64,000 nt of DNA from Rhodanobacter soli (lineage in GTDB: Bacteria; Pseudomonadota; Gammaproteobacteria; Xanthomonadales; Rhodanobacteraceae), in contig NZ_JBEPSD010000003.1 in assembly GCF_040548735.1 (NCBI RefSeq), forward strand, positions 124,001 to 188,000, written 5' to 3'. Each line of letters begins with the position of its first letter. The first letter of the stretch is position 1. The notes beneath the pieces are model-generated. The model made no database searches. It was not told the DNA's origin and worked only from the letters and a program-made list of their open reading frames with translations. Shown here one piece after another: positions 1 to 64,000 of this stretch. A program made the position numbers and the translations under genes.

Positions 1-1
1 G

Positions 2-784
2 TGGTATGCGGCCGGGCGGCGCTACGGTGCGGGCGTGATGCGCCTGCTGTGCCGCATCTCGCTGTCGCCGGATTCGTGCGTGCAGCGCTCCGAACTGCAG
101 TTCCAGCGCTGGCGCGGGCAGGTCCTGCTGATCGCCAAGTTCGTGCCCGGGCTGGCCACGGTGGCGCCGCCGCTGGTGGGCGCGATGGGCCTGGCACCGT
201 CCGCGTTCGTGCTGTTCGACGGACTGGGTTCGCTGCTGTGGGCCGCGGTGGCGATCGGACTGGGCTATGTCTTCGCCGCGCAGATCGACGACCTGCTGGC
301 GGCCATCGCCAATGCCGGCACGCTCGCGCTGGAAGTGCTGCTGGGTCTGCTGGCGCTGTACGTCGTCGCGCGCTGGTGGCAACGCCGGCATCTGCTGCGC
401 ACGCTGCGGATGGCGCGCATCACGGTCGAGGAACTGGAGCGGGCGCTGAAGTCGGAGCCGGCACCGGTGGTGCTCGACGTGCGGGCGGAGGGCTCGCGGC
501 TGCTCGATGCACGGGTGCTTCCCGGCGCACTGCTGCTCGACGACCGCGGTATCGACCGCAGCGTGCACGACATCCCGCTCGATCGCGAGCTGGTGGTCTA
601 CTGCAACTGCCCGAACGAGGTGTCCGCGGCCAGGGTCGCCAAAATCCTGATCGCGCAGGGTTACCGCCGGGTACGTCCGTTGCTTGGCGGCCTGGATGCG
701 TGGGACGCGGCCGGCTATCCGGTCGATCGGCTGCCCGCGCCGGTGGGCGTTGCGGATGACGGAGTCGCACGCGCCACCGGCTGA
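2..784 (+). CDS. DedA-family membrane protein fused to a C-terminal rhodanese domain (5' end outside window)
   Basis: The reading frame is already open at base 2, so the start lies upstream of the window. The first visible residues (WYAAGRRYGAGVMRLLCRIS, then SPDSCVQRSE and KFVPGLATVAPPL) are the conserved core of DedA/SNARE-associated inner-membrane proteins. Two hydrophobic segments follow. The last ~100 residues form a rhodanese-like domain: VVLDVRAE begins it and the candidate active-site loop is YCNCPNEVSA with its cysteines intact. DedA proteins are implicated in lipid-carrier flipping and membrane homeostasis. The rhodanese part could handle sulfane sulfur or serve as a binding domain, but its partner is unknown. 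DedA-rhodanese fusions occur in other proteobacteria. The family call is firm; the physiological role is not. Confidence 0.85.
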   Translation, partial: WYAAGRRYGAGVMRLLCRISLSPDSCVQRSELQFQRWRGQVLLIAKFVPGLATVAPPLVGAMGLAPSAFVLFDGLGSLLWAAVAIGLGYVFAAQIDDLLAAIANAGTLALEVLLGLLALYVVARWWQRRHLLRTLRMARITVEELERALKSEPAPVVLDVRAEGSRLLDARVLPGALLLDDRGIDRSVHDIPLDRELVVYCNCPNEVSAARVAKILIAQGYRRVRPLLGGLDAWDAAGYPVDRLPAPVGVADDGVARATG

Positions 785-868
785 TCGCTGCGCACCGAAA
801 ATTTACGCGTTGCATACGCGGATCGGCCGAATCGCTACCCCTTTCTTATACGGCGCTTCCTACAGTGC

Positions 869-888
869 CCGCCTCATCCTTGAGGCGG
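869..888 (+). promoter_or_regulatory. 5'-leader hairpin covering the ribosome binding site of the first kdp-operon ORF
   Basis: CCGCCTCA (869-876) and TGAGGCGG (881-888) form a perfect 8-bp stem closed by a TCCT loop. The right arm contains GAGGCGG, the only good Shine-Dalgarno-like stretch, 5 nt before the ATG at 894. If transcribed, the stem would hide that ribosome binding site. The rest of the 785-893 gap presumably holds the kdp promoter and KdpE site. I see AT-rich patches (TTTCTTATAC near 842-851) but no site I can assign. Confidence 0.5.
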
Positions 889-893
889 CTTCG

Positions 894-986
894 ATGGATT
901 TCGTCTACCTGCTGTTCCTGTTCGTGCTGTGCGCGTCCGCGCTGGGCTTCCTGCTGATCTGCGACCGGCTTGGCCCGCGCCAATGA
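894..986 (+). CDS. 30-residue single-span membrane protein at the head of the kdp operon
   Basis: An ATG at 894 opens a 30-codon frame ending in TGA at 984-986. It starts MDFVYLLFLFVLCASALGFL and ends ICDRLGPRQ: one hydrophobic helix followed by a short basic tail. The GAGGCGG ribosome binding site lies 5 nt upstream, inside a hairpin. It is 51 bp before kdpF on the same strand. I recall similar tiny proteins (one helix, then a CDRL-like tail) ahead of kdpF in other proteobacteria, but cannot verify that here. It is not KdpF, which follows separately. It could be an extra small subunit or stabiliser of KdpFABC, or a leader peptide. Short length and lack of conserved catalytic residues prevent a functional call. 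Confidence 0.6.
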   Translation: MDFVYLLFLFVLCASALGFLLICDRLGPRQ

Positions 987-1037
987 ACCGCATCTTCCGC
1001 TCTGCTCATCCGCCCTCCCAAGCGTGAGTTACCTGCC

Positions 1038-1130
1038 ATGAATGTCCTTTATGTCCTCGCCACGCTGATCGCGGTGGCGTTGACCGGCTACCTGTGCGTG
1101 GCCCTGCTCAAGCCGGAGTGGTTCGAATGA
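1038..1130 (+). CDS. kdpF: KdpF, small subunit of the K+-transporting P-type ATPase
   Basis: A 30-residue frame starting MNVLYVLATLIAVALTGYLC and ending KPEWFE. It is a single transmembrane helix with the KPE(W/R)F tail typical of KdpF, at the family's usual ~29-30 residues. KdpF sits in the inner membrane and stabilises the KdpABC complex, probably with lipid. Its TGA (1128-1130) overlaps the ATG of kdpA (1127-1129) as ATGA, which indicates translational coupling. Position directly ahead of kdpA and the tail motif make the assignment secure despite the size. Confidence 0.92.
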   Translation: MNVLYVLATLIAVALTGYLCVALLKPEWFE

Positions 1131-2905
1131 CCACCAACGACTTCCTGCAGACCGGCCTGTTCCTGCTCGTCTTGCTGTTGCTGGTGAAGCCGGTCGGCAG
1201 CTACATGACGCTGGTGTTCGCCGAGGCGCCGAACCGCATCACCCGCTTCGGCGGCCACGCGGAGCGCGGCATCTATCGCCTGTGCGGCATCAGCAGCACC
1301 GAGGAGATGGGCTGGAAGCGCTACGCGTTGGCCATGCTGCTGTTCAACGTGCTCGGCCTGTTGGCCGTCTATGCGCTGCAGCGGACACAGCCATGGCTGC
1401 CGCTGAACCCGCAGCACTTCGCCGCGGTGTCGCCGGATTCGGCGATGAACACCGCGATCAGCTTCGCCAGCAATACCAACTGGCAGGGCTACGCCGGCGA
1501 ATCGACGATGAGCTACCTGACCCAGATGCTGGGCCTGGCGGTGCAGAACTTCCTCTCCGCGGCGACCGGCATCGCGGTGCTGGTGGCGGTGGTGCGCGGC
1601 TTCAGCCGGCGCAGTGCGAGCGGCCTGGGCAGCTTCTGGGTCGACCTCACGCGCAGCACGCTGTACGTGCTGCTGCCCTTGTCGCTGCTGATGAGCCTGC
1701 TGCTGGTCTCGCAGGGCGTGGTGCAGAACTTCAGGCCGTATGTCGACGTGCCGGTGCTGCAGGCGAGCAGTTATTCGACGACCGCGCAGGACGCCGCCGG
1801 CCACGACGTGAGCATGCAGACGGCGGTCAGCACGCAAACCCTGCCGATGGGTCCGGCCGCCTCACAGATCGCGATCAAGCTGCTCGGCACCAACGGTGGC
1901 GGCTTCTTCAATGCGAACTCGGCGCATCCGTACGAGAACCCCACGCCGTTCTCCAATTTCGTCGAGATGCTGGCGATCTTCCTGATCCCCGGCGGCCTGT
2001 GTGTGATGTTCGGCAAGCTGGTGGGCGACCGGCGGCAGGGCTGGGCGATCCTCGCCACCATGCTGCTGATCTTCGTCCCGTTGGCGATCGGCCTGGTCGC
2101 GGCGGAGCAGGCCGGCAACCCGGCGCTGCATGGACTGGCGGTGGATGCCCGCGCCACGGCGCTGCAGGCCGGCGGCAACATGGAGGGCAAGGAGACGCGC
2201 TTCGGCATCGCCTCGTCCGGCCTGTTCGCGGCGATCACCACGGCCGCCTCGTGCGGCGCGGTGAACGCGATGCACGATTCGCTGACCCCGCTCGGCGGCC
2301 TGGTGCCGATGTGGCTGATGCAGCTGGGCGAGGTGATCTTCGGCGGTGTCGGTTCGGGCCTGTACGGCATGCTCGCCTTTGCCGTGGTGGTGGTGTTCAT
2401 CGCCGGGCTGATGGTGGGCCGCACGCCGGAATACCTCGGCAAGAAGATCGAAGCCTACGAAATGAAGATGGCCAGCCTTGCGGTGCTGCTGCCGTGCGCG
2501 CTGGTGGTGATCGGCACGGCGATCGCGGTGATGGTGCCGGCCGGCGCAGCGGGTGTGGCCAATCCCGGCGCACACGGTTTCAGCGAGATCCTTTACGCGG
2601 TCAGCTCGGCTTCCAACAACAACGGCAGCGCGTTCGGCGGGCTGTCGGCCGACACGCCGTTCTGGAACACGCTGCTGGGTGCCTGCATGTTCTTCGCACG
2701 CTTTCCGCTGGCCATCGCGATGCTGGCGATGGCCGGCTCGCTCGCCGCCAAACGGCATGTGCCCGAATCGGCCGGCACGCTGCCCACGCACACGCCGCTG
2801 TTCGTCACGCTGCTGGCCTGTGTGGTGATCGTGGTCGGCGCGCTGACCTTTCTGCCGGCACTGGCCCTGGGGCCGATCGCCGAATCCCTGATGTCGGGAC
2901 ACTGA
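1127..2905 (+). CDS. kdpA: KdpA, K+-binding and channel-like subunit of the Kdp ATPase
   Basis: 592 residues from the ATG overlapping the kdpF stop. An upstream in-frame start at 1094 was rejected because it lies inside kdpF. KdpA is the polytopic subunit that selects K+ through four pore loops. These loops are visible as SNTNWQGYAGEST (~115), TNGGGFFNANSAHPYENPT (~254), SCGAVNAMHDS (~373) and SASNNNGSAF (~494). Length and order match the family (~560-600). Only 3 nt separate the stop from the kdpB ATG, so the genes are co-translated. The operon product imports K+ at very low external K+ or under osmotic stress and is expected to be driven by the KdpDE pair encoded downstream. Confidence 0.98.
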   Translation: MTTNDFLQTGLFLLVLLLLVKPVGSYMTLVFAEAPNRITRFGGHAERGIYRLCGISSTEEMGWKRYALAMLLFNVLGLLAVYALQRTQPWLPLNPQHFAAVSPDSAMNTAISFASNTNWQGYAGESTMSYLTQMLGLAVQNFLSAATGIAVLVAVVRGFSRRSASGLGSFWVDLTRSTLYVLLPLSLLMSLLLVSQGVVQNFRPYVDVPVLQASSYSTTAQDAAGHDVSMQTAVSTQTLPMGPAASQIAIKLLGTNGGGFFNANSAHPYENPTPFSNFVEMLAIFLIPGGLCVMFGKLVGDRRQGWAILATMLLIFVPLAIGLVAAEQAGNPALHGLAVDARATALQAGGNMEGKETRFGIASSGLFAAITTAASCGAVNAMHDSLTPLGGLVPMWLMQLGEVIFGGVGSGLYGMLAFAVVVVFIAGLMVGRTPEYLGKKIEAYEMKMASLAVLLPCALVVIGTAIAVMVPAGAAGVANPGAHGFSEILYAVSSASNNNGSAFGGLSADTPFWNTLLGACMFFARFPLAIAMLAMAGSLAAKRHVPESAGTLPTHTPLFVTLLACVVIVVGALTFLPALALGPIAESLMSGH

Positions 2906-2908
2906 GCC

Positions 2909-4981
2909 ATGACCGCACGTACCCAAGCTGCAAGTGGCTTCCATCGCGAGCTGGTGCTCGCGGCCGTTGCCGATGCGTTCCGCAAACTGTCACCGCGGGT
3001 GCAGTTTCGCAATCCGGTGATGTTCGTGGTGTTCGTGTGCAGCGTGCTGACCACCCTGCTATGGGCGCAGGCGCTCGCCGGCCACGGCGAGGCGCCCATC
3101 GGTTTCATCTTCTGGGTCAGCTTGTGGCTGTGGTTCACCCTGCTGTTCGCGAACTTCGCCGAGGCGCTGGCGGAAGGGCGCGGCAAGGCGCAGGCCAATG
3201 CGCTGCGCGGCTCGCGCAAGGATGTCATCGCGAAGAAGCTGGCTACGGCTGACCGCCATGCGGCGATCACCTTCGTGCCGTCCAGCGAGTTGCGCTGCGG
3301 TCACCAGGTGCTGGTCGAGGCGGGCGAGCAGATGCCTGGCGACGGCGAGGTGGTGATCGGCGCGGCCAGCGTGGACGAGAGCGCGATCACCGGCGAATCC
3401 GCGCCGGTGATCCGCGAATCCGGCGGCGACCGCAGCGCGGTCACCGGAGGCACCCGCGTGCTGTCGGACTGGCTGGTGGTGCGCATCACCAGCAATCCGG
3501 GCGAGAGTTTTCTCGACCGCATGATCGCGATGGTGGAAGGTTCCAAACGGCGCAAGACGCCGAACGAGATCGCACTGACCATCCTGCTGGCCAAGTTCAC
3601 CCTGATCTTCCTGCTCGCCTGCGCCACCCTGCTGCCGTATTCGATCTACAGCGTGCAGGCCGCCGGCAGCGGCAGCCCGATCACGCTCACGGTGCTGATT
3701 GCGCTGCTGGTGTGCCTGATCCCCACCACCATCGGCGCGTTGCTGTCGGCGATCGGCATCGCCGGCATGGACCGGATGATCCGCGCCAACGTGATCGCCA
3801 CCTCCGGCCGCGCGGTGGAGGCGGCCGGCGACGTCGACGTGCTGTTGCTGGACAAGACCGGCACGATCACCCTGGGCAACCGCCAGGCGGTGGCGTTCCT
3901 GCCCACGCCCGGCGTGGAGGAGAGCATCCTGGCCGAAGCCGCGCAGCTCGCCTCGCTGGCCGACGAGACGCCGGAAGGGCGCAGCGTGGTGGTGCTGGCG
4001 AAGGACCGGTTCGGCCTGCGCGAGCAGCAGCTAGAGACCCTGCAGGCGCAGTTCGTGCCGTTCGCTGCGCAGACCCGCATGAGCGGCGTGGACATCGGTA
4101 CGCGCCTCATCCGCAAGGGCGCGCTGGATGCGGTGGAGAAGTACCTGGAGGCCAACCGCAGCCACCTGCCGCCGTCGGTCAGGCGGATGGCCGAGGACAT
4201 CGCGCGGCGCGGCGCCACCCCGCTGATCGTCACCGAGGGCGCGACCGCGCTGGGCGTGATCGAGCTGAAGGACATCGTCAAGGGCGGCATCAAGGAGCGC
4301 TTCGCCGAGATGCGTCGGATGGGCATCAAGACCATCATGATCACCGGCGACAACCCGCTCACCGCCGCGGCCATCGCGGCCGAGGCCGGCGTCGACGACT
4401 TCCTCGCCGAGGCCACGCCGGAAGCCAAGCTGAAACTGATCCGCAGCATCCAGGCCGAGAACCGGCTGGTGGCGATGTGCGGCGACGGCACCAACGACGC
4501 GCCGGCACTGGCGCAGGCCGACGTGGCGGTGGCGATGAACACCGGCACGCAGGCCGCGAAGGAGGCCGGAAACATGGTCGACCTCGACTCCAACCCGACC
4601 AAGCTGATCGAGGTGGTGGAGATCGGCAAGCAGATGCTGATCACCCGCGGCGCGCTGACCACGTTCTCGATCTCCAACGACATCGCCAAGTACTTCGCGA
4701 TCATCCCGGCCGCATTCGCCACCACCTACCCGGCGCTCGATACGCTCAACGTGATGCATCTGGCCACGCCGCAGAGCGCGATCCTGTCGGCGGTGATCTT
4801 CAATGCACTGATCATCATCTGCCTGATCCCGCTGGCGCTGAAGGGCGTGAAGTACCGCGCGCTCGGCGCCGCCGCGCTGCTGCGCCGCAACCTGCTGGTC
4901 TACGGGCTGGGCGGCATCGCGGTGCCGTTTGTCGGCATCAAGCTGATCGACCTGTCGCTGGTCCTGCTGGGGCTGTCCTGA
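2909..4981 (+). CDS. kdpB: KdpB, catalytic P-type ATPase subunit for K+ import
   Basis: 690 residues, the usual KdpB length. It has the P-type signature DKTGT with the phosphorylated aspartate at ~315, the TGES actuator loop at ~161, the [10 protein letters not shown] hinge at ~526 and the expected hydrophobic helices. KdpB hydrolyses ATP and drives K+ translocated through KdpA across the inner membrane. The stop (4979-4981) overlaps the start of the next gene as TGATG, so translation is coupled into the porin-like gene that splits kdpB from kdpC. No key residue is missing. Confidence 0.98.
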
Positions 4982-5784
4982 TGCGCGCCCTCGCCCTCGC
5001 CCTCGCCACGGTTGCCGCGGCACTCGTCCCCGGCCTCGCCAACGGCATGCCGGCAAGCAGCATCACCGGCAATGTCGCGCTGACCTCCGACTACCTGTTC
5101 CGCGGCCTCACCCAGAGCTGGGGCCGGCCGGCGATCCAGGGCGGCGGCGACTACACCGATCCGGACAGTTTTGCCGCCGGCTTCTGGGCTTCGAGCGTCA
5201 GCGAGCGCAGCTATCCAGGCGGCACGCTGGAACTGGACTTGTACGCCAGCTACGGCCTGGCGATCAACAACGAATGGTCATGGCGTGCCGGCATCTATGG
5301 CTACGCCTATCCCGGTGCCAATCTCGATCAGGCCGGGCTCGCATCGCGTTCGCCCAATACGGTCGAGGCCAACGTCGCGGTGGGCTGGAGGCAGTTCACG
5401 CTGAAGTACAGCCGCGCGCTCACCGATTATTTCGGGGTGGGCACGGAGCAGGGCTATCGCGGTGATTCCAGAGGCACCGGTTACCTGCAGCTGGACGCCA
5501 CCTTCCCGTTGAACGACGCATGGAGCCTGGCGCTGCATGCCGGCCACACGCACTACACCACCATCTTGGCCACGCCGCTGGCCAACGGCGCGCGCGATCC
5601 AAGCTACAGCGATATCGGCGCCACGCTGAAGTACCTGGCCGCCGCGCACTGGTCGCTGAGTGCAGGCCTCACCTACGCCACCAACGCGGATTTCTACCGC
5701 CGCACTTCCAGCTTCCTCGATGTCGGTGACACGCGCGATGTCGGCGGTTCGCGCGGCTTCGTGATGCTGCAAGGTAGTTTCTGA
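4981..5784 (+). CDS. TorF/TIGR02001-type putative outer-membrane porin inserted between kdpB and kdpC
   Basis: 267 residues starting at the ATG that overlaps the kdpB stop. A Sec signal peptide is evident (hydrophobic core to about ANGMPAS, residue ~25). It is followed by SSITGNVALTSDYLFRGLTQ, the hallmark opening of the TIGR02001/Gcw_chp family of outer-membrane proteins. The remainder alternates aromatic/polar strands as in a beta-barrel and ends in phenylalanine (MLQGSF), the usual barrel C-terminus. The stop is 9 bp before kdpC. Its place inside the kdp operon suggests an outer-membrane route for K+ or another solute needed under K+ limitation; that is inference. The family has no firmly established substrate that I know. 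Confidence 0.8.
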   Translation: MRALALALATVAAALVPGLANGMPASSITGNVALTSDYLFRGLTQSWGRPAIQGGGDYTDPDSFAAGFWASSVSERSYPGGTLELDLYASYGLAINNEWSWRAGIYGYAYPGANLDQAGLASRSPNTVEANVAVGWRQFTLKYSRALTDYFGVGTEQGYRGDSRGTGYLQLDATFPLNDAWSLALHAGHTHYTTILATPLANGARDPSYSDIGATLKYLAAAHWSLSAGLTYATNADFYRRTSSFLDVGDTRDVGGSRGFVMLQGSF

Positions 5785-5793
5785 GGACGTCCT

Positions 5794-6378
5794 ATGAACA
5801 AACTATTGCGCCAATCCTTGGTCCTGCTGTTGCTGATGGCCGTGATCACCGGCGTGCTGTATCCGCTGGCGGCCACCGGGCTGGCCCAGCTGATCTTCCC
5901 GCAGCAAGCCAGCGGCAGCCTCATCGTGAGGAACGGCAAGCCGGTCGGCTCCGTGCTGATCGGTCAGTCATTTACCGACCCCAAGTATTTCTGGGGCCGG
6001 CCGTCGGCGACCGCGCCGAATGCATATAACGCGGGTGCTTCGTCGGGCTCCAACCTCGGCCCGACCAACCCGGCGCTGACCGAGGCGGTGAAGCAGCGCA
6101 TCGTCGCGCTGCGTGCGGCCGACCCGGGCAACCAGGCACTGGTGCCGGTGGACCTGGTCACCGCCTCGGGCAGCGGGCTCGATCCGGAAATCAGTCCCGC
6201 CGCGGTGCAGTACCAGCTGGCGCGGGTGGCAAGGGTGCGCGGGCTGGATCCTGCGCGGGTGCAGGCGCTGGTGAACGCCTGCACCCGCGGCCGCCAGTTC
6301 GGCCTGCTCGGCGAACCGCGGGTGAACGTGCTGCAGCTCAACCTGGCGCTGGATGCGGCGCAGACGCATGGCAGCTGA
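5794..6378 (+). CDS. kdpC: KdpC, periplasm-facing accessory subunit of the Kdp ATPase
   Basis: 194 residues with one N-terminal transmembrane helix (~8-30) and a periplasmic domain. It contains the family signatures [17 protein letters not shown] and [13 protein letters not shown], then [18 protein letters not shown]. KdpC is needed for assembly and high-affinity function of KdpFABC. The start ATG follows a GAGGACG ribosome binding site by 5 nt. The length matches the ~190-residue family norm. kdpD begins 39 bp downstream on the same strand. Confidence 0.97.
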
Positions 6379-6417
6379 TCGCGCTACCGTAGCGCCATTT
6401 CCCGGACCGACCCTGGC

Positions 6418-9081
6418 ATGAGCGAGCCCTCCCGCGAAGCACGCGCCGATGCCCTGCTCGGTACGGCGCACGACGACAGCCGGCGGCTGAAGGTGTTCCT
6501 CGGCGCCGCGGCGGGCGTGGGCAAGACCTACGCCATGCTGTCGGCTGCGCGTGAATTGAAGCGGCAGGGCGTGGACGTGGTGGTAGGCCTGGTCGAGACG
6601 CACGGGCGCGCCGAGACGGCGGCGCTGCTGGAAGGGCTGGAGGTGCTGCCGCGTCGGAAGGTGAACTACCAGGGCCGCGATTTCACGGAGTTCGATCTGG
6701 ATGCCGCGCTGGAGCGCCGGCCGGCCGTGCTGCTGGTGGACGAACTGGCCCACAGCAACCTGCCCGGCGGGCGGCATGAGCGGCGTTGGCAGGACATCGC
6801 CGAGCTGCTCGACGCCGGCATCGAGGTATACACCGCGCTCAACGTGCAGCATCTGGAGAGCCTCCATGACCAGGTGCGGCGGATCACCGGGGTCAGCGTG
6901 CGCGAGCGGGTGCCGGATGCGTTCCTCGACCGCGCCCGCGACATCGTGCTGGTCGACCTGCCGCCGCGCGAGCTGATCGGGCGGCTGAAGCAGGGCAAGG
7001 TCTATGTGCCGGAGACCGCGGCGGCGGCGCTGGATGCTTTCTTCTCGCCGACCAACCTGGGCGCGCTGCGCGAGCTGGCGATGGACACCATGGCCAGACA
7101 CGTCGACAGCGACCTGCGCGAGTCGATGCTGGCGCGCGGCGGCACGATGCCGGTACGCCGCCGCGTGCTGGCGGCAATCGATGGCCATGCGCAGAGCGAA
7201 TACCTGGTGCGCGTGGCACGGCGCATCGCCGAGCGCCGCGGCGCGCCGTGGAGCGTGGCCTTCGTCGACACCGGCGCGCGGCTGGAGCCGGCCCGGCGCG
7301 AGCGGCTGGAGGCGGCGCTGCGGCTGGCGCGCCGGCTCGGCGGCGACACCGTGGTGCTGCGCGGCGCGACCATCGCCGACGAATTGCTGGCGCATGCCGA
7401 CCGCGAGGGCGTGGGCCAGATCCTGCTGGGACGTACCCGCGAGCGCCTGCTGGCACGCATGGTAGGCCGCTCGCTGACCCAGCAGCTGCTGCGCCGCGGC
7501 GCGCACCTGGAGCTGACCATCATCGCCACGCCGAGCGAGCGGGCGGCGTCGCGGCGACGGCTGCGTTTTCCCGGCGGGCGGGGTTCGCGCGGCGAATACG
7601 CCTACGCCACGCTCGCCACGTTGGTCGCGTTGGCGCTGTCCTTTGTCGCCGATCGCTACCTGTCGGTGGCCAACCTGTCGCTGATCTTCCTCACCGCAGT
7701 GCTGGCGGTGGCGGTGCGAACGCGCATGGCGGTGGCCGTCTATACCGCCATCCTATGTTTCCTCGGCGACAACTTTTTCTTCGCGCCGCCACGCTACACG
7801 CTGGCGATCGCGAATTTCGACGATGTGCTGGCGGTCAGCCTGTTCCTGATCGTGGCGCTGGTATGCAGCCACCTGGCGACGCGGCTGGCCAGCCAGGTGG
7901 AATCGCTGCGTTCCGCCCAGGTGCAGTCGCGCGCGCTGCTGGCGCTGGGCCAGCGGCTGGCCACCAGCGCCGATGCCGAGGGCATCCGCAAGGTCGGTGC
8001 GGCAGCCTTGGCGCAGGCCTTGCGCGGCGAGGCGGCGATCCTCGTCCGCGATGCCGGCAGCCGGTTGCAGGTAGCCGCCTGCGCACCGCGTGAATTCGCC
8101 TTGTCGGCGCAGGACCTGGCCGCCGCCGACTGGAGCGAACGGCACGCGGCACAGGCCGGGCGGCATACCGATACGCTCAACGCCGCGCCGTGCTGGATGC
8201 TGCCGTTCGGCGGCGAGGACAACCGGCTTGGCGTGGCCGCATTGCATTTTGCCGCGGACAGCAGCGCGCCCGACCAGGAGCAGCGCAGCCTGGCGCTGGC
8301 GATGGTGCAGGACATCGGCCAGGCACTGGAACGCGCGCGCCTGGCCGACGAACTGGAGGGAGCCCGCGTGCAGGGCGAGACCGAGCGCCTGCGCAACGCG
8401 CTGCTGTCGTCCGTATCGCATGACCTGCGTTCGCCGCTGGCCTCGATGATCGGCGCGGCCGACACGCTGGCCAGCTACGGCGAACAGTTGCCGCCGGGCG
8501 AGCGCCGCGAGCTGCTGGAGGCGATCCTGGGCGAGGGCCAGCGGCTGGACCGCTACATCCAGAACCTGCTCGACATGACCCGGCTCGGCCACGGTACGCT
8601 CAAGCTCAACCGCGACTGGACCGATGTCGCCGAGATCGTCGCCGCCGCGGTCGGCCGCCTGTGCAAGCTGTTTCCGACACTGCGAGTGGAGACCATGCTG
8701 CCGTCCGACACGCTGCTGCTGTTCGTGCATCCGGCATTGATCGAACAGGCGCTGTTCAACATCCTGGAGAATGCCGCGCGCTTCTCGCCGGCCGACGAAG
8801 CGGTGCAACTCGTGGTGCGCGGCGAGGGCGACCGGCTGCTGATCGACGTCAGCGACCGCGGCCCCGGCATCCCGGAGGCGGAGCGGGCGCTGATCTTCGA
8901 CATGTTCTATTCGGTGTCGCGCGGCGACCGTGCCAGCCAGGGCACCGGCCTCGGCCTGGCGATCTGCCGCGGCATGATCGGTGCGCACGGCGGCAGCGTG
9001 GAGGCGTTGCCGCGCGACGGCGGCGGCACCACGATCCGTATTACCCTGCCGCTGCCCCCACCCCCCGACCGTGCGCCATGA
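6418..9081 (+). CDS. kdpD: KdpD, K+/osmotic-stress sensor histidine kinase
   Basis: 887 residues with the full KdpD architecture. The N-terminal KdpD domain has the P-loop GAAAGVGKT (~29-37) and DELAHSNLPGGRHERRWQD. A universal-stress-like domain follows, then four closely spaced transmembrane helices (~395-485) and a GAF-like segment. The HisKA box SVSHDLRSPLASMIGAA has the phospho-accepting histidine near 667. The HATPase has LFNILENAARF (~779), SDRGPGIPEAE and GTGLGLAICRGM (~842). It autophosphorylates and passes phosphate to KdpE. Its TGA overlaps the kdpE ATG as ATGA. Confidence 0.97.
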   Translation: MSEPSREARADALLGTAHDDSRRLKVFLGAAAGVGKTYAMLSAARELKRQGVDVVVGLVETHGRAETAALLEGLEVLPRRKVNYQGRDFTEFDLDAALERRPAVLLVDELAHSNLPGGRHERRWQDIAELLDAGIEVYTALNVQHLESLHDQVRRITGVSVRERVPDAFLDRARDIVLVDLPPRELIGRLKQGKVYVPETAAAALDAFFSPTNLGALRELAMDTMARHVDSDLRESMLARGGTMPVRRRVLAAIDGHAQSEYLVRVARRIAERRGAPWSVAFVDTGARLEPARRERLEAALRLARRLGGDTVVLRGATIADELLAHADREGVGQILLGRTRERLLARMVGRSLTQQLLRRGAHLELTIIATPSERAASRRRLRFPGGRGSRGEYAYATLATLVALALSFVADRYLSVANLSLIFLTAVLAVAVRTRMAVAVYTAILCFLGDNFFFAPPRYTLAIANFDDVLAVSLFLIVALVCSHLATRLASQVESLRSAQVQSRALLALGQRLATSADAEGIRKVGAAALAQALRGEAAILVRDAGSRLQVAACAPREFALSAQDLAAADWSERHAAQAGRHTDTLNAAPCWMLPFGGEDNRLGVAALHFAADSSAPDQEQRSLALAMVQDIGQALERARLADELEGARVQGETERLRNALLSSVSHDLRSPLASMIGAADTLASYGEQLPPGERRELLEAILGEGQRLDRYIQNLLDMTRLGHGTLKLNRDWTDVAEIVAAAVGRLCKLFPTLRVETMLPSDTLLLFVHPALIEQALFNILENAARFSPADEAVQLVVRGEGDRLLIDVSDRGPGIPEAERALIFDMFYSVSRGDRASQGTGLGLAICRGMIGAHGGSVEALPRDGGGTTIRITLPLPPPPDRAP

Positions 9082-9767
9082 ATTCCTCGCCCCGCGTGCT
9101 GGTGATCGACGACGAGCCGCAGATCCGCCGCTTCCTCGACATCGGCCTGCGCGCCGAAGGCTACGAGGTCTTGCTGGCCGCCACCGGCGCGGAAGGCCTG
9201 GCGCTGGCGGCCACGCAGTCGCCGGACCTGGTGATCCTCGACCTCGGCCTGCCCGACATGGAGGGCCACGCGGTGCTGGCCGAACTGCGCCAGTGGAGCC
9301 AGCTGCCTGTGCTGATGCTGTCTGTGCGCAACACCGAGAGCGAGAAGGTGAGCGCGCTGGACCAAGGCGCCAACGACTACATGACCAAGCCGTTCGGCAT
9401 CCAGGAACTGATGGCGCGACTGCGCGCACTGCTGCGCAACCGGCCGGGCGAGCCGGAACATCCGCCGCGTTACGACGACGGCCATCTGGCCGTCGACCTG
9501 GCACGACGCGAGGTGAGCCTGGACGGTGCGCCGCTGGCACTGACCCGCAAGGAATACGCCGTGCTGGCGCTGCTGCTGCAGCACGCCGGTCGCGTGGTCA
9601 CCCAGCAGCAGCTGCTGCGCGAGGTGTGGGGGCCGACTCACACTAGTGACAGCCAGTATCTGCGCATCGTGATCGGCAAGCTGCGGCAGAAACTGGGCGA
9701 CGATCCGGCCAACCCGCGCTGGCTGAAGACCGAGCCCGGCGTGGGCCACCGCTTCATCGTGAACTGA
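9078..9767 (+). CDS. kdpE: KdpE, OmpR-family response regulator of the kdp operon
   Basis: 229 residues from the ATG overlapping the kdpD stop; longer in-frame starts lie inside kdpD. The receiver domain has the acidic pair DDE near 10, the phospho-acceptor aspartate in VILDLGLPDMEGH (~55) and the conserved lysine in MTKPFG. The C-terminal winged helix matches Trans_reg_C (LTRKEYAVLALLL, then QLLREVWGPTH, then YLRIVIGKLRQKL). Phosphorylated KdpE activates the kdp promoter in known systems; here the likely target is the 785-893 region. This is the last gene of the operon and a strong hairpin follows. Confidence 0.97.
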   Translation: MNSSPRVLVIDDEPQIRRFLDIGLRAEGYEVLLAATGAEGLALAATQSPDLVILDLGLPDMEGHAVLAELRQWSQLPVLMLSVRNTESEKVSALDQGANDYMTKPFGIQELMARLRALLRNRPGEPEHPPRYDDGHLAVDLARREVSLDGAPLALTRKEYAVLALLLQHAGRVVTQQQLLREVWGPTHTSDSQYLRIVIGKLRQKLGDDPANPRWLKTEPGVGHRFIVN

Positions 9768-9780
9768 ACGCCCGGGCATG

Positions 9781-9825
9781 CGCGGGTCGGTGCCGACCGC
9801 CGGCAGCGGACGGCGCCGACCCGCG
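9781..9825 (+). terminator. Long GC-rich hairpin after kdpE
   Basis: CGCGGGTCGGTGCCG (9781-9795) pairs with CGGCGCCGACCCGCG (9811-9825): 15 bp with one G-U pair and a 15-nt loop. It starts 13 bp after the kdpE stop. The sequence beyond is GTTCAGGTTTTCC, so a true U-tract is weak. It may terminate kdp transcription or stabilise the 3' end. Confidence 0.55.
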
Positions 9826-9842
9826 GTTCAGGTTTTCCGCGT

Positions 9843-9871
9843 CTGGACTCGGCCCTTCCCGCGGTTATGAT
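9843..9871 (+). promoter_or_regulatory. Candidate sigma-70 promoter of ssb
   Basis: A near-consensus -10 TATGAT (9866-9871) lies 17 bp after CTGGAC (9843-9848), a poor -35. It is ~70 bp ahead of the ssb start and downstream of the kdp hairpin. Judged by eye only. Confidence 0.4.
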
Positions 9872-9941
9872 AGCCAGCCTGATTCACCACTCCGGCCGCA
9901 ACCCATCGCATACTTGCGGCCGGCTCAACGAGGACATTCCC

Positions 9942-10451
9942 ATGGCACGTGGCGTCAACAAAGTCATCCTGGTCGGCAACCTGGGCGCGGACCCCGAAAT
10001 GCGCCACACCGGCGGCGGCACCGCCATCTGCAGCTTCAACCTGGCCACCTCCGAATCGTGGACCGACAAGCAGAGCGGCGAGAAGCAGGAGCGCACCGAG
10101 TGGCACCGCGTGAAGCTGTTCGGCCGGCTGGCCGAGATCGCCGGCGAATACCTGAAGAAGGGCCGCCAGGTCTATATCGAAGGCTCGCTGCGCACCGACA
10201 AGTACACGGACAAGCAGGGCGTCGAGCGCTACTCGACCGACATCATCGCCAGCGAGATGCAGATGCTCGGCGGCGGCAGCGAAGGCGGCGCGGGCGGCGG
10301 TGGTGGCGGTGGCTTCCAGCGCGAACGTCCGCAGGGCGGCGCTCAGCGCCAGGGCGGCGGCCAGTCGCGCGGCGGCGACTACGGCAACCAGCCGCGCCAG
10401 TCCCCGGCCCCGGCCGACAGCGGCTTCGCGGACGACGAGATTCCGTTCTAG
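9942..10451 (+). CDS. ssb: Single-stranded DNA-binding protein
   Basis: 169 residues beginning [19 protein letters not shown], the classic SSB start. An upstream in-frame ATG at 9867 was rejected because conserved sequence begins at 9942. The OB fold occupies ~1-110 ([37 protein letters not shown]). A disordered Gly/Gln/Arg-rich linker follows, with a run of glycines at ~115-126. The acidic tip is DDEIPF, the binding site for replication and repair partners. SSB coats single-stranded DNA during replication, repair and recombination. It is monocistronic: a hairpin upstream and an intrinsic terminator downstream. Confidence 0.98.
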
Positions 10452-10472
10452 ACAACACCCATGTGTTGGCAA

Positions 10473-10495
10473 AAAGCCCGCCTTGCGCGGGCTTT
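10473..10495. terminator. Bidirectional intrinsic terminator between ssb and the M1 peptidase gene
   Basis: AAAGCCCGC (10473-10481) and GCGGGCTTT (10487-10495) make a 9-bp stem with a 5-nt loop. A-rich sequence lies on the left and T-rich on the right, so it can act for ssb (+) and for the convergent mannoside operon (-). The remaining bases up to 10592 hold a CCTCCC/GGGAGG-rich stretch but no gene. Confidence 0.8.
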
Positions 10496-10592
10496 CTGCT
10501 GTTTGTCCAGGCGTTTGCGGCGCATGGTCGATGGGGAAGGAGCAAAGCTTGCCGCGTCGGTCCCCTCCCTCTGGTGGGGAGGTGGGAGGGTT

Positions 10593-12563
10593 TTACTTCA
10601 CCTTCAATGTATTGTTGCCGCGGTTGGCGTCCGGCAGCGCGTGCGCCGGATCGATGGTGGCCGACACCAGCTTGCGCGTGCCGGCCACGTGGATGACGTA
10701 GCTGCGGTGTTGCTGCCAGGTTTCCACCGGCACGCGGATGTCCTGCTTGCTGCCGTCGTCGTAGACCACCTGCAGCGTGGCCGGCAGCACCAGCCGGTCG
10801 AGGTTGGCCACGGTGACGTCGGCGCCCTTGCGGTAGTCGCCGCCGGTGTAGGCGACCTTCTGCACGGCCAGGTCGAGCTGCCAGTTGTGCTCGTACCAGC
10901 CGCGCCAGAACCAGCCCAGGTCCTCGCCGGTGTCGCTTTCCATGAAGCGGAAGAAGTCCGACGGACTGGGGTGCTTGTACGCCCAAGTGGCGATGTAGCG
11001 GCGGAACGCCGGGTCGAAGCGTTCCGGCCCGATGATCTGCTCGCGCAACAACACCAGGCCGAACGCGCCCTTGAAGTAGCTGATCGGGTGACGGTACTTC
11101 TCCGGCGTCATGTCGGCGCCGTTGAGCGGGGCGGGCGCGGCGGGGTCGGCCAATACGGCAGCGATCTCGTCGGCCGGGTTGCCGCCACCGGGCGCGTACT
11201 CGCTGTCGCGCTTGGGTGCGTACTCGCCGTGGTTGAAGGCGTCGTCCTCATAGACGTCGATGAAGGTGTTGAAGCCCTCGTCCATCCACGCGTCGCGGCG
11301 CTCGTTGCTGCCCACGATCATCGGGAACCAGCTGTGCCCGATCTCGTGCGCGATCACCATGTGCAGGTTCTTGCCCTTGGCCAGCTTGTGGTCGAAGGTG
11401 ATGCCCGGATATTCCATGCCGCCGGCGGTGCCGGCCTCGTTGATCGCCACCGGCCACGGGTACGGATACCACTGCTTCGAGAAGTACTCGGTGGAAGCCT
11501 TGAGGTATTCGGTGGCGCGGCCCCAGGCGGCGTTGCCGCCGCTCTCGACCGGATAGACCGACATCGCCAGCGCGGTCTTGCCCTCCGGCAGGTTGATCCG
11601 CGCGGCGTCCCACACGAATGCCTTCGAGGCGCCGAACGCGACGTCGCGGGTGTTCTGCATGCGGAAGTGCCAGGTCAGCGTGCCGCTCTGTTTCGGACGG
11701 CTGGACGGCTGGGTCACTTCTTCCGGCGTGCGGATCATCACGGTGGCGTCGCTGCGGCGGGCCTGCTCCAGCCGCTGCCGCTCGGTCTTCGTCAGCACCT
11801 CGTCGGGGTTCACCAGTTCGCCGGAGCCGGCCACCAGCATGTCCCACGGCACGGTGATCGCGTAGTCGAAATCGCCGTATTCCAGATAGAACTCGCTGTT
11901 GAGGTAGGGCGCGGTGTCCCACCCGCGCAGGTCGTCGTAGACGGCCATGCGCGGGTACCACTGCGCGATCTCGAAGATCTCGCCGTTCTTGCTGGGGTTG
12001 ACGTCGGTGCGCCCGCCGAATTCGCCGGGCACGGTGTAGCTCCACGCGACATGCAGGCGCAGGCTGCCGCCGTTGCCCTTCAGCGCCGTGGGCAGCTGCA
12101 CCTGCATGCGCGTGTCGGAAACCAGCCATTTCACCGGCTGCCTGCGGCCGTGCGCGTCGTCCACCTCGACCGAGGCAATCTTGTAGCCGTCGGTGAACTC
12201 GGTGGGGAACTTGCTGGTGAACGCGCCGCGGGCGTCGCGGCGATAGCGGTTCTGGTCCAGCTGCAGCCACAGCACGTCGAGCGCGTCGGGGCTGTGGTTG
12301 GTGTAGCTGATCACCTCGCTGCCGCTGAGCAGGCGCGTGGCCGGGTCGAGCGTGGCGGTGATCGTGTAGTCGGCGCGGTTCTGCCAGAACAGCGGGCCGG
12401 GCTTGCCGCTGGCCGAGCGGTACGCGGTAGCCGGTTGCGGATAGCTGTACGGGGCGAAGGTCTGCAGCGGGTCGAAGCGCGCGGGGGCGCTGTCGGCGGC
12501 GAACGCGGGCGCGGCCAGCAGCGTGGCGGCCGTGACGGCGAGGGAAATCGCGAACTTCATCAT
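10593..12563 (-). CDS. Exported M1-family zinc aminopeptidase
   Basis: 656 residues starting MMKFAISLAVTAATLLAAPA with a clear Sec signal peptide (cleavage near AFA-AD, ~22). The gluzincin site is intact: HEIGH at ~406-410 followed 18 residues later by the zinc-ligand glutamate in WMDEGFNTF. The exopeptidase loop GGMEYPG is near 380. M1 enzymes trim N-terminal residues from peptides; this one should act in the periplasm or outside. The start ATG overlaps the stop of the epimerase gene (ATGA), so it is the last gene of the mannoside operon. That placement suggests glycopeptide breakdown. An extended in-frame start at 12782 is inside the epimerase gene and was rejected. Specificity cannot be read from sequence. 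Confidence 0.88.
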   Translation of the reverse strand: MMKFAISLAVTAATLLAAPAFAADSAPARFDPLQTFAPYSYPQPATAYRSASGKPGPLFWQNRADYTITATLDPATRLLSGSEVISYTNHSPDALDVLWLQLDQNRYRRDARGAFTSKFPTEFTDGYKIASVEVDDAHGRRQPVKWLVSDTRMQVQLPTALKGNGGSLRLHVAWSYTVPGEFGGRTDVNPSKNGEIFEIAQWYPRMAVYDDLRGWDTAPYLNSEFYLEYGDFDYAITVPWDMLVAGSGELVNPDEVLTKTERQRLEQARRSDATVMIRTPEEVTQPSSRPKQSGTLTWHFRMQNTRDVAFGASKAFVWDAARINLPEGKTALAMSVYPVESGGNAAWGRATEYLKASTEYFSKQWYPYPWPVAINEAGTAGGMEYPGITFDHKLAKGKNLHMVIAHEIGHSWFPMIVGSNERRDAWMDEGFNTFIDVYEDDAFNHGEYAPKRDSEYAPGGGNPADEIAAVLADPAAPAPLNGADMTPEKYRHPISYFKGAFGLVLLREQIIGPERFDPAFRRYIATWAYKHPSPSDFFRFMESDTGEDLGWFWRGWYEHNWQLDLAVQKVAYTGGDYRKGADVTVANLDRLVLPATLQVVYDDGSKQDIRVPVETWQQHRSYVIHVAGTRKLVSATIDPAHALPDANRGNNTLKVK

Positions 12564-13816
12564 GCAGTGCCTTGGGGGAGGGTGGTGGACCACGGCTGGC
12601 CGCCGGCGCGCAACAGCGCCAGCACTTCGTGGCAGGCGCCCATGGTGTGGTAGTCGGTCTTGCCGGCCGGGCTTTTCTCGTCGCTGTACTTGCGATTGTC
12701 GCGGGTGAGGATGCGGTACCAGGCGCCGTGGCGGTGGTCGATGAAATGCTGCCACGCGTACGCCCACAATTTCCCGTACCAATCGTCATAGGCCGGCTCG
12801 CCGGTGCGCGCATGCAGCAGCGCGGTGGCGGCCAGCGATTCGGCCTGCACCCAGAAGTACTTGTCGTCGTCGCAGACGCTGCCGTCGGGCGCGAAGCCGT
12901 AGCAGATGCCGCCGTACTCGCTGTCCCAGGCGCGCGCCAGCGCGGTGTCGAACAGCTGCCGCGCGGTGGGCAGCAGCCAGTCCTCGTCGTAGCCGCGTGC
13001 GCGCAGCAGCGGCTCCATGATCAGCAGCAGCTTGGCCCATTCGGTCTGGTGGCCGGGCTGGAAGCCCCACGGGCGAAACAGGTGCTTCGGGTCGTCGCGG
13101 TGGTAGTCCCAGTCGATGTTCCAGTGGCGGTCGTAGTGTTCCCACACCAGCCCGCCGGCCAGGGCCGCCTGGCGACGGGTCATGTGGTCGGCGAGGGTGT
13201 ACGCGCGGTCGAGATAGCGCGGTTCGTTGCTGGCCTGGTAGGCGGCCAGCATCGCCTCGCACATGTGCATGTTCGCGTTCTGGCCGCGGTAGTCGCTGAA
13301 GTGCCAGTTCGCATCGGCCTCGTCGCGGTACAGCCCGGCGTCGGCGTCCCAGAAGCGCTGCTCCAGCAGGTTCCAGGTTTCGTCCATCCAGGCCGCGGCC
13401 TCGGCGATGCCGGCCTTGCGCGCGCTGGCGTAGGCGAGCAGCACGAAGGCCACGCCGTAGGCATGGTTGGTGCGGTCTTCCGGCTGCTCGTCGCGGATCG
13501 TCCAGGCGTAGCCGCCGGTGTACGGGTCGCGATGCACTTCGCGCAGGTAGCGCAGGCCGTGGCGCGCCGCTTCAAGGTATTCGCTGGTGGAAGCCGCCGC
13601 GTTGTCGAATTCGATCGCCGCCATCGCGTAGTTGAAGACGAAGCGGGTGCTGCTGACCAGGTGCCGGTGGGTGCGGTCGTAGATCGTGCCGTCGTCCCGG
13701 AAGTAGTGGAAGAAGCCGCCTTCCGGGTCGATCGCCCGCGGGTGGTAGAACGCCATCGTCTGCGCGATGTGCTCGCGCAGGAAGTCGGCGGAGCGGAAAT
13801 CGGGGGTGGCGTTCAT
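12560..13816 (-). CDS. AGE-family sugar epimerase/isomerase, probable D-mannose isomerase
   Basis: 418 residues, the typical AGE-family length, with the (alpha/alpha)6-barrel signatures of N-acylglucosamine 2-epimerase relatives: GGFFHYFRDDG, HLVSSTRFVFNYAMA, DRTNHAYGVAFVLLAYA and PWGFQPGHQTEWAKLLL. Members interconvert mannose/fructose, mannose/glucose, cellobiose or GlcNAc/ManNAc. The operon contains a fructokinase and a hexose importer and lies opposite an alpha-mannosidase. The most economical reading is mannose to fructose, feeding the kinase; this is inference. It overlaps the upstream kinase and the downstream peptidase genes by ATGA. Alternative: a mannose/glucose 2-epimerase. Confidence 0.85.
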   Translation of the reverse strand: MNATPDFRSADFLREHIAQTMAFYHPRAIDPEGGFFHYFRDDGTIYDRTHRHLVSSTRFVFNYAMAAIEFDNAAASTSEYLEAARHGLRYLREVHRDPYTGGYAWTIRDEQPEDRTNHAYGVAFVLLAYASARKAGIAEAAAWMDETWNLLEQRFWDADAGLYRDEADANWHFSDYRGQNANMHMCEAMLAAYQASNEPRYLDRAYTLADHMTRRQAALAGGLVWEHYDRHWNIDWDYHRDDPKHLFRPWGFQPGHQTEWAKLLLIMEPLLRARGYDEDWLLPTARQLFDTALARAWDSEYGGICYGFAPDGSVCDDDKYFWVQAESLAATALLHARTGEPAYDDWYGKLWAYAWQHFIDHRHGAWYRILTRDNRKYSDEKSPAGKTDYHTMGACHEVLALLRAGGQPWSTTLPQGTA

Positions 13817-14793
13817 GCCTGTTGTTCCATGAAGGCCAGCACCTCGTCGCCGCGCGGCATCGCGGCGAACGAGCCCTGGCGGGTGACGGTGAGGGCGCCG
13901 CAGGCGGCGGCGAAGCGCAGCATCGCGTGCAGGCGCGGCAGTTCGGTGACCAGCCGGTCGATCCGTTCGGCGTCGGCGTCGAGTTCGGCCAGGCAGCACA
14001 GCAGGCCGCCCATGAAGGCATCGCCGGCGGCGGTGGAGTCGACCACGGCGACCGTGTAACCGGGCAGCTCGCCTTCGGCGTCGGGATGGAACCAGCGCAG
14101 CGGCTTGGCGCCGTCGGTCACCACCACCAGCCGGGTACGGCCCAGCCACAGTCGGTCCAGCGCGGCCTGTTCGCCGTCCGGCGCCAGCCAGGCGAATTCC
14201 TCGGCGCTCAGCTTCACCACGTCGGCCAGGTGCAATGCCGGCCACAGCAGCGGGTGCGGATCGGCATCGGCCGGCCACAGCGCCGGGCGCAGGTTGAGGT
14301 CGAAGCTGACCAGCGCACCGACGCCATGCGCGCGCTGCATGCCTTCGCGGGTGGTTGCGGCGAGTGTCGGGTCGGTCATGCTGTTCGAGCAGACGTGGAA
14401 CACGGCGACGTCGCGGAAGGTGTCGGCGCGGAAGTCGGCCGGCCGGAACAGCAGGTCGGCGGTGTTGTCGCGGTAGAAGCTGAAGCTGCGTTCGCCATGC
14501 GCATCCAGGGTGACGAAGGCCAGCGCGCTGTTCGCCGTATCGGTGCGCGCGACGTCGGCGGTGCCGACGCCGGCCTGCTGCAGGCTGTCGAGCAGGAAGT
14601 CGCCGAAGCGGTCGCGCGCCAGCATGCCGGCGAAGCGGGCATGCCCGCCGAGCCGTGCGGCGGCGACCGCCACGTTCGCCGGCGCGCCGCCGGCGAACGG
14701 CGTGAAGCGCGCGGCGAAGCCACGCTCGTCGAGGCCGTCGGCATGCAGGTCGATCAGTGCCTCGCCGAAGCACAGGATGGGTCGTGTGGGCAT
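13813..14793 (-). CDS. PfkB-family carbohydrate kinase, probable fructokinase
   Basis: 326 residues starting MPTRPILCFGEALIDLHADG. PfkB-family features: the GG motif in FAGGAPANVAVAAARLGG and the anion-hole/catalytic motif STAAGDAFMGGLL with the catalytic aspartate at ~257. It should phosphorylate fructose to fructose 6-phosphate in the cytosol, the step after mannose isomerisation. The start is 2 bp after the importer's stop codon and its own stop overlaps the epimerase ATG. A longer frame to 15231 runs through the importer gene and is not used. Substrate is inferred from neighbours; another hexose remains possible. Confidence 0.87.
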   Translation of the reverse strand: MPTRPILCFGEALIDLHADGLDERGFAARFTPFAGGAPANVAVAAARLGGHARFAGMLARDRFGDFLLDSLQQAGVGTADVARTDTANSALAFVTLDAHGERSFSFYRDNTADLLFRPADFRADTFRDVAVFHVCSNSMTDPTLAATTREGMQRAHGVGALVSFDLNLRPALWPADADPHPLLWPALHLADVVKLSAEEFAWLAPDGEQAALDRLWLGRTRLVVVTDGAKPLRWFHPDAEGELPGYTVAVVDSTAAGDAFMGGLLCCLAELDADAERIDRLVTELPRLHAMLRFAAACGALTVTRQGSFAAMPRGDEVLAFMEQQA

Positions 14794-14795
14794 GC

Positions 14796-16124
14796 TCAGC
14801 GATTCCCGCCGGTGTCCGGCGCCGCGATGCTGCGGATGCGCGAGCCGCTGAGGCCATAGAACACGATGTACAGGTAGCACAGCAGCGGCAGGAAGAACGC
14901 GTGCTGCAGGCCGATGTGATCGGCGAACACGCCCTGCACGTAAGGAATGATCGCCCCGCCCACGATCGCCATGATCAGCAGGCTGGACGCCTTGCTGGTC
15001 ATCGGCCCGAGCCGTTCGATTCCGAGCGCGAAGATGGTCGGGAACATGATCGAGTTGAACAGTCCGATCGCGATGATGCTGTACATCGCCACGGCGCCGC
15101 TGCCGAGCATGGTGGTCAGCACCAGCAGCGCGTTGATCGCGGCGAACAGGGCGAGCAGCTTGCGCGGCGAGAACTTCGCCATCAGCGCCGAACCGACGAA
15201 GCGGCCGACCATCGCGCCGCCCCAGTACCACGACACGTAGTGCGCGGCCTGCTGCTCGCTGATGTGGCCGATCTCCGGCATCGACAGGTAGTTGACCATG
15301 AAGCTGCCGATCGACACTTCCGCGCCGACGTAGAAGAAGATGCCGAGCACGCCGAACAGCACGTGCGGATGGCGCAGCACCTCGACGAAGCCGTGGCGGT
15401 CATGGTCGCCCCTGTCGGTGGCCTCGGTCAGCGCCGGCAGGCGGAACAGCCACACGAAGATCGCCAGCAGGAACAGCACCACGGCCAGCCCGATGTACGG
15501 GAACTGCACCGCCTGCGCCTGCTGGGTGTCGTAGAGCAGGCGCTGCGCCGGTTCCAGCGCGGCCAGTTCGGCCGGGCTCTTCACCACATTGGACAGGATC
15601 AGCAGGCCGCCGAACAGCGGCGCCAGCGTGGTGCCCAGCGAATTCAGCGCCTGCGCCAGGGTCAGCCGGCTCGAACTGGTCTTTTCCGGACCCAGCAGCG
15701 CCACGTATGGGTTGGCCGCCACCTGCAGCACGGTGATGCCGGTGGCCAGCACGAACAGCGCACCGAGGAAGGCCGGGTACAGGTGCAGGCTGGCCGCCGG
15801 CCAGAAGCCGAGCGCGCCGACGCCGGCGATCGCCAGTCCGGCCACGATGCCCTTCTTGTAGCCGAGCGCGGCGACCAGCCGGCCGGCCGGCAGCGCCATC
15901 AGGAAGTACGCGCCGAAGAAGGTGAACTGCACCAGGATCGCCTGGGCGTAGTTGAGCTGGAAGATCGACTTCAGGTGCGGGATCAGGATGTCGTTGAGGC
16001 AGGTCAGGAAGCCCCACATGAAGAAGATGGTGGTGAGCACGCCCATCGCCATCGGGTAATCGGTATAGCGCTCGCCATGGGCAGGCGAGCCGGGCGTCGG
16101 TGACGGAACTTGGGCGAAGGCCAT
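14796..16124 (-). CDS. FucP-like (FHS family) hexose:H+ symporter
   Basis: 442 residues with about twelve hydrophobic segments. N-terminal landmarks are MGVLTTIFFMWGFLTCLNDILIPHLK and VQFTFFGAYFLMALPAGRLV, which are diagnostic of the fucose/glucose/galactose permease branch of the MFS. AANPYVALLGP and SRLTLAQALNSLG are further family landmarks. It is an inner-membrane sugar-proton symporter; the operon points to mannose or fructose as substrate. It starts 28 bp after the repressor gene's stop, with a GGGGAA ribosome binding site. The family is secure; the sugar is inferred. Confidence 0.9.
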   Translation of the reverse strand: MAFAQVPSPTPGSPAHGERYTDYPMAMGVLTTIFFMWGFLTCLNDILIPHLKSIFQLNYAQAILVQFTFFGAYFLMALPAGRLVAALGYKKGIVAGLAIAGVGALGFWPAASLHLYPAFLGALFVLATGITVLQVAANPYVALLGPEKTSSSRLTLAQALNSLGTTLAPLFGGLLILSNVVKSPAELAALEPAQRLLYDTQQAQAVQFPYIGLAVVLFLLAIFVWLFRLPALTEATDRGDHDRHGFVEVLRHPHVLFGVLGIFFYVGAEVSIGSFMVNYLSMPEIGHISEQQAAHYVSWYWGGAMVGRFVGSALMAKFSPRKLLALFAAINALLVLTTMLGSGAVAMYSIIAIGLFNSIMFPTIFALGIERLGPMTSKASSLLIMAIVGGAIIPYVQGVFADHIGLQHAFFLPLLCYLYIVFYGLSGSRIRSIAAPDTGGNR

Positions 16125-16152
16125 GTGGATTCCCCGGGAGAGTGTGGTGTGG

Positions 16153-17205
16153 TCAGGCGGTAGGTGGTGGGCAGCTGCTTTCGCGAACGATCAGTTGTAC
16201 CGGCGCCACGGTCTGCTGGCTGGCGGCCTGTGGTTGCTGCAGGCGCTGCAGCACCAGTTGCGCCGCCTGCTGGCCGCGCTTGTGCGGCGCGGCCGACAAG
16301 GTGGTCAGCGGCGGCATGCCGAGCGCCGCCTCGGCGATGTCGTCGAAGCCGGTCAGCGCGAAGTCGTGGCCAGGGCGCAGGCCGCGCTGGTTGAGGCCGA
16401 GCACCAGGCCCAGCGCGACCGCGTCGTTGTAGCAGACCGCCGCGGTGGGGGCGAGTGCGCCGGCGAACAGGGCGGGCGCGTGGTGGGCGGCGTCCAGCCG
16501 GGTCGGTGCGCATTCGATGCGCCAGTACGGTTCGGTGCGCAGCCCGGCCGTGTGCATCGCCTCCACATAGCCGGCGTGGCGTTGCCGGCACGAGCTGGAA
16601 TCGTGATGGCCGCCGAAGAACGCGATGTACCGGTGGCCGCGGGCGATCAGGTGCTCGGTGGCCAGGCGGGCGCCATGCTGGTTGTCCAGCATCAGCTGGT
16701 CCCAGTGCGCGAATTCGGGCAGCGCGCCGCCCAGTTCGCGGTTGAACAGCAGCAGCGGCACACGCCGCCCGACCACGGCCAGCACGTCGTGCGCCTTGCT
16801 GTGTTCGGCCGGCGACAGGATGATCCCCGCCGGGCCGTGTTCCAGCAGCGAGCCCAGCACCGCCTGTTCGCGCGCCGGCGACTCGCCGGTGCAGCCAAGC
16901 AGGGTGACGAAGCCGGCGGCGGCCAGCGTCTCGTCCACGCCGGCGGCGAATTCGGCAAAGAACGGATTGGCCAGGTCGTTCAGCACCAGCGCGATGCTGG
17001 TCGAGGTGCGCCGGCGCAGGTTCGCCGCGGCACGGTTGTAGACGTAGCCCTGCCGGCGCAGCTCCTCCTCGACCCGGGCGCGGGTAAGCTTGTTCACCAG
17101 CGGACTGCCGCGCAGCACCAGCGACACCGTGGCGCGCGATACGCCGCAGCCGGCAGCGATGTCGTTCAGGGTCACCTTGCGTCCCACAGGGGTATGGTTC
17201 GGCAT
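16153..17205 (-). CDS. LacI-family repressor of the mannoside module
   Basis: 350 residues from the ATG at 17205 (MPNHTPVGRKVTLNDIAAGC). An upstream in-frame start at 17253 would run through the first operator and was rejected. The N-terminal helix-turn-helix is VTLNDIAAGCGVSRATVSLVL and the hinge helix is YVYNRAAANLRR. The periplasmic-binding-like effector domain contains VLNDLANPFFAEFAAGV and ends with the LIVRESS strand typical of the family. It heads the operon importer-kinase-epimerase-peptidase and faces the GH92 gene. Two matching inverted repeats flank the divergent promoters, so it likely represses both units and itself, with a sugar as inducer. Confidence 0.92.
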   Translation of the reverse strand: MPNHTPVGRKVTLNDIAAGCGVSRATVSLVLRGSPLVNKLTRARVEEELRRQGYVYNRAAANLRRRTSTSIALVLNDLANPFFAEFAAGVDETLAAAGFVTLLGCTGESPAREQAVLGSLLEHGPAGIILSPAEHSKAHDVLAVVGRRVPLLLFNRELGGALPEFAHWDQLMLDNQHGARLATEHLIARGHRYIAFFGGHHDSSSCRQRHAGYVEAMHTAGLRTEPYWRIECAPTRLDAAHHAPALFAGALAPTAAVCYNDAVALGLVLGLNQRGLRPGHDFALTGFDDIAEAALGMPPLTTLSAAPHKRGQQAAQLVLQRLQQPQAASQQTVAPVQLIVRESSCPPPTA

Positions 17206-17219
17206 GCAGTTTCGCCTGG

Positions 17220-17233
17220 TTAGAACGATCCAA
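17220..17233. promoter_or_regulatory. LacI-type operator 1, in front of the repressor operon
   Basis: TTAGAACGATCCAA, 14 nt upstream of the repressor ATG. Its reverse complement (TTGGATCGTTCTAA) matches operator 2 at 17309 except for one base. Together they suggest TTrGAwCGwTCCAA with a central CG, the usual form of a LacI-family operator. Confidence 0.75.
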
Positions 17234-17308
17234 ATGTAACTTACCAGGACCATTGGGCACGTCGCGGCGCAACATGCCTTGTCCGGCAGCGGATGTTAGC
17301 GTGCCGGT

Positions 17309-17322
17309 TTGGATCGTTCCAA
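17309..17322. promoter_or_regulatory. LacI-type operator 2, in front of the GH92 gene
   Basis: TTGGATCGTTCCAA is a near-perfect dyad (one central mismatch pair) ending 14 bp before the GH92 ATG. It mirrors operator 1 about 90 bp away, a spacing that could allow DNA looping by a tetrameric or dimer-of-dimer repressor. Confidence 0.78.
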
Positions 17323-17336
17323 TAGCGAGACTGACG

Positions 17337-19691
17337 ATGACTATCCAGTTGCATGGCGTGCTTCCCTGTCTGCTTGGTGCCGCGGTCGGCATGGCGGCGC
17401 TGACACCTGCCGGCGTGCTGCATGCCGCTACCCGTGCGGAGGGCCATGCCGCGGCGGTCGACCCGCGCATCGGTACCGGCGGCGATGGCCACACCTTTCC
17501 CGGCGCCACCGTGCCGTTCGGGATGATCCAGCTGTCGCCGGACACCGCGATGCCGGATTTCAAGCACGCCTACAAGTGGGCCGCCGGCTACCAGTACGGC
17601 GACAGCAGCATCCTGGGGTTCTCGCACACGCACTTCTCCGGCTCCGGCCATTCGGACCTGGGCGACGTGCTGGTGATGCCGATTGCTGGCGACGTGCGGC
17701 TGGAACCGGGCGACCCGGCCAGGCCGGGCAGCGGCTATCGCTCGCGCTTCTCGCACGACAGCGAAGTGGTGCAGGCCGGCTACTACGCGGTGACGCTGGG
17801 CGACTACGGCGTGCGCGCCGAACTCACCGCCGGGCGCCGGATCGGCTGGCACCGCTATACCTTCCCGGCCGGCAAGCCGGCCCACGTGCTGCTGGACCTG
17901 CGCCCGAGCATCTACGACTACGCCGGCAAGGTGCTGTGGTCGAGCCTGCGCGTGCACGCGGACGGCACCGTCACGGGTTGCCGCACCACCCGCGGCTGGG
18001 CGCCGGGGCGGGAGCTGTGCTTCGCCATGCGTTTCTCGCAGCCGATGACCTCGCGCGAGCTGCTCAACCGCGAGGCCGACATCACCTACAAGGGCTTCAA
18101 GGGGCCGGGCAACCAGGCCGAGGATCGCGATGCGCAGGACGGCCGCGCGCTGGTCGGTGTGTTCGACTTCGGCAAGCTGAAGCAGCCGCTGGAGGTGAAG
18201 GTGGCGATCTCGCCGGTGAGCGAGGCGAATGCGCTCGCCAACCTGGACAAAGATGGCGCGGGCTGGGATTTCGACGCGCGCCGCGCCGAGGCGAAAGCCG
18301 CCTGGGACCAGGCGCTGGCGGTGATCGACGTGGATGCGCCGAAGACCGCGAAGACGCAGTTCTACACCGCGCTGTACCACGCCATGCTGTCGCCCACGCT
18401 GAGCATGGACGTCAACGGCGAGTACCGCGGGCCGGATCATGCGGTGCATAAAGCGGACGGCTTCGAGTTCCATTCGACCTGGTCGCTGTGGGACGTCTAC
18501 CGTGCGCAGCAACCCTTGATGGTCTTGCTGAATCCCGGGCGCAGCACCGATTTCATCCGCTCGCTGATCGCCGCGCGCGAGGCCAGCCCGTTCGGCATCC
18601 TGCCGGTGTGGGCGTACCAGGGGCTGGAGACGTGGTGCATGATCGGCTACCACGCGGTGCCGGTGATCGCCGATGCGTACATCAAGGGCGTGCGTGGCTT
18701 CGATGCGGACAAGGCACTGCAGGCGATGGTGGCCAGCGCCACCTACGCGCCGTACGGCGACCTGGCCGACTACATGAAGCTCGGCTACGTGCCGATCGAC
18801 AAGGAACCCGAAGGCGCCTCGAAGACGCTGGAGTACGCCTACGACGACTGGTCGCTGGCGCAGATGGCGAAAGCGATGGGCAAGACCGACGTCGCCGCCA
18901 CCTTCAGCAAGCGGGCGGCGAACTGGCGTCATGCATGGGATCCGAAAACCGGCTTCATGCGCGCGCGGCTGAGCGACGGCGCGTTCCGCGAGCCATTCGA
19001 TCCGGAAGCGGCCGGCTACGGCAGCGACTACACCGAAGGCAACGCCTGGCAGTACTCCTGGTACGTGCCGCAGGACGTGGCCGGGCTGATCGCCGCGATG
19101 GGCGGCGACGCGAGGTTCGTGGCCAAGCTCGATGCGCTGTTCGAGGCGAAGGTCGACCCGTCGCACTTCAAGCATGTCGAGGACATCACCGGGCTGATCG
19201 GCTGGTACGCGCACGGCAACGAGCCCAGCCATCACATCGCCTATCTCTACGACTACGCCGGTGCGCCATGGAAGACGCAACAGCGGCTGAAGCAGATCAT
19301 GGACAGCCAGTACGCACCGCGCCCCGACGGCCTGAGCGGCAACGACGACCTCGGCCAGATGTCGGCCTGGTACGTGTTCACCGCGCTGGGTTTCTACCCG
19401 GTGACGCCGGGCAGCGACGAGTACGCGATCGGCCGGCCGTTCGTGTCGCGCGCCGCGATCCATGTGGGCAACGGCCGCACGTTCACGATCACCGCGTCGC
19501 CGCTGGACGATGCGCACCCCTATGTCGGCGCGGTAACCCTGAACGGCAAGCCGCTGCAGCGCACGTATCTGCGCCACGGCGAGATCGTGGCCGGCGGCGA
19601 ACTGCATTTCACCATGCAGGCCGAACCGAACCGGGACTGGGGCCGTGCGGCGACGGACCGGGCGGCCGCGATGAGCCATTACGGTGGGTGA
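17337..19691 (+). CDS. Exported GH92 alpha-mannosidase
   Basis: 784 residues beginning MTIQLHGVLPCLLGAAVGMA with a Sec signal peptide and no lipobox. GH92 landmarks: DPRIGTGGDGHTFPGATVPFGMIQLSPD at the start of the catalytic unit, LGFSHTHFSGSGHSDLGDV, then FEFHSTWSLWDVYRAQQPLM, and GNDDLGQMSAWYVFTALGFYP (~667). GH92 enzymes are Ca2+-dependent exo-alpha-mannosidases that trim alpha-1,2/1,3/1,4/1,6-linked mannose from N-glycans or yeast mannan. The released mannose would be taken up and isomerised by the divergent operon. The chosen ATG follows an AGCGAGA ribosome binding site. Linkage specificity cannot be told from sequence alone. Confidence 0.93.
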   Translation: MTIQLHGVLPCLLGAAVGMAALTPAGVLHAATRAEGHAAAVDPRIGTGGDGHTFPGATVPFGMIQLSPDTAMPDFKHAYKWAAGYQYGDSSILGFSHTHFSGSGHSDLGDVLVMPIAGDVRLEPGDPARPGSGYRSRFSHDSEVVQAGYYAVTLGDYGVRAELTAGRRIGWHRYTFPAGKPAHVLLDLRPSIYDYAGKVLWSSLRVHADGTVTGCRTTRGWAPGRELCFAMRFSQPMTSRELLNREADITYKGFKGPGNQAEDRDAQDGRALVGVFDFGKLKQPLEVKVAISPVSEANALANLDKDGAGWDFDARRAEAKAAWDQALAVIDVDAPKTAKTQFYTALYHAMLSPTLSMDVNGEYRGPDHAVHKADGFEFHSTWSLWDVYRAQQPLMVLLNPGRSTDFIRSLIAAREASPFGILPVWAYQGLETWCMIGYHAVPVIADAYIKGVRGFDADKALQAMVASATYAPYGDLADYMKLGYVPIDKEPEGASKTLEYAYDDWSLAQMAKAMGKTDVAATFSKRAANWRHAWDPKTGFMRARLSDGAFREPFDPEAAGYGSDYTEGNAWQYSWYVPQDVAGLIAAMGGDARFVAKLDALFEAKVDPSHFKHVEDITGLIGWYAHGNEPSHHIAYLYDYAGAPWKTQQRLKQIMDSQYAPRPDGLSGNDDLGQMSAWYVFTALGFYPVTPGSDEYAIGRPFVSRAAIHVGNGRTFTITASPLDDAHPYVGAVTLNGKPLQRTYLRHGEIVAGGELHFTMQAEPNRDWGRAATDRAAAMSHYGG

Positions 19692-19784
19692 GCGGCGCCC
19701 GCGCGACTTGGGCGAGGCGCGGATAAAACATGCCAGAATGCGGCGGGAACCCTCCATCGTGGGTCTGCCGATGCGGCGAGCGGG

Positions 19785-21566
19785 ATGAAAACGGGAAGCA
19801 TCATTCGCTGGCGTACCGCCGGCCTGCTGCTGGCGATGCTGATCATCGTCGGCCTGCCGTACATCGTCACGCTGCAGGGGTCGCGCGATACGGAGCGGGC
19901 CACCGAGTGGGTGACCCGTTCGACCGAAGTGAAGTCGCTGGCCTACCGCGTTGCCTATGTCGTGCATGACAGCGAGGCTGCGACCTACCGGTTGCTGGCA
20001 GGCGACGTGAACGAGGCCACGCATGCGCGCGCCGAGCGGGTCGTCAAGGAAGTGCCGCCGCTGCTGCAGCAACTGCGCCGGATGACGCGCAACAACCCCG
20101 ACCAGCAGACCCTGATGGGCTCGCTGGTCAGCAGCGTCAACGGCCGCGTCACCCTGATGAACCAGGCGCTGGCCAGGCTGCGGCAGGGCGAGGCGGGCGG
20201 TGCCCGGCAGTCGCTGCGTGACGCCGACGACCTGTTCGGGATGAATGCGCAAATCGCCGGCATCGTGGAGATCGAGGACGGCCTGCTGAAGCAGCGCCAG
20301 GCGGAAGCCACGCGGCAATCACTCGACGGACGCATCGTGCTCTCGATCACCGCGCTGGCGCAGATCCTGCTGCTGACCATCATCGTGATCGCTTCCGAGC
20401 GGCAGATCGGCCGGCGCCAGTTGGCGGAGACCCGCGAGGGTCGCGCGGTGATGCGTTCGCAGATGATCTTCCAGGCGGTACGCGAGCCGATCGCGCTGTT
20501 CGACGAGCACCTGAACAGCCTGCTGGTGAACAACGCCTTCAGCGAGCTGTACGGGATGGACCCGGGGCAACGCGCCCAGCCGCTGGCGCGGATCGGCGAC
20601 GGCGCCTGGAGCGACAGCGTGCTGCTGCAGCGCCTGAACGACGTGCTGCTGCGCGATCGCGAACTGTGGGACTACGACATGGTCCAGCGCACCGTCGACG
20701 GCGTCGACCGGCATGTGGTGATCAATGCGCGGCGTCTGCAGCAGCACGATGGCGGCACGCCGGCGCTGCTGTTGACGGTCAGCGACGTCACCACGCGCGC
20801 GCTGGCCGAGCAGCAGGTGAACGAGCTCAATCGCCAGCTGGAAGGCAAGGTGTCGCAGATCTCCGACGTCAACCGCGAGCTGGAGGCGTTCAGTTATTCG
20901 GTGTCGCACGACCTGCGCGCGCCGCTGCGCCACATCGCCGGGTTCGCGCGCAAGCTGGAGCAGCACCTGGGCGACCATGTCGACGAGAAGTCCGGCCATT
21001 ACATCGAAGTGATCGCCAGTTCGGCGCAGCGCATGGCCGTGCTGATCGACGACCTGCTGGTGTTCTCGCGCCTCGGCCGCGGCGCGTTGCGGCTGCAGGC
21101 GGTGGACATGCAGTCGCTGGTCGACGAGGCCCGCGTGCTGGCCGAATCGGGCGTGTCGGATCGGCGTATCGTGTGGACCATAGCGCCGTTGCCGATGGTG
21201 ATCGGCGATGAGAACATGCTTCGCACGGTATGGCAGAACCTGCTCGGCAACGCGGTGAAGTACACCGGGCACTGCGAAGTGGCGCGCATCGCGGTGAGCG
21301 TGCAGCAGGGGCGCAGCGGCGACTACGAATTCACGGTGAGCGACAACGGTGCGGGGTTCGACATGCAGTATGCGGACAAGTTGTTCGGCGTGTTCCAGCG
21401 CCTGCACCGCGCTTCGGAATTCCCGGGCAACGGGATCGGGCTGGCCAACGTGCGACGGATCGTGGCGCGCCACGGCGGTCGCGTCTGGGCCGAGGCCGAG
21501 CCGGGGCGCGGTGCCCATTTCCATTTTTCGCTGCCGGCCACCGATGCCGCCGGCGCACGCACCTGA
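19785..21566 (+). CDS. Membrane sensor histidine kinase (periplasmic sensor, PAS, HisKA, HATPase)
   Basis: 593 residues. A transmembrane helix at ~9-29, a periplasmic helical segment of ~150 residues resembling CHASE3-type sensors, and a second helix at ~184-204. A PAS-like domain follows (FQAVREPIALFDEHLNSLLVNNAF). The kinase core has FSYSVSHDLRAPLRHIAGF with the phospho-histidine near 375. The ATPase domain shows WQNLLGNAVKYTG, VSDNGAGFDMQYADKLFGVF and FPGNGIGLANVRRIV. The H-box and F-box are of the phytochrome-type kinase subgroup, which usually partners Rcp1-like receivers, and one lies directly downstream. Signal and output are unknown. It starts ~93 bp after GH92 and is probably independently transcribed. 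Confidence 0.9.
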   Translation: MKTGSIIRWRTAGLLLAMLIIVGLPYIVTLQGSRDTERATEWVTRSTEVKSLAYRVAYVVHDSEAATYRLLAGDVNEATHARAERVVKEVPPLLQQLRRMTRNNPDQQTLMGSLVSSVNGRVTLMNQALARLRQGEAGGARQSLRDADDLFGMNAQIAGIVEIEDGLLKQRQAEATRQSLDGRIVLSITALAQILLLTIIVIASERQIGRRQLAETREGRAVMRSQMIFQAVREPIALFDEHLNSLLVNNAFSELYGMDPGQRAQPLARIGDGAWSDSVLLQRLNDVLLRDRELWDYDMVQRTVDGVDRHVVINARRLQQHDGGTPALLLTVSDVTTRALAEQQVNELNRQLEGKVSQISDVNRELEAFSYSVSHDLRAPLRHIAGFARKLEQHLGDHVDEKSGHYIEVIASSAQRMAVLIDDLLVFSRLGRGALRLQAVDMQSLVDEARVLAESGVSDRRIVWTIAPLPMVIGDENMLRTVWQNLLGNAVKYTGHCEVARIAVSVQQGRSGDYEFTVSDNGAGFDMQYADKLFGVFQRLHRASEFPGNGIGLANVRRIVARHGGRVWAEAEPGRGAHFHFSLPATDAAGART

Positions 21567-21575
21567 GGGCCGAGC

Positions 21576-22022
21576 ATGAACAAGAAAGACCTGCGTACCA
21601 TCCTGCTGGTCGAGGACAGCCTGGCCGACGCCGAGATGGCGATGGACGCGCTCGGCGAGGCGCACCTGGTCAACCCGGTGGTGCACGTGGAAGACGGCGT
21701 GGAGTGCATGGACTACCTCTACTGCCGCGGTGCGTGGGCCTCGCGCGATCCGGGCGATCCGGCGGTGGTGCTGCTGGACATCAAGATGCCGCGCATGAAC
21801 GGGCTGGACGTGCTGACCGCGATGCGCGCCGACGAGAAGCTGCGGCGGATCCCGGTGGTGATCCTGTCGTCCTCGCGCGAGGAAAGCGATCTGGCGCGCA
21901 GTTGGGACCTGGGCGCCAATGCCTACGTGATCAAGCCGGTCGACGTGGACCAGTTCTTCGATGCGGTGCGCACGCTGGGACAGTTCTGGGCGGTGCTCAA
22001 CCAGGCGCCCGAACAGGACTGA
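21576..22022 (+). CDS. Rcp1-like single-domain response regulator
   Basis: 148 residues, a stand-alone receiver. The acidic pocket is in ILLVEDSLADAEM, the phospho-acceptor aspartate in VVLLDIKMPRMNGLDVL, and the conserved lysine in AYVIKPVDVDQF. The insertion around YCRGAWASRDPGDP is typical of Rcp1-type receivers paired with phytochrome-like kinases. It begins 9 bp after the kinase gene, so the two form a cognate pair. With no output domain it must act by protein contact or as a phosphorelay intermediate, perhaps to the hybrid kinase encoded next. Confidence 0.92.
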   Translation: MNKKDLRTILLVEDSLADAEMAMDALGEAHLVNPVVHVEDGVECMDYLYCRGAWASRDPGDPAVVLLDIKMPRMNGLDVLTAMRADEKLRRIPVVILSSSREESDLARSWDLGANAYVIKPVDVDQFFDAVRTLGQFWAVLNQAPEQD

Positions 22023-22115
22023 ACGAACGACGGGGCAAGGGGAAACAGTGATCCGCGCAGTCCGCAGGTTGTTTGCGGGCGCCGGGAACGATGCAGAACA
22101 GCAGCGGTGAATTAG

Positions 22116-23684
22116 ATGCCAAACCGGCAATCACGGGCGATGCCGACCATCCGGGTGCTGCAGGTCGAAGACAACCGGCTCGACGCCGAACTGGTGCTGG
22201 CCGAGCTGGACGCGGACCACATCAGCTACGAGGTGCGCCTGGTCGACGACGAGGCCAGCTTCCTCGCCGCGCTGACCGAGTTCAGGCCGCACATCGTGCT
22301 GTCGGATCTCAGCATGCCCGGCTTTTCCGGCCAGCACGCGCTCGACCTGCTGCGCCAGCGCGACGAGGACCTGCCGTTCATCTTCGTCTCCGCCACGCTG
22401 GGCGAGGAGGCGGCGATCGAGGCGCTGCGCAACGGCGCCACCGACTACATCCTGAAGCAGAACCCGGCCCGGCTGGCCAGCGCGGTGCGCCGCGCGTTGA
22501 GCGAGGCCGAGGCGCGCCGGGCCAGCCGCCGCTCCGAGGCGGAGCTGATCCGCGCGCAACGTTTCGAGAGCCTGGCAATGCTCGCCGGCGGCCTCAGCCA
22601 CGACTTGCGCAACCTGCTGCAGCCGCTGCTGCTGGCCGGCGACAGCCTGCAGGATTACCAGGACGACCCGCGCCTGGCGCGGCTGGGCAAGCTGGTGCGC
22701 GACTGCGGCAAGCGCGGCCTGGACATGGTGCACTCGATGCTGTCGTTCGCGCGCGGAGCGCGCCGCGCGGAGCAGGTGCGGCTGGGCGCGCTGTTCAGCG
22801 CGTTCGGTCTGCTGATGCAGGGCAGCGTGCCGCGCGCGGTATCGATGGAACTGGTCATCGACGATCCCGAGCTGTCGTTCGAAGGCAACCACACCGAACT
22901 GCAGCAATGCCTGCTCAACCTGTGCCTGAACGCGATCCAGGCCATGCCGGACGGCGGCCACCTGCGCGTCGAGGCGGCGCAGACGTCATTGTCGGCGGAC
23001 TTCTTCCTGCCGGAGCAGCAGCCGCGGCCGGGCCGTTACCTGTGCATCAGCGTGATCGACGATGGCCCCGGCATGGATCAGGCTGTGCTCGATCAGATAT
23101 TCGAGCCGTTCTTCACCACCAAGGAGGGTGGTACCGGACTCGGCCTGCTGTCATGCAAGCGGATCGTCGACAGTCATGGCGGCGTGATGCGGGTGGATAG
23201 CGAGCCGGGCCGCGGCACTCGCTTCGACCTGTATTTCCCGCTGGAGCAACCGGTGGCAGACGGCGACCGACTGGACGATGGCGACAACCTGGAAGGCGCC
23301 GCCGAACGCGTGCTGGTGGTGGTGGAAGAGGCCGGCCAGCTGTCCCTGCTGGCCGATACGCTGGATGCCTACGGTTACCAGGCCCATGCCAGCCAGAGCG
23401 GTACCGCCGCGCTGCAATGGATCGAGGCCGCCGGCCTGCCCGATCTGGTGGTGCTGGACGCCGACATGAACCTGTTCACCGGCGTGCGCACGCTGGCCGC
23501 GCTGATCGAGCAGGGCTACAGCGGCGCGGTGATCCTGCTGGCGCGCCCCGGCGCCACGCCGGACCTGCACGAATTGCCCCCGCTGGAACACCTCTACGTG
23601 ATCGACAAGCCGGTCACCACCCAGGTGCTGCTGCGCACCTTGCGCAAGGCGTTGGACACGGCCGGCAACGCGGCCGATGCGTGA
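22116..23684 (+). CDS. Hybrid sensor kinase: receiver - HisKA/HATPase - receiver
   Basis: 522 residues with no membrane segment. An N-terminal receiver (~9-130) has phospho-aspartate in IVLSDLSMPGFSG and lysine in YILKQN. A NtrB-like kinase core carries the histidine in LAGGLSHDLRNLLQPLL, with LQQCLLNLCLNAIQAMPDGG and FEPFFTTKEGGTGLGLLS. A C-terminal receiver (~400-515) retains the aspartate in LVVLDADMN and lysine in IDKPVT. It may take phosphate from the preceding Rcp1-like protein and relay it. The start could instead be the ATG at 22140 (MPTIRVLQVEDN), where conserved sequence begins. It lies 93 bp after the receiver gene and 32 bp before the permease pair. Confidence 0.88.
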   Translation: MPNRQSRAMPTIRVLQVEDNRLDAELVLAELDADHISYEVRLVDDEASFLAALTEFRPHIVLSDLSMPGFSGQHALDLLRQRDEDLPFIFVSATLGEEAAIEALRNGATDYILKQNPARLASAVRRALSEAEARRASRRSEAELIRAQRFESLAMLAGGLSHDLRNLLQPLLLAGDSLQDYQDDPRLARLGKLVRDCGKRGLDMVHSMLSFARGARRAEQVRLGALFSAFGLLMQGSVPRAVSMELVIDDPELSFEGNHTELQQCLLNLCLNAIQAMPDGGHLRVEAAQTSLSADFFLPEQQPRPGRYLCISVIDDGPGMDQAVLDQIFEPFFTTKEGGTGLGLLSCKRIVDSHGGVMRVDSEPGRGTRFDLYFPLEQPVADGDRLDDGDNLEGAAERVLVVVEEAGQLSLLADTLDAYGYQAHASQSGTAALQWIEAAGLPDLVVLDADMNLFTGVRTLAALIEQGYSGAVILLARPGATPDLHELPPLEHLYVIDKPVTTQVLLRTLRKALDTAGNAADA

Positions 23685-23716
23685 GTTGCGCGGATGGGGC
23701 GACCGGGAGGACAGGG

Positions 23717-25048
23717 ATGTTCGCGTACTACCTTGATCTGGCCCTGCGCAGCTTCCGCCGCAGCAAGGCGCTGACCGCGCTGGTGATTGTGCTGATGGGT
23801 TGCGGCGTCGCCACCTGCATGGTCAGCTTCGCGGTGTTCCGCGCTGCCGCGGCCGACCCGATCCCGTGGAAGTCGAACCAGCTGTTCGTGCCGCAGATCG
23901 ACAACTTCGGGCCGGCGCACAACTGGAAGGGCGAGCCGCCGATCCTGCTCAGCTATACCGACGCCATGGCGTTGCTGCACGCGCGCCAGGCGAAGAGGCA
24001 GGTGCTGATCTACGGCAGCAAGTGGACTTTGCTGCCGGACGATGCGCGGCAGCCGCCGTTTCCGCAGGAAGGCGATGCGGTCAGCAGCGATTTCTTCGCG
24101 ATGTTCGACGCGCGGTTTCGTTATGGCGGCGGTTGGTCGGTCCATGATGACGACCAGCGCGCGGCCGTAGTGGTGATCAGCAGCGCGCTCAACCAGAAGC
24201 TGTTCGGCGGCGCCGACAGCGTGGGTCGTGAGATCAGCCTGGATGCGCACGTCTATCGCATCGTCGGCGTGCTGGACGACTGGGAGCCGCGCCCGCGCTT
24301 CTTCGACGTGGCCAGTACGTACTATCCCTTCGATCATCCGCGACAGCTCTATCTCCCGTTCAGCCGCGCCATCGATCTGCAGAAAGCCACCTCGGGCCAG
24401 TTCTATTGCAGCACGAATACCGTCGATCCCGACCTGCCGGACTGGAGCAGTGTCCTGCACAGTGAATGCGCATGGATCGCGGCCTGGGTGGAACTTCCCA
24501 CGCGCACCGACGCAGCGCGTTACCGCGACTGGCTGCGCAACTACGCGGCCGAGCAGCAACGCCTCGGTCGTTTCGCTTGGCCACCGAACGTGCGCCTGTC
24601 CGATGTCATGCAGTGGCTGCACCAAGATAACTTCTACGTGATACCGAAAGCGTCAGAGCTATCGATGATCGTCTCGGTGAGCTTTTTGCTGATCTGCCTC
24701 GTCAACGTGATCGGCCTGATGTTGGCCCGCTTCATGCGTCGCGCGCCAGAGATCGGCGTGCGCCGCGCGCTGGGGGCGTCGCGCGGAGTGATCTATCGCC
24801 AGTTCCTGACCGAAGCGGCGGCGATCGGTTTGGCCGGCGGTGTATTGGGGCTGCTGCTGACGGCGCTGGGCATGGCCGGCATCGGCAAGGTGTTCGAGCC
24901 GGAGATCGCCCGGCAGGCGCGGCTGGATGCGTCGCTGTTCCTGCTGACCGTGCTGGTCGCGGTGCTCGCCACGCTGATTGCCGCGCTTTATCCCACTTGG
25001 CGCGCCGCGCAGGTGCAACCGGCGTGGCAGCTGAAGTCGAACGGATGA
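23717..25048 (+). CDS. FtsX/MacB-type ABC transporter permease, first of a pair
   Basis: 443 residues from an ATG preceded by GGGAGGACAGGG. One N-terminal helix (~18-38) is followed by a large extracytoplasmic MacB-like domain (~40-310) and three C-terminal helices. The family motif RRAPEIGVRRALGASRGVIYRQFLTEA marks the cytoplasmic loop that contacts the ATPase. Such permeases work in mechanotransmission-type exporters with a MacB-like ATPase and often a membrane-fusion protein. Neither partner is encoded in this window, so the ATPase must be elsewhere or absent. Its stop overlaps the start of the second permease (ATGA). Substrate unknown. Confidence 0.85.
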   Translation: MFAYYLDLALRSFRRSKALTALVIVLMGCGVATCMVSFAVFRAAAADPIPWKSNQLFVPQIDNFGPAHNWKGEPPILLSYTDAMALLHARQAKRQVLIYGSKWTLLPDDARQPPFPQEGDAVSSDFFAMFDARFRYGGGWSVHDDDQRAAVVVISSALNQKLFGGADSVGREISLDAHVYRIVGVLDDWEPRPRFFDVASTYYPFDHPRQLYLPFSRAIDLQKATSGQFYCSTNTVDPDLPDWSSVLHSECAWIAAWVELPTRTDAARYRDWLRNYAAEQQRLGRFAWPPNVRLSDVMQWLHQDNFYVIPKASELSMIVSVSFLLICLVNVIGLMLARFMRRAPEIGVRRALGASRGVIYRQFLTEAAAIGLAGGVLGLLLTALGMAGIGKVFEPEIARQARLDASLFLLTVLVAVLATLIAALYPTWRAAQVQPAWQLKSNG

Positions 25049-26292
25049 AAGCGACCATGCAGCTGCACCCGATCCTTGCCGCGCTGCGCCGGCACAAGAT
25101 GGCCACGCTGCTGATCGTGCTGCAGATCGCGTTGACCCTGGCGGTGGTCAGCAATGCGCTGTTCATCGTCAAGACGCGGGTGGTGCACCTGTCGCGCCCA
25201 AGCGGTACCGACGAGGCGCATCTGTTCGCAATCGACAACCAGTGGATCGACCAGCCGGAGGTGTCGCATATTCATGCACAGATGCGCGCCGATCTGGTGA
25301 CCTTGCGTGGCCTGCCGGACGTGCGCGATGCATTTGCCACTCAGGGCTACCCGTTTGGTGGCGGCGGCCGTGTGATACGCATCAAGCGTCGGATCGAGCA
25401 GACGGCGAAGCCGCAGCTGGCTTTCACCTATTTTTCCGACGAGCACACGCTCGACACGTTCGGTCTCAAGCTGGTGGCCGGCCGCAACTTCCGCGCCGAC
25501 GAGATTGGCAGCCTGGGTCCGAACGACAAGGTGGTGCCAGCCGTCATCATCATTACGCGCAACCTGGCCCACAAGCTTTTCCCCGATGGTTCAGCCATGG
25601 GCCAGCGCATCTATCTTAGGGACGACGGCCCGAGCACGATCATCGGTATGGTCGATCGGCTGCAAGGCAGTTACGCGGGCAGCGGCACGCGTTCGATCGA
25701 TGAGGACACGGTGCTGGTGCCGGCGCTTCGTGCCAGTCCCGATGATGGCGTGGTCTATCTGGTGCGTGCGCAGGCGGGGCGACTGGCCGCGGTGCTGCAG
25801 TCGGCGCCGGCAGCGCTGCTTGCGCAGAACCGCATGCGCCTGATCAGCCCGGAAGACGGCGTGGTTACGCTGGCACAGGCACGCGCAAAGGCTTATGCCA
25901 CCGACCGCGGCGTGGCGATCATGATGGGCGCGATATGCGTTTTGTTGCTGCTGGCGACGGCCGGCGGCACCGTGGGCTTGAGCAGCTTCTGGGTTGGCCA
26001 GCGGCGCCGATCCATCGGCGTGCGGCGTGCGCTGGGCGCGACGCGCGGCGACATCCTGCGTTATTTCCAGACCGAGAACGCCCTGATCGTCGGCATCGGC
26101 GTGGCGCTGGGCGTGGCACTCGGCATCGCCGCCAACCTGTCGCTGATGACGCACTACGAACTGCCGCGGATGCCGCTGTGGCTGCTCGGCGTCGGTGCGC
26201 TGTTGCTGTGGCTGCTCGGCCAGCTGGCCGTGTTCGGTCCGGCGCGGCGCGCCGCCGCCGTGCTGCCGGTGGAAGCGACGCGCTCGGTGTGA
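25045..26292 (+). CDS. FtsX/MacB-type ABC transporter permease, second of a pair
   Basis: 415 residues from the ATG overlapping the previous stop (an ATG 12 bp later is an alternative). Same topology as its neighbour: N-terminal helix, periplasmic domain with FSDEHTLDTFGLKLVAGRNF typical of MacB periplasmic cores, and three C-terminal helices. The loop reads RRRSIGVRRALGATRGDILRYFQTENALIVG. The two proteins most likely form a heterodimeric permease. It converges with pilR, with only 10 bp between the stop codons. Function of the pair is unassigned. Confidence 0.85.
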   Translation: MKATMQLHPILAALRRHKMATLLIVLQIALTLAVVSNALFIVKTRVVHLSRPSGTDEAHLFAIDNQWIDQPEVSHIHAQMRADLVTLRGLPDVRDAFATQGYPFGGGGRVIRIKRRIEQTAKPQLAFTYFSDEHTLDTFGLKLVAGRNFRADEIGSLGPNDKVVPAVIIITRNLAHKLFPDGSAMGQRIYLRDDGPSTIIGMVDRLQGSYAGSGTRSIDEDTVLVPALRASPDDGVVYLVRAQAGRLAAVLQSAPAALLAQNRMRLISPEDGVVTLAQARAKAYATDRGVAIMMGAICVLLLLATAGGTVGLSSFWVGQRRRSIGVRRALGATRGDILRYFQTENALIVGIGVALGVALGIAANLSLMTHYELPRMPLWLLGVGALLLWLLGQLAVFGPARRAAAVLPVEATRSV

Positions 26293-26302
26293 GCGTGCTG
26301 CC

Positions 26303-27688
26303 TCAGTCGATGCCGAGCTTCTTCAGCTTGTAGCGCAGTGCGCGGAAGGTGATACCGAGTTTGCGGGCGGCGGCGGTCTTGTTGTAGCGCGATTCTTCCA
26401 GCGCCTTGACGATGGCGGTGCGCTCGAGGTTGCTGATGTAGTCGTCGAGGCCGCCGTTGGCGCTGGCGGCTGCCGGTGGCTGCGGCTGCTGGCCCGGTGT
26501 CGCCGCTTCCTGGCCAGGCCGTGCGCTGCGTTGGGGCAGCATCAGGTCGGCCGCTTCGATGGTGCTGCCGTCGCACATCGCCATCGCGCGTTCGAGGATG
26601 TTTTCCAGCTCGCGCACGTTGCCGGGGAATTCGTACGCGTCCAGCGCGTCGCGGGCGGACGGCGACAGCTGGCCGACGCTTTCGCCGCTCTTGCCGGCCA
26701 GCGCCTTGAGGATGAACGCGGACAGCTGCGGCACGTCACCGCGGCGTTCGCGCAGCGGCGGCACGCGTAACTCGATGACGTTGATGCGGTAGAACAGGTC
26801 CTGGCGGAACTGGCCTTGCTCGACTAGCTGGCCGAGGTTCTTGTGGGTGGCCGAGAGAATGCGTACGTCGACCGGGATCTCGTCGCGGCCGCCGATCGGG
26901 CGCACCGCTTTTTCCTGGATCGCGCGCAGCAGCTTCACCTGCATGTGCAGCGGCAGCTCGGCCACCTCGTCGAGGAACAGGGTGCCGCCCTGGGCGGCCT
27001 GGAACAGGCCTTCCTTGTCCACGCTGGCGCCGGTGAAGCTGCCCTTGCGATGGCCGAAGAACTCGCTCTCCATCAGCTCGGACGGGATCGCGCCGCAATT
27101 GACCGGCACGAACGGGCCGCTGGCTCGCGGGCCCTGCTCGTGGATCAGCCGGGCCACCAGTTCCTTGCCCACGCCGGATTCGCCGGCGATGTAGACCGGC
27201 GCCTGGTTGCGCGCCAGCTTGCCGATGGTGGAACGCACCTGTTGCATCGCCGCGGAGTCGCCGATCAGGCGGTCGCCGGAATCGCCGGTTTTCGCCGCGG
27301 CACCGCCGTTGCGTTTTTCCTCGGCCAGGCGCAGGGCGGTGCGCACCAGTCCGCGCAGCATCTGGATGTCGACCGGCTTGGAGACGAAATCGAACGCGCC
27401 GGCCTTCAGCGCGTTCACCGCGGCGTCGACGTTGCCGTAGGCGGTGATCATCGCCACCGGCATGTCCGGATGGTTGGCGGCGATCAGCTCGATCACCTCC
27501 TGGCCATTGCCGTCGGGCAGCCGCATGTCGGTGAAGCACAGGTCGTAACTGCGTTCGGCCAGTGCGCGGCGTGCCTCGCCGACGGTACCCACGGCGTCGA
27601 CCTGCAGGTCCATTCGCCCCAGCGTGATGGTCAGCAGTTCGCGGATGTCGCGTTCGTCGTCAATGACCAGGACGGTCTGTGGGTTCAT
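26303..27688 (-). CDS. pilR: PilR, sigma-54-dependent response regulator of type IV pilus genes
   Basis: 461 residues. The receiver domain carries the phospho-aspartate D54 in CFTDMRLPDGNGQ. The AAA+ domain has Walker A GESGVGKE (169-176) and GSFTGA, the sigma-54 contact loop. The C-terminal Fis-type helix-turn-helix is YNKTAAARKLGITFRALRY, ending KKLGID. From recall, the ITLGRMDL stretch, NQAPVYIAGESG and the C-terminal KLGID are close to Pseudomonas PilR rather than to NtrC or AtoC. PilR activates pilA with RpoN. Its partner pilS is normally adjacent; here it lies ~15.7 kb away beyond a carbohydrate locus. Confidence 0.88.
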   Translation of the reverse strand: MNPQTVLVIDDERDIRELLTITLGRMDLQVDAVGTVGEARRALAERSYDLCFTDMRLPDGNGQEVIELIAANHPDMPVAMITAYGNVDAAVNALKAGAFDFVSKPVDIQMLRGLVRTALRLAEEKRNGGAAAKTGDSGDRLIGDSAAMQQVRSTIGKLARNQAPVYIAGESGVGKELVARLIHEQGPRASGPFVPVNCGAIPSELMESEFFGHRKGSFTGASVDKEGLFQAAQGGTLFLDEVAELPLHMQVKLLRAIQEKAVRPIGGRDEIPVDVRILSATHKNLGQLVEQGQFRQDLFYRINVIELRVPPLRERRGDVPQLSAFILKALAGKSGESVGQLSPSARDALDAYEFPGNVRELENILERAMAMCDGSTIEAADLMLPQRSARPGQEAATPGQQPQPPAAASANGGLDDYISNLERTAIVKALEESRYNKTAAARKLGITFRALRYKLKKLGID

Positions 27689-27727
27689 GGCACGGCGCGT
27701 GGCTATCGATGCAACAGAGAATACCCG

Positions 27728-27744
27728 GCCCCGCGCTGCGGGGC
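27728..27744 (-). terminator. Short GC hairpin after the esterase gene
   Basis: GCCCCGC and GCGGGGC form a 7-bp perfect stem with a 3-nt loop, 9 bp beyond the esterase stop on the minus strand and before pilR. There is no clear U-tract, so it may be a weak terminator or an attenuator of read-through into pilR. Confidence 0.4.
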
Positions 27745-27752
27745 AAAGACTG

Positions 27753-28841
27753 CTAATGCCCCAGCCGGCGGTCGAAGAAGCGCACCATCACGGCATATGC
27801 CTCGCGCGATTCGGGCATGTCCGGGTCCGAGAAGAACGAATGCCACATGCCATCCCAGACATGCAGCTCGGTATCCACCCCGGCCGCGGTCAGCAGGGCC
27901 TGGCTGTGCAGGACCGAGCTCAGGGTGAAATCGCGGCTGCCAGTGATCAGCAGGGTCGGCGGGAACTTCGCCAGCAGCACGGGGGAGTTGGCCGGGAATA
28001 CCAGCGGGTCGCTGGCGCTGGCGCCCTTGAAGTACGGCAGGTCGGCCAGTTTGAGCGGTCCGGCGGGCGGCGGGTCGCCGCTCAGCACGGGCGCCACGTA
28101 GGCGGAATCGCCGCCAAGGTCGCTGATCGAACCGCAGAAGGTGCCGATCGCTCCCGGCACCGGCAGCTTTTTGGTGATGATCCGCGCGACCGCCTCGCCG
28201 GTGAGCACGCCGCCGGCGGAGCAGCCGTAGATGCCGATGTTCCGCGCCGGGTACTGCTTGAGCAGGGCGCGGTAGACCGCCTCGACGTCCTCGCTGGCGG
28301 CCGGGAACACGTGTTCCGGCCCCTGCCGGTAGTCCACGCTGACGACCTTGATCCGGCCCAGGCTGGCCAGCGGGATCGCCTCCACCAGCCCGCCGCTGTG
28401 CGCGCCCCACAGGAAGGCGCCGCCGTGCAGGTTGATCAGCACCCGGTGCCGCTGCCCCGCGGCGATGCCCTGTGCCGGCAGCACCACGTCCGTGGGCACG
28501 CCGCCGATGGTCTCGGTGTGGATCTTCACCGGATAGAGTTTCTTCATGCGATCGGCGCGATCGGTGTTGATCCTGTCGTAGTAGGCGCGACTGGCAGCGA
28601 TCGAGCCGATGCCCGGCGCGTGCCGGCTTTGTTCGAGCATCCGCTGGAACTGCCGTTGCGCCTGGGGCGACGCGTACGCCGAGTACGGCACGACGAAGGC
28701 AGGCACGCTCACGTTGCCGCGGCTGTCGACGCCGGGCCGTTGCGCCTGCGCGAACGCCGGGGCGCCGAACATGCCGATGCAGAGCAGGCCGGCGCCGAAC
28801 AGGACGGTTTGCATCAGTCGTGGGGCGCGTGTTGCAGGCAT
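27753..28841 (-). CDS. Exported alpha/beta-hydrolase esterase (HSL-like)
   Basis: 362 residues from the ATG at 28841, chosen because GAGGAG lies 7 nt upstream; a TTG at 28859 would extend it. A signal peptide ends near AFAQAQ (~32). The hydrolase core has an HGGAF oxyanion motif (139-143), nucleophile elbow GCSAG with S208, a candidate acid in TGSRDF and histidine in GMWHSFF, as in hormone-sensitive-lipase-type carboxylesterases. It is the last gene of the minus-strand GH65-sulfatase operon, 37 bp after the GH65 stop. In that setting it could remove acyl groups from a sugar substrate in the periplasm; this is inference. Confidence 0.82.
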   Translation of the reverse strand: MPATRAPRLMQTVLFGAGLLCIGMFGAPAFAQAQRPGVDSRGNVSVPAFVVPYSAYASPQAQRQFQRMLEQSRHAPGIGSIAASRAYYDRINTDRADRMKKLYPVKIHTETIGGVPTDVVLPAQGIAAGQRHRVLINLHGGAFLWGAHSGGLVEAIPLASLGRIKVVSVDYRQGPEHVFPAASEDVEAVYRALLKQYPARNIGIYGCSAGGVLTGEAVARIITKKLPVPGAIGTFCGSISDLGGDSAYVAPVLSGDPPPAGPLKLADLPYFKGASASDPLVFPANSPVLLAKFPPTLLITGSRDFTLSSVLHSQALLTAAGVDTELHVWDGMWHSFFSDPDMPESREAYAVMVRFFDRRLGH

Positions 28842-28878
28842 GGTCTTTCTCCTCGTCAAGTCGGGGTGGCGCGGCAGT

Positions 28879-31155
28879 TCAGAGTGCGTGGCGGACCAGT
28901 TCCGGCTTGCCGTCGGCCGTGCGGCGGACCGTGATGTCGTAGTAGCGGCCGCGCAAGCTGACGTGCTTCAGCGTGAACGACTTCCACGGCGGCGGCAGCA
29001 CCGGCGCATAGGCCTCGACCAGTCCGCCCTGTTCGATACGCAGGCCGGTGAAGCCGTAGAGGATGTTTTGCAGCAGGCCGCCCGAGGCGGTCAGGAAATA
29101 GCCGGTGTTGTTGCTGGCGGTCTCGGTGCGCACGTTGAACGGCGGCTTCAGTACGTGGGTGGTGAGGTTGCGCTGGAACCACGCGCCGGCCGTCTGCGCG
29201 TCGCCCAGCGTGGCGGCGGCGATCGACACGGGCGAAAGCCCCATGCTGTTCGGCTCCTGCCGCGACCGCTCGATCAGCCCCATCGCGTAGTCGAAATCGT
29301 TGCGACGCACCTCGGCGCTCATCGGCAGGTCCAGCGAGGGATAGGCGAGCGCCGGCAGGGCGGTGGCGCCCCAGGCGTCGATGTCGTGCGGCACGCTTTC
29401 GTCGAAATCGAGATGGTGTCCGTCCTTCGCCGAGAACGGGATGTGCAGCTGCGCGGCGACATCGGCCCAGTGCGGGTCCGACTTCACGCCGACGACGGAC
29501 GCGGCGGCCACGGCGATGTTCAGCGCCTTGCGCGCCGAGGCGTTGGTGAACGTGTCGTTCGGTACGTCGTTGTAGGCCTCCAGCACGGAGGTGACGTGGT
29601 GGATTTCGTAGCGGTGTTTGTCTGCCACCCAGGTCGCGCGGCTGGCCCAGAAATCCGCCACGTCGCGGATCACCGGCCAGCCGTAGCGGGCCAGCCACTG
29701 GCGGTCGCCGCTGGCCAGGTAGTACTGCCACTGCGCGATGGCGACGTCGGCGTTGACGTGGATCTCGCGCTCGCCGAGCACGTAGGCCATGTGCGGCGTC
29801 TGCTCGCTGCCGTTCTGCGGGTCGGCCTCCCACGGGAACATCGCGCCGCGCAGGCCGCGTGCCTGCGCACGCGCTTCGGCCGCCGGCAAGGTGCGCGAGC
29901 GGAACATCACCAGCGATTTCGCCCGCTGCGGATGCAGCAACAGCAGCGCGGGAAAGACCCAGGTGTCGCTGTCCCAGAACACGTGGCCGGCGTAGCCGGG
30001 CGTCATGCCGCAGCCACCGGTCGCCCAGGCGGTGTCGGGGGTGGTATTGGACAGCAGGTAATAGAGGTCGGAGTGGACGATCTGCTGCGCCTGCGGATCG
30101 CCGTCGATGCGGATGTCCGATGTCCAGAGTTCGCTCCAGGCATGGCGGTGCGCGTCGAGCAGGCGCTCGAAGCCGGCCGTGCGTGCGGCGTTGGCCAGCG
30201 CGCGATCCTGCTGCGCATCGCCACCCCAGCCCGCGCGCGACAGCGCGACGAACTTGGTGAAGGTGTAGGTCTGTCCCTTGCGCACTTTCGCGGTGAGGTT
30301 CAGCGCCAGCCGGTAGCTGCTTCGGTACACGCGCAGGTCGGTGGGCTGCAGGCCCGCGGGCAGGTCGATCGCGGCCGCCTCGGCCATCGACAGACCTTGC
30401 TCGGCGTGGCCGTCTAGCCATAGCGTGCGGTCACCCGCGTCGCCATCGGCGGCGGTGACATGCGTGTCGCCGTGGTACCAGAGCGCTGCACGGTCGGGCG
30501 TGGCCGGTGCGACCGGTTCGAGCTTCAGGTTGTGCGCCGCCACCGCCTCCTGCATTTCATCGCCGGTCAGGCGCGCCAGCGGGAAGCGCGGCTGATGCGG
30601 CGCCCACAGGTTCAGCGCGAACGACAGCTGCACCTCGCCGTCGAACTCCGGCGTGATCGACAGCCGGGTCGCGGCGAGGTGCGGCGAGGCCTGGCTGACC
30701 AGGCTCGTCACTTCGATGCGCGTGGCCCGACCATGGTCGAGGTAGCGGTAGCGCGTAGTGAGCGTGCCCTCGTACATATCCAATTGCTGCCGGTAGTCCT
30801 GGAACACGGCCGGGTCCAGCGCGACTTGGTTGAGCCAGAAGTGGCCGGCCGGCGAGTCGCCCGTGCTGTAGTCGATCTCGCTCCAGCCGGGCACCGCGGC
30901 CGGGCGTGCGATATCGCCCTTCGCGTAGTCCATGAACGCGACCAGGTAGGCCAGGTTGCCCTCGGTGCCGCGCGGCGCAGTCAGTGTCGACAGGTAGCCG
31001 TTGCCGAGCTGGCCGGGAAAGTAGTGGGTGAAGTCCTTCGCGGTGGCCGTCAACAGGAAGCTGGGATCGGTCGCGGCCCGCGCGCCGACGGCACCGCCAA
31101 GGCCGATGACGGCCAGTGCCGCGAGGTGCCACCGTCGACGGGATGCGCGCTTCAT
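28879..31155 (-). CDS. Exported GH65-family glycoside hydrolase, copy A
   Basis: 758 residues from the ATG with a GGGGAGGT ribosome binding site. The signal peptide ends near ARA-ATDPSFLL. The protein matches the GH65 (alpha/alpha)6 plan: GRATRIEVTSLVSQASPHLAATRLSITP, HVFWDSDTWVFPALLLLHP, REIHVNADVAIAQWQYY, HHVTSVLEAYNDVPNDTFTNA and TETASNNTGYFLTASGG. The usual PDE at the general-acid loop reads VLE; the glutamate (~526) is kept. Exported GH65 members are hydrolases such as acid trehalase or kojibiose hydrolase rather than phosphorylases. It is a diverged tandem duplicate of the next gene upstream, with 73 bp between them. Confidence 0.85.
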   Translation of the reverse strand: MKRASRRRWHLAALAVIGLGGAVGARAATDPSFLLTATAKDFTHYFPGQLGNGYLSTLTAPRGTEGNLAYLVAFMDYAKGDIARPAAVPGWSEIDYSTGDSPAGHFWLNQVALDPAVFQDYRQQLDMYEGTLTTRYRYLDHGRATRIEVTSLVSQASPHLAATRLSITPEFDGEVQLSFALNLWAPHQPRFPLARLTGDEMQEAVAAHNLKLEPVAPATPDRAALWYHGDTHVTAADGDAGDRTLWLDGHAEQGLSMAEAAAIDLPAGLQPTDLRVYRSSYRLALNLTAKVRKGQTYTFTKFVALSRAGWGGDAQQDRALANAARTAGFERLLDAHRHAWSELWTSDIRIDGDPQAQQIVHSDLYYLLSNTTPDTAWATGGCGMTPGYAGHVFWDSDTWVFPALLLLHPQRAKSLVMFRSRTLPAAEARAQARGLRGAMFPWEADPQNGSEQTPHMAYVLGEREIHVNADVAIAQWQYYLASGDRQWLARYGWPVIRDVADFWASRATWVADKHRYEIHHVTSVLEAYNDVPNDTFTNASARKALNIAVAAASVVGVKSDPHWADVAAQLHIPFSAKDGHHLDFDESVPHDIDAWGATALPALAYPSLDLPMSAEVRRNDFDYAMGLIERSRQEPNSMGLSPVSIAAATLGDAQTAGAWFQRNLTTHVLKPPFNVRTETASNNTGYFLTASGGLLQNILYGFTGLRIEQGGLVEAYAPVLPPPWKSFTLKHVSLRGRYYDITVRRTADGKPELVRHAL

Positions 31156-31228
31156 CTCGACCTCCCCGGCCTCGCCGGTTGTCGCTGGCCGCACCCGGTC
31201 CATCCAGGTGCGGCATGGTGGCGATGTT

Positions 31229-33481
31229 TCAGATCGCGGTGCGGGTCAGCTTCGCCTTGCCGTCGGCATCGCGATCGATACGGATGTCGTAGTGCTTGCC
31301 GCGGAAGGTGATGCGCCTGAGCGTCAGCGATTTCCACCCCGGCGGCAGCACCGGCGCATACGCCTCGGCCAGGCCGTCGTCCTCGATGCGCAGGCCGCTG
31401 AGGCCATAGACGAAGCTCTGCACGAAGCCGGCCGACGTCGCGAGGATGTAGCCCGCGTTGTTGGCGACGGTTTCCGTGCGCACGTTGAACGGCGGTTTCA
31501 GGAAGCCGACCAGGTTGCGCTGGATCCACTCGCCGGCGGCCTTGTCGTCGCCCAATTCGGCGGCGCCGACGGCGAGCATCACCATCATCATTTCGTTCGG
31601 GTCGTCGCCATGCACTTTCAGTTCGTGCAACTGGAACGCGAAGTCGTTGCGGCGCACCTGCGGCGACATCGGCAGGTCGAGGTTCGGATACATCAGCCAG
31701 GCCAGCGACGAGCCCATCCAGGTGATCTTGTCGTGCGGCACCGAGGCGTCGAAGTCGAGATGGCGCTGGTTCTTCTCGTCGAACGGGATGTACATCTTCG
31801 CGGCGATCGTGGCCCATTGCGGATCGGGCGCGGCGCCGACGAGCTTCGCGGCCTTGATCGCGATCTGCAGCGACTTGCGTGCGGCGGCATTGGTGAACGA
31901 GTCGTTCGGCACGTCGTCGTAGGCCTCGTCGGGCGAGGTGACGTGATGGATCTCGTAGCGATCCTGCGCCTTGTCGTACGTGACCCGGCTGACCCAGAAC
32001 TGCGCGATCTCGCGGATCACCGGCCAGCCATGCTGCTTCAGCCAGGCACCATCGCCGCTGGCGAGGTAGTACTGCCATTGCGCGATCGCGATGTCGGCGT
32101 TGACATGGATCTCGCGGAACACGCCGTAGGCGAAGTGCGGCGTATGGTCGACGCCGGTTTCCGGATCGGCCTCCCACGGGTACATCGTGCCCTTCACGCC
32201 GTACTGCTTGGCACGCTCGCGCGCCGGCTGCATGGTGCGCGCGCGGAACATCACGATCGGCTTGGCGCGTTCCGGGTGCAGCAGGAGCAGGGCGGGGAAC
32301 ACCCACGAATCGCTGTCCCAGAACGCATGGCCGGCGTAGCCCGGGGTCAGCGCGCAGGCACCCATCGGCCAGGCCGTGCCTACCGTGGAATTGGACAGCA
32401 GGTAGTACAGGTCCGAATGCACGGCGCGCTGCACGTCCGGATCGCCGTCGACCACGATGTCGGACTTCCACAGCGCATGCCAGGCGGCCTGGTGTTCCGC
32501 GAGCAACGCGGCGAAGCCCTTCTGGCGCGCGGCCCTGGCCAGCGCCACGTCGTCGCGGGCGTCGCCGCCCCAGTTCTGCCGGGATGCGGCGATGTACTTG
32601 GTGAAGGTGTAGGTCTTGCCCTTCTGCACCTTGGCGGTGAGGTTGAGCGACAGCTTGTACGGGCCTTTTTCCAGCTTCACGCTTTCGATCGCGAGACCCG
32701 GCGGCAGCCCGATCGCGGCGGCCTCGGCCATCGTCAGGCCGTGTTCGGCGCGGCCGTCCAGCCACAGCGTCAGCGCCTTCGTGTCGCCGTCGCTGGCGAG
32801 TACGCGGGTGTAGCCGGGATACCACACGGCGGCGCGGTCGGGCGTCGGCACCGGCTTGTTGTCCAGCGTCTGGCCGCTGGCGATCACCGCCGCGATCATC
32901 TCGTCGCCAGTCATGCTGGCGATCGGGAAGCGCGGTTGGTGTTCCGACCACAGCCGGATCGGGAAAGTCAGCTGCACGCTGCCGTCGAACTGTGGCGTGA
33001 TGGAGAGCTGCGTCGCCGCCAGGTGGTTCGAGGCCTGGCTGACGAACGTGGTGACCTGGATGTCGGTGGACTTGTTCGCATAGTCGAAGCGATAGCTCGT
33101 GGTGAGCGTGCCGCCGTGCATGTCCAGCGTCTGCGCGTAGTCGACGAAGATCTTCTTGTCGATGCGGGTCGAATTGAGCCAGCCGCCGCCGGGGTTGTAG
33201 TCGATCTCGCTCCAGCCGGGGATCGCGGCGGGACGCGCGATGTCGCCGGGCTTGTAATCCATGAACGCGACCATGTACGCGCGGTTGCCCTCGGTGCCGC
33301 GCACCGAGGTCATCGTGGAGAAATAGCCGTTGGCCAGGTAGCTGGGGAAATACGTGCCGAAATTTTCCGCCGTGCCGGTGAGCAGGAAGCTGGGGTCGGT
33401 GGCGACGGCGCGCGTGCTGGCGCTGGCCAGCAACAGGCCGAGCGCGATGCCTGGAAGCAGGTGGTGGCGTGGCGAAATCAT
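31229..33481 (-). CDS. Exported GH65-family glycoside hydrolase, copy B
   Basis: 750 residues with a signal peptide (MISPRHHLLPGIALGLLLAS...) and a mature start ATDPSFLLTGTAENF almost identical to copy A. It has AFWDSDSWVFPALLLLHPERA, REIHVNADIAIAQWQYY and the canonical loop HHVTSPDEAYDDVPNDSFTNA with the general acid E519. No phosphate-site signature could be judged by eye, but export argues for hydrolysis of an alpha-linked disaccharide (trehalose, kojibiose or relative) in the periplasm. The start is 36 bp after the sulfatase stop. The pair A/B probably differs in substrate preference. Confidence 0.86.
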   Translation of the reverse strand: MISPRHHLLPGIALGLLLASASTRAVATDPSFLLTGTAENFGTYFPSYLANGYFSTMTSVRGTEGNRAYMVAFMDYKPGDIARPAAIPGWSEIDYNPGGGWLNSTRIDKKIFVDYAQTLDMHGGTLTTSYRFDYANKSTDIQVTTFVSQASNHLAATQLSITPQFDGSVQLTFPIRLWSEHQPRFPIASMTGDEMIAAVIASGQTLDNKPVPTPDRAAVWYPGYTRVLASDGDTKALTLWLDGRAEHGLTMAEAAAIGLPPGLAIESVKLEKGPYKLSLNLTAKVQKGKTYTFTKYIAASRQNWGGDARDDVALARAARQKGFAALLAEHQAAWHALWKSDIVVDGDPDVQRAVHSDLYYLLSNSTVGTAWPMGACALTPGYAGHAFWDSDSWVFPALLLLHPERAKPIVMFRARTMQPARERAKQYGVKGTMYPWEADPETGVDHTPHFAYGVFREIHVNADIAIAQWQYYLASGDGAWLKQHGWPVIREIAQFWVSRVTYDKAQDRYEIHHVTSPDEAYDDVPNDSFTNAAARKSLQIAIKAAKLVGAAPDPQWATIAAKMYIPFDEKNQRHLDFDASVPHDKITWMGSSLAWLMYPNLDLPMSPQVRRNDFAFQLHELKVHGDDPNEMMMVMLAVGAAELGDDKAAGEWIQRNLVGFLKPPFNVRTETVANNAGYILATSAGFVQSFVYGLSGLRIEDDGLAEAYAPVLPPGWKSLTLRRITFRGKHYDIRIDRDADGKAKLTRTAI

Positions 33482-33517
33482 CTCGACATGGCTCCTCGGG
33501 TCACGGGGCGGGGCGGT

Positions 33518-34993
33518 TCAATGCGCGGGGCCGAACGGGTCGGTGACGCCAGCCATCCACGGGTCGTGCGTGGCAGTGCGCCATGCGGCCAGTTGCTTGC
33601 GCAGGTCGGCCAGCGCGGCGGCTTGCGCGGGATCGTCGGCCAGGTTGATCACCTCGTCGGGATCGGCGGCGAGGTCGTACAGTTCTTCGGCAGGACGGTG
33701 CCGGAAGGCTTCGAGCGTGCGTTTGCCGAGGCGGACGCCGGGCGTCGAGACGATCGCCTTCCAGCTCGGCGACAGCGCCACGTCGCTGGCGATCGGCACT
33801 TCCAGGCTCGGCTCGAGATTGTGGAAATAGCTGTAGCTGCGCGTGCGCAGCGAGCGGATCGGGTAGTACTGGTTGATCTCGTGGAAGCTGTGCGTGGCGA
33901 ACACGCGGTCCCAGCCGGCGGGGTTCTCGTGCTCCAGGACCGGCAGCAGCGAGCGCCCCGGCAGCGGCAGGAAATGGTAGTCCGCGGGCACCGCCGCACC
34001 GGCCCAGGCCAGGATCGTGGGCGTGATGTCGATCCAGCTGACCATCGCCCGGTTATGCAGGTTGCGCTTGCGCTGCTGCGGCGAGCGCACGATCAAGGGC
34101 AGGCGGATGCCTTCGTGGTAGAGGTTGTCCTTCGCGCCCGGGAACGGCCGGCCGTTGTCGCTGAGGAAGATCACCAGGGTGTCGTCCGCATGGCCGCTGG
34201 CTTCGAGTTCCTGCAACAGCACGCCGACGCCGCTGTCGAGCCGGCTGACCGCTTCGCCGTACTGCGCCAGGTCGGCGCGCACCTCCGGCAGGTCGGGCAG
34301 GTGCGACGGCACCGCTACGTCGGCCGGCGCGTAGCGTTCGCGCTTCACTTCGGGCCAGTCGCGCGTGTTGCCGAATTGCGAGGGATCGCCGGCGCGGTGC
34401 GGATCGCTGTAGCCGACGGTGAGGAAGAACGGCCGTCCCGCCTGCGCGCGCATCCAGTGTCCCGCTGCATGGCCCATCGCGGCGACGTCGCGGTTGCCGG
34501 CCTGCTCCGGCAGCAGCCACGCGTCGTAGTCCAACAAGGCCAGCGGCTTGACGTGCAGCTTGCCGACGAGGGCCGTGGCGTAACCGGCCTGTTTCAGCAT
34601 CCACGGCAAGGTCTTCACGTTGTCCAGCAGCGAGAAGTTGTGCACGTCGTGGCTCAGGCCGTACATGCCATTGGTGTGCGAATAGAGGCCGGTGTAGAGC
34701 GTCGCGCGGCTCGAACTGCACGACGACACGGCGGCATACGCGTCGGTGAAAAGGCTGCCTTCGCGGGCCAGCCGATCGAGCACGGGCGTCCTCAGCATGC
34801 CGCCGCAGCAGCCCAGGTCATAGCCCAGGTCGTCGGCCACGATCAGCAGCACGTTGCGACCGGGCCGATCATCCTGGCGGCTGGCCGCAGGTGCGGCGGC
34901 GCGGGCGGGTGTCGCCGCGGCCATGCCCGGCCCCAGTGCGGCGCCCGCGGCGGCGACACTGGCGGCAAGAAATTCGCGGCGGCTGAGGCTCAT
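33518..34993 (-). CDS. Tat-exported sulfatase related to heparan N-sulfatase (SGSH)
   Basis: 491 residues. The N-terminus MSLSRREFLAASVAAAG carries a twin-arginine motif followed by a hydrophobic stretch. Metal ligands are in VADDLGYD (D54, D55) and SDNGRPFPGAKDN. The formylglycine motif reads VSSCSSSRATLYTG: Cys92 and Arg96 are present, but the usual proline at +2 is serine. NGMYGLSHDVHNF and LPWMLKQAGYATALVGKLHVKP are, as I recall them, close to mammalian SGSH, placing it in the S1 N-sulfoglucosamine-sulfohydrolase-like group. It should remove sulfate from a sugar in the periplasm. The start overlaps the transporter stop (ATGA). Confidence 0.85.
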   Translation of the reverse strand: MSLSRREFLAASVAAAGAALGPGMAAATPARAAAPAASRQDDRPGRNVLLIVADDLGYDLGCCGGMLRTPVLDRLAREGSLFTDAYAAVSSCSSSRATLYTGLYSHTNGMYGLSHDVHNFSLLDNVKTLPWMLKQAGYATALVGKLHVKPLALLDYDAWLLPEQAGNRDVAAMGHAAGHWMRAQAGRPFFLTVGYSDPHRAGDPSQFGNTRDWPEVKRERYAPADVAVPSHLPDLPEVRADLAQYGEAVSRLDSGVGVLLQELEASGHADDTLVIFLSDNGRPFPGAKDNLYHEGIRLPLIVRSPQQRKRNLHNRAMVSWIDITPTILAWAGAAVPADYHFLPLPGRSLLPVLEHENPAGWDRVFATHSFHEINQYYPIRSLRTRSYSYFHNLEPSLEVPIASDVALSPSWKAIVSTPGVRLGKRTLEAFRHRPAEELYDLAADPDEVINLADDPAQAAALADLRKQLAAWRTATHDPWMAGVTDPFGPAH

Positions 34994-36255
34994 GGCAGCG
35001 CTTCTGCCGGTGAGACGGCGGGGACGGCGGCGCGGTCGGTTTCGCGCTTGAAGAAGAACAGCGTGACCAGGATCAGGGTCATCGGCAGCAGCGAGAAATA
35101 GAACGCGTGGATGCCGTCGAAGCTGGCGAACACCCGCGCCGTGATGTACGAACCCATGGTGCCGCCGAGCGCGGAGAACACCACGATCAACCCGGTCATC
35201 GCCGCATGCATCGGCTTGGGCAGCGAGCTCAGCGCCACCGAGTTGATCACCGGGTAGATCGGCGCCATCAGCAGGCCGAGCAGCGGGATCAGGTACGCTG
35301 CGATCGGCGCGTTGAACCAGCCGACGTGCGGCTGCGCCACGACACCGCGCGCCAACGGCAGCACCACCATGACCAGCACGGCCATCGCCACCACGCATAC
35401 ATTGAGAAGCACATGCCAGCGCACGCGCTTGAGCACGACGCCGGCGCCGATGCGTCCCAGCGCGGTCATGCCGGCGAGGATGCTGGCGAACTGGATGCTC
35501 ATGGCGTTGGGAAGCTTCAGGATCTCGTTGTTGAAGGTGGGCAGCCAGGTGCCGAAACTCTGTTCGATCAGCACGTACAGGAACGCCGAGGCCAGGAACA
35601 CGTACACCAGCGGCCGTACGAACAGCTGCAGCATCTCCAGCAGCGAGTCGGAGAATGAATTGTTGTGCCCGTGCGCATGCGCGGCGCTTTCGTCCAGCCG
35701 GCTGCTCCCGAGCAGCAAGATGACCAGCGCACAGGCAGCGGCCAGCAGCCAGTACACGTTGAACCACACCGGATTGCCCGGGTGCAGCGGGTCGACGAAT
35801 GCACTGAAGATCCAGTTGCCGCCGAGCACGCCGACCATGAACAGGCCTTCGATGGTGTTGGTCAGCCGCGAGTGGGCGATGCGGTCCGTGGTGAGCAGGC
35901 CGATGGAGGAATACACGCAGACCTTGGTCATCGCAAAGCCGACGCCCACGCAGGCGAACAGCAGCCGCGTGGTGAGGAAACTGGGGTAGAGCGGCATCAA
36001 CAGGCAGGCGCCGCCGACGATGGCCAGGGCCAGCATCATCGAGCGCCGGTAGCCGAACATGGGCAGGAACGAGGCGACCAGGAACGAGGTGAACGCGATC
36101 GTGAGGTCCTTGTAGCGTTCCAGCGCACTGGCCTCGGGCTTGTCGATGCCGAAGGTGGCGATCGACTGCAGGATCACCGTGCCAACGCTGTTGAGCAGGA
36201 TCGCGAAGATCATGTAGATCAGCGCCAGCGCAATGATCATGCGGATTCGGTTCAT
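34990..36255 (-). CDS. MFS transporter of the GH65-sulfatase locus
   Basis: 421 residues with about twelve hydrophobic helices, N- and C-halves separated by a polar loop (SRLDESAAHAHGHNN, ~190-205). TNTIEGLFMVGVLGGNWIFSAF and VLIEQSFGTWLPTFNNEILK resemble FucP-type sugar permeases. It probably imports the sugar released by the periplasmic hydrolases, or an intact disaccharide for the cytosolic phosphorylase. It is the first gene of the operon transporter-sulfatase-GH65-GH65-esterase and overlaps the sulfatase ATG. A hairpin at 36314-36345 separates it from the receptor gene. Substrate unproven. Confidence 0.83.
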   Translation of the reverse strand: MNRIRMIIALALIYMIFAILLNSVGTVILQSIATFGIDKPEASALERYKDLTIAFTSFLVASFLPMFGYRRSMMLALAIVGGACLLMPLYPSFLTTRLLFACVGVGFAMTKVCVYSSIGLLTTDRIAHSRLTNTIEGLFMVGVLGGNWIFSAFVDPLHPGNPVWFNVYWLLAAACALVILLLGSSRLDESAAHAHGHNNSFSDSLLEMLQLFVRPLVYVFLASAFLYVLIEQSFGTWLPTFNNEILKLPNAMSIQFASILAGMTALGRIGAGVVLKRVRWHVLLNVCVVAMAVLVMVVLPLARGVVAQPHVGWFNAPIAAYLIPLLGLLMAPIYPVINSVALSSLPKPMHAAMTGLIVVFSALGGTMGSYITARVFASFDGIHAFYFSLLPMTLILVTLFFFKRETDRAAVPAVSPAEALP

Positions 36256-36313
36256 GTCACCCCCGGTGCTACGGCGTGTCCGGCTTCAGGAAAGTCGTGC
36301 TTCGGAAAAGCGC

Positions 36314-36345
36314 GGTCCGGGCCGCTCTGAGGTACGGCCCGGACC
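36314..36345 (-). terminator. Intrinsic terminator after the TonB-dependent receptor gene
   Basis: GGTCCGGGCCG (36314-36324) pairs with CGGCCCGGACC (36335-36345), an 11-bp stem with a 10-nt loop. On the minus strand it is followed by GCGCTTTTCC. It lies 16 bp past the receptor stop and 58 bp ahead of the transporter start, so it may separate or attenuate the two units. Confidence 0.6.
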
Positions 36346-36360
36346 ACGCGTGCCGCTGAA

Positions 36361-38910
36361 CTAGAACAGGTACTTCACCTGGAAGTTGATCTCGCGGCCT
36401 TCCAGTGGCCGGGCCAGGATCACGCCGCCGGAAACGGCGGTACCGAAGATGCGCGAGTTGCTTTCCGTCAGGCCCAGCTCGTTGGTGACGTTGGTGCCCT
36501 GCAGGCGCAGCTGCCAGTTCTTCTGGACGTTGGCGATCACGCCGAAGTCCCATGTGCTGTAAGTGCCAAGCTGCTGCAGGCCCGACTGATCCTGCGTATG
36601 CGGGCCGACATGCGTATAGGTCACGAAGGCGGTCACGTCGCCCCATGCGAACGGTATCCGGTAGCTCGGCGTGAACATGTAGCGGAACTTCGGTTGGCGC
36701 TGCAACTGCACGCCATTGATGAACTGACAGCCGCTCACGCCGGTCACCACGTTGGTGAACTTGAAGCAGGAATTATTGTGCGAGTAGTGGCCGTCGAGGT
36801 AATTGGCCACCAGCATCAGCTTCAAGTTCTCGATCGGGGTGATCGCACCGGACAGGTTGATGCCCTTGGAATCGGAGCCGTACAGCGCCGGCGCTCCCAC
36901 CGGCGTGCCGGCGCCGTCCGTGGGCTGGAACGACAGGCCATTGAACTGCTTGTGGTAAATGCTGATATCGGCGTAGATCAGATCCGACTGGTATTTGAAG
37001 CCGCCCTCGAGGTTCTGGATCTTCTGCACCGGAGCGGTGTTGCCGGTGGTGGCGCCGCGGATGCCGTTGTCGAAGTCGGCAAAATGCACGCCCTTGTTGG
37101 CACGCACGTACACGCTCATGTTGTCGGCCAATTGGTAGTTGGCGCCGACGGTCCACGAGGTGTGGGTTTTGTTGTAGTTGGTGTTGGCGAAAGTGCCGTT
37201 ACACACCGGTACCGAGTTGTTGTAGAGCGTGTTCGGATCGCCGTCCAGCGGGACGTTGGTGAGATTGCATACGTTGTTGGTCGCGTCCTGGTTCTCGAGA
37301 CGCGCCGAGGCATCGAACAACCAGGGGCCTACGCGCCACGAATCGGACAGATAGAACGCCTTGTTGGTGGCCTTGCCGTGCTGGGCGATGTTGAAGCCGC
37401 CGTTGTCGAGGAAACCCTGGTTGTCGGTCAGCTGCTTGATGGTGCCGGCGTCGTTGTAACTCACCATGATGGGACGCGCGTTGGGCGTATTCGTCATCAG
37501 CATCTGGTTGCCGAGCGCCCACTTGTCGTCCATCGTGTAGTGCGCCAGGTACACGCCCGCCGTCAGCGTGTTGCCCTCGAAGATCTCCTTGCTGAGGCGG
37601 AAGTCGTTGTTGATGTTCTTCAGGTGCTTGTGGATGTACCACCAGCCCTGGTGGATCACGCTCTGGTTCGGATCGACCGCGCCGCCGCCCGGGCCGGCGT
37701 AAGTCGCCGTGGCCGACCCGGCCGGAAGCTCGAAGCCGCCCTGGCTGCTCGGGGTGTTGTACAGCTCGTCGTTCAACGTGGCCGGGTTGGAGCCGGAGAA
37801 CAGCGCGTTGGTGTCGACGTCGCCGGCGTCGATCAGGAACTTGTCGCTGATCGTCCAGCCGTTGCCCAGGTCGTAGTCGAAGTTGCCGCCGAAGAAGTTC
37901 ATCTTCGCGCCGCGGCCGTTGGCGAGGTCGGCGTGGGTGCCGCCGCCCGGGTAGCCCGCCAGGAACACATGCTGGATGTACTTGCTGTTGTAGGTGTCCT
38001 TGAGCGGATCGAAGCCCGGATACGCGCTGAAGTTGTCGGTGCCATTCTGGATCAGCGGGATCGGCGTGATGAACTGGTTCTTGTCGTCCAGCCGGCGGGC
38101 GTAGAACATCATCGTGCCGTTGTCGGAATCATGGGTCAGCGTGGCGGTGAGCTGGCCACCCTTGTCGGCCGCGAACTGCGGGTCGCGCACGCCGTCGGAG
38201 TCGCGATAGAAGCCGCCCACGCTGCCGTACCAGTTCGGTGCGAGCTGGAAGCCGTAGAAGCCGTCGACGCGCTTCAGGTTTTCCGAGCCGTAGGTGACGC
38301 CGATGCTGCCGGACGGCACCTCGGTGCCCTGCTTGAGGATGAAGTTCTCGGTGGCGCCGATCTGGCCGTCCGCGAAGACTACCGACGGGCCGCCCTGCAG
38401 GATCTCGACCCGCTCGATGGTGTCGTCGAGGCGGAAGATCGTGGTCTGCTCGAAGAACGACAGGGTCGGCATGCCGTACAGCGGCGAACCCATCATCTGC
38501 ACCGTGTTGAATGGCGCGTCGCCGCCGCCCGGGAAGCCGGCGATCTCGATGTTGGCGCCGGTCTGGCCGCCGGTCGATTCGGGCCACAGGCCGGGCGCGA
38601 TCTTCAGCAGGTCGGCCGTGCTCTTGGGATTGGCCTGCTTGATCTGCTCGGCATCGGCGGTGGTCAGCGTGTAGCTCGCGTCGATCTTCTTCACGCCGGT
38701 GGCCGAACCGGTCACCACGACCTGTTGCAGGGTCGTGGTGGTCTTGGCGTTGGCCTGCCGCGGCGGGGTTTTCTTGGCGGTGGCCGGCGTGGTGGTCGCC
38801 TGGGTGTCTTGCGCCTGCGTGCTGTCCTGCGCCATCGCCGTCGCGGACATGAGAATGCCCGTGATGGCCGCCGACAGTATCAATCGATTCATTTGCTTGC
38901 TGTTGCCCAT
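36361..38910 (-). CDS. TonB-dependent outer-membrane receptor of the alpha-glucoside locus
   Basis: 849 residues. The signal peptide ends near AMA-QDSTQ. A Thr/Ala/Lys-rich stretch precedes the plug: LQQVVVTGSATGVKK and DADLLKIAPGL-like STADLLKIAPGLWPES, then TIERVEILQGGPSVVFADGQIG. The 22-strand barrel ends REINFQVKYLF with a C-terminal phenylalanine. It should take up an oligosaccharide or glycoside with energy from TonB-ExbBD. The start at 38910 is supported by GGAGG 7 nt upstream and overlaps the end of the phosphorylase-mutase gene by 22 bp. An ATG at 38892 would overlap by ATGA but lacks a ribosome binding site. Confidence 0.92.
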   Translation of the reverse strand: MGNSKQMNRLILSAAITGILMSATAMAQDSTQAQDTQATTTPATAKKTPPRQANAKTTTTLQQVVVTGSATGVKKIDASYTLTTADAEQIKQANPKSTADLLKIAPGLWPESTGGQTGANIEIAGFPGGGDAPFNTVQMMGSPLYGMPTLSFFEQTTIFRLDDTIERVEILQGGPSVVFADGQIGATENFILKQGTEVPSGSIGVTYGSENLKRVDGFYGFQLAPNWYGSVGGFYRDSDGVRDPQFAADKGGQLTATLTHDSDNGTMMFYARRLDDKNQFITPIPLIQNGTDNFSAYPGFDPLKDTYNSKYIQHVFLAGYPGGGTHADLANGRGAKMNFFGGNFDYDLGNGWTISDKFLIDAGDVDTNALFSGSNPATLNDELYNTPSSQGGFELPAGSATATYAGPGGGAVDPNQSVIHQGWWYIHKHLKNINNDFRLSKEIFEGNTLTAGVYLAHYTMDDKWALGNQMLMTNTPNARPIMVSYNDAGTIKQLTDNQGFLDNGGFNIAQHGKATNKAFYLSDSWRVGPWLFDASARLENQDATNNVCNLTNVPLDGDPNTLYNNSVPVCNGTFANTNYNKTHTSWTVGANYQLADNMSVYVRANKGVHFADFDNGIRGATTGNTAPVQKIQNLEGGFKYQSDLIYADISIYHKQFNGLSFQPTDGAGTPVGAPALYGSDSKGINLSGAITPIENLKLMLVANYLDGHYSHNNSCFKFTNVVTGVSGCQFINGVQLQRQPKFRYMFTPSYRIPFAWGDVTAFVTYTHVGPHTQDQSGLQQLGTYSTWDFGVIANVQKNWQLRLQGTNVTNELGLTESNSRIFGTAVSGGVILARPLEGREINFQVKYLF

Positions 38911-41900
38911 GTCACGTCCTCCCCATCAGTTTCAGTTTGGGTCGCGGCCTGTCTGACGACAGGTCCACGCCAGTTGGCCGTTCGGGTTGTTGTAAAGGTG
39001 CCGATGTCGAATGCTGCGATGCTTGGTAACACCAGGTCTGCCTTGGCCAGCGCCAGTGGCTGGCCAATTCCCACCGCCGCCATCCCCGCGGCGTGAATGC
39101 TGGCGATGCCAGCCGCGGCGTCTTCGACGCCAATACACTCGTCCGGCGCCACCCCGAGGGCGTTTGCCGCAGCGAGGAAAATTTCCGGATCGGGCTTGGA
39201 GCGGCTGATCCGGTTGGCGTCGACGACGGCGTCGAACAGATCGGCGATGCCCAGGCGCTCCAGCAGCAAGCCGGCATTGCGGCTGGCCGAAGCCAGCGCC
39301 ACCTTGAGCCCGGCCTGGCGCACCTGTTCGATCGCCGTGCGCGCGCCGGGCAGCAGGTTCCGCGGCCCTAAATGCTCGATCTGCTCGCGGTAATAATCGT
39401 TCTTGCGTGTAGCCAGCGTGTGCTTCTCGGCTTCCGTGTAGGGGCGCGTCGCGGCCTGTAGCAGGATGTCCAGCGAGCCGCGCCGGTCGACGCCTTTCAT
39501 GCGCTCGCCGGTGGCGTCGTCGAACGGCACGCCGATCTCGTCGGCCAGTCTTTTCCAGGCGGCGTGATGTACTACCGCGGTGTCGGCGATCACGCCGTCC
39601 AGATCGAAGATCACCGCCTTCAGCGGCACCGCCCCGGCATCGACGAAGCCGGCGCACTTCAGGCGCAGGGGATGGCCCGCGTGCAGGCGTTGCGGCAGGC
39701 CGTCGTGCAGGAAGGTGAGTGCGCTGCCCTCGGTGAGGGTGTACAGCACGCCGTCGCCATCGACCTCCACGCGCAGATGCGTATCGCGCCAGCGCAGCCC
39801 GAAGCGGTAACTTCTCCACGCCGCCGGCAGCCGCGGCGCCAGTGCGGGCAGGCCATCGTGCACGCGCAGTCCGCCGAAACCCCAGGTCAGCGCCAGCCAG
39901 CTGCCGGCCATCGCCGCCATGTGCAGGCCATGTGCCGCGTTGCCGTGCAGGTCGTCCAGGTCGACGCGCAAGGTGTCGAGGAAGTAACGATGCGCCTTGT
40001 CGGCGTAGCCCACTTCGGCCGCGATCACCGCGAACGTGGATGCCGACAGGGTGGAGTCGTGGACGGTGATGCCTTCGTAGTAATCGAAGTTGCGGCGCTT
40101 CGCGGCGGCATCGACCTGTTCGCCCGCCAGCATCAGGGCGAGCAGCGTGTCGGCCTGCTTGCACACCTGGTGGCGGTAGATGGTGAGCGGATGCAGCCGC
40201 AACAGCAGCGGTTGTCTGCCCGGCGTACCGGCGAGCCCGGCCGGCAGACGCGGCTTGTCGAGGAAGCCGTCATCCTGCGGAAAGATGTCGAGTATGGCGT
40301 CGATCGGCAGGTGCATCGCCTGGGCGGCGCGGCGCCACTGGGCCACCTCGTCGGCGTGCAGGTCGATCCGTGCGCGCAGGGCGGCGTGTTCGACCGGGTA
40401 CGTCAGCGCCATCCAGTCGGCGACGTTGGCGGCGTCCTGCAGGTGCCGCTGCGCCAGGCGGTTGGTGTAATGGTTGTTGTCGACCAGGGCGGAGTATTCG
40501 TCCGGCCCGGTCACCTCGTGGATGCAGAACGCGCCGCCATGGCGCGCGCTGAAGTGCCCGACCTGTAGCCAGACGCGCGCGGTCTCGAACAGCATTTCGG
40601 CGCCGCATTCGAGCAGGAACGCGTCGTCGCCGCTGGCGTCGACGTAGAGGCGGATCGCCCACGCCACCGCCGCGTTGATGTGGTATTGCGCCGAGCCGCT
40701 GGGAAAGTACGAGGAGCACTCGTCGCCGCTGATCGTGCGCCACGCGTACAGCGCGCCGCGCGGATGGTTGAGCTCGCGCGCGTGGCGGCGCGCGTTGTCC
40801 AGCGTGCGGTGGCGATACGTCAGCATCGCGCGTACCAGCTCCGGCGCCAGGGTGGCCAGCACCGGCAGCATGAACACCTCGGCGTCCCAGAAATAGTGGC
40901 CTTCGTAGCCTTCGCCGGTGAGGCCCTTGGCGGCGGTGCTGCCGTGGCTGTCGCGGCTGCTCGACTGGAACACGTGGAACAGGTTGAAGCGCAGCGCCTG
41001 TTCGGTCGCCGGGTCGCCGTCGATGGCAAGGTCGGCCTGCGCCCATAGCGCGGACAGCGCCCTGGCCTGGCGTGCCAGCAGCGCCGGATAACCGAGTGCG
41101 CTGGCCGTGCCCAGCGAGGCCTGCGCACGTGCGAGCAGATCGTTTGCCTGGTCTCCGGCGAACGGCGAGGTGAAGGCGTAGGCGACGTACTTGTCCAGGG
41201 TGACCGTCTGGCCCGGCGCAAGGACGCCCTCGTAGACCTGGGTGACGCCGTGCGGCGCCAGGTTGGCGTAGCGGAACTGCAAGTCACCGGCGTGCCGGTG
41301 CCGTTGCGCGCAGACCAGCCGGATGCCGCTATGCGTGGTCTGCTGGCCGACCCAGGCGAGGTCTTCCTCGGCGTGGGCGTCACAGGTGCCGAGACCGCCA
41401 TTGATGCGGCTGCCGATGCGCGGATCGAGACCCTGTTCGACGGCTTCGCGCGCGGTGCTGATGGATGATTCCAGCGTGATCGGTCCGGCGTAGTCGAGCG
41501 AGCGCACGCAATAGTGGATCGCCAATAGGCCGGCATCCTCCAGGCTCACGATGCGCTCGGCCTCGATCTCCAGCGTGGCGCCCTCCGGCGATCGCCAGCG
41601 CAGCCGGCGCCGGTAGCAGCCTTGGCGCAGGTCGAGCGCACGCTCGAAATACAGCCATTCGCCCTGGTCGAGCCGCACGGGCGTGTCGCCGAGGCGCAGG
41701 TGGATGCGCGCAGCGTCGGCAACCGGGATGCGCGTGTCGGTGTGCGTGGCGAAGCCGGGGAATCGCTCGTGGTACTCGATCGGGCTGCGTTCCCATACGG
41801 CGGACAGCAGGGTGGCCTGGCTCGCGCTGTCGCTTTCCTCGAGGTTGCCGCGCACGCCGAGGGTGCCGTTGGCCAGCGCGAAAAGGCTTTCGTCCTGCGC

Positions 41901-42014
41901 AAAGCCAGCCGGGTCGGTGCCGTGGCGAACGAGCAGCCAGGGGTCGGCCGCAGCCCTTCCACCGAGCGTCAACACCTCGGCATCGAGCGGCACCGCTGCG
42001 TAGTGATCCACCAT
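38889..42014 (-). CDS. GH65 disaccharide phosphorylase fused to beta-phosphoglucomutase
   Basis: 1041 residues, two enzymes in one chain with no signal peptide. Residues 1 to ~790 are a GH65 phosphorylase (maltose/trehalose/kojibiose type): FALANGTLGVRGNLEES, HYFWDAEVFMLPVL, HEVTGPDEYSALVDNNHYTN with the general acid at ~506, then the phosphate-site region ITVHDSTLSASTFAVIAAEVGY. Residues ~797-1041 are a HAD beta-phosphoglucomutase: FDLDGVIADT (nucleophile D804, acid/base D806), ALASASRN and SKPDPEIFLAAANALGV. The chain would convert disaccharide + Pi to glucose + beta-glucose 1-phosphate and then to glucose 6-phosphate in the cytosol. Which disaccharide is not decidable by eye. Confidence 0.92.
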   Translation of the reverse strand: MVDHYAAVPLDAEVLTLGGRAAADPWLLVRHGTDPAGFAQDESLFALANGTLGVRGNLEESDSASQATLLSAVWERSPIEYHERFPGFATHTDTRIPVADAARIHLRLGDTPVRLDQGEWLYFERALDLRQGCYRRRLRWRSPEGATLEIEAERIVSLEDAGLLAIHYCVRSLDYAGPITLESSISTAREAVEQGLDPRIGSRINGGLGTCDAHAEEDLAWVGQQTTHSGIRLVCAQRHRHAGDLQFRYANLAPHGVTQVYEGVLAPGQTVTLDKYVAYAFTSPFAGDQANDLLARAQASLGTASALGYPALLARQARALSALWAQADLAIDGDPATEQALRFNLFHVFQSSSRDSHGSTAAKGLTGEGYEGHYFWDAEVFMLPVLATLAPELVRAMLTYRHRTLDNARRHARELNHPRGALYAWRTISGDECSSYFPSGSAQYHINAAVAWAIRLYVDASGDDAFLLECGAEMLFETARVWLQVGHFSARHGGAFCIHEVTGPDEYSALVDNNHYTNRLAQRHLQDAANVADWMALTYPVEHAALRARIDLHADEVAQWRRAAQAMHLPIDAILDIFPQDDGFLDKPRLPAGLAGTPGRQPLLLRLHPLTIYRHQVCKQADTLLALMLAGEQVDAAAKRRNFDYYEGITVHDSTLSASTFAVIAAEVGYADKAHRYFLDTLRVDLDDLHGNAAHGLHMAAMAGSWLALTWGFGGLRVHDGLPALAPRLPAAWRSYRFGLRWRDTHLRVEVDGDGVLYTLTEGSALTFLHDGLPQRLHAGHPLRLKCAGFVDAGAVPLKAVIFDLDGVIADTAVVHHAAWKRLADEIGVPFDDATGERMKGVDRRGSLDILLQAATRPYTEAEKHTLATRKNDYYREQIEHLGPRNLLPGARTAIEQVRQAGLKVALASASRNAGLLLERLGIADLFDAVVDANRISRSKPDPEIFLAAANALGVAPDECIGVEDAAAGIASIHAAGMAAVGIGQPLALAKADLVLPSIAAFDIGTFTTTRTANWRGPVVRQAATQTETDGEDVTWATASK

Positions 42015-42089
42015 AGAACCCCCGTCTCTCCGTCTGGCGCGTCAGGCCGATGGGCCCGCCAGGCCGCGGCTGGCGGCGAGCTTGGCAGC

Positions 42090-42123
42090 AAATGTTATCG
42101 GTATCAAGATACCGATAACATTT
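42090..42123. promoter_or_regulatory. 34-bp inverted repeat, probable LacI-family operator
   Basis: AAATGTTATCGGTATC (42090-42105), a 2-nt AA spacer, and GATACCGATAACATTT (42108-42123): 16-bp arms without a mismatch. It sits in the 323-bp gap between the phosphorylase-mutase gene (-) and the LacI-type gene (+). It is far more AT-rich than its surroundings. The rest of the gap (42015-42089 and 42124-42337) shows no further gene or repeat. Confidence 0.8.
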
Positions 42124-42337
42124 AGTTGCACGGACTTGTCATGAGCACGATCCGGGTCGAAGGAGGGGCGTGGGTTCGTAACTTTGCATCCGCAGCGGCG
42201 TATGGCCGGCGGCGGGCCGGGGCGAGGTTGCATCGGCGTGACGAATGTCGACACACTGCAAGCGCCGGTTCGCGCCATCGCTGCAGTCCGGCAGCGTCGC
42301 GGCATCGGATCGGCCAAGCCAATGAAGGATCAGATAG

Positions 42338-43342
42338 TTGAGCAAGAAGGGCGCGCGCAAGAACGCGTCAGGCGGCCTGACCATGGCCGACCTGGCGCAA
42401 CTGGCCGGGGTATCCAAGATCACCGTCTCGCGGGCGCTGGGCGACAGCCCGCTGGTCAACCCGGAAACCCGCGAGCGGATCCAGGCGCTGGCGCGCGAGC
42501 GCGGCTACAAGCTCAACATCAGCGCGCGCAACCTGCGCCTGCGCCGCAGCCATACCGTGGCGGTGATCGTGGAGATGAAGCCGTCCACCGATCGCACCAT
42601 GTTCGACCCGTACCCGCTGGTGCTGCTGGGCGGCATTTCGCAGGAACTCACCGCAGCCGGCTACAGCGTGCTGCTGACCACCCGCCAGGGCGCCAGTGCG
42701 GCGGCGGTGCAGGCGGCCGACGGCCTGATCCTGCTGGGTCAGGGCGCGCACCAGGACGCGGTGCGCCGGTTCGACAAGCTGTGCCTGCCGATGGTGGTGT
42801 GGGGCGCGCAGTCGGCCAGCGACGCGCACGTGGTGGTGGGCAGCGACAACCGCCTCGGCGGCGCGGTGGTGGCGCGGCACTTCATCGCGCTGGGCCGGCG
42901 CCGTCCGGTGTTCATCGGCAATCCCAGCCACCCGGAAATCTTCGAGCGCCTGAACGGTTTCATCGACGCGCTGGCGGTGCGCGGGATCAAGCCGCTGCTG
43001 ATGCGGCGCGACGAGTTCACCGTGGACTCGGGCATGGACGCGGTGCGTTCGCTGCATGAGCGCAAGGTCGGCTTCGATGCGATCTTCGCCTGCAACGACC
43101 TGCTCGCGATGGGCGCGATCCGCGCCACGCTGGACCTGGGGCGCTCGGTGCCGGCCGATGTCTCGGTGGTCGGGTACGACGACATGCCGCTGGGCGCCAG
43201 CTTCCTGCCGCCGCTGAGTTCGGTGCGGCAGGACTGGCAGGAAGGCGGCATGTTGCTGGCACGCAAGGTGCTGGCGCTGATCGATGGCGAGGCGGCCAAA
43301 TCGGAATGCCTGCCGGTCAGCCTGATCGTGCGTTCGACCTGA
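42338..43342 (+). CDS. LacI-family regulator of the alpha-glucoside locus
   Basis: 334 residues. Translation probably starts at a TTG (42338) with AAGGA 9 nt upstream; the first in-frame ATG at 42383 would cut into the helix-turn-helix flank. The DNA-binding part is LTMADLAQLAGVSKITVSRAL with hinge LNISARNLRLRR. The effector domain has VAVIVEMKP and ends LPVSLIVRST. It is divergent from the phosphorylase-mutase and receptor genes, and the 34-bp palindrome lies between, so it likely represses that operon in the absence of the substrate sugar. It converges with pilS. Confidence 0.92.
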   Translation: MSKKGARKNASGGLTMADLAQLAGVSKITVSRALGDSPLVNPETRERIQALARERGYKLNISARNLRLRRSHTVAVIVEMKPSTDRTMFDPYPLVLLGGISQELTAAGYSVLLTTRQGASAAAVQAADGLILLGQGAHQDAVRRFDKLCLPMVVWGAQSASDAHVVVGSDNRLGGAVVARHFIALGRRRPVFIGNPSHPEIFERLNGFIDALAVRGIKPLLMRRDEFTVDSGMDAVRSLHERKVGFDAIFACNDLLAMGAIRATLDLGRSVPADVSVVGYDDMPLGASFLPPLSSVRQDWQEGGMLLARKVLALIDGEAAKSECLPVSLIVRST

Positions 43343-43363
43343 GAGCCTGTCCGCGGGCTTCGC

Positions 43364-45016
43364 TCAGCGCGTGGCGTCGGCCTGGGCGGTTTCGGCGGCG
43401 TCGGCCGGGCTGCGCGCCGGCGGAGTCAGCACCAGCCGGAAGCAGCTGCCGCCGCCGGCCACGCGCACGTACTCCAGCGCCGCCTGGTTCGCGTCGCTCA
43501 TCTGCCGGGCCAGGTACAGTCCCAGGCCGGTGCCGTATTCGTGGGTGGTGTAGAACGGCTCGAAGATCTGCGCGGCCACTTTCGGCGCGATGCCGGGGCC
43601 GCGGTCGATCACTTCCAGAATCGGCACGCCGTGCTCGCCCTGCCGCGTCACCACCATCACCCGTGCCGGTTCGCCGGGCAGGCGGCCGTAGCGCAGCGCG
43701 TTTTGCACCAGGTTCCACACCACCTGCTGCAATTGCTGCGGGTCGGCCACCGCCGCCACCGGGGCGCCGCTGCCGGCGATCACCCGCAGCGAATCGGCGC
43801 CGAGGTCGTTGCCCTGGCAGTATTCGTCGACGAAGTTCTGCGCCCAGTGGCCCAGGTCCAGCGTCTCCGGGCGCGAGCGCTCGCGCCGCGACAGCTGCAG
43901 GATGTTCTCGATGATCTCGTTGAGCCGGATGCAGTGGTTATTGATGATCTCGACCATGCGCTGGTCGGTGGCGTCCATGCTCTTGGACTCGGCCAGCAGC
44001 TGCGCCGAGTAGCGGATCGCTGCCAGCGGGTTGCGGATCTCGTGCGCGATCGAGGCGGACAGCCGGCCCAGCGAAGTGAGCGTGAGCTCCTCGGCGCGGC
44101 GCGACAGCAGCGAGGTGTCGTCGAGGAAGATCAGCACGTGCGAGTCGTCGTTCGGCGCCAGCCGGGTGAAGCGCGGCACCACCTCGGGCACGCCGTCGGC
44201 GAGCTGGGTGGCGGTTTCGTCGAGCTTGCCGGAGGTCATCCAGTGGTACAGCCGGCGCGACAGCTCCGGCGCCAGCTGGCCCAGGTCGCGCTGGTCGGCG
44301 CCGGGGTTGCCCATCAGCATCCACGCCGACTCGTTGATCTGGTGGATGCGGTTGGCGTCGTCGACCAGCAGCACGCCGGTCTTCATGCGGCGGATGATCA
44401 GTTCGTTGACCTGGGCCAGGTTGGCCAGGTCGGTGCTGCGCTGCTCGGCCAGCGCCTCGGTGGCGCGCAGTTGCCGGCCCAGCACGTGGCACAGCGTGGT
44501 GGTGGCGAAGTAGGCGAGGCCGAACAGCGCGGCTTCGAGCAGGTCGCGGTCACCGGGGTTGTTCGCCGATGTGCCGAACAAGGTGTGGCCGAGGATGCCC
44601 AGCGTGGCCAGCGCGGCGAAGAAGCTGGACAGCCGCAGCGGCAGGATCAGCGCGCCGGCGCTGAGGTTCACCGCCAGCATCATCGCGATGCCGATGCGCG
44701 CGTCGTGCATCGCGGCGATCGCCAGCACGGCGGCGGTGATGTCCACGGCCAGGGTCGTCGCCACCACCGTGCGCGCATACGGCATGCTGCGCCGGTTGAA
44801 CAGCAGGGCGACCAAGGCAAACATCAGATACGCCGTGGTCACGGCGCGGGCGAAATCGGGAGTGGCCAGTTCCGGCCAGCCCAGACCCGGCGGGCTGAAT
44901 GCCAGGCCCACGTAGACCAGCGCCTGCACCAGCCGGAAGGCGTTGAGGAACGAGAGCTCGTGGCGGATCGTCGCGGTGCCTGCGCGCGGGACAGTCAAGG
45001 GTGCTGAGCTGGACAT
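43364..45016 (-). CDS. pilS: PilS, membrane sensor kinase for type IV pilus expression
   Basis: 550 residues. Six hydrophobic helices fill ~20-185 (PilS-type membrane sensor). A PAS domain follows ([34 protein letters not shown]). The kinase has [27 protein letters not shown] with the phospho-histidine, then [13 protein letters not shown] and [22 protein letters not shown]. Architecture and the [18 protein letters not shown] box match PilS. It controls PilR activity. Upstream it is divergent from sucC. Downstream, where pilR is usually found, lies the convergent lacI gene of the inserted carbohydrate locus. Confidence 0.88.
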
Positions 45017-45325
45017 ATGCCGCCTGTACTGGATGGATCAGGGCATTCCCGAGGGTTCCGGCCGAGTATAGACGGGCTGATCGGCCCTGTGCCGTCGTGC
45101 CGGGAAGCGCATTGGAGCGCCCTGCGCGGGCGTTCCGGGCGGGCGGCCCTTTCCATCGGCGCCCGCTTCCGCGAAAATAGGCGGCCGTATTGCGCGTATG
45201 GCCGGTTTCATCCGGCGGCGCACTGCAATTCCGGCAGCGCGTCCATCCGCCGTCCGACCTTCCTGACCCACGCTGAAGTACATGCGTGCGGCCGCCATCG
45301 TTTCTCCGTTCGCTCGAGGTATCGA
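45017..45325. other. Intergenic region between pilS (-) and sucC (+)
   Basis: 309 bp containing the divergent promoters of pilS and sucC. I see an imperfect dyad GGCCGTA/TATGGCC (45183-45203) but no promoter hexamers or riboswitch I can defend, and no ORF with a ribosome binding site. Confidence 0.6.
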
Positions 45326-46489
<1,164 letters not shown>

Positions 46490-46500
46490 GGAGTAATCGA

Positions 46501-47373
46501 ATGAGCGTTTTGGTCAACAAGAACACCAAGGTGATCGTGCAGGGCTTCACCGGCCAGCAGGGCACCTTCCATGCACAGCAGTGCCTCGACTACGGCACCC
46601 AGGTCGTCGGCGGCGTGACCCCGGGCAAGGGCGGCTCCGAGCACATCGGCCTGCCGGTCTTCAACTCGGTCGATGAAGCCGTGCTCGAAACCGGCGCCGA
46701 CGCGTCCGTGATCTTCGTGCCTCCGCCGTTCGCGGCCGACTCGATCCTGGAAGCGATCGACGCAGGCATCAAGGTCATCGTGGCGATCACCGAAGGCATC
46801 CCGGTGCTGGACATGCTCCGCGTGAAGAACGTGCTGCAGCAGCATCCGGAAATCGTGCTGATCGGGCCGAACTGCCCCGGCATCATCACCCCGGGCGAAT
46901 GCAAGATCGGCATCATGCCCGGTCACATCCACAGCAAGGGCCGGGTCGGCGTGGTCTCGCGCTCCGGCACGCTGACCTATGAAGCGGTATTCCAGACCAC
47001 CAACGAAGGCCTCGGCCAGAGCACGGTGATCGGCATCGGCGGCGACCCGATCAACGGGCTCAACTTCATCGACTGCCTCAAGCTCTTTCAGGACGACCCG
47101 CAGACCGAAGGCATCATCATGGTCGGCGAGATCGGCGGCAGCGCCGAGGAAGACGCCGCCGAGTTCATCGGCGAGTACGTGAAGAAGCCGGTCGTTTCGT
47201 TCATCGCCGGGGCCTCGGCTCCGGCCGGCAAGCGCATGGGCCACGCCGGCGCGATCATCTCCGGCGGCAAGGGCACCGCCGCGGCGAAGTTCGCCGCGCT
47301 GGAGAAGGCCGGCGTCACCACGGTGAAGTCGCCGGCGGATCTGGGCAAGGCACTCGCGAAGCTGATGAAGTAA
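46501..47373 (+). CDS. sucD: Succinyl-CoA synthetase, alpha subunit
   Basis: 290 residues starting [20 protein letters not shown]. It has the CoA-binding Rossmann part ([13 protein letters not shown]), [20 protein letters not shown] and the active-site histidine in [11 protein letters not shown]-type sequence [17 protein letters not shown]. The subunit is transiently phosphorylated on that histidine and binds CoA; it works as a complex with SucC. The stop is followed by a strong intrinsic terminator, so sucCD is a two-gene unit. Confidence 0.98.
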
Positions 47374-47397
47374 GTCGGGACCGGGTGAACTAAAATG

Positions 47398-47430
47398 CGA
47401 AGGCCGCGATTCGTCGCGGCCTTCGTCATT
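47398..47430 (+). terminator. Intrinsic terminator of sucCD
   Basis: CGAAGGCCGCG (47398-47408) and CGCGGCCTTCG (47415-47425) form an 11-bp stem with a 6-nt loop, followed by TCATTTC. It lies 24 bp after the sucD stop and just before nadE. Confidence 0.75.
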
Positions 47431-47444
47431 TCTGGAGCACGTTC

Positions 47445-49076
47445 ATGGCAAGGCTGCGTCTGGCACTGGCCCAATACGATTTCCCGGTCGGTGCGGTGGC
47501 GGCGAATGCCGCCAAAGCCGGCGACCTGATCGCGCGGGCGCGCAGCGGCGGCGCCGCGCTGGTGGCGTTTCCCGAATTGACCCTGAGCGGCTATCCGCCG
47601 GAGGACCTGTTGCTACGGCCGAGCTTCCTGGCCGCCTGCGATAGCGAGCTGGCCGCCCTGGCGGCGGCGACCAATGGCATCGCGGCCCTGGTCGGCCACC
47701 CGCACAGCGAGGGCGAGGTGTTCAACGCGGCCAGCCTGCTGCGCGACGGCAGGGTGGACTGCACCGCGCACAAGCAGGCGCTGCCGAATTACGGTGTGTT
47801 CGACGACAAGCGCTATTTCCGCCCCGGCCACGCCTCGGTCACGAGCGTGATCGATGGCGTCAGCGTCGGCCTGCTGATCTGCGAGGACGTGTGGCAGCCG
47901 GAGGCGGCGGCGCAGGCCGCAGCGGCCGGCGCCGAGCTGCTGGTGGTGATCAACGCCTCGCCGTGGGACGAGCGCAAGCAGACCGAGCGCGAGGCCGTGC
48001 TGCAGGCGCGGGCGCGCGAAACCGGCTGCGCGATCGCCTACCTCAACCTGGTCGGCGGGCAGGACGAGGTGGTCTACGACGGCGGCTCGCTGCTGGTGAA
48101 CGGCGATGGCTCGGTCGCCGCGCGCGCGCCGACCTTCGTCGATGCGCTGCTGTGGGCCGAGTTCGATCCGGCCACACGCACCTTGTCGGCGGAAGACTGG
48201 CCGGTTGCCGCCGACGCCTCGCTGGAGGCGACGCTGTACGCGGCACTGGTGCGCGGCACCCGCGACTACATCGACAAGAACGGCTTCGGTGGCGTGCTGC
48301 TGGGCCTGTCCGGCGGCATCGACTCCGCGCTGACGCTGGCGCTGGCGGTCGAGGCGTTGGGCGCGCAGCGGGTCACCGCGGTGATGATGCCCACCCGCTA
48401 CACCTCGCAGTTGTCGCTGGACGGCGCACGCGCGCAGGCCGAGCTGCTCGGCGTGGACTATCACGTGATCGACATCGAGCCGACCTACCAGTCGTTCATC
48501 GGGGCGCTGACTCCGGCGTTCGCCGGCAAGGGCGCCGACACCACCGAGGAAAACCTGCAGTCGCGCATTCGTGGCGCGATGCTGATGGCGCTGTCCAACA
48601 AGCATGGCCGGCTGCTGCTGGCGACCGGCAACAAGAGCGAGATGGCGGTGGGCTACGCCACCTTGTACGGCGACATGTGCGGTGCCTATGCGCCGCTGAA
48701 GGACGTCTACAAGACCGTGGTGTACCGCCTGTCGCGCTGGCGCAATGCGCTGGCGGTGCGCGCCGGCGAAGCCGAACGGATTCCGCCGGCGGTGATCGAA
48801 CGCCCGCCTTCGGCCGAACTGCGCGACAACCAGACCGACCAGGATTCGCTGCCGCCGTACGACGAACTGGACGCGATCCTGGCCCGCTTCATCGAGGCCG
48901 AGCAGTCGCAGGCGGAGATCGTGGCGCAGGGTTTCCATGCCGACGTGGTGCGCCGGGTGGTGCGGCTGGTGCTGTTGAACGAGTTCAAGCGCCGGCAGTC
49001 GGCGCCGGGTCCGCGCGTGACCACCCGCGCCTTCGGCCGCGAACGGCGTTATCCCATCACTTCCGGATGGCGCTAA
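47445..49076 (+). CDS. nadE: Glutamine-dependent NAD+ synthetase
   Basis: 543 residues, two domains. The N-terminal nitrilase-type glutaminase has the E-K-C triad in FPELTLSGYPPEDLL, LPNYGVFDDKRYF and GLLICEDVW. The C-terminal synthetase has the ATP pyrophosphatase loop LGLSGGIDSALTLAL (~283) and TGNKSEMAVGYATLYGD, then the nicotinate-site region. It amidates deamido-NAD to NAD+ with ammonia channelled from glutamine, the last step of NAD synthesis. Start supported by GGAG 9 nt upstream. Monocistronic, bounded by terminators on both sides. Confidence 0.97.
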   Translation: MARLRLALAQYDFPVGAVAANAAKAGDLIARARSGGAALVAFPELTLSGYPPEDLLLRPSFLAACDSELAALAAATNGIAALVGHPHSEGEVFNAASLLRDGRVDCTAHKQALPNYGVFDDKRYFRPGHASVTSVIDGVSVGLLICEDVWQPEAAAQAAAAGAELLVVINASPWDERKQTEREAVLQARARETGCAIAYLNLVGGQDEVVYDGGSLLVNGDGSVAARAPTFVDALLWAEFDPATRTLSAEDWPVAADASLEATLYAALVRGTRDYIDKNGFGGVLLGLSGGIDSALTLALAVEALGAQRVTAVMMPTRYTSQLSLDGARAQAELLGVDYHVIDIEPTYQSFIGALTPAFAGKGADTTEENLQSRIRGAMLMALSNKHGRLLLATGNKSEMAVGYATLYGDMCGAYAPLKDVYKTVVYRLSRWRNALAVRAGEAERIPPAVIERPPSAELRDNQTDQDSLPPYDELDAILARFIEAEQSQAEIVAQGFHADVVRRVVRLVLLNEFKRRQSAPGPRVTTRAFGRERRYPITSGWR

Positions 49077-49130
49077 CCCCTCAAGGCAGACGATCACCCA
49101 AGTGCCTGCAGGAAGCGAACCCGCATGGCA

Positions 49131-49219
49131 CGTTCGCTCCCTCTCCCTCGGGCGACCGAAGGGAGTCCCTTTGCGGGTGAGAGGGTTGGGGGTGAGGGTG
49201 CGGGACTTGCGAAAGTCCC
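49131..49219. repeat. Probable dispersed intergenic repeat with hairpins
   Basis: CTCCCTCTCCCTC near 49137-49149 is mirrored by GAGAGGGTTGGGGGTGAGGG further on (49181-49200), with GACCGAAGGGAGTCCCTTTGC between. An additional hairpin GGGACTT/AAGTCCC occupies 49202-49219. This composition resembles the palindromic intergenic elements scattered through many proteobacterial genomes. Only one copy is in the window, so the repeat status is inferred from pattern. Confidence 0.45.
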
Positions 49220-49226
49220 ATAAAAA

Positions 49227-49246
49227 AGCCGGCAATTATGCCGGCT
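49227..49246. terminator. Bidirectional intrinsic terminator between nadE and bamD
   Basis: AGCCGGCA (49227-49234) and TGCCGGCT (49239-49246) form an 8-bp stem with an ATTA loop. It is flanked by AAAAAA on the left and CTTTAGTTTT on the right, giving U-tracts on both strands for the convergent nadE and bamD. Confidence 0.88.
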
Positions 49247-49275
49247 CTTTAGTTTTCAGGTGAATCGATGGCCGC

Positions 49276-50109
49276 TCAATGATGCCCCGAGAACGGCACC
49301 ATCTTGCGCAGCGTGGAAGGCGCATGCGGCCACTTGGCATCGGTCAGGTACGGATGATCGGGATAGTTCAGCGCCAGCACCTGGCGGCTCTGGTCGGCCA
49401 GGTTCTTCTGGTCCAGCGCCAGGTAGCTGCGGGTGAGGATGGCCAGCGCGTCGCCGGCCTGCGGGGCCTGCTGGTAGTGCTCGATCACGTACTGCGCACG
49501 GTCGGCGGCGGCGATGTAGGCCTTGTTGCGCAGGTAGAACTCGGCCACGTTGATCTCGTACTGGGCCAGCACGTTGCGCAGGTAGATCATGCGCTGGCGC
49601 GCGTCTGCCGTGTAGGCACTGTCCGGGAAGCGCCGCGACAGCTCGGAGAAGTCGTCGAACGACTGCAGGTTGTAGCCCTGGTCGCGGCGCGCCTGCGAGC
49701 CTTCGCGGTTGATGTAGCGCTCGATCACGCCGCTGGTGCGATCAAAATTGATCAGTCCGCGCAGGTAATAGGCATAATCGACGTGTTTGTTGGTCGGATA
49801 GGTCTTGATGAAGCGGTTCACGGTCGACAAGGCATCATCCGGCTGGTTGTCCTTGTACTGTGCGTAGGCCAGCTCGAGTTGGGCCTGCTCGTTGTATTCG
49901 CCCGACGGGAAGCGCGCGATCAGGCGCTGGTAGGCCTTGGTGGCGGCCGCGTAGTCGGCGTTTTGCAGCGAGGCATGCGCGTTGTCGTACAGCGCGACCA
50001 GCGGCATCGTGTCGATGGATTCGCGTTTCGACTTGAACATCGAACATGCGCTCATCGACACGGCGAGCGCCAGCACCACAAGCACTTTCAGAACGGGCAA
50101 TTTGGACAT
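49276..50109 (-). CDS. bamD: BamD, outer-membrane protein assembly lipoprotein
   Basis: 277 residues from the ATG giving MSKLPVLKVLVVLALAVSMS followed by AC, a compact lipoprotein signal with lipobox SMSAC. Starts at 50142 or 50196 would only lengthen the n-region. The mature protein is helical TPR-like: LYDNAHASLQNADYAAATKAYQRLIARFPSGEYNEQAQLELAYAQYK, then GLINFDRTS and RQRMIYLRNVLAQYEINVAEFYLRNKAYIAAADRAQYVIEHY. BamD is an essential partner of BamA in beta-barrel insertion. It is divergent from rluD, an arrangement conserved in gammaproteobacteria. The exact start is uncertain; the identity is not. Confidence 0.95.
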   Translation of the reverse strand: MSKLPVLKVLVVLALAVSMSACSMFKSKRESIDTMPLVALYDNAHASLQNADYAAATKAYQRLIARFPSGEYNEQAQLELAYAQYKDNQPDDALSTVNRFIKTYPTNKHVDYAYYLRGLINFDRTSGVIERYINREGSQARRDQGYNLQSFDDFSELSRRFPDSAYTADARQRMIYLRNVLAQYEINVAEFYLRNKAYIAAADRAQYVIEHYQQAPQAGDALAILTRSYLALDQKNLADQSRQVLALNYPDHPYLTDAKWPHAPSTLRKMVPFSGHH

Positions 50110-50213
50110 CGGCAGCTTGGGCGAGTCGATTGTTGGGCGCATAAGGAAAGAATTCAGATGTTTGAGCGAAAAGGCATGATAGCCGAAACCGGCCACAGCC
50201 CGTGGAGGCCGGC

Positions 50214-51188
50214 ATGACCACGATCCGGCACGAAGCGGAGGTACCGCGGGGTGCGGCGGGACGCAGGTTCGACCAGGCTCTGGCCGAGATGTTCCCCGAT
50301 TATTCGCGTTCGCGGCTCAGCGGCTGGATCAAGTCCGGTGCGGTGACCCTGGACGGCGTGCAGGCACCGCCGCGGCAGCTGCTGCGGGGCGGCGAGCAGG
50401 TATGCCTGCAGGTCGAGCTGGAAAACGAGGTGTCCAGCGCACCGGAGGACATCGCGCTGGACGTGGTGCACGAGGACGCGCACCTGCTGGTGCTGAACAA
50501 GCCGGCCGGGCTGGTCGTCCACCCCGGCGCCGGCAATCCGGCCGGCACCCTGCTGAACGCGTTGCTGCACCACGATCCGAAACTGGCCGAACTGCCGCGG
50601 GCCGGCATCGTGCACCGGCTGGACAAGGACACTTCCGGCCTGATGGTGGTGGCGCGGACGCTGCCGACGTACACCGCGCTGGTCGACCTGCTATCGCGCC
50701 ACGAGGTGGAGCGCCAGTACGAGGCGGTGGTGCTGGGCACGATGGTGGCCGGCGGCACGGTGGATGCGCCGATCGGCCGCAGCATGGGCGACCGCCTGCG
50801 CCAGGCAGTGCGCGACGAGGAAGACGGCAAGCGCGCGGTGACCCATTACCGCCTGCGCGAACGCTTCCGCGCGCACAGCCTGCTGCAGTGCCAGCTGGAG
50901 ACCGGCCGTACCCACCAGATCCGCGTGCACCTGGCGCATGCCGGCCACCCGCTGGTGGGCGACCCGCTGTACGGCGGCGGCCTGAAGTTGCCCAAGGGCG
51001 CCTCGACGGAGCTGGTGGCCGTGCTGCGCGGTTTCCGCCGGCAGGCGCTGCATGCCGAGAAGCTGTCGTTCATCCATCCGGCCAGCGGCGAGGCGCTGTC
51101 GTTCGGCGCCGAGCGGCCGGCCGATCAACTGGCGCTGATCGAGGCGCTGCGCGCGGACATGGCCGAACACGGTTCGGAGCATTACTGA
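50214..51188 (+). CDS. rluD: 23S rRNA pseudouridine(1911/1915/1917) synthase RluD
   Basis: 324 residues from the ATG preceded by GGAGG; the GTG at 50202 overlaps that site and is unlikely. An S4-like RNA-binding domain comes first ([32 protein letters not shown]). The catalytic domain has [26 protein letters not shown] and the active-site aspartate in [16 protein letters not shown]. The context bamD-rluD-pgeF matches the rluD locus. It converts uridines of helix 69 of 23S rRNA to pseudouridine. Confidence 0.96.
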
Positions 51189-51260
51189 CAGGAGAGCGCA
51201 GGAACGCGAGCCGGCGAGTATGCGATGCTTGCGACTTCCCGTTCCCGTCCCCCGGAAACC

Positions 51261-52004
51261 ATGACCGATACCTGGATATTCCCCGACTGGCCGGCCCCGT
51301 CGCGGGTCCACGCGGCGATCACCACGCGGCAGGGGCCAGGCATCTCGGCGGCGCCGTTCGACCGCTTCAACCTCGGCCTGCGCAGCGCTGACGCCGTCGA
51401 TGCGGTGCAGGCCAACCGCAGCGCGTTGCAGCAGGCGCTACGGCTGCCGTCGGCGCCGCGCTGGCTGCGCCAGGTGCATGGCGCCGGCGTGGCCGAGCTG
51501 GGGCCCTTGCCCAGCGCGGATGAGCCGCAGGCGGATGCAGCGGTGTCGCACATTCCCGGCACGGTGCTGGCCATCCTTACCGCCGACTGCCTGCCGGTGC
51601 TGTTCTGCGCCGACGACGGCGGCGAGATCGCGGCGGCGCATGCCGGCTGGCGCGGCCTGGCCGGCGGCGTGCTGGAGGCGACCCTGACCCAGCTGGGAAC
51701 CCCGCCGGCGCGGCTGCTGGCGTGGCTGGGGCCGTGCATCGGCGCGGCTTCGTACGAGGTGGGCGAGGAGGTCCGCGCCGCGTTCGTGGCACACGCTGCG
51801 GCCGCGGCGGAATGTTTCGTGGCGACCCGGCCCGGCCACTGGCGCTGCGATCTGGCCGGACTGGCGCGACAGCGGCTGGCGGCGGCGGGCGTCAACCGGA
51901 TCCACGGCGGCGGTTTCGATACGCACGCCGACCCGCGTTTCTATTCCTACCGCCGCGATGGCGCCCGCAGCGGCCGCTTCGCCAGCCTGATCTGGCTGGC
52001 ATGA
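51261..52004 (+). CDS. pgeF: PgeF/YfiH family peptidoglycan-editing factor (multicopper-like laccase-domain protein)
   Basis: 247 residues from the ATG giving MTDTWIFPDWPAP, where family similarity starts; an in-frame ATG at 51225 is possible but poorly placed. Metal-site motifs are RQVHGAGV, ILTADCLPVLFC and AAHAGWRGLAGGVL, then GPCIGAASYEVGEEV. Family members act as purine nucleoside phosphorylases/adenosine deaminases in vitro. PgeF in E. coli prevents misincorporation of serine in peptidoglycan precursors. It follows rluD as in E. coli. Its stop is only 15 bp from the convergent otsA stop. Confidence 0.93.
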   Translation: MTDTWIFPDWPAPSRVHAAITTRQGPGISAAPFDRFNLGLRSADAVDAVQANRSALQQALRLPSAPRWLRQVHGAGVAELGPLPSADEPQADAAVSHIPGTVLAILTADCLPVLFCADDGGEIAAAHAGWRGLAGGVLEATLTQLGTPPARLLAWLGPCIGAASYEVGEEVRAAFVAHAAAAAECFVATRPGHWRCDLAGLARQRLAAAGVNRIHGGGFDTHADPRFYSYRRDGARSGRFASLIWLA

Positions 52005-52019
52005 GCGCGGGCAGGGGCG

Positions 52020-53405
52020 TCAGCGGCACAAGGCCTGCAGGAATGCATTGCACCAGACCGTGATGTCGTTTTTTTGCAGCACCGCCATCATCGCGTTCCA
52101 GCGCTGGCGGCGCTCGGCCAGCGGCATGTTGAGGGCCTGCTGCAGGGCATCGGCGACTTCCTCGGTGTCGGCGGGGTTCACCAGCAGCGCGTCGGTGAGT
52201 TCCTGCGCGGCACCGGCGAAGCGCGACAGCACCAGCACGCGGGGATCCTCGGGATCCTGGCTGGCCACGTACTCCTTGGCGACCAGGTTCATGCCGTCGC
52301 GCAGCGGGGTGACCAGGCCGACCCGCGCGGTGCGGTAATAGCCGGTCAGCAGCTTTTGCGGAAACGACTTGTTGATGTAGCGGATCGGCGCCCAGTCCGG
52401 CGCGGCGTACTTGCCGTTGATGTGGCCGGCGCTGCGTTCCAGTTCGCGGCGGATCTGCCGGTATTCCAGCACCGCCCCGCGCGAGGGCGGCGCGATCTGC
52501 AGGAAGGTGATCCGTCGATGCAGCTCGGGCGCGCGTTCGAGCAGCCGCGCATATGCCTGGAAGCGCTGCGGCAGGCCCTTGGAGTAATCCAGCCGGTCGA
52601 CCCCGATGATCAGCGAGCGGCCTTCCAGGCTGTCGCGCAGCTGGCCGATCTCCCGGTTCGATCCGGCGGTGCGTGCCGCTTCGGCAATGCCGGCGGTGTC
52701 GATGCTGATCGGGAAGGCGGCGCCGCGGAACAGGCGTCCGTTCGCGCTGCGCATGCGCCCGTCGCGGCGCATCGTGGCGCCGGTCTCGTGCAGGAAATAG
52801 TCTTCCAGCGCACGCAGGTCGCGGGTGGTGTGCACGCCGATCAGGTCGTAGCTGGCCAGGGTTTCCAGCAGCTCGCGGTGGTTGGGCAGCGCGATCAGCA
52901 GGCCGGCGGCGGGCAGCGGCGTGTGCAGGAAGAAGCCGATGCGGTTCTTCACGCCGCGCCGGCGCAGCATCGCGGCCAGTGGAATCAGGTGGTAGTCGTG
53001 CACCCAGATGACGTCATCGGGCGCGATGAGCTGCCTTAGCCGGTCGGCGAAGGTTTCATTGACCCGCAGATAGCCGTGCAGGTGGCTGCGCTGGTAATCG
53101 ACCAGGTCGGGTCGGTAGTGCAGCATCGGCCACAGCGCGCCGTTGGCGAAGCCGGTGTAGAAGTCGTCGTAGTCGGCCCGCGACAGGTCGATGGTGGCGT
53201 AGTCGACTTTCGCATCGTGCAACCGGTGCACCTGGGTTGCCGTCTCGGCGGCGAGCTTGCCGCTCCAGCCGAACCACAGGCCGCCACGTTCGCGCAGTGC
53301 CGCCTGCAACGCGGAAGCGAGGCCGCCGGCAGCGTTCTGGCGCGGCAGCGCGACGCGGTTGGACACCACCACCAGGCGCGCGCCGGCTTGGCGTGGCGTG
53401 GTCAC
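52020..53405 (-). CDS. otsA: Trehalose-6-phosphate synthase
   Basis: 461 residues. The start is a GTG at 53405 whose TGA-containing overlap (GTGA) couples it to the GH15 gene; the frame continues upstream without an N-terminus that fits the family. GT20 motifs: LVVVSNRVALPRQNAAGGLASAL, ERGGLWFGWSGK, DVIWVHDYHLIPLAAMLR, GFFLHTPLP, GVDRLDYSKGLPQRFQAY and TPLRDGMNLVAKEYVASQ. It joins UDP- (or another NDP-) glucose to glucose 6-phosphate; OtsB then dephosphorylates. Trehalose protects against osmotic, cold and desiccation stress. It is the last gene of otsB-GH15-otsA. Confidence 0.95.
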   Translation of the reverse strand: MTTPRQAGARLVVVSNRVALPRQNAAGGLASALQAALRERGGLWFGWSGKLAAETATQVHRLHDAKVDYATIDLSRADYDDFYTGFANGALWPMLHYRPDLVDYQRSHLHGYLRVNETFADRLRQLIAPDDVIWVHDYHLIPLAAMLRRRGVKNRIGFFLHTPLPAAGLLIALPNHRELLETLASYDLIGVHTTRDLRALEDYFLHETGATMRRDGRMRSANGRLFRGAAFPISIDTAGIAEAARTAGSNREIGQLRDSLEGRSLIIGVDRLDYSKGLPQRFQAYARLLERAPELHRRITFLQIAPPSRGAVLEYRQIRRELERSAGHINGKYAAPDWAPIRYINKSFPQKLLTGYYRTARVGLVTPLRDGMNLVAKEYVASQDPEDPRVLVLSRFAGAAQELTDALLVNPADTEEVADALQQALNMPLAERRQRWNAMMAVLQKNDITVWCNAFLQALCR

Positions 53406-55207
53406 AGCGCGTCCTCCCAGCGTCGCGACAGCCGCATCGCGGCCTGGATCAGGCCGACCAGCGAATAGGTCTGCGGGTAGTTGCCCCAGTGTTCGCCGGT
53501 GCCTGGCGCAATGTCCTCGGACAGCAGGCCCAGCGCGTTGCGCTGTTTCAGCATGTGCTCGAACATCGCCCGCGCATGCTCTTTGCGGCCGGTGGCGGCG
53601 AGCGCCTCGATGTACCAGAACGTGCAGATGTTGAAGCTGGTTTCCGGCGCGCCGAAGTCGTCCGGCGCGATGTAGCGGAACAGGTAATCGTTGCGGCCCA
53701 GGGCCGTGCCGATCGCGTCGACGGTGGCGACGAAGCGCGGATCGGTCGCTTCGAGAAAGCCGATGTCGGCAAGCAGCAGCAGGCTGGCGTCCAGATGCTC
53801 GCCGTCGTAGGCGTCGACGAAATGCCCGAGCTGTTCGTTCCATGCACGGACTTCGATCCGGGCATGCAGCTGCACGGCTTCTTCATGCCAGTAGCGCGCG
53901 CGGTCGCCCAGCCCCAGTTCGGTGGCGATGTGCGCCAGGCGGTCGCAGGCGGCCCAGCACATCGCGGCGGAATAAGTGTGCACGGCGCTGCGGCCGCGGT
54001 ATTCCCACAATCCTGCGTCGGTCTGTTCGGCCATGCGCAGCGCCATCGTGCCCATCCGTTCGAGCCGGCGGAACGTCACCTCGTCGCCGCGATGTTCGAG
54101 CCGGCAGTCGAAGAACAGTTGGGCCGAAGCGAGCACCACCGAGCCGTAGACGTCGTTCTGGCGCTGTCGCCAGGCGTCGTTGCCGACCCGCACCGGGCCC
54201 ATCCCGCGATAGCCTTTGAGCGTGTCCACCTGGCGCTCGGGCAGTTCGGCCTCGAAGGTGATGCCGAACACCGGACCGACTTCGCTGCCGTCCTTGTTCG
54301 CGATCAGGTTGAAGGTGTAGCGGATGTACTCCTCCATCGTGCGCGTGGCGCCGAGCCGGTTGAGCGCGCGCACGGTGAAGGCGGCATCGCGCAGCCAGCA
54401 GTAGCGGTAGTCCCAGTTGCGTGCGGTGCCGTCCGATTCCGGGATCGAGGTGGTCAGCGCAGCCACGATGGCGCCGGTGGCTTCGTACTGGCACAGCTTC
54501 AGCGTGATCGCCGCGCGGATCACCGCGGCCTGCCATTCGTACGGAACCGACAGGTAGCGCACCCATTCGCGCCAGTAGTCCAGCGTGCGCTCCAGCGCCA
54601 GGTGAACGAAATCGCCCACGTTGTCGTTGAGGGTTTCGTCCGGGCCGAACACGAAATGCGCGGGCCGGTCGAGGCCGAACGGCAGGCCGCGTTCGATCAG
54701 CGGCGTGGCCACGTCGCTGGTCAGGCGCTGCACCACGTCGCTGAGCAGGTAGCGGATGTGGTTGCTGCCCGAGGTGGTTTGCGCGATGCGCGCGCCGTAG
54801 TCGCACAACGGGCGCATGCGGATGCGCACGCGCGGCGATCCGCTGATCGGGGCCACCCGGCGCGTCAGCATTTCCGGGTGGTAGAAGCGTCCGTTCATGC
54901 GATAACGCGGTGCGAAATCGGTGATTTCGACGGCACCGCCATGGTGGTCGAACAGGCGCGTCACCAGCACCGCCGTATTGGCCAGGTAGAACTGTTCGGC
55001 GCGTTCGACATCCTCCAGCTCGATCGCCCAGTCGCCGCCCTCGATCGTCGGCGAAAGCAACGCGCAGAAGCTGGCGTCGGCATCGAAGCGCGGCAGGCAG
55101 CACCAGACGATGCGCGCCTGGTTGTCGATCAGCGCGGCGACACTGCCGTTGCCGATCACGCCAAGCTCAAGGCTGGCGGGTGGGGTCTCCTTCCGGGAGT
55201 CGGGCAT
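53402..55207 (-). CDS. GH15-family glucoamylase/trehalase-like protein
   Basis: 601 residues, cytosolic (no signal peptide). GH15 hallmarks: IGNGSVAALIDNQARIVWCCLPRFDADASF at the start, SDGTARNWDYRYCWLRDAAFTVRAL with catalytic-site context, and EDIAPGTGEHWGNYPQTYSLVGLIQAA carrying the second catalytic-glutamate region. Relatives include glucoamylase-like proteins and actinobacterial GH15 trehalases; genes of this type often travel with otsA/otsB. It overlaps otsB by 41 bp upstream and otsA by 4 bp downstream, so the three are co-translated. It could hydrolyse trehalose to limit its level, or act on alpha-glucans; the sequence alone does not decide. Confidence 0.9.
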   Translation of the reverse strand: MPDSRKETPPASLELGVIGNGSVAALIDNQARIVWCCLPRFDADASFCALLSPTIEGGDWAIELEDVERAEQFYLANTAVLVTRLFDHHGGAVEITDFAPRYRMNGRFYHPEMLTRRVAPISGSPRVRIRMRPLCDYGARIAQTTSGSNHIRYLLSDVVQRLTSDVATPLIERGLPFGLDRPAHFVFGPDETLNDNVGDFVHLALERTLDYWREWVRYLSVPYEWQAAVIRAAITLKLCQYEATGAIVAALTTSIPESDGTARNWDYRYCWLRDAAFTVRALNRLGATRTMEEYIRYTFNLIANKDGSEVGPVFGITFEAELPERQVDTLKGYRGMGPVRVGNDAWRQRQNDVYGSVVLASAQLFFDCRLEHRGDEVTFRRLERMGTMALRMAEQTDAGLWEYRGRSAVHTYSAAMCWAACDRLAHIATELGLGDRARYWHEEAVQLHARIEVRAWNEQLGHFVDAYDGEHLDASLLLLADIGFLEATDPRFVATVDAIGTALGRNDYLFRYIAPDDFGAPETSFNICTFWYIEALAATGRKEHARAMFEHMLKQRNALGLLSEDIAPGTGEHWGNYPQTYSLVGLIQAAMRLSRRWEDAL

Positions 55208-56009
55208 GGATGGGGGCTCCGTGCGTCAGGGCGTCCAGGACGCGGGTCAGCCAGGCCTCCGCCGCAGCGGGGCCGGGCAAGGTGAATGCGGCCAGGCTCG
55301 GTTCGCGCGTGCCGATCCGTACGCTGAGCCCGTGCCGGGCGTTGATGCTGGCGAACGCGTGTTCGTCGGTGAGGTCGTCACCCAGATAGACCGGTCGGCG
55401 ACCGGCAAACGGCGCGCGCTGCAGCAGTTCCAGCACCGCGCGGCCCTTGTCCATGCCGGCGGGTTTGAACTCCAGCACCAGGTTGCCCGGCTGCAGTTCG
55501 TAGCCGGGCAGGTGCGTCATCACAGCGATCGCCGCCTCGTGCAGGGCCGGCAACTGCGCCGGGGCGCGGCGGCAATGCAGGGCGATCGCGGCGTGCTTGT
55601 CTTCCAGCTGCACGCCGTCGAAGCGTGCAGCCAGCGTGTGCGCGGCATCGCGCATGTGCGCTTGCTGCGCCGGCGCGACCGCGAAGTCCCGGCGGCTGCC
55701 ATCGGCATGGCGCAGCTGCAATCCGTGCAGCCCGGCGGCGGCCCAGTGCGACGCGGCAAACAGGCGGTCAAGGTCGGCCAGCTCGCGACCGCTGACCAGC
55801 GCCAGCGCGCCATCGAGCCTCCGGTGCAAGGCATGCAGCAGCCCCAGCAATGCGGCATCCGGCCGCACCGCCAGCGGGTCGTCGGCGAAGTCGAGCAGGG
55901 TGCCGTCGACGTCGAGAAAGATCGCCCAGTGCGTGCCGGCGTCGGGCAGCGGAGGCGGCGGCAGCGGGTCGCGGGGCGTGCAAGCGATAGCGGGAGTGGC
56001 CGTTGACAT
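55167..56009 (-). CDS. otsB: Trehalose-6-phosphate phosphatase
   Basis: 280 residues from the ATG at 56009 (GGTGACGAC upstream); a GTG at 56018 is an alternative. HAD-superfamily motifs: [18 protein letters not shown] with the two catalytic aspartates, ALVSGREL, the [14 protein letters not shown] lysine motif and [16 protein letters not shown]. The ~280-residue length fits OtsB. It releases trehalose from trehalose 6-phosphate. First gene of the ots operon; its 3' end overlaps the GH15 gene by 41 bp. Divergent from clpB. Confidence 0.95.
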
Positions 56010-56078
56010 CGTCGTCACCGTAACAAACCGAATGTGAAAATCGCCTTGTGGGGTGCCGGATCGAGGGTATCCGGCGAA

Positions 56079-56105
56079 CTTGATTCGTCATGCCGCGCCC
56101 ACACT
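56079..56105 (+). promoter_or_regulatory. Candidate heat-shock (sigma-32) promoter of clpB
   Basis: CTTGATT (56079-56085), a 12-bp spacer and CCCACACT (56098-56105) approximate the RpoH consensus CTTGAAA-N11-15-CCCCATnT, ~67 bp ahead of the clpB ATG. A sigma-32 promoter is expected for clpB. Match judged by eye. Confidence 0.5.
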
Positions 56106-56171
56106 TTTGCAGGCAGTGACGGGGGCGCCGTCAATTCCTCAAGACGCAAATCACCAGGCGGGATCATCGAC

Positions 56172-58763
<2,592 letters not shown>

Positions 58764-58814
58764 GGTTGGCCGTCGGGGCGGCGTAGAACTAAGGCGTGTC
58801 GCGCCCGCCATGCT

Positions 58815-58847
58815 GTGCGGCGCCGGGGACCGCCCGGTTCGCCGCAC
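58815..58847. terminator. Possible hairpin between the convergent clpB and csgG-like genes
   Basis: GTGCGGCG (58815-58822) and CGCCGCAC (58840-58847) are perfectly complementary over 8 bp with a 17-nt GC-rich loop. There is no U-tract on either side, so a terminator role is uncertain. Confidence 0.35.
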
Positions 58848-58864
58848 GGCTTCGCCGCAAGCGG

Positions 58865-59596
58865 TCAGTCGAGGTCGAGGGTGTCCTTGCTGCTCTGGCG
58901 CCGACGCTGCTCCTTCTGCTCGTAGCGGGCTTCGCAGCCGTCACGTTTGACCATCGTGCAATCGAGGTAGTCGGTGGCCTCGATCAGCGCGGCGCGCACC
59001 GCCTTGCTGGCCGGGGTCTTCTTTGCATGGGCGAAGTCGCCGCCGACCCCGCTGACGTAGCCGCGCAGGTTCATCCCGCCGCTGGAGCTGCGGCCCTCGA
59101 CGGTGCGCGAATACACCACTTCGGACGTCTCCGCGTCGATCACGCGCAGGTCGATCGCGATGTATGCCTCCGACTTGCCGCCGCCTACCCGGAAGCCCGC
59201 GATATTGAGGCCGCCGCCGGTATTGGAGGTGTCCTCGGTATACGCACTGACACTGCCGGTGATCAGGTACTGGGCACCGGTGATGTTGCCGGTGTGCGGG
59301 GTGCTGCCCGGGCGCATACGGGAAGAGGCGGCCAGGTCCTGCTCGGCCAGTACGGCGTCGATCTTCTGCCGTTCGATCACCTTGAAGTCGCCGGTGGCGC
59401 TCAACTCGTTGCTGAGCACGTCGGCGAGTTGGTTGCCGACATCGCCGTTCCACCAGTTGGCGGAGCTGGTCTGGTTGGTGAAGTCGATCACGGCGACGGT
59501 CATCGTCGGCGCCTCGCGGGCCATGGCGGCACCGCCTGCGGTCAGTGCCAGGGCCAGTGCCGCGCCCAGCATGCTTGTACGGTTCACAGGTTTCAT
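58865..59596 (-). CDS. CsgG/HfaB-family exported protein
   Basis: 243 residues starting MKPVNRTSMLGAALALALTA after a GGAGGGG ribosome binding site. The signal peptide ends near AMA-REAP. The core matches CsgG-type proteins: TVAVIDFTNQTSSANWWNGDVGNQLADVLSNELSATGDFKVIERQKIDAVLAEQDL, then GAQYLITGSVSAYTEDTSNTGGG and YIAIDLRVIDAETSEVVYSRTVEG. CsgG itself is a lipoprotein channel for curli secretion. Here no lipobox cysteine is present, and no csgA/B/E/F genes are near. It may be a periplasmic or outer-membrane-associated member of unknown role. The C-terminus is Arg/Gln/Lys-rich. Confidence 0.83.
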   Translation of the reverse strand: MKPVNRTSMLGAALALALTAGGAAMAREAPTMTVAVIDFTNQTSSANWWNGDVGNQLADVLSNELSATGDFKVIERQKIDAVLAEQDLAASSRMRPGSTPHTGNITGAQYLITGSVSAYTEDTSNTGGGLNIAGFRVGGGKSEAYIAIDLRVIDAETSEVVYSRTVEGRSSSGGMNLRGYVSGVGGDFAHAKKTPASKAVRAALIEATDYLDCTMVKRDGCEARYEQKEQRRRQSSKDTLDLD

Positions 59597-59986
59597 GGAT
59601 TCCCCTCCAGTTGATGGCGTGATGCTGTCCCCAATCAGTTGCCGGTCCTGCGTTGACGCCGGCGCTGTCGCGCCGAGCCAAGTCGTGTACTGGATCCCCC
59701 TGGTGCCGGATGGCGAGTGTCGCGCAGGCGGCGAGGGCGAGGATGCCGTCGCGCGAACACGGGGGATGCTGTCCATGCTGGATTGGCGTTGTCAAGTGAC
59801 GGGACGTCAGGATCGTCACGTGACGCTGGGCCGGGTGATTATCCGGAGCTGCCGTCCTCCCGGCTGTCGGCGCGGGCGACATAAGCTGTCAGCGAAATCC
59901 GTCAATGCCTGGCGGCGGGGATGACATGTGCGGCTGGAAACCGGTGTTTGCAGCACCGCCGGCGCCTGCCGATGGCGCCGGCAACG
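59597..59986. other. Upstream region of the csgG-like gene with paired dyads
   Basis: A 390-bp gap. GTCAAGTGAC (59791-59800) and CGTCACGTGACG (59814-59825, a perfect palindrome) are two near-identical dyads whose centres are 24 bp apart, ~195-230 bp ahead of the csgG-like start. They could be operator sites. No convincing coding region is present. Confidence 0.4.
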
Positions 59987-60013
59987 AAAAGCCCCGGCCT
60001 GGCCGGGGCTTTT
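59987..60013 (-). terminator. Intrinsic terminator of the second TonB-dependent receptor gene
   Basis: AAAAGCCCCGGCC (59987-59999) and GGCCGGGGCTTTT (60001-60013) are complementary, giving a stem of at least 10 bp; on the minus strand it ends in TTTT. It lies 20 bp past the receptor stop. Confidence 0.85.
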
Positions 60014-60033
60014 CTCTTTCCTGCCGCAGGGGT

Positions 60034-62478
60034 TTACCAGCGGTACGCCACCTTGCCGTAGACATAGGCGCCGTTGAAGCCGAACGGCGAGAACACCGAG
60101 TAGGGGAAGGTGCCGTTGTTGTCGTTGTTGAGCGCGGCGGAAGCCTTGTCCGGATGGGTGTTGAACACGTTGTCGGCACCGAGGCCGAAGGTCCAGCGGT
60201 CGAGGTTGTAGTTCAGCGCCAGGTCGAGCAGCCACTTGCTGCCGTAGGTCTGGTCGAAGGTGGGATTGGAGGAATTGTAGGCGGTGAACTTGTCGTAGCG
60301 GGTCAGCGTGCCGTTGAGGTTCCAGTTGCCGACGCTGTACAGGCCGTTGAGGATCAGCTTGCTGCGCGGCGTGGTGTCGGCGAGCAGGCCGTACTGGTCG
60401 CGGCGGTCGATGCGCTTGAGGTTCAGGCCCAGCGAATCCAGGATCGCGGGATTCGGCTTGACGTCGGTGACCTTGTTCTTGTTGTAGTTGTAGCTCAGCG
60501 TGGTCTGCAGCGTGCCGGCCTGGCCGAAGTCGAACAGGTAGCTGCCGACCAGATCGACGCCGCGCGTGCGCGTGTCCACCGCATTGGTGAAGTAGGCGAT
60601 GCTGCTGTAGTTGGTGTTGGTGATGCCGTTCGCCGCCAGGTAGGCCTGCACGGCCGGTGCTGTGATCGCCAGGTTGCTGGACAGGGTGATGCGGTCGCTG
60701 ATGGTGATCTGGTAGATGTCCACGCTGAGGTTCAGCGGATCGACCGGGTTCCATACCAGGCCGGCGCTGTAATTGCGCGACTTCTCCGGCTTCAGCGGCT
60801 GCCCGCCCAGCAACAATGCGATCGGGCTGGTGGCGCCGACCAGGCCGGTGTTGTAGATGCCCGGGGCCAGGCCGGGAGGCGCATTGCCCGGGCCGTAGTA
60901 CAGCGATTGCGTATACGCGTAGAACTGCTGCGCCAGCGAAGGCGCGCGGAAGCCGGTGGAGGCGCTGGCGCGCAGGGCGAAGCGGTCGGTGAAGTCGAAG
61001 CGGCCGGCCAGCGAGCCGGAGGTGGTGGTGCCGAAGTCCGAGTAATCCTCGTGCCGCACGGCCAGCGACGTGCCCAGGCGGTCGGTGAGGTTGGTTTCCA
61101 GGCTCACGTATTCGGCCACGCTGTGCCTGGCATGCGAGCCGGCGTTGGCCGGCTGGTAACCGCCGAAGCCCTGCGCGCCGCCGGACACGCCTGACGTGCC
61201 GACGTAATAGGAGGCGGGGTCGCCGGCGGTGATGCTGTAGCTCTGGCGCAGGTACTCGGTGCCGAATGCCAGGGTGACCGGGTTGGGCAGCCAGCCCACC
61301 GACAGCTCCTTGGCGATATCGATGTCGAACGATTGCTGGGTGGCCTTCAGGATGCCGTCGTGGAAACGGGTGGGGCTGCTGCCGAAGTCATTCAGGAAGG
61401 CGCGGTTCACGCTGTTTTCGGTGGCGTACGAGACCCGGTTGGCGCCGTAGTTGCCGCTGATGTCCCAGCGCCAGCCGCCGGCAGTCTTGCCGCGCAGGCC
61501 AAGCACCAGCGACTGGTCGGTCGATACCGCGTTTTCCAGCGGCAGGTAGCCATCGGGGTAGATCGTGGGCGCCGAGTTGCTGTTGTCCACGCTGCGGAAG
61601 AATGCGGTCGAGGTGCTGTCGCGCTTGCCGTAGTGGCCGAACGCATACAGCTGCACGCCGGGCGTGAGGTCGTACTGGCTGTTGAGGAACAGGTTGTGGT
61701 CGCGCACGGCCGGGTCGCCAAAGCGCTGGCGCACGCCATCCTGCGGGCGCCGGCGATCCACGCCGGCACGGTTGGTGATGTTCTGGTTGCCCTCCTGCAG
61801 GCTGAAGCGCAGCCAGCCCTTGTCGTTGTTCAACGGCAGGCCGAAGTTGGCCGAGCCCTGCCAGATCTGGCCGTCGCCGGCCGAGTACTGTCCGCCGTTG
61901 AGTTCCACGTCGCCACCGGTGGCGCCCTTCTTCAGCACCACGTTGATCACGCCGGCGATGGCATCGGAACCGTACTGGGCCGAGGCGCCGTCGCGCAGCA
62001 CTTCGATGTGGTCGATCGCCGCCATGGGGATGGTGTTGAGGTCCACCGCCTGCGAGCCGCGTCCGAGCACGCCGTTGGTGACGATGATGGCGCCCGGATG
62101 CCAGCGCTTGCCGTCCACCAGCACCAGTACCTGGTCCGGCGACAAGCCGCGCAGTTGCGCCGGACGTTGTGAATCGGCGGTGTCCGCGGCGGACGGCCGC
62201 GGAAAAGTCAGCGACGGGATGATGCGCGCCAGCGCGGTGGACAGCTCGCTGGTGCCGGTCTGCTGCAGCACCTTGGCCGAGACCACGTCGATCGGGGTCA
62301 GCGAACTGCTCTCGGTACGGTTGTCGGCACGCGTGCCGGTGACGATCACCGTGCTGAGGTTCTTGGCCTTGGCCGGGGTGGGCTGGGTGGCTTCCTGCGC
62401 GGCGACATTCCCGGCCAAGGCCAGCAACACCGCAGCGGGAAGCCATGCCGAAGCGATCGGATGGGAACGTTTGCTCAT
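60034..62478 (-). CDS. TonB-dependent outer-membrane receptor with MetJ-like boxes at its promoter
   Basis: 814 residues from the ATG giving MSKRSHPIASAWLPAAVLLA (GGAGAG upstream); a longer frame to 62541 begins inside the promoter. Signal peptide to about NVAAQEA. Plug domain: STVIVTGTRADNR, then RPAQLRGLSPDQVLVLVDGKRWHPGA and HIEVLRDGASAQYGSDAIAGVINVVLKKG. The barrel ends FNGAYVYGKVAYRW with a terminal aromatic residue. It belongs to the large Xanthomonadales TBDR group of unknown ligands. The promoter carries tandem AGACGTnT boxes, which would fit control by methionine or S-adenosylmethionine. A role in methionine, cobalamin or peptide uptake is therefore possible but unproven. Confidence 0.9.
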   Translation of the reverse strand: MSKRSHPIASAWLPAAVLLALAGNVAAQEATQPTPAKAKNLSTVIVTGTRADNRTESSSLTPIDVVSAKVLQQTGTSELSTALARIIPSLTFPRPSAADTADSQRPAQLRGLSPDQVLVLVDGKRWHPGAIIVTNGVLGRGSQAVDLNTIPMAAIDHIEVLRDGASAQYGSDAIAGVINVVLKKGATGGDVELNGGQYSAGDGQIWQGSANFGLPLNNDKGWLRFSLQEGNQNITNRAGVDRRRPQDGVRQRFGDPAVRDHNLFLNSQYDLTPGVQLYAFGHYGKRDSTSTAFFRSVDNSNSAPTIYPDGYLPLENAVSTDQSLVLGLRGKTAGGWRWDISGNYGANRVSYATENSVNRAFLNDFGSSPTRFHDGILKATQQSFDIDIAKELSVGWLPNPVTLAFGTEYLRQSYSITAGDPASYYVGTSGVSGGAQGFGGYQPANAGSHARHSVAEYVSLETNLTDRLGTSLAVRHEDYSDFGTTTSGSLAGRFDFTDRFALRASASTGFRAPSLAQQFYAYTQSLYYGPGNAPPGLAPGIYNTGLVGATSPIALLLGGQPLKPEKSRNYSAGLVWNPVDPLNLSVDIYQITISDRITLSSNLAITAPAVQAYLAANGITNTNYSSIAYFTNAVDTRTRGVDLVGSYLFDFGQAGTLQTTLSYNYNKNKVTDVKPNPAILDSLGLNLKRIDRRDQYGLLADTTPRSKLILNGLYSVGNWNLNGTLTRYDKFTAYNSSNPTFDQTYGSKWLLDLALNYNLDRWTFGLGADNVFNTHPDKASAALNNDNNGTFPYSVFSPFGFNGAYVYGKVAYRW

Positions 62479-62522
62479 GGGGAACTCTCCAGGTTCATGG
62501 ATTGCTGCGGCGCAGCAACTGC

Positions 62523-62551
62523 AGACTAGCGATGCGCCCATGCTTCGTCAA
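62523..62551 (-). promoter_or_regulatory. Predicted sigma-70 promoter of the second receptor gene
   Basis: On the minus strand TTGACG (62551-62546) is separated by 17 bp from TAGTCT (62528-62523). The -10 lies ~45 bp ahead of the receptor ATG. The -35 abuts the tandem AGACGTnT boxes. Confidence 0.55.
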
Positions 62552-62552
62552 T

Positions 62553-62568
62553 AGACGTATAGACGTCT
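62553..62568. promoter_or_regulatory. Tandem met-box-like operator
   Basis: AGACGTAT (62553-62560) followed directly by AGACGTCT (62561-62568): two 8-bp units in the tandem arrangement MetJ uses (consensus AGACGTCT). ATAGACGTCTAT at 62559-62570 is a perfect 12-bp palindrome. The pair overlaps the upstream edge of the receptor promoter, where a bound regulator could block or influence RNA polymerase. Confidence 0.6.
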
Positions 62569-62773
62569 ATCAGTCCAAATGACTTTCCATCATTTCTTGC
62601 GATGCGGGATGGGTGTGCGTGAAGCCGGCGGTCTGGCGCGTGTTTGTCCGGTTCACAGGCTACCGCCGTGGCATGATCGTCGCCATGCGCCGCCTGGCAC
62701 GTTGAAATCCGGCCGCGCGGGCCGATAATGGTCTGTTGCCGGCCTCATGATGACCGGCGTGTACGGAGTTTCC

Positions 62774-63067
62774 ATGCCCATCTACGAATTCGAATGCGGC
62801 AGTTGCGGCCATCGCTTCGACCGCCTGCAGAAGTTGTCCGATAGCGATCCCACCGTTTGCCCCGCCTGCGACGCGCCGCATCTGCGGCGGATGGTCAGCG
62901 CGCCGTCGTTCCGGCTCGCCGGCAGCGGCTGGTACGAAACGGATTTCAAGAAGGACGGCGACAAGAAGCGCAATCTCGCCGATGGCAGCGGTGCCGACGC
63001 CAAGCCCGCCGCAAGCGTGCCGGCGGCACCACCAGCGCCCGCGGCCAAGCCCGCCAGCGGCGACTGA
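62774..63067 (+). CDS. FmdB-family zinc-ribbon protein
   Basis: 97 residues from the ATG giving MPIYEFECGSCGHRFD; the family always starts MP(I/T)YE(F/Y), so the upstream ATG at 62747 is rejected. A zinc ribbon is formed by C8-x2-C11 and C29-x2-C32. The middle reads HLRRMVSAPSFRLAGSGWYETDFK, conserved in the family, and the tail is Ala/Pro-rich and probably disordered. FmdB-like proteins are annotated as regulators, but no firm function is established. Location two genes ahead of aspS is, to my recollection, common in beta- and gammaproteobacteria. Confidence 0.9.
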   Translation: MPIYEFECGSCGHRFDRLQKLSDSDPTVCPACDAPHLRRMVSAPSFRLAGSGWYETDFKKDGDKKRNLADGSGADAKPAASVPAAPPAPAAKPASGD

Positions 63068-63158
63068 GCCTCGGCGCAAGCCGCTGCGTGGGCTATGTTC
63101 AAGCAGGGTTTGGTTTGCCTGCGATAGCGTTGGCGGCAACTTCCCGGGGGACAGGCAC

Positions 63159-63719
63159 ATGCATCTTTCATCCAGGTTTCTGCTCGGCGCCGCGGCGGTG
63201 TTGCTCGGCGTGCTGTCGTTGCCGACGGCATCCCGCGCCCAGTCCCGGCAGGGCGATGCGGCAATCCGCTGCGAGAGCATCAACGGCAAGTTCAACCGTT
63301 GCGCCATGCCGTGGCGCGACGCCCGGCTGGTCCGGCAGGAGTCGAAAGGCGCCTGCATCCGCGGGGAAAGCTGGGGCGTGGACCGCCAGGGTCTGTGGGT
63401 GGACCGCGGTTGTCGCGGCCTGTTCGCCGAGGCCGATGGCGGCCGTCCCGGTTATGGCCGTCCCGGGCATGGCGGCCCCGGCTACGGCGGCTGGCAGCCG
63501 GGCCCGGGTTGGGATCGGCAGATCCGCCTGCAGTGCGACAGCAACAAGAAGCGCTACCAGATGTGCCAGGTCGACGTCGGTCGCCGTGGGCGCGTGCGGT
63601 TGGTGCGGCAGATGTCCGATGCCCGCTGCAGCGAGGGCTACAGCTGGGGCTGGAACCGCGCCGGCGTGTGGGTGAACCACGGCTGCCGCGGCCAGTTCGT
63701 GGTCGACCGCCGCTGGTGA
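63159..63719 (+). CDS. DUF3011-containing exported protein with two repeats
   Basis: 186 residues with a signal peptide (MHLSSRFLLGAAAVLLGVLS..., cleavage near SRAQ). Two DUF3011-like repeats of ~50 residues: IRCESINGKFNRCAMPWRD...VWVDRGCRGLF-type and IRLQCDSNKKRYQMCQVDV...GVWVNHGCRGQF. Each has a conserved cysteine set that probably forms disulfides after export. A Gly/Pro-rich linker (PGYGRPGHGGPGYGG) joins them. The function of DUF3011 is unknown. The gene lies 91 bp after fmdB and 110 bp before aspS on the same strand; co-transcription is possible. Confidence 0.85.
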   Translation: MHLSSRFLLGAAAVLLGVLSLPTASRAQSRQGDAAIRCESINGKFNRCAMPWRDARLVRQESKGACIRGESWGVDRQGLWVDRGCRGLFAEADGGRPGYGRPGHGGPGYGGWQPGPGWDRQIRLQCDSNKKRYQMCQVDVGRRGRVRLVRQMSDARCSEGYSWGWNRAGVWVNHGCRGQFVVDRRW

Positions 63720-63724
63720 GCGGT

Positions 63725-63744
63725 TCCGGGCCGGCCGGCCCGGA
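63725..63744. repeat. Perfect 20-bp GC palindrome between the DUF3011 gene and aspS
   Basis: TCCGGGCCGGCCGGCCCGGA reads the same on both strands, 5 bp after the DUF3011 stop. It could form a hairpin that terminates or attenuates transcription into aspS, but there is no U-tract. Confidence 0.5.
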
Positions 63745-63829
63745 GCCCCGCCTCTCACGGCGGTGGTAACATTCCGGGTCTTTTCCATCTGTTTCGGCCG
63801 CCCTGCGGCCCGCCCGGAGTTTCAAGCGC

Positions 63830-64000
63830 ATGCGCACGCATTACTGCGGCCTCATCGATGAGTCGCTGATCGGCCAGACCGTCACCCTGTGCGGCTGGGT
63901 CAACAAGATCCGCCTGCAGGCCCACGTCGCCTTCGTCGACCTGCGCGACCACGAGGGCCTGGCCCAGGTGGTGATCGAACGGGAGAACGCCGCGACGTTC
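63830..64000 (+). CDS. aspS: Aspartyl-tRNA synthetase, N-terminal part (3' end outside window)
   Basis: 57 codons are visible, from an ATG with GGAG upstream. The start [20 protein letters not shown] and CGWVN are characteristic of bacterial Asp[21 protein letters not shown] continues the OB-fold anticodon-binding domain. The enzyme charges tRNA(Asp). The stretch after GWVN reads [10 protein letters not shown], where homologues usually have RRRD(L/H)GG and a hydrophobic segment; Arg28 and Phe35 (E. coli numbering) are kept. The gene runs off the window, so the catalytic core cannot be examined. Confidence 0.93.

Follow-up and report, generated by a model that had tools for sequence, protein, structure and literature searches.

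A probable TonB-dependent trehalose-utilisation locus of Rhodanobacteraceae in the pilS-pilR junction, with an accessory sulfatase

The window, by which we mean the whole 64,000-nucleotide stretch of Rhodanobacter soli DNA that was analysed, probably carries a TonB-dependent trehalose-utilisation locus of the Rhodanobacteraceae that is controlled by a LacI-type regulator, occupies the junction between pilS and pilR and is accompanied by an accessory sulfatase. The first-pass annotation had proposed that a sulfated or acylated alpha-glucosidic disaccharide is taken up, trimmed in the periplasm and phosphorolysed inside the cell. That outline agrees with the sequence, but sulfation as the general purpose of the locus does not. 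The annotation knew of no described pathway joining these parts, and we likewise found none, nor any account of the locus or of a trehalose sulfatase, in the excerpts of open-licence literature consulted, among the matches listed.

Results

Organisation of the locus

The eight parts listed in the first-pass annotation are all present, as confirmed by open reading frames and profile searches, with seven genes on the minus strand and lacI on the plus strand. From the first gene of the operon to the last, the minus-strand genes encode a GH65 phosphorylase followed in the same polypeptide by a beta-phosphoglucomutase (the fusion, 38889-42014), a TonB-dependent outer-membrane receptor with plug and barrel domains (36361-38910), an MFS transporter (34990-36255; MFS_1, 77.7 bits), a Tat-type, putatively exported sulfatase closest to human SGSH (33518-34993), two putative exported GH65 hydrolases, GH65b (31229-33481; profile match and alignment with solved relatives) and GH65a (28879-31203; likely start near 31155), and a putative exported esterase of the GCSAG hormone-sensitive lipase group (27753-28859; likely start near 28841). 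The LacI-type regulator, recognised by profile match, is encoded at 42338-43342. The description of the minus-strand genes as two compact units is fair, the units being parted by the gap 36256-36360. Export signals were assessed by eye on the translations. The longest sulfatase reading frame extends to 35767, too far upstream, and the start is most likely at 34993, which gives the Tat-type sequence MSLSRREFL and a 4-base overlap with the MFS stop.

The palindrome that had been noted beside the LacI-type gene is real and recurs in relatives. Its core, TGTTATCGGTATC-AA-GATACCGATAACA, was found by palindrome and pattern scans at 42093-42120, between lacI and the fusion, as a double palindromic operator with two half-sites around CG. 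The window's genome contains a single copy of the pattern and 0 of the reversed-pattern control. In a scan run without a shuffled control, 45 of the 46 named loci scanned had a similar palindrome between lacI and the fusion, as did 10 of the 11 further stretches, which partly repeat named loci; L103 and L166 had none there. That LacI controls a promoter at this palindrome is a fair inference.

Position between pilS and pilR

The genes flanking the locus, both overlooked in the earlier reading, are pilR and pilS, which places the gene set in the pilS-pilR junction. On the right in the operon's reading direction lies a pilR-type sigma-54 response regulator (26303-27688, minus strand), which adjoins pilS in empty sites. 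The left-hand border is a pilS histidine kinase (43364-45016, minus strand) with the PF25323 PilS transmembrane domain, HisKA and HATPase_c. This combination of transmembrane domain and kinase, with an NtrC-type regulator next door in relatives, identifies a PilS-PilR pair. About 15.7 kb separates the two genes in the window, with 21 bp from pilS to lacI and 64 bp from the esterase to pilR. Two MacB/FtsX-type ABC permease genes (23417-26289, plus strand) lie beside pilR.

A GH65b match is absent from 108 family genomes, 20 of which are named, and the junction was tested in 19 of these. The distance from pilS to pilR was 53-123 bp in all ten same-genus genomes tested, and the two genes were likewise close in two further family members, so that the spacing was below 125 bp in 12 of the 19. 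Wider spacings were seen in L149 (734 bp) and L150 (about 1.1 kb); a pilR match was absent from the short flank in 4 of the 19 junctions (L152-L155) and a pilS match was absent in G012. Genes that are neighbours in locus-free relatives are held apart by the locus in the window. Among 38 relatives' loci with the esterase directly before pilR, the gap between the two spans 64-531 bp (median 80). A scan of 27500-28100 gave no sigma-70-like promoter; its one terminator-like site lies within the esterase gene. Because pilR follows the esterase so closely on the same strand, this pilus regulator may be read together with the sugar operon. The position of the locus may couple the use of sugars to the control of type IV pili.

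Conservation in Rhodanobacteraceae

With GH65b as bait, a match at E up to 1e-30 was obtained in 125 of 233 family genomes; in 12 the best match was weaker than 1e-100, which leaves 113. We fetched 77 loci, of which 41 are complete in the sense of having lacI, GH65b and pilR on one stretch, and many of the other 36 are ended by contig boundaries. The presence of GH65b in all 41 complete loci follows by construction. The same loci contain the fusion and the receptor without exception, the MFS gene in 40, the esterase in 35 and pilS in 29; the gene set is conserved in other Rhodanobacteraceae. The first-pass annotation had staked its proposal on co-conservation of the sulfatase and esterase genes with the GH65 and receptor genes. 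The esterase behaves in this way. The sulfatase does not, being present in 4 of the 41 complete loci and 13 of the 233 family genomes, too few for a core part. Other recurring genes encode a GH37 trehalase (24 of 41), GH65a (19), a TPR protein whose C-terminus resembles 2OG-Fe(II) oxygenases (16) and a GH127 protein (2).

The TPR/oxygenase-like protein is often encoded between the exported GH65 genes (L090:12256-14073 and 25 more loci) and is absent from the window. L053 (5324-7195), L056, L057, L109 and L119 have a receptor and a fusion that are inverted and diverge more strongly; in L053 and L056 a GH127-family gene sits between the fusion and lacI.

The fusion was not seen in 27 of the 77 loci. 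A second locus type combines receptor, GH65b and trehalase, the latter in 12 of 12, with no fusion seen (L074, L077, L079, L081, L084, L086, L089, L091, L093, L094, L098 and L100, with L081 and L091 on short contigs). Without a visible fusion there are also two cut pil-site loci with a trehalase (L075, L118) and two loci with a trehalase-like gene at 31-33% (L120, L122). Neither fusion nor trehalase was found in the more distant, GH65b-containing L102, L107, L108 and L111, or seen in the short or cut stretches L048, L051, L055, L058, L072, L085 and L096. One trehalase representative gave a Pfam match of 318 bits. The GH37 gene is missing from 17 of the 41 complete loci and from the window's locus; a copy lies elsewhere in the window's genome.

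The fusion resembles trehalose phosphorylases

The excerpted text of De Beul et al. (PMC8537180) gives six specificity positions for GH65 phosphorylases, which read TRIGPP in the assayed trehalose phosphorylase TbGP, EEAPxx for kojibiose and KV[MF]NES for maltose, and quotes the loop-3 triplet of Nakai et al. as HNE for maltose, TPK for kojibiose and SAY for trehalose. Aligned with CsKP (3wiq), the fusion has Trp391, Arg392, Ile394 and a Pro immediately before 417. Specificity could be read at 392, 394 and 416 (placed via its neighbour 417), with 64, 402 and 585 at alignment gaps. Against maltose phosphorylase 1h54, the position of the HNE triplet reads SSY in the window. Among relatives, Arg is found in 49 of 49 loci and Ile in 47 of 49, and the triplet is mostly SAY (Ala in 51 and Tyr in 48 of 59 copies). 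We took R392, I394 and P416 together with SAY, here SSY, as the trehalose phosphorylase signature. The GH65 domain scores 364 bits in the window, the general acid Glu of GPDEY is kept in 49 of 49, and the phosphate site that replaces the base Glu has Ser at its first position in all 49 and Thr (48) or Ser (1) at its second, where CsKP has Ser. The second domain scores 241.1 bits with the beta-phosphoglucomutase model TIGR01990, above the curated cut-off of 189.4. Counts for the fusion triplet, GH65a, GH65b and the esterase come from 89 stretches, the 77 loci and 12 more, some of which repeat named loci.

Because the published motifs and the triplet both fit, we assign the fusion to the trehalose phosphorylase type, joined to a beta-phosphoglucomutase. 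Together with the trehalase genes nearby, found in 24 of the 41 complete loci and throughout the receptor-GH65b loci of the second type, the motifs point to trehalose as the sugar phosphorolysed, and we consider this assignment the firmest of those made on substrates, likely though short of certain. The trehalose- or kojibiose-like sugar of the first reading is narrowed accordingly to trehalose for this step; the kojibiose motif is absent, and a kojibiose phosphorylase was dropped as a candidate. Searched with the fusion at E up to 1e-150, 368 other genomes drawn from the class gave one match (G807), where the phosphorylase is separate from the beta-phosphoglucomutase; its neighbours are that separate gene and housekeeping genes, with no trehalose genes nearby.

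Predicted exported GH65 enzymes, esterase and receptor

According to the portion of PMC8626586 used here, FjGH65A is an exported enzyme acting on kojibiose and dextran branch oligosaccharides, with catalytic Glu472 and Glu616 and with the +1 glucose held by Trp391, Glu392 and Thr407. Both catalytic Glu residues and the Trp-Glu pair are kept in all 79 aligned copies of GH65b and all 46 of GH65a. The exported enzymes have the acid and base Glu of an inverting hydrolase, as E472 and E616 of FjGH65A, and Thr407 is not retained in the alignment. Among solved structures they are nearest to an alpha-1,2-glucosidase and PGGHG. Scores with the kojibiose hydrolase model NF053734 (374 bits for GH65a, 346 for GH65b) are far from its cut-off of 800. 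With good confidence these proteins can be predicted to be hydrolases; specificity for alpha-1,2 linkages falls a little below an even call.

These features bear on two other readings of the locus. It could serve sugars with an alpha-1,2-glucosidic bond, for example kojibiose, glucosylglycerol or fragments of alpha-1,2-branched dextran, with trehalose phosphorolysis incidental, as the retained Trp-Glu and the activities of exported FjGH65A (PMC8626586, in part) would allow. However, the motif of kojibiose phosphorylases is missing from the fusion, a GH37 trehalase accompanies most complete loci, and no dextranase gene turned up among the recurring parts, with some of the neighbours named, which together make this reading quite unlikely. 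Alternatively, the locus might scavenge plain trehalose, with exported GH65s that correspond in bacteria to the acid trehalase of fungi, an unspecific esterase and a sulfatase that is a lineage extra without a role on the sugar. Fungal acid trehalases do belong to GH65 (PMC10969515 and PMC8537180, as excerpted) and GH37 trehalase often stands beside GH65a or replaces it, yet the exported enzymes are closest to an alpha-1,2-glucosidase and PGGHG, they retain the Trp-Glu conserved in kojibiose-acting enzymes, one trehalase beside two more trehalases would be odd, and the sulfatase is never found outside the locus in its 13 carriers. We regard plain scavenging as rather unlikely, though far from negligible. 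Trehalose as the core sugar is the reading we prefer, because the fusion has the motifs of trehalose phosphorylase and the exported GH65s combine hydrolase residues with an alpha-1,2-type Trp-Glu.

The esterase matches the NCBIfam model for the GCSAG hormone-sensitive lipase group with 511 bits (cut-off 410), and its HGG, GCSAGG, Asp and His are retained in 50 of 50 aligned copies. A search of solved chains at E up to 0.001 found no relative of the TonB receptor.

The sulfatase is an accessory part of the locus

The closest solved relative of the sulfatase is human sulfamidase SGSH (4mhx, 327.7 bits), followed by S1_8A (150.9 bits). The available part of PMC4014121 states that Arg282 of sulfamidase is Lys in O-sulfatases. 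Lys replaces Arg282 in the window and its 12 orthologues, and also in five distant homologues, which sets these proteins apart from SGSH. The other SGSH active-site residues are retained in 13 of 13 save Asn274 (11 of 13), and the active-site Cys, Arg, Lys and His are present in all 13. Scavenging of N-sulfated glucosamine from heparan-like sugars would be in keeping with the sulfamidase match and these residues. Arg282, the mark of N-sulfatases, is nevertheless Lys in all carriers and the locus has no glucosamine or uronate gene; on these two grounds heparan scavenging was dropped as very improbable.

In the excerpt of PMC12549532, S1_8 enzymes of the carrageenan pathway take 2-O-sulfate off galactose, and the authors link xylose 2-sulfatase and sulfamidase to the S1_8 2-O-sulfatases as members of the same group. 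Since Lys stands for Arg282 and S1_8 relatives act on 2-sulfates, we infer a 2-O-sulfate on an alpha-glucoside. That this is the target of the enzyme is a tentative assignment, and the substrate, a 2-O-sulfated alpha-glucoside such as 2-sulfotrehalose, would be a guess.

Orthologues of the sulfatase (74-83% identity) occur in 13 of the 233 family genomes, all within the 113 with the stronger GH65b match. In all 13 the gene lies inside the locus, beside the MFS gene, GH65b, GH65a or the receptor; eleven of these contexts were read in longer stretches (L162-L172), that of G052 in L128 and L066, and the last is the window. Across the order (398 genomes, family members included) there was one extra match, in G250, partial and at 48% identity, on an 18.5-kb stretch without other locus genes. 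Plasmid homologues were considered as a clue to the substrate; H1-H4 of the 13 records lie at no more than 45% identity in marine ABC-transporter or algal-polysaccharide loci and were uninformative. The sulfatase is accessory and strictly tied to the locus, with dependence in one direction. As it is not a core part, sulfation is not the main purpose of the locus, and the idea of a sulfated disaccharide survives for the minority of species with the gene and not for the rest.

Sulfatase maturation

Cys-type sulfatases require formylglycine, and the consensus motif for this maturation is CxPxR. Among PF03781 proteins we take a Cys pair to be the mark of a true formylglycine-generating enzyme (FGE). 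CxPxR is absent from all 13 sulfatases, which read CSSSR; its counterparts in the five distant homologues are CAASR, CSGSR or CSASR. In the window's protein the Cys is residue 92 when counted from the MSLSRREFL start. Four genes account for the five PF03781 matches of the window's genome; the Cys pair is missing from all four, and the matches are no proof of maturation. The anaerobic maturase model reaches 32.7 bits in this genome against a cut-off of 349. The CSSSR sulfatase at 33518-34993 sits in a genome without a recognised maturase. Across the 13 carrier genomes there are 20 PF03781 matches at E up to 1e-30, of which one has the Cys pair (G213, LCAPEYC) and 19 do not.

Maturation of the sulfatase thus looks doubtful. 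The protein may be served by another maturase, may work otherwise or may be inactive as a sulfatase. One version of the last possibility is that it is never matured and is inactive in most carriers, the locus working without it; the variant motif, the scarcity of the FGE Cys pair in carriers, the low anaerobic maturase score in the window's genome and the absence of the gene from most loci favour this. Set against it are the catalytic residues kept in every carrier, unlike decay, and the possibility of another maturation route, and we judge it the less probable outcome, if a substantial one. Decay in particular is disfavoured because the Cys and Arg are conserved. The excerpts of open-licence literature consulted gave no answer on formylglycine without FGE. 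A Cys-type sulfatase is retained here in lineages mostly without a canonical maturase seen.

Discussion

Built on the observed gene order, conservation, catalytic residues and motif matches, a model of the pathway can be proposed in which substrates, export, transport direction and regulation are predictions. The LacI regulator would govern the locus at the double palindromic operator. The TonB receptor would take a trehalose-containing glycoside into the periplasm, where the esterase may strip acyl groups and the exported GH65 hydrolases may cut off a glucosyl cap in alpha-1,2 linkage or some comparable alpha-glucoside. In some species, including that of the window, the sulfatase would take off a 2-O-sulfate, and in many relatives GH37 trehalase would split part of the trehalose. 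The MFS protein would move trehalose or glucose inward, the fusion would convert trehalose into glucose and beta-glucose 1-phosphate, and its second domain would yield glucose 6-phosphate. Counting against the model are the low kojibiose hydrolase scores and missing Thr407 of the exported GH65s, the loci that carry no GH37 gene, the four distant loci lacking both fusion and trehalase, the surroundings of the G807 phosphorylase with no trehalose genes, and the doubtful maturation of the sulfatase.

A more ambitious version, which we consider improbable, is a dedicated pathway for O2-decorated trehalose, in which the GH65 pair, the S1_8-like sulfatase and the esterase all free the same position for one phosphorylase. 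It would include the first trehalose-2-sulfatase, matured by an unrecognised enzyme or independent of formylglycine.

Trehalose derivatives include the 2-sulfotrehalose of haloalkaliphiles, the acylated and sulfated trehalose lipids of actinobacteria and alpha-1,2-glucosyl trehalose. If the model is correct, the locus would give its Rhodanobacteraceae carriers a route to such compounds; a catabolic sulfatase for them was not found in the open-licence excerpts, among the matches listed. Loci that differ in the presence of the sulfatase but match one another in other respects offer a clean genetic test.

Compared with known systems, the sulfatase is nearest to the S1_8 group (SGSH 4mhx; carrageenan S1_8A, B and C), a predicted membership based on these closest solved relatives. 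It differs from that group in the Lys for Arg282, in CSSSR instead of CxPxR, in its alpha-glucoside setting and in a maturase seen in 1 of 13 carriers. Similar to FjGH65A (7fe3), the kojibiose hydrolase MmGH and PGGHG, the exported enzymes have GH65 domains, both catalytic Glu residues and the +1 Trp-Glu; unlike them, they score below the kojibiose hydrolase cut-off, lack Thr407, occur as two paralogues and stand in a trehalose rather than a dextran context. The fusion shares its motifs, phosphate-site Ser and beta-phosphoglucomutase domain with the known GH65 trehalose phosphorylase and beta-phosphoglucomutase route (EC 2.4.1.64). In contrast to that route, and to the distant gammaproteobacterial relative with its separate genes, both activities would here reside in one polypeptide, encoded in a locus with a TonB receptor and exported hydrolases.
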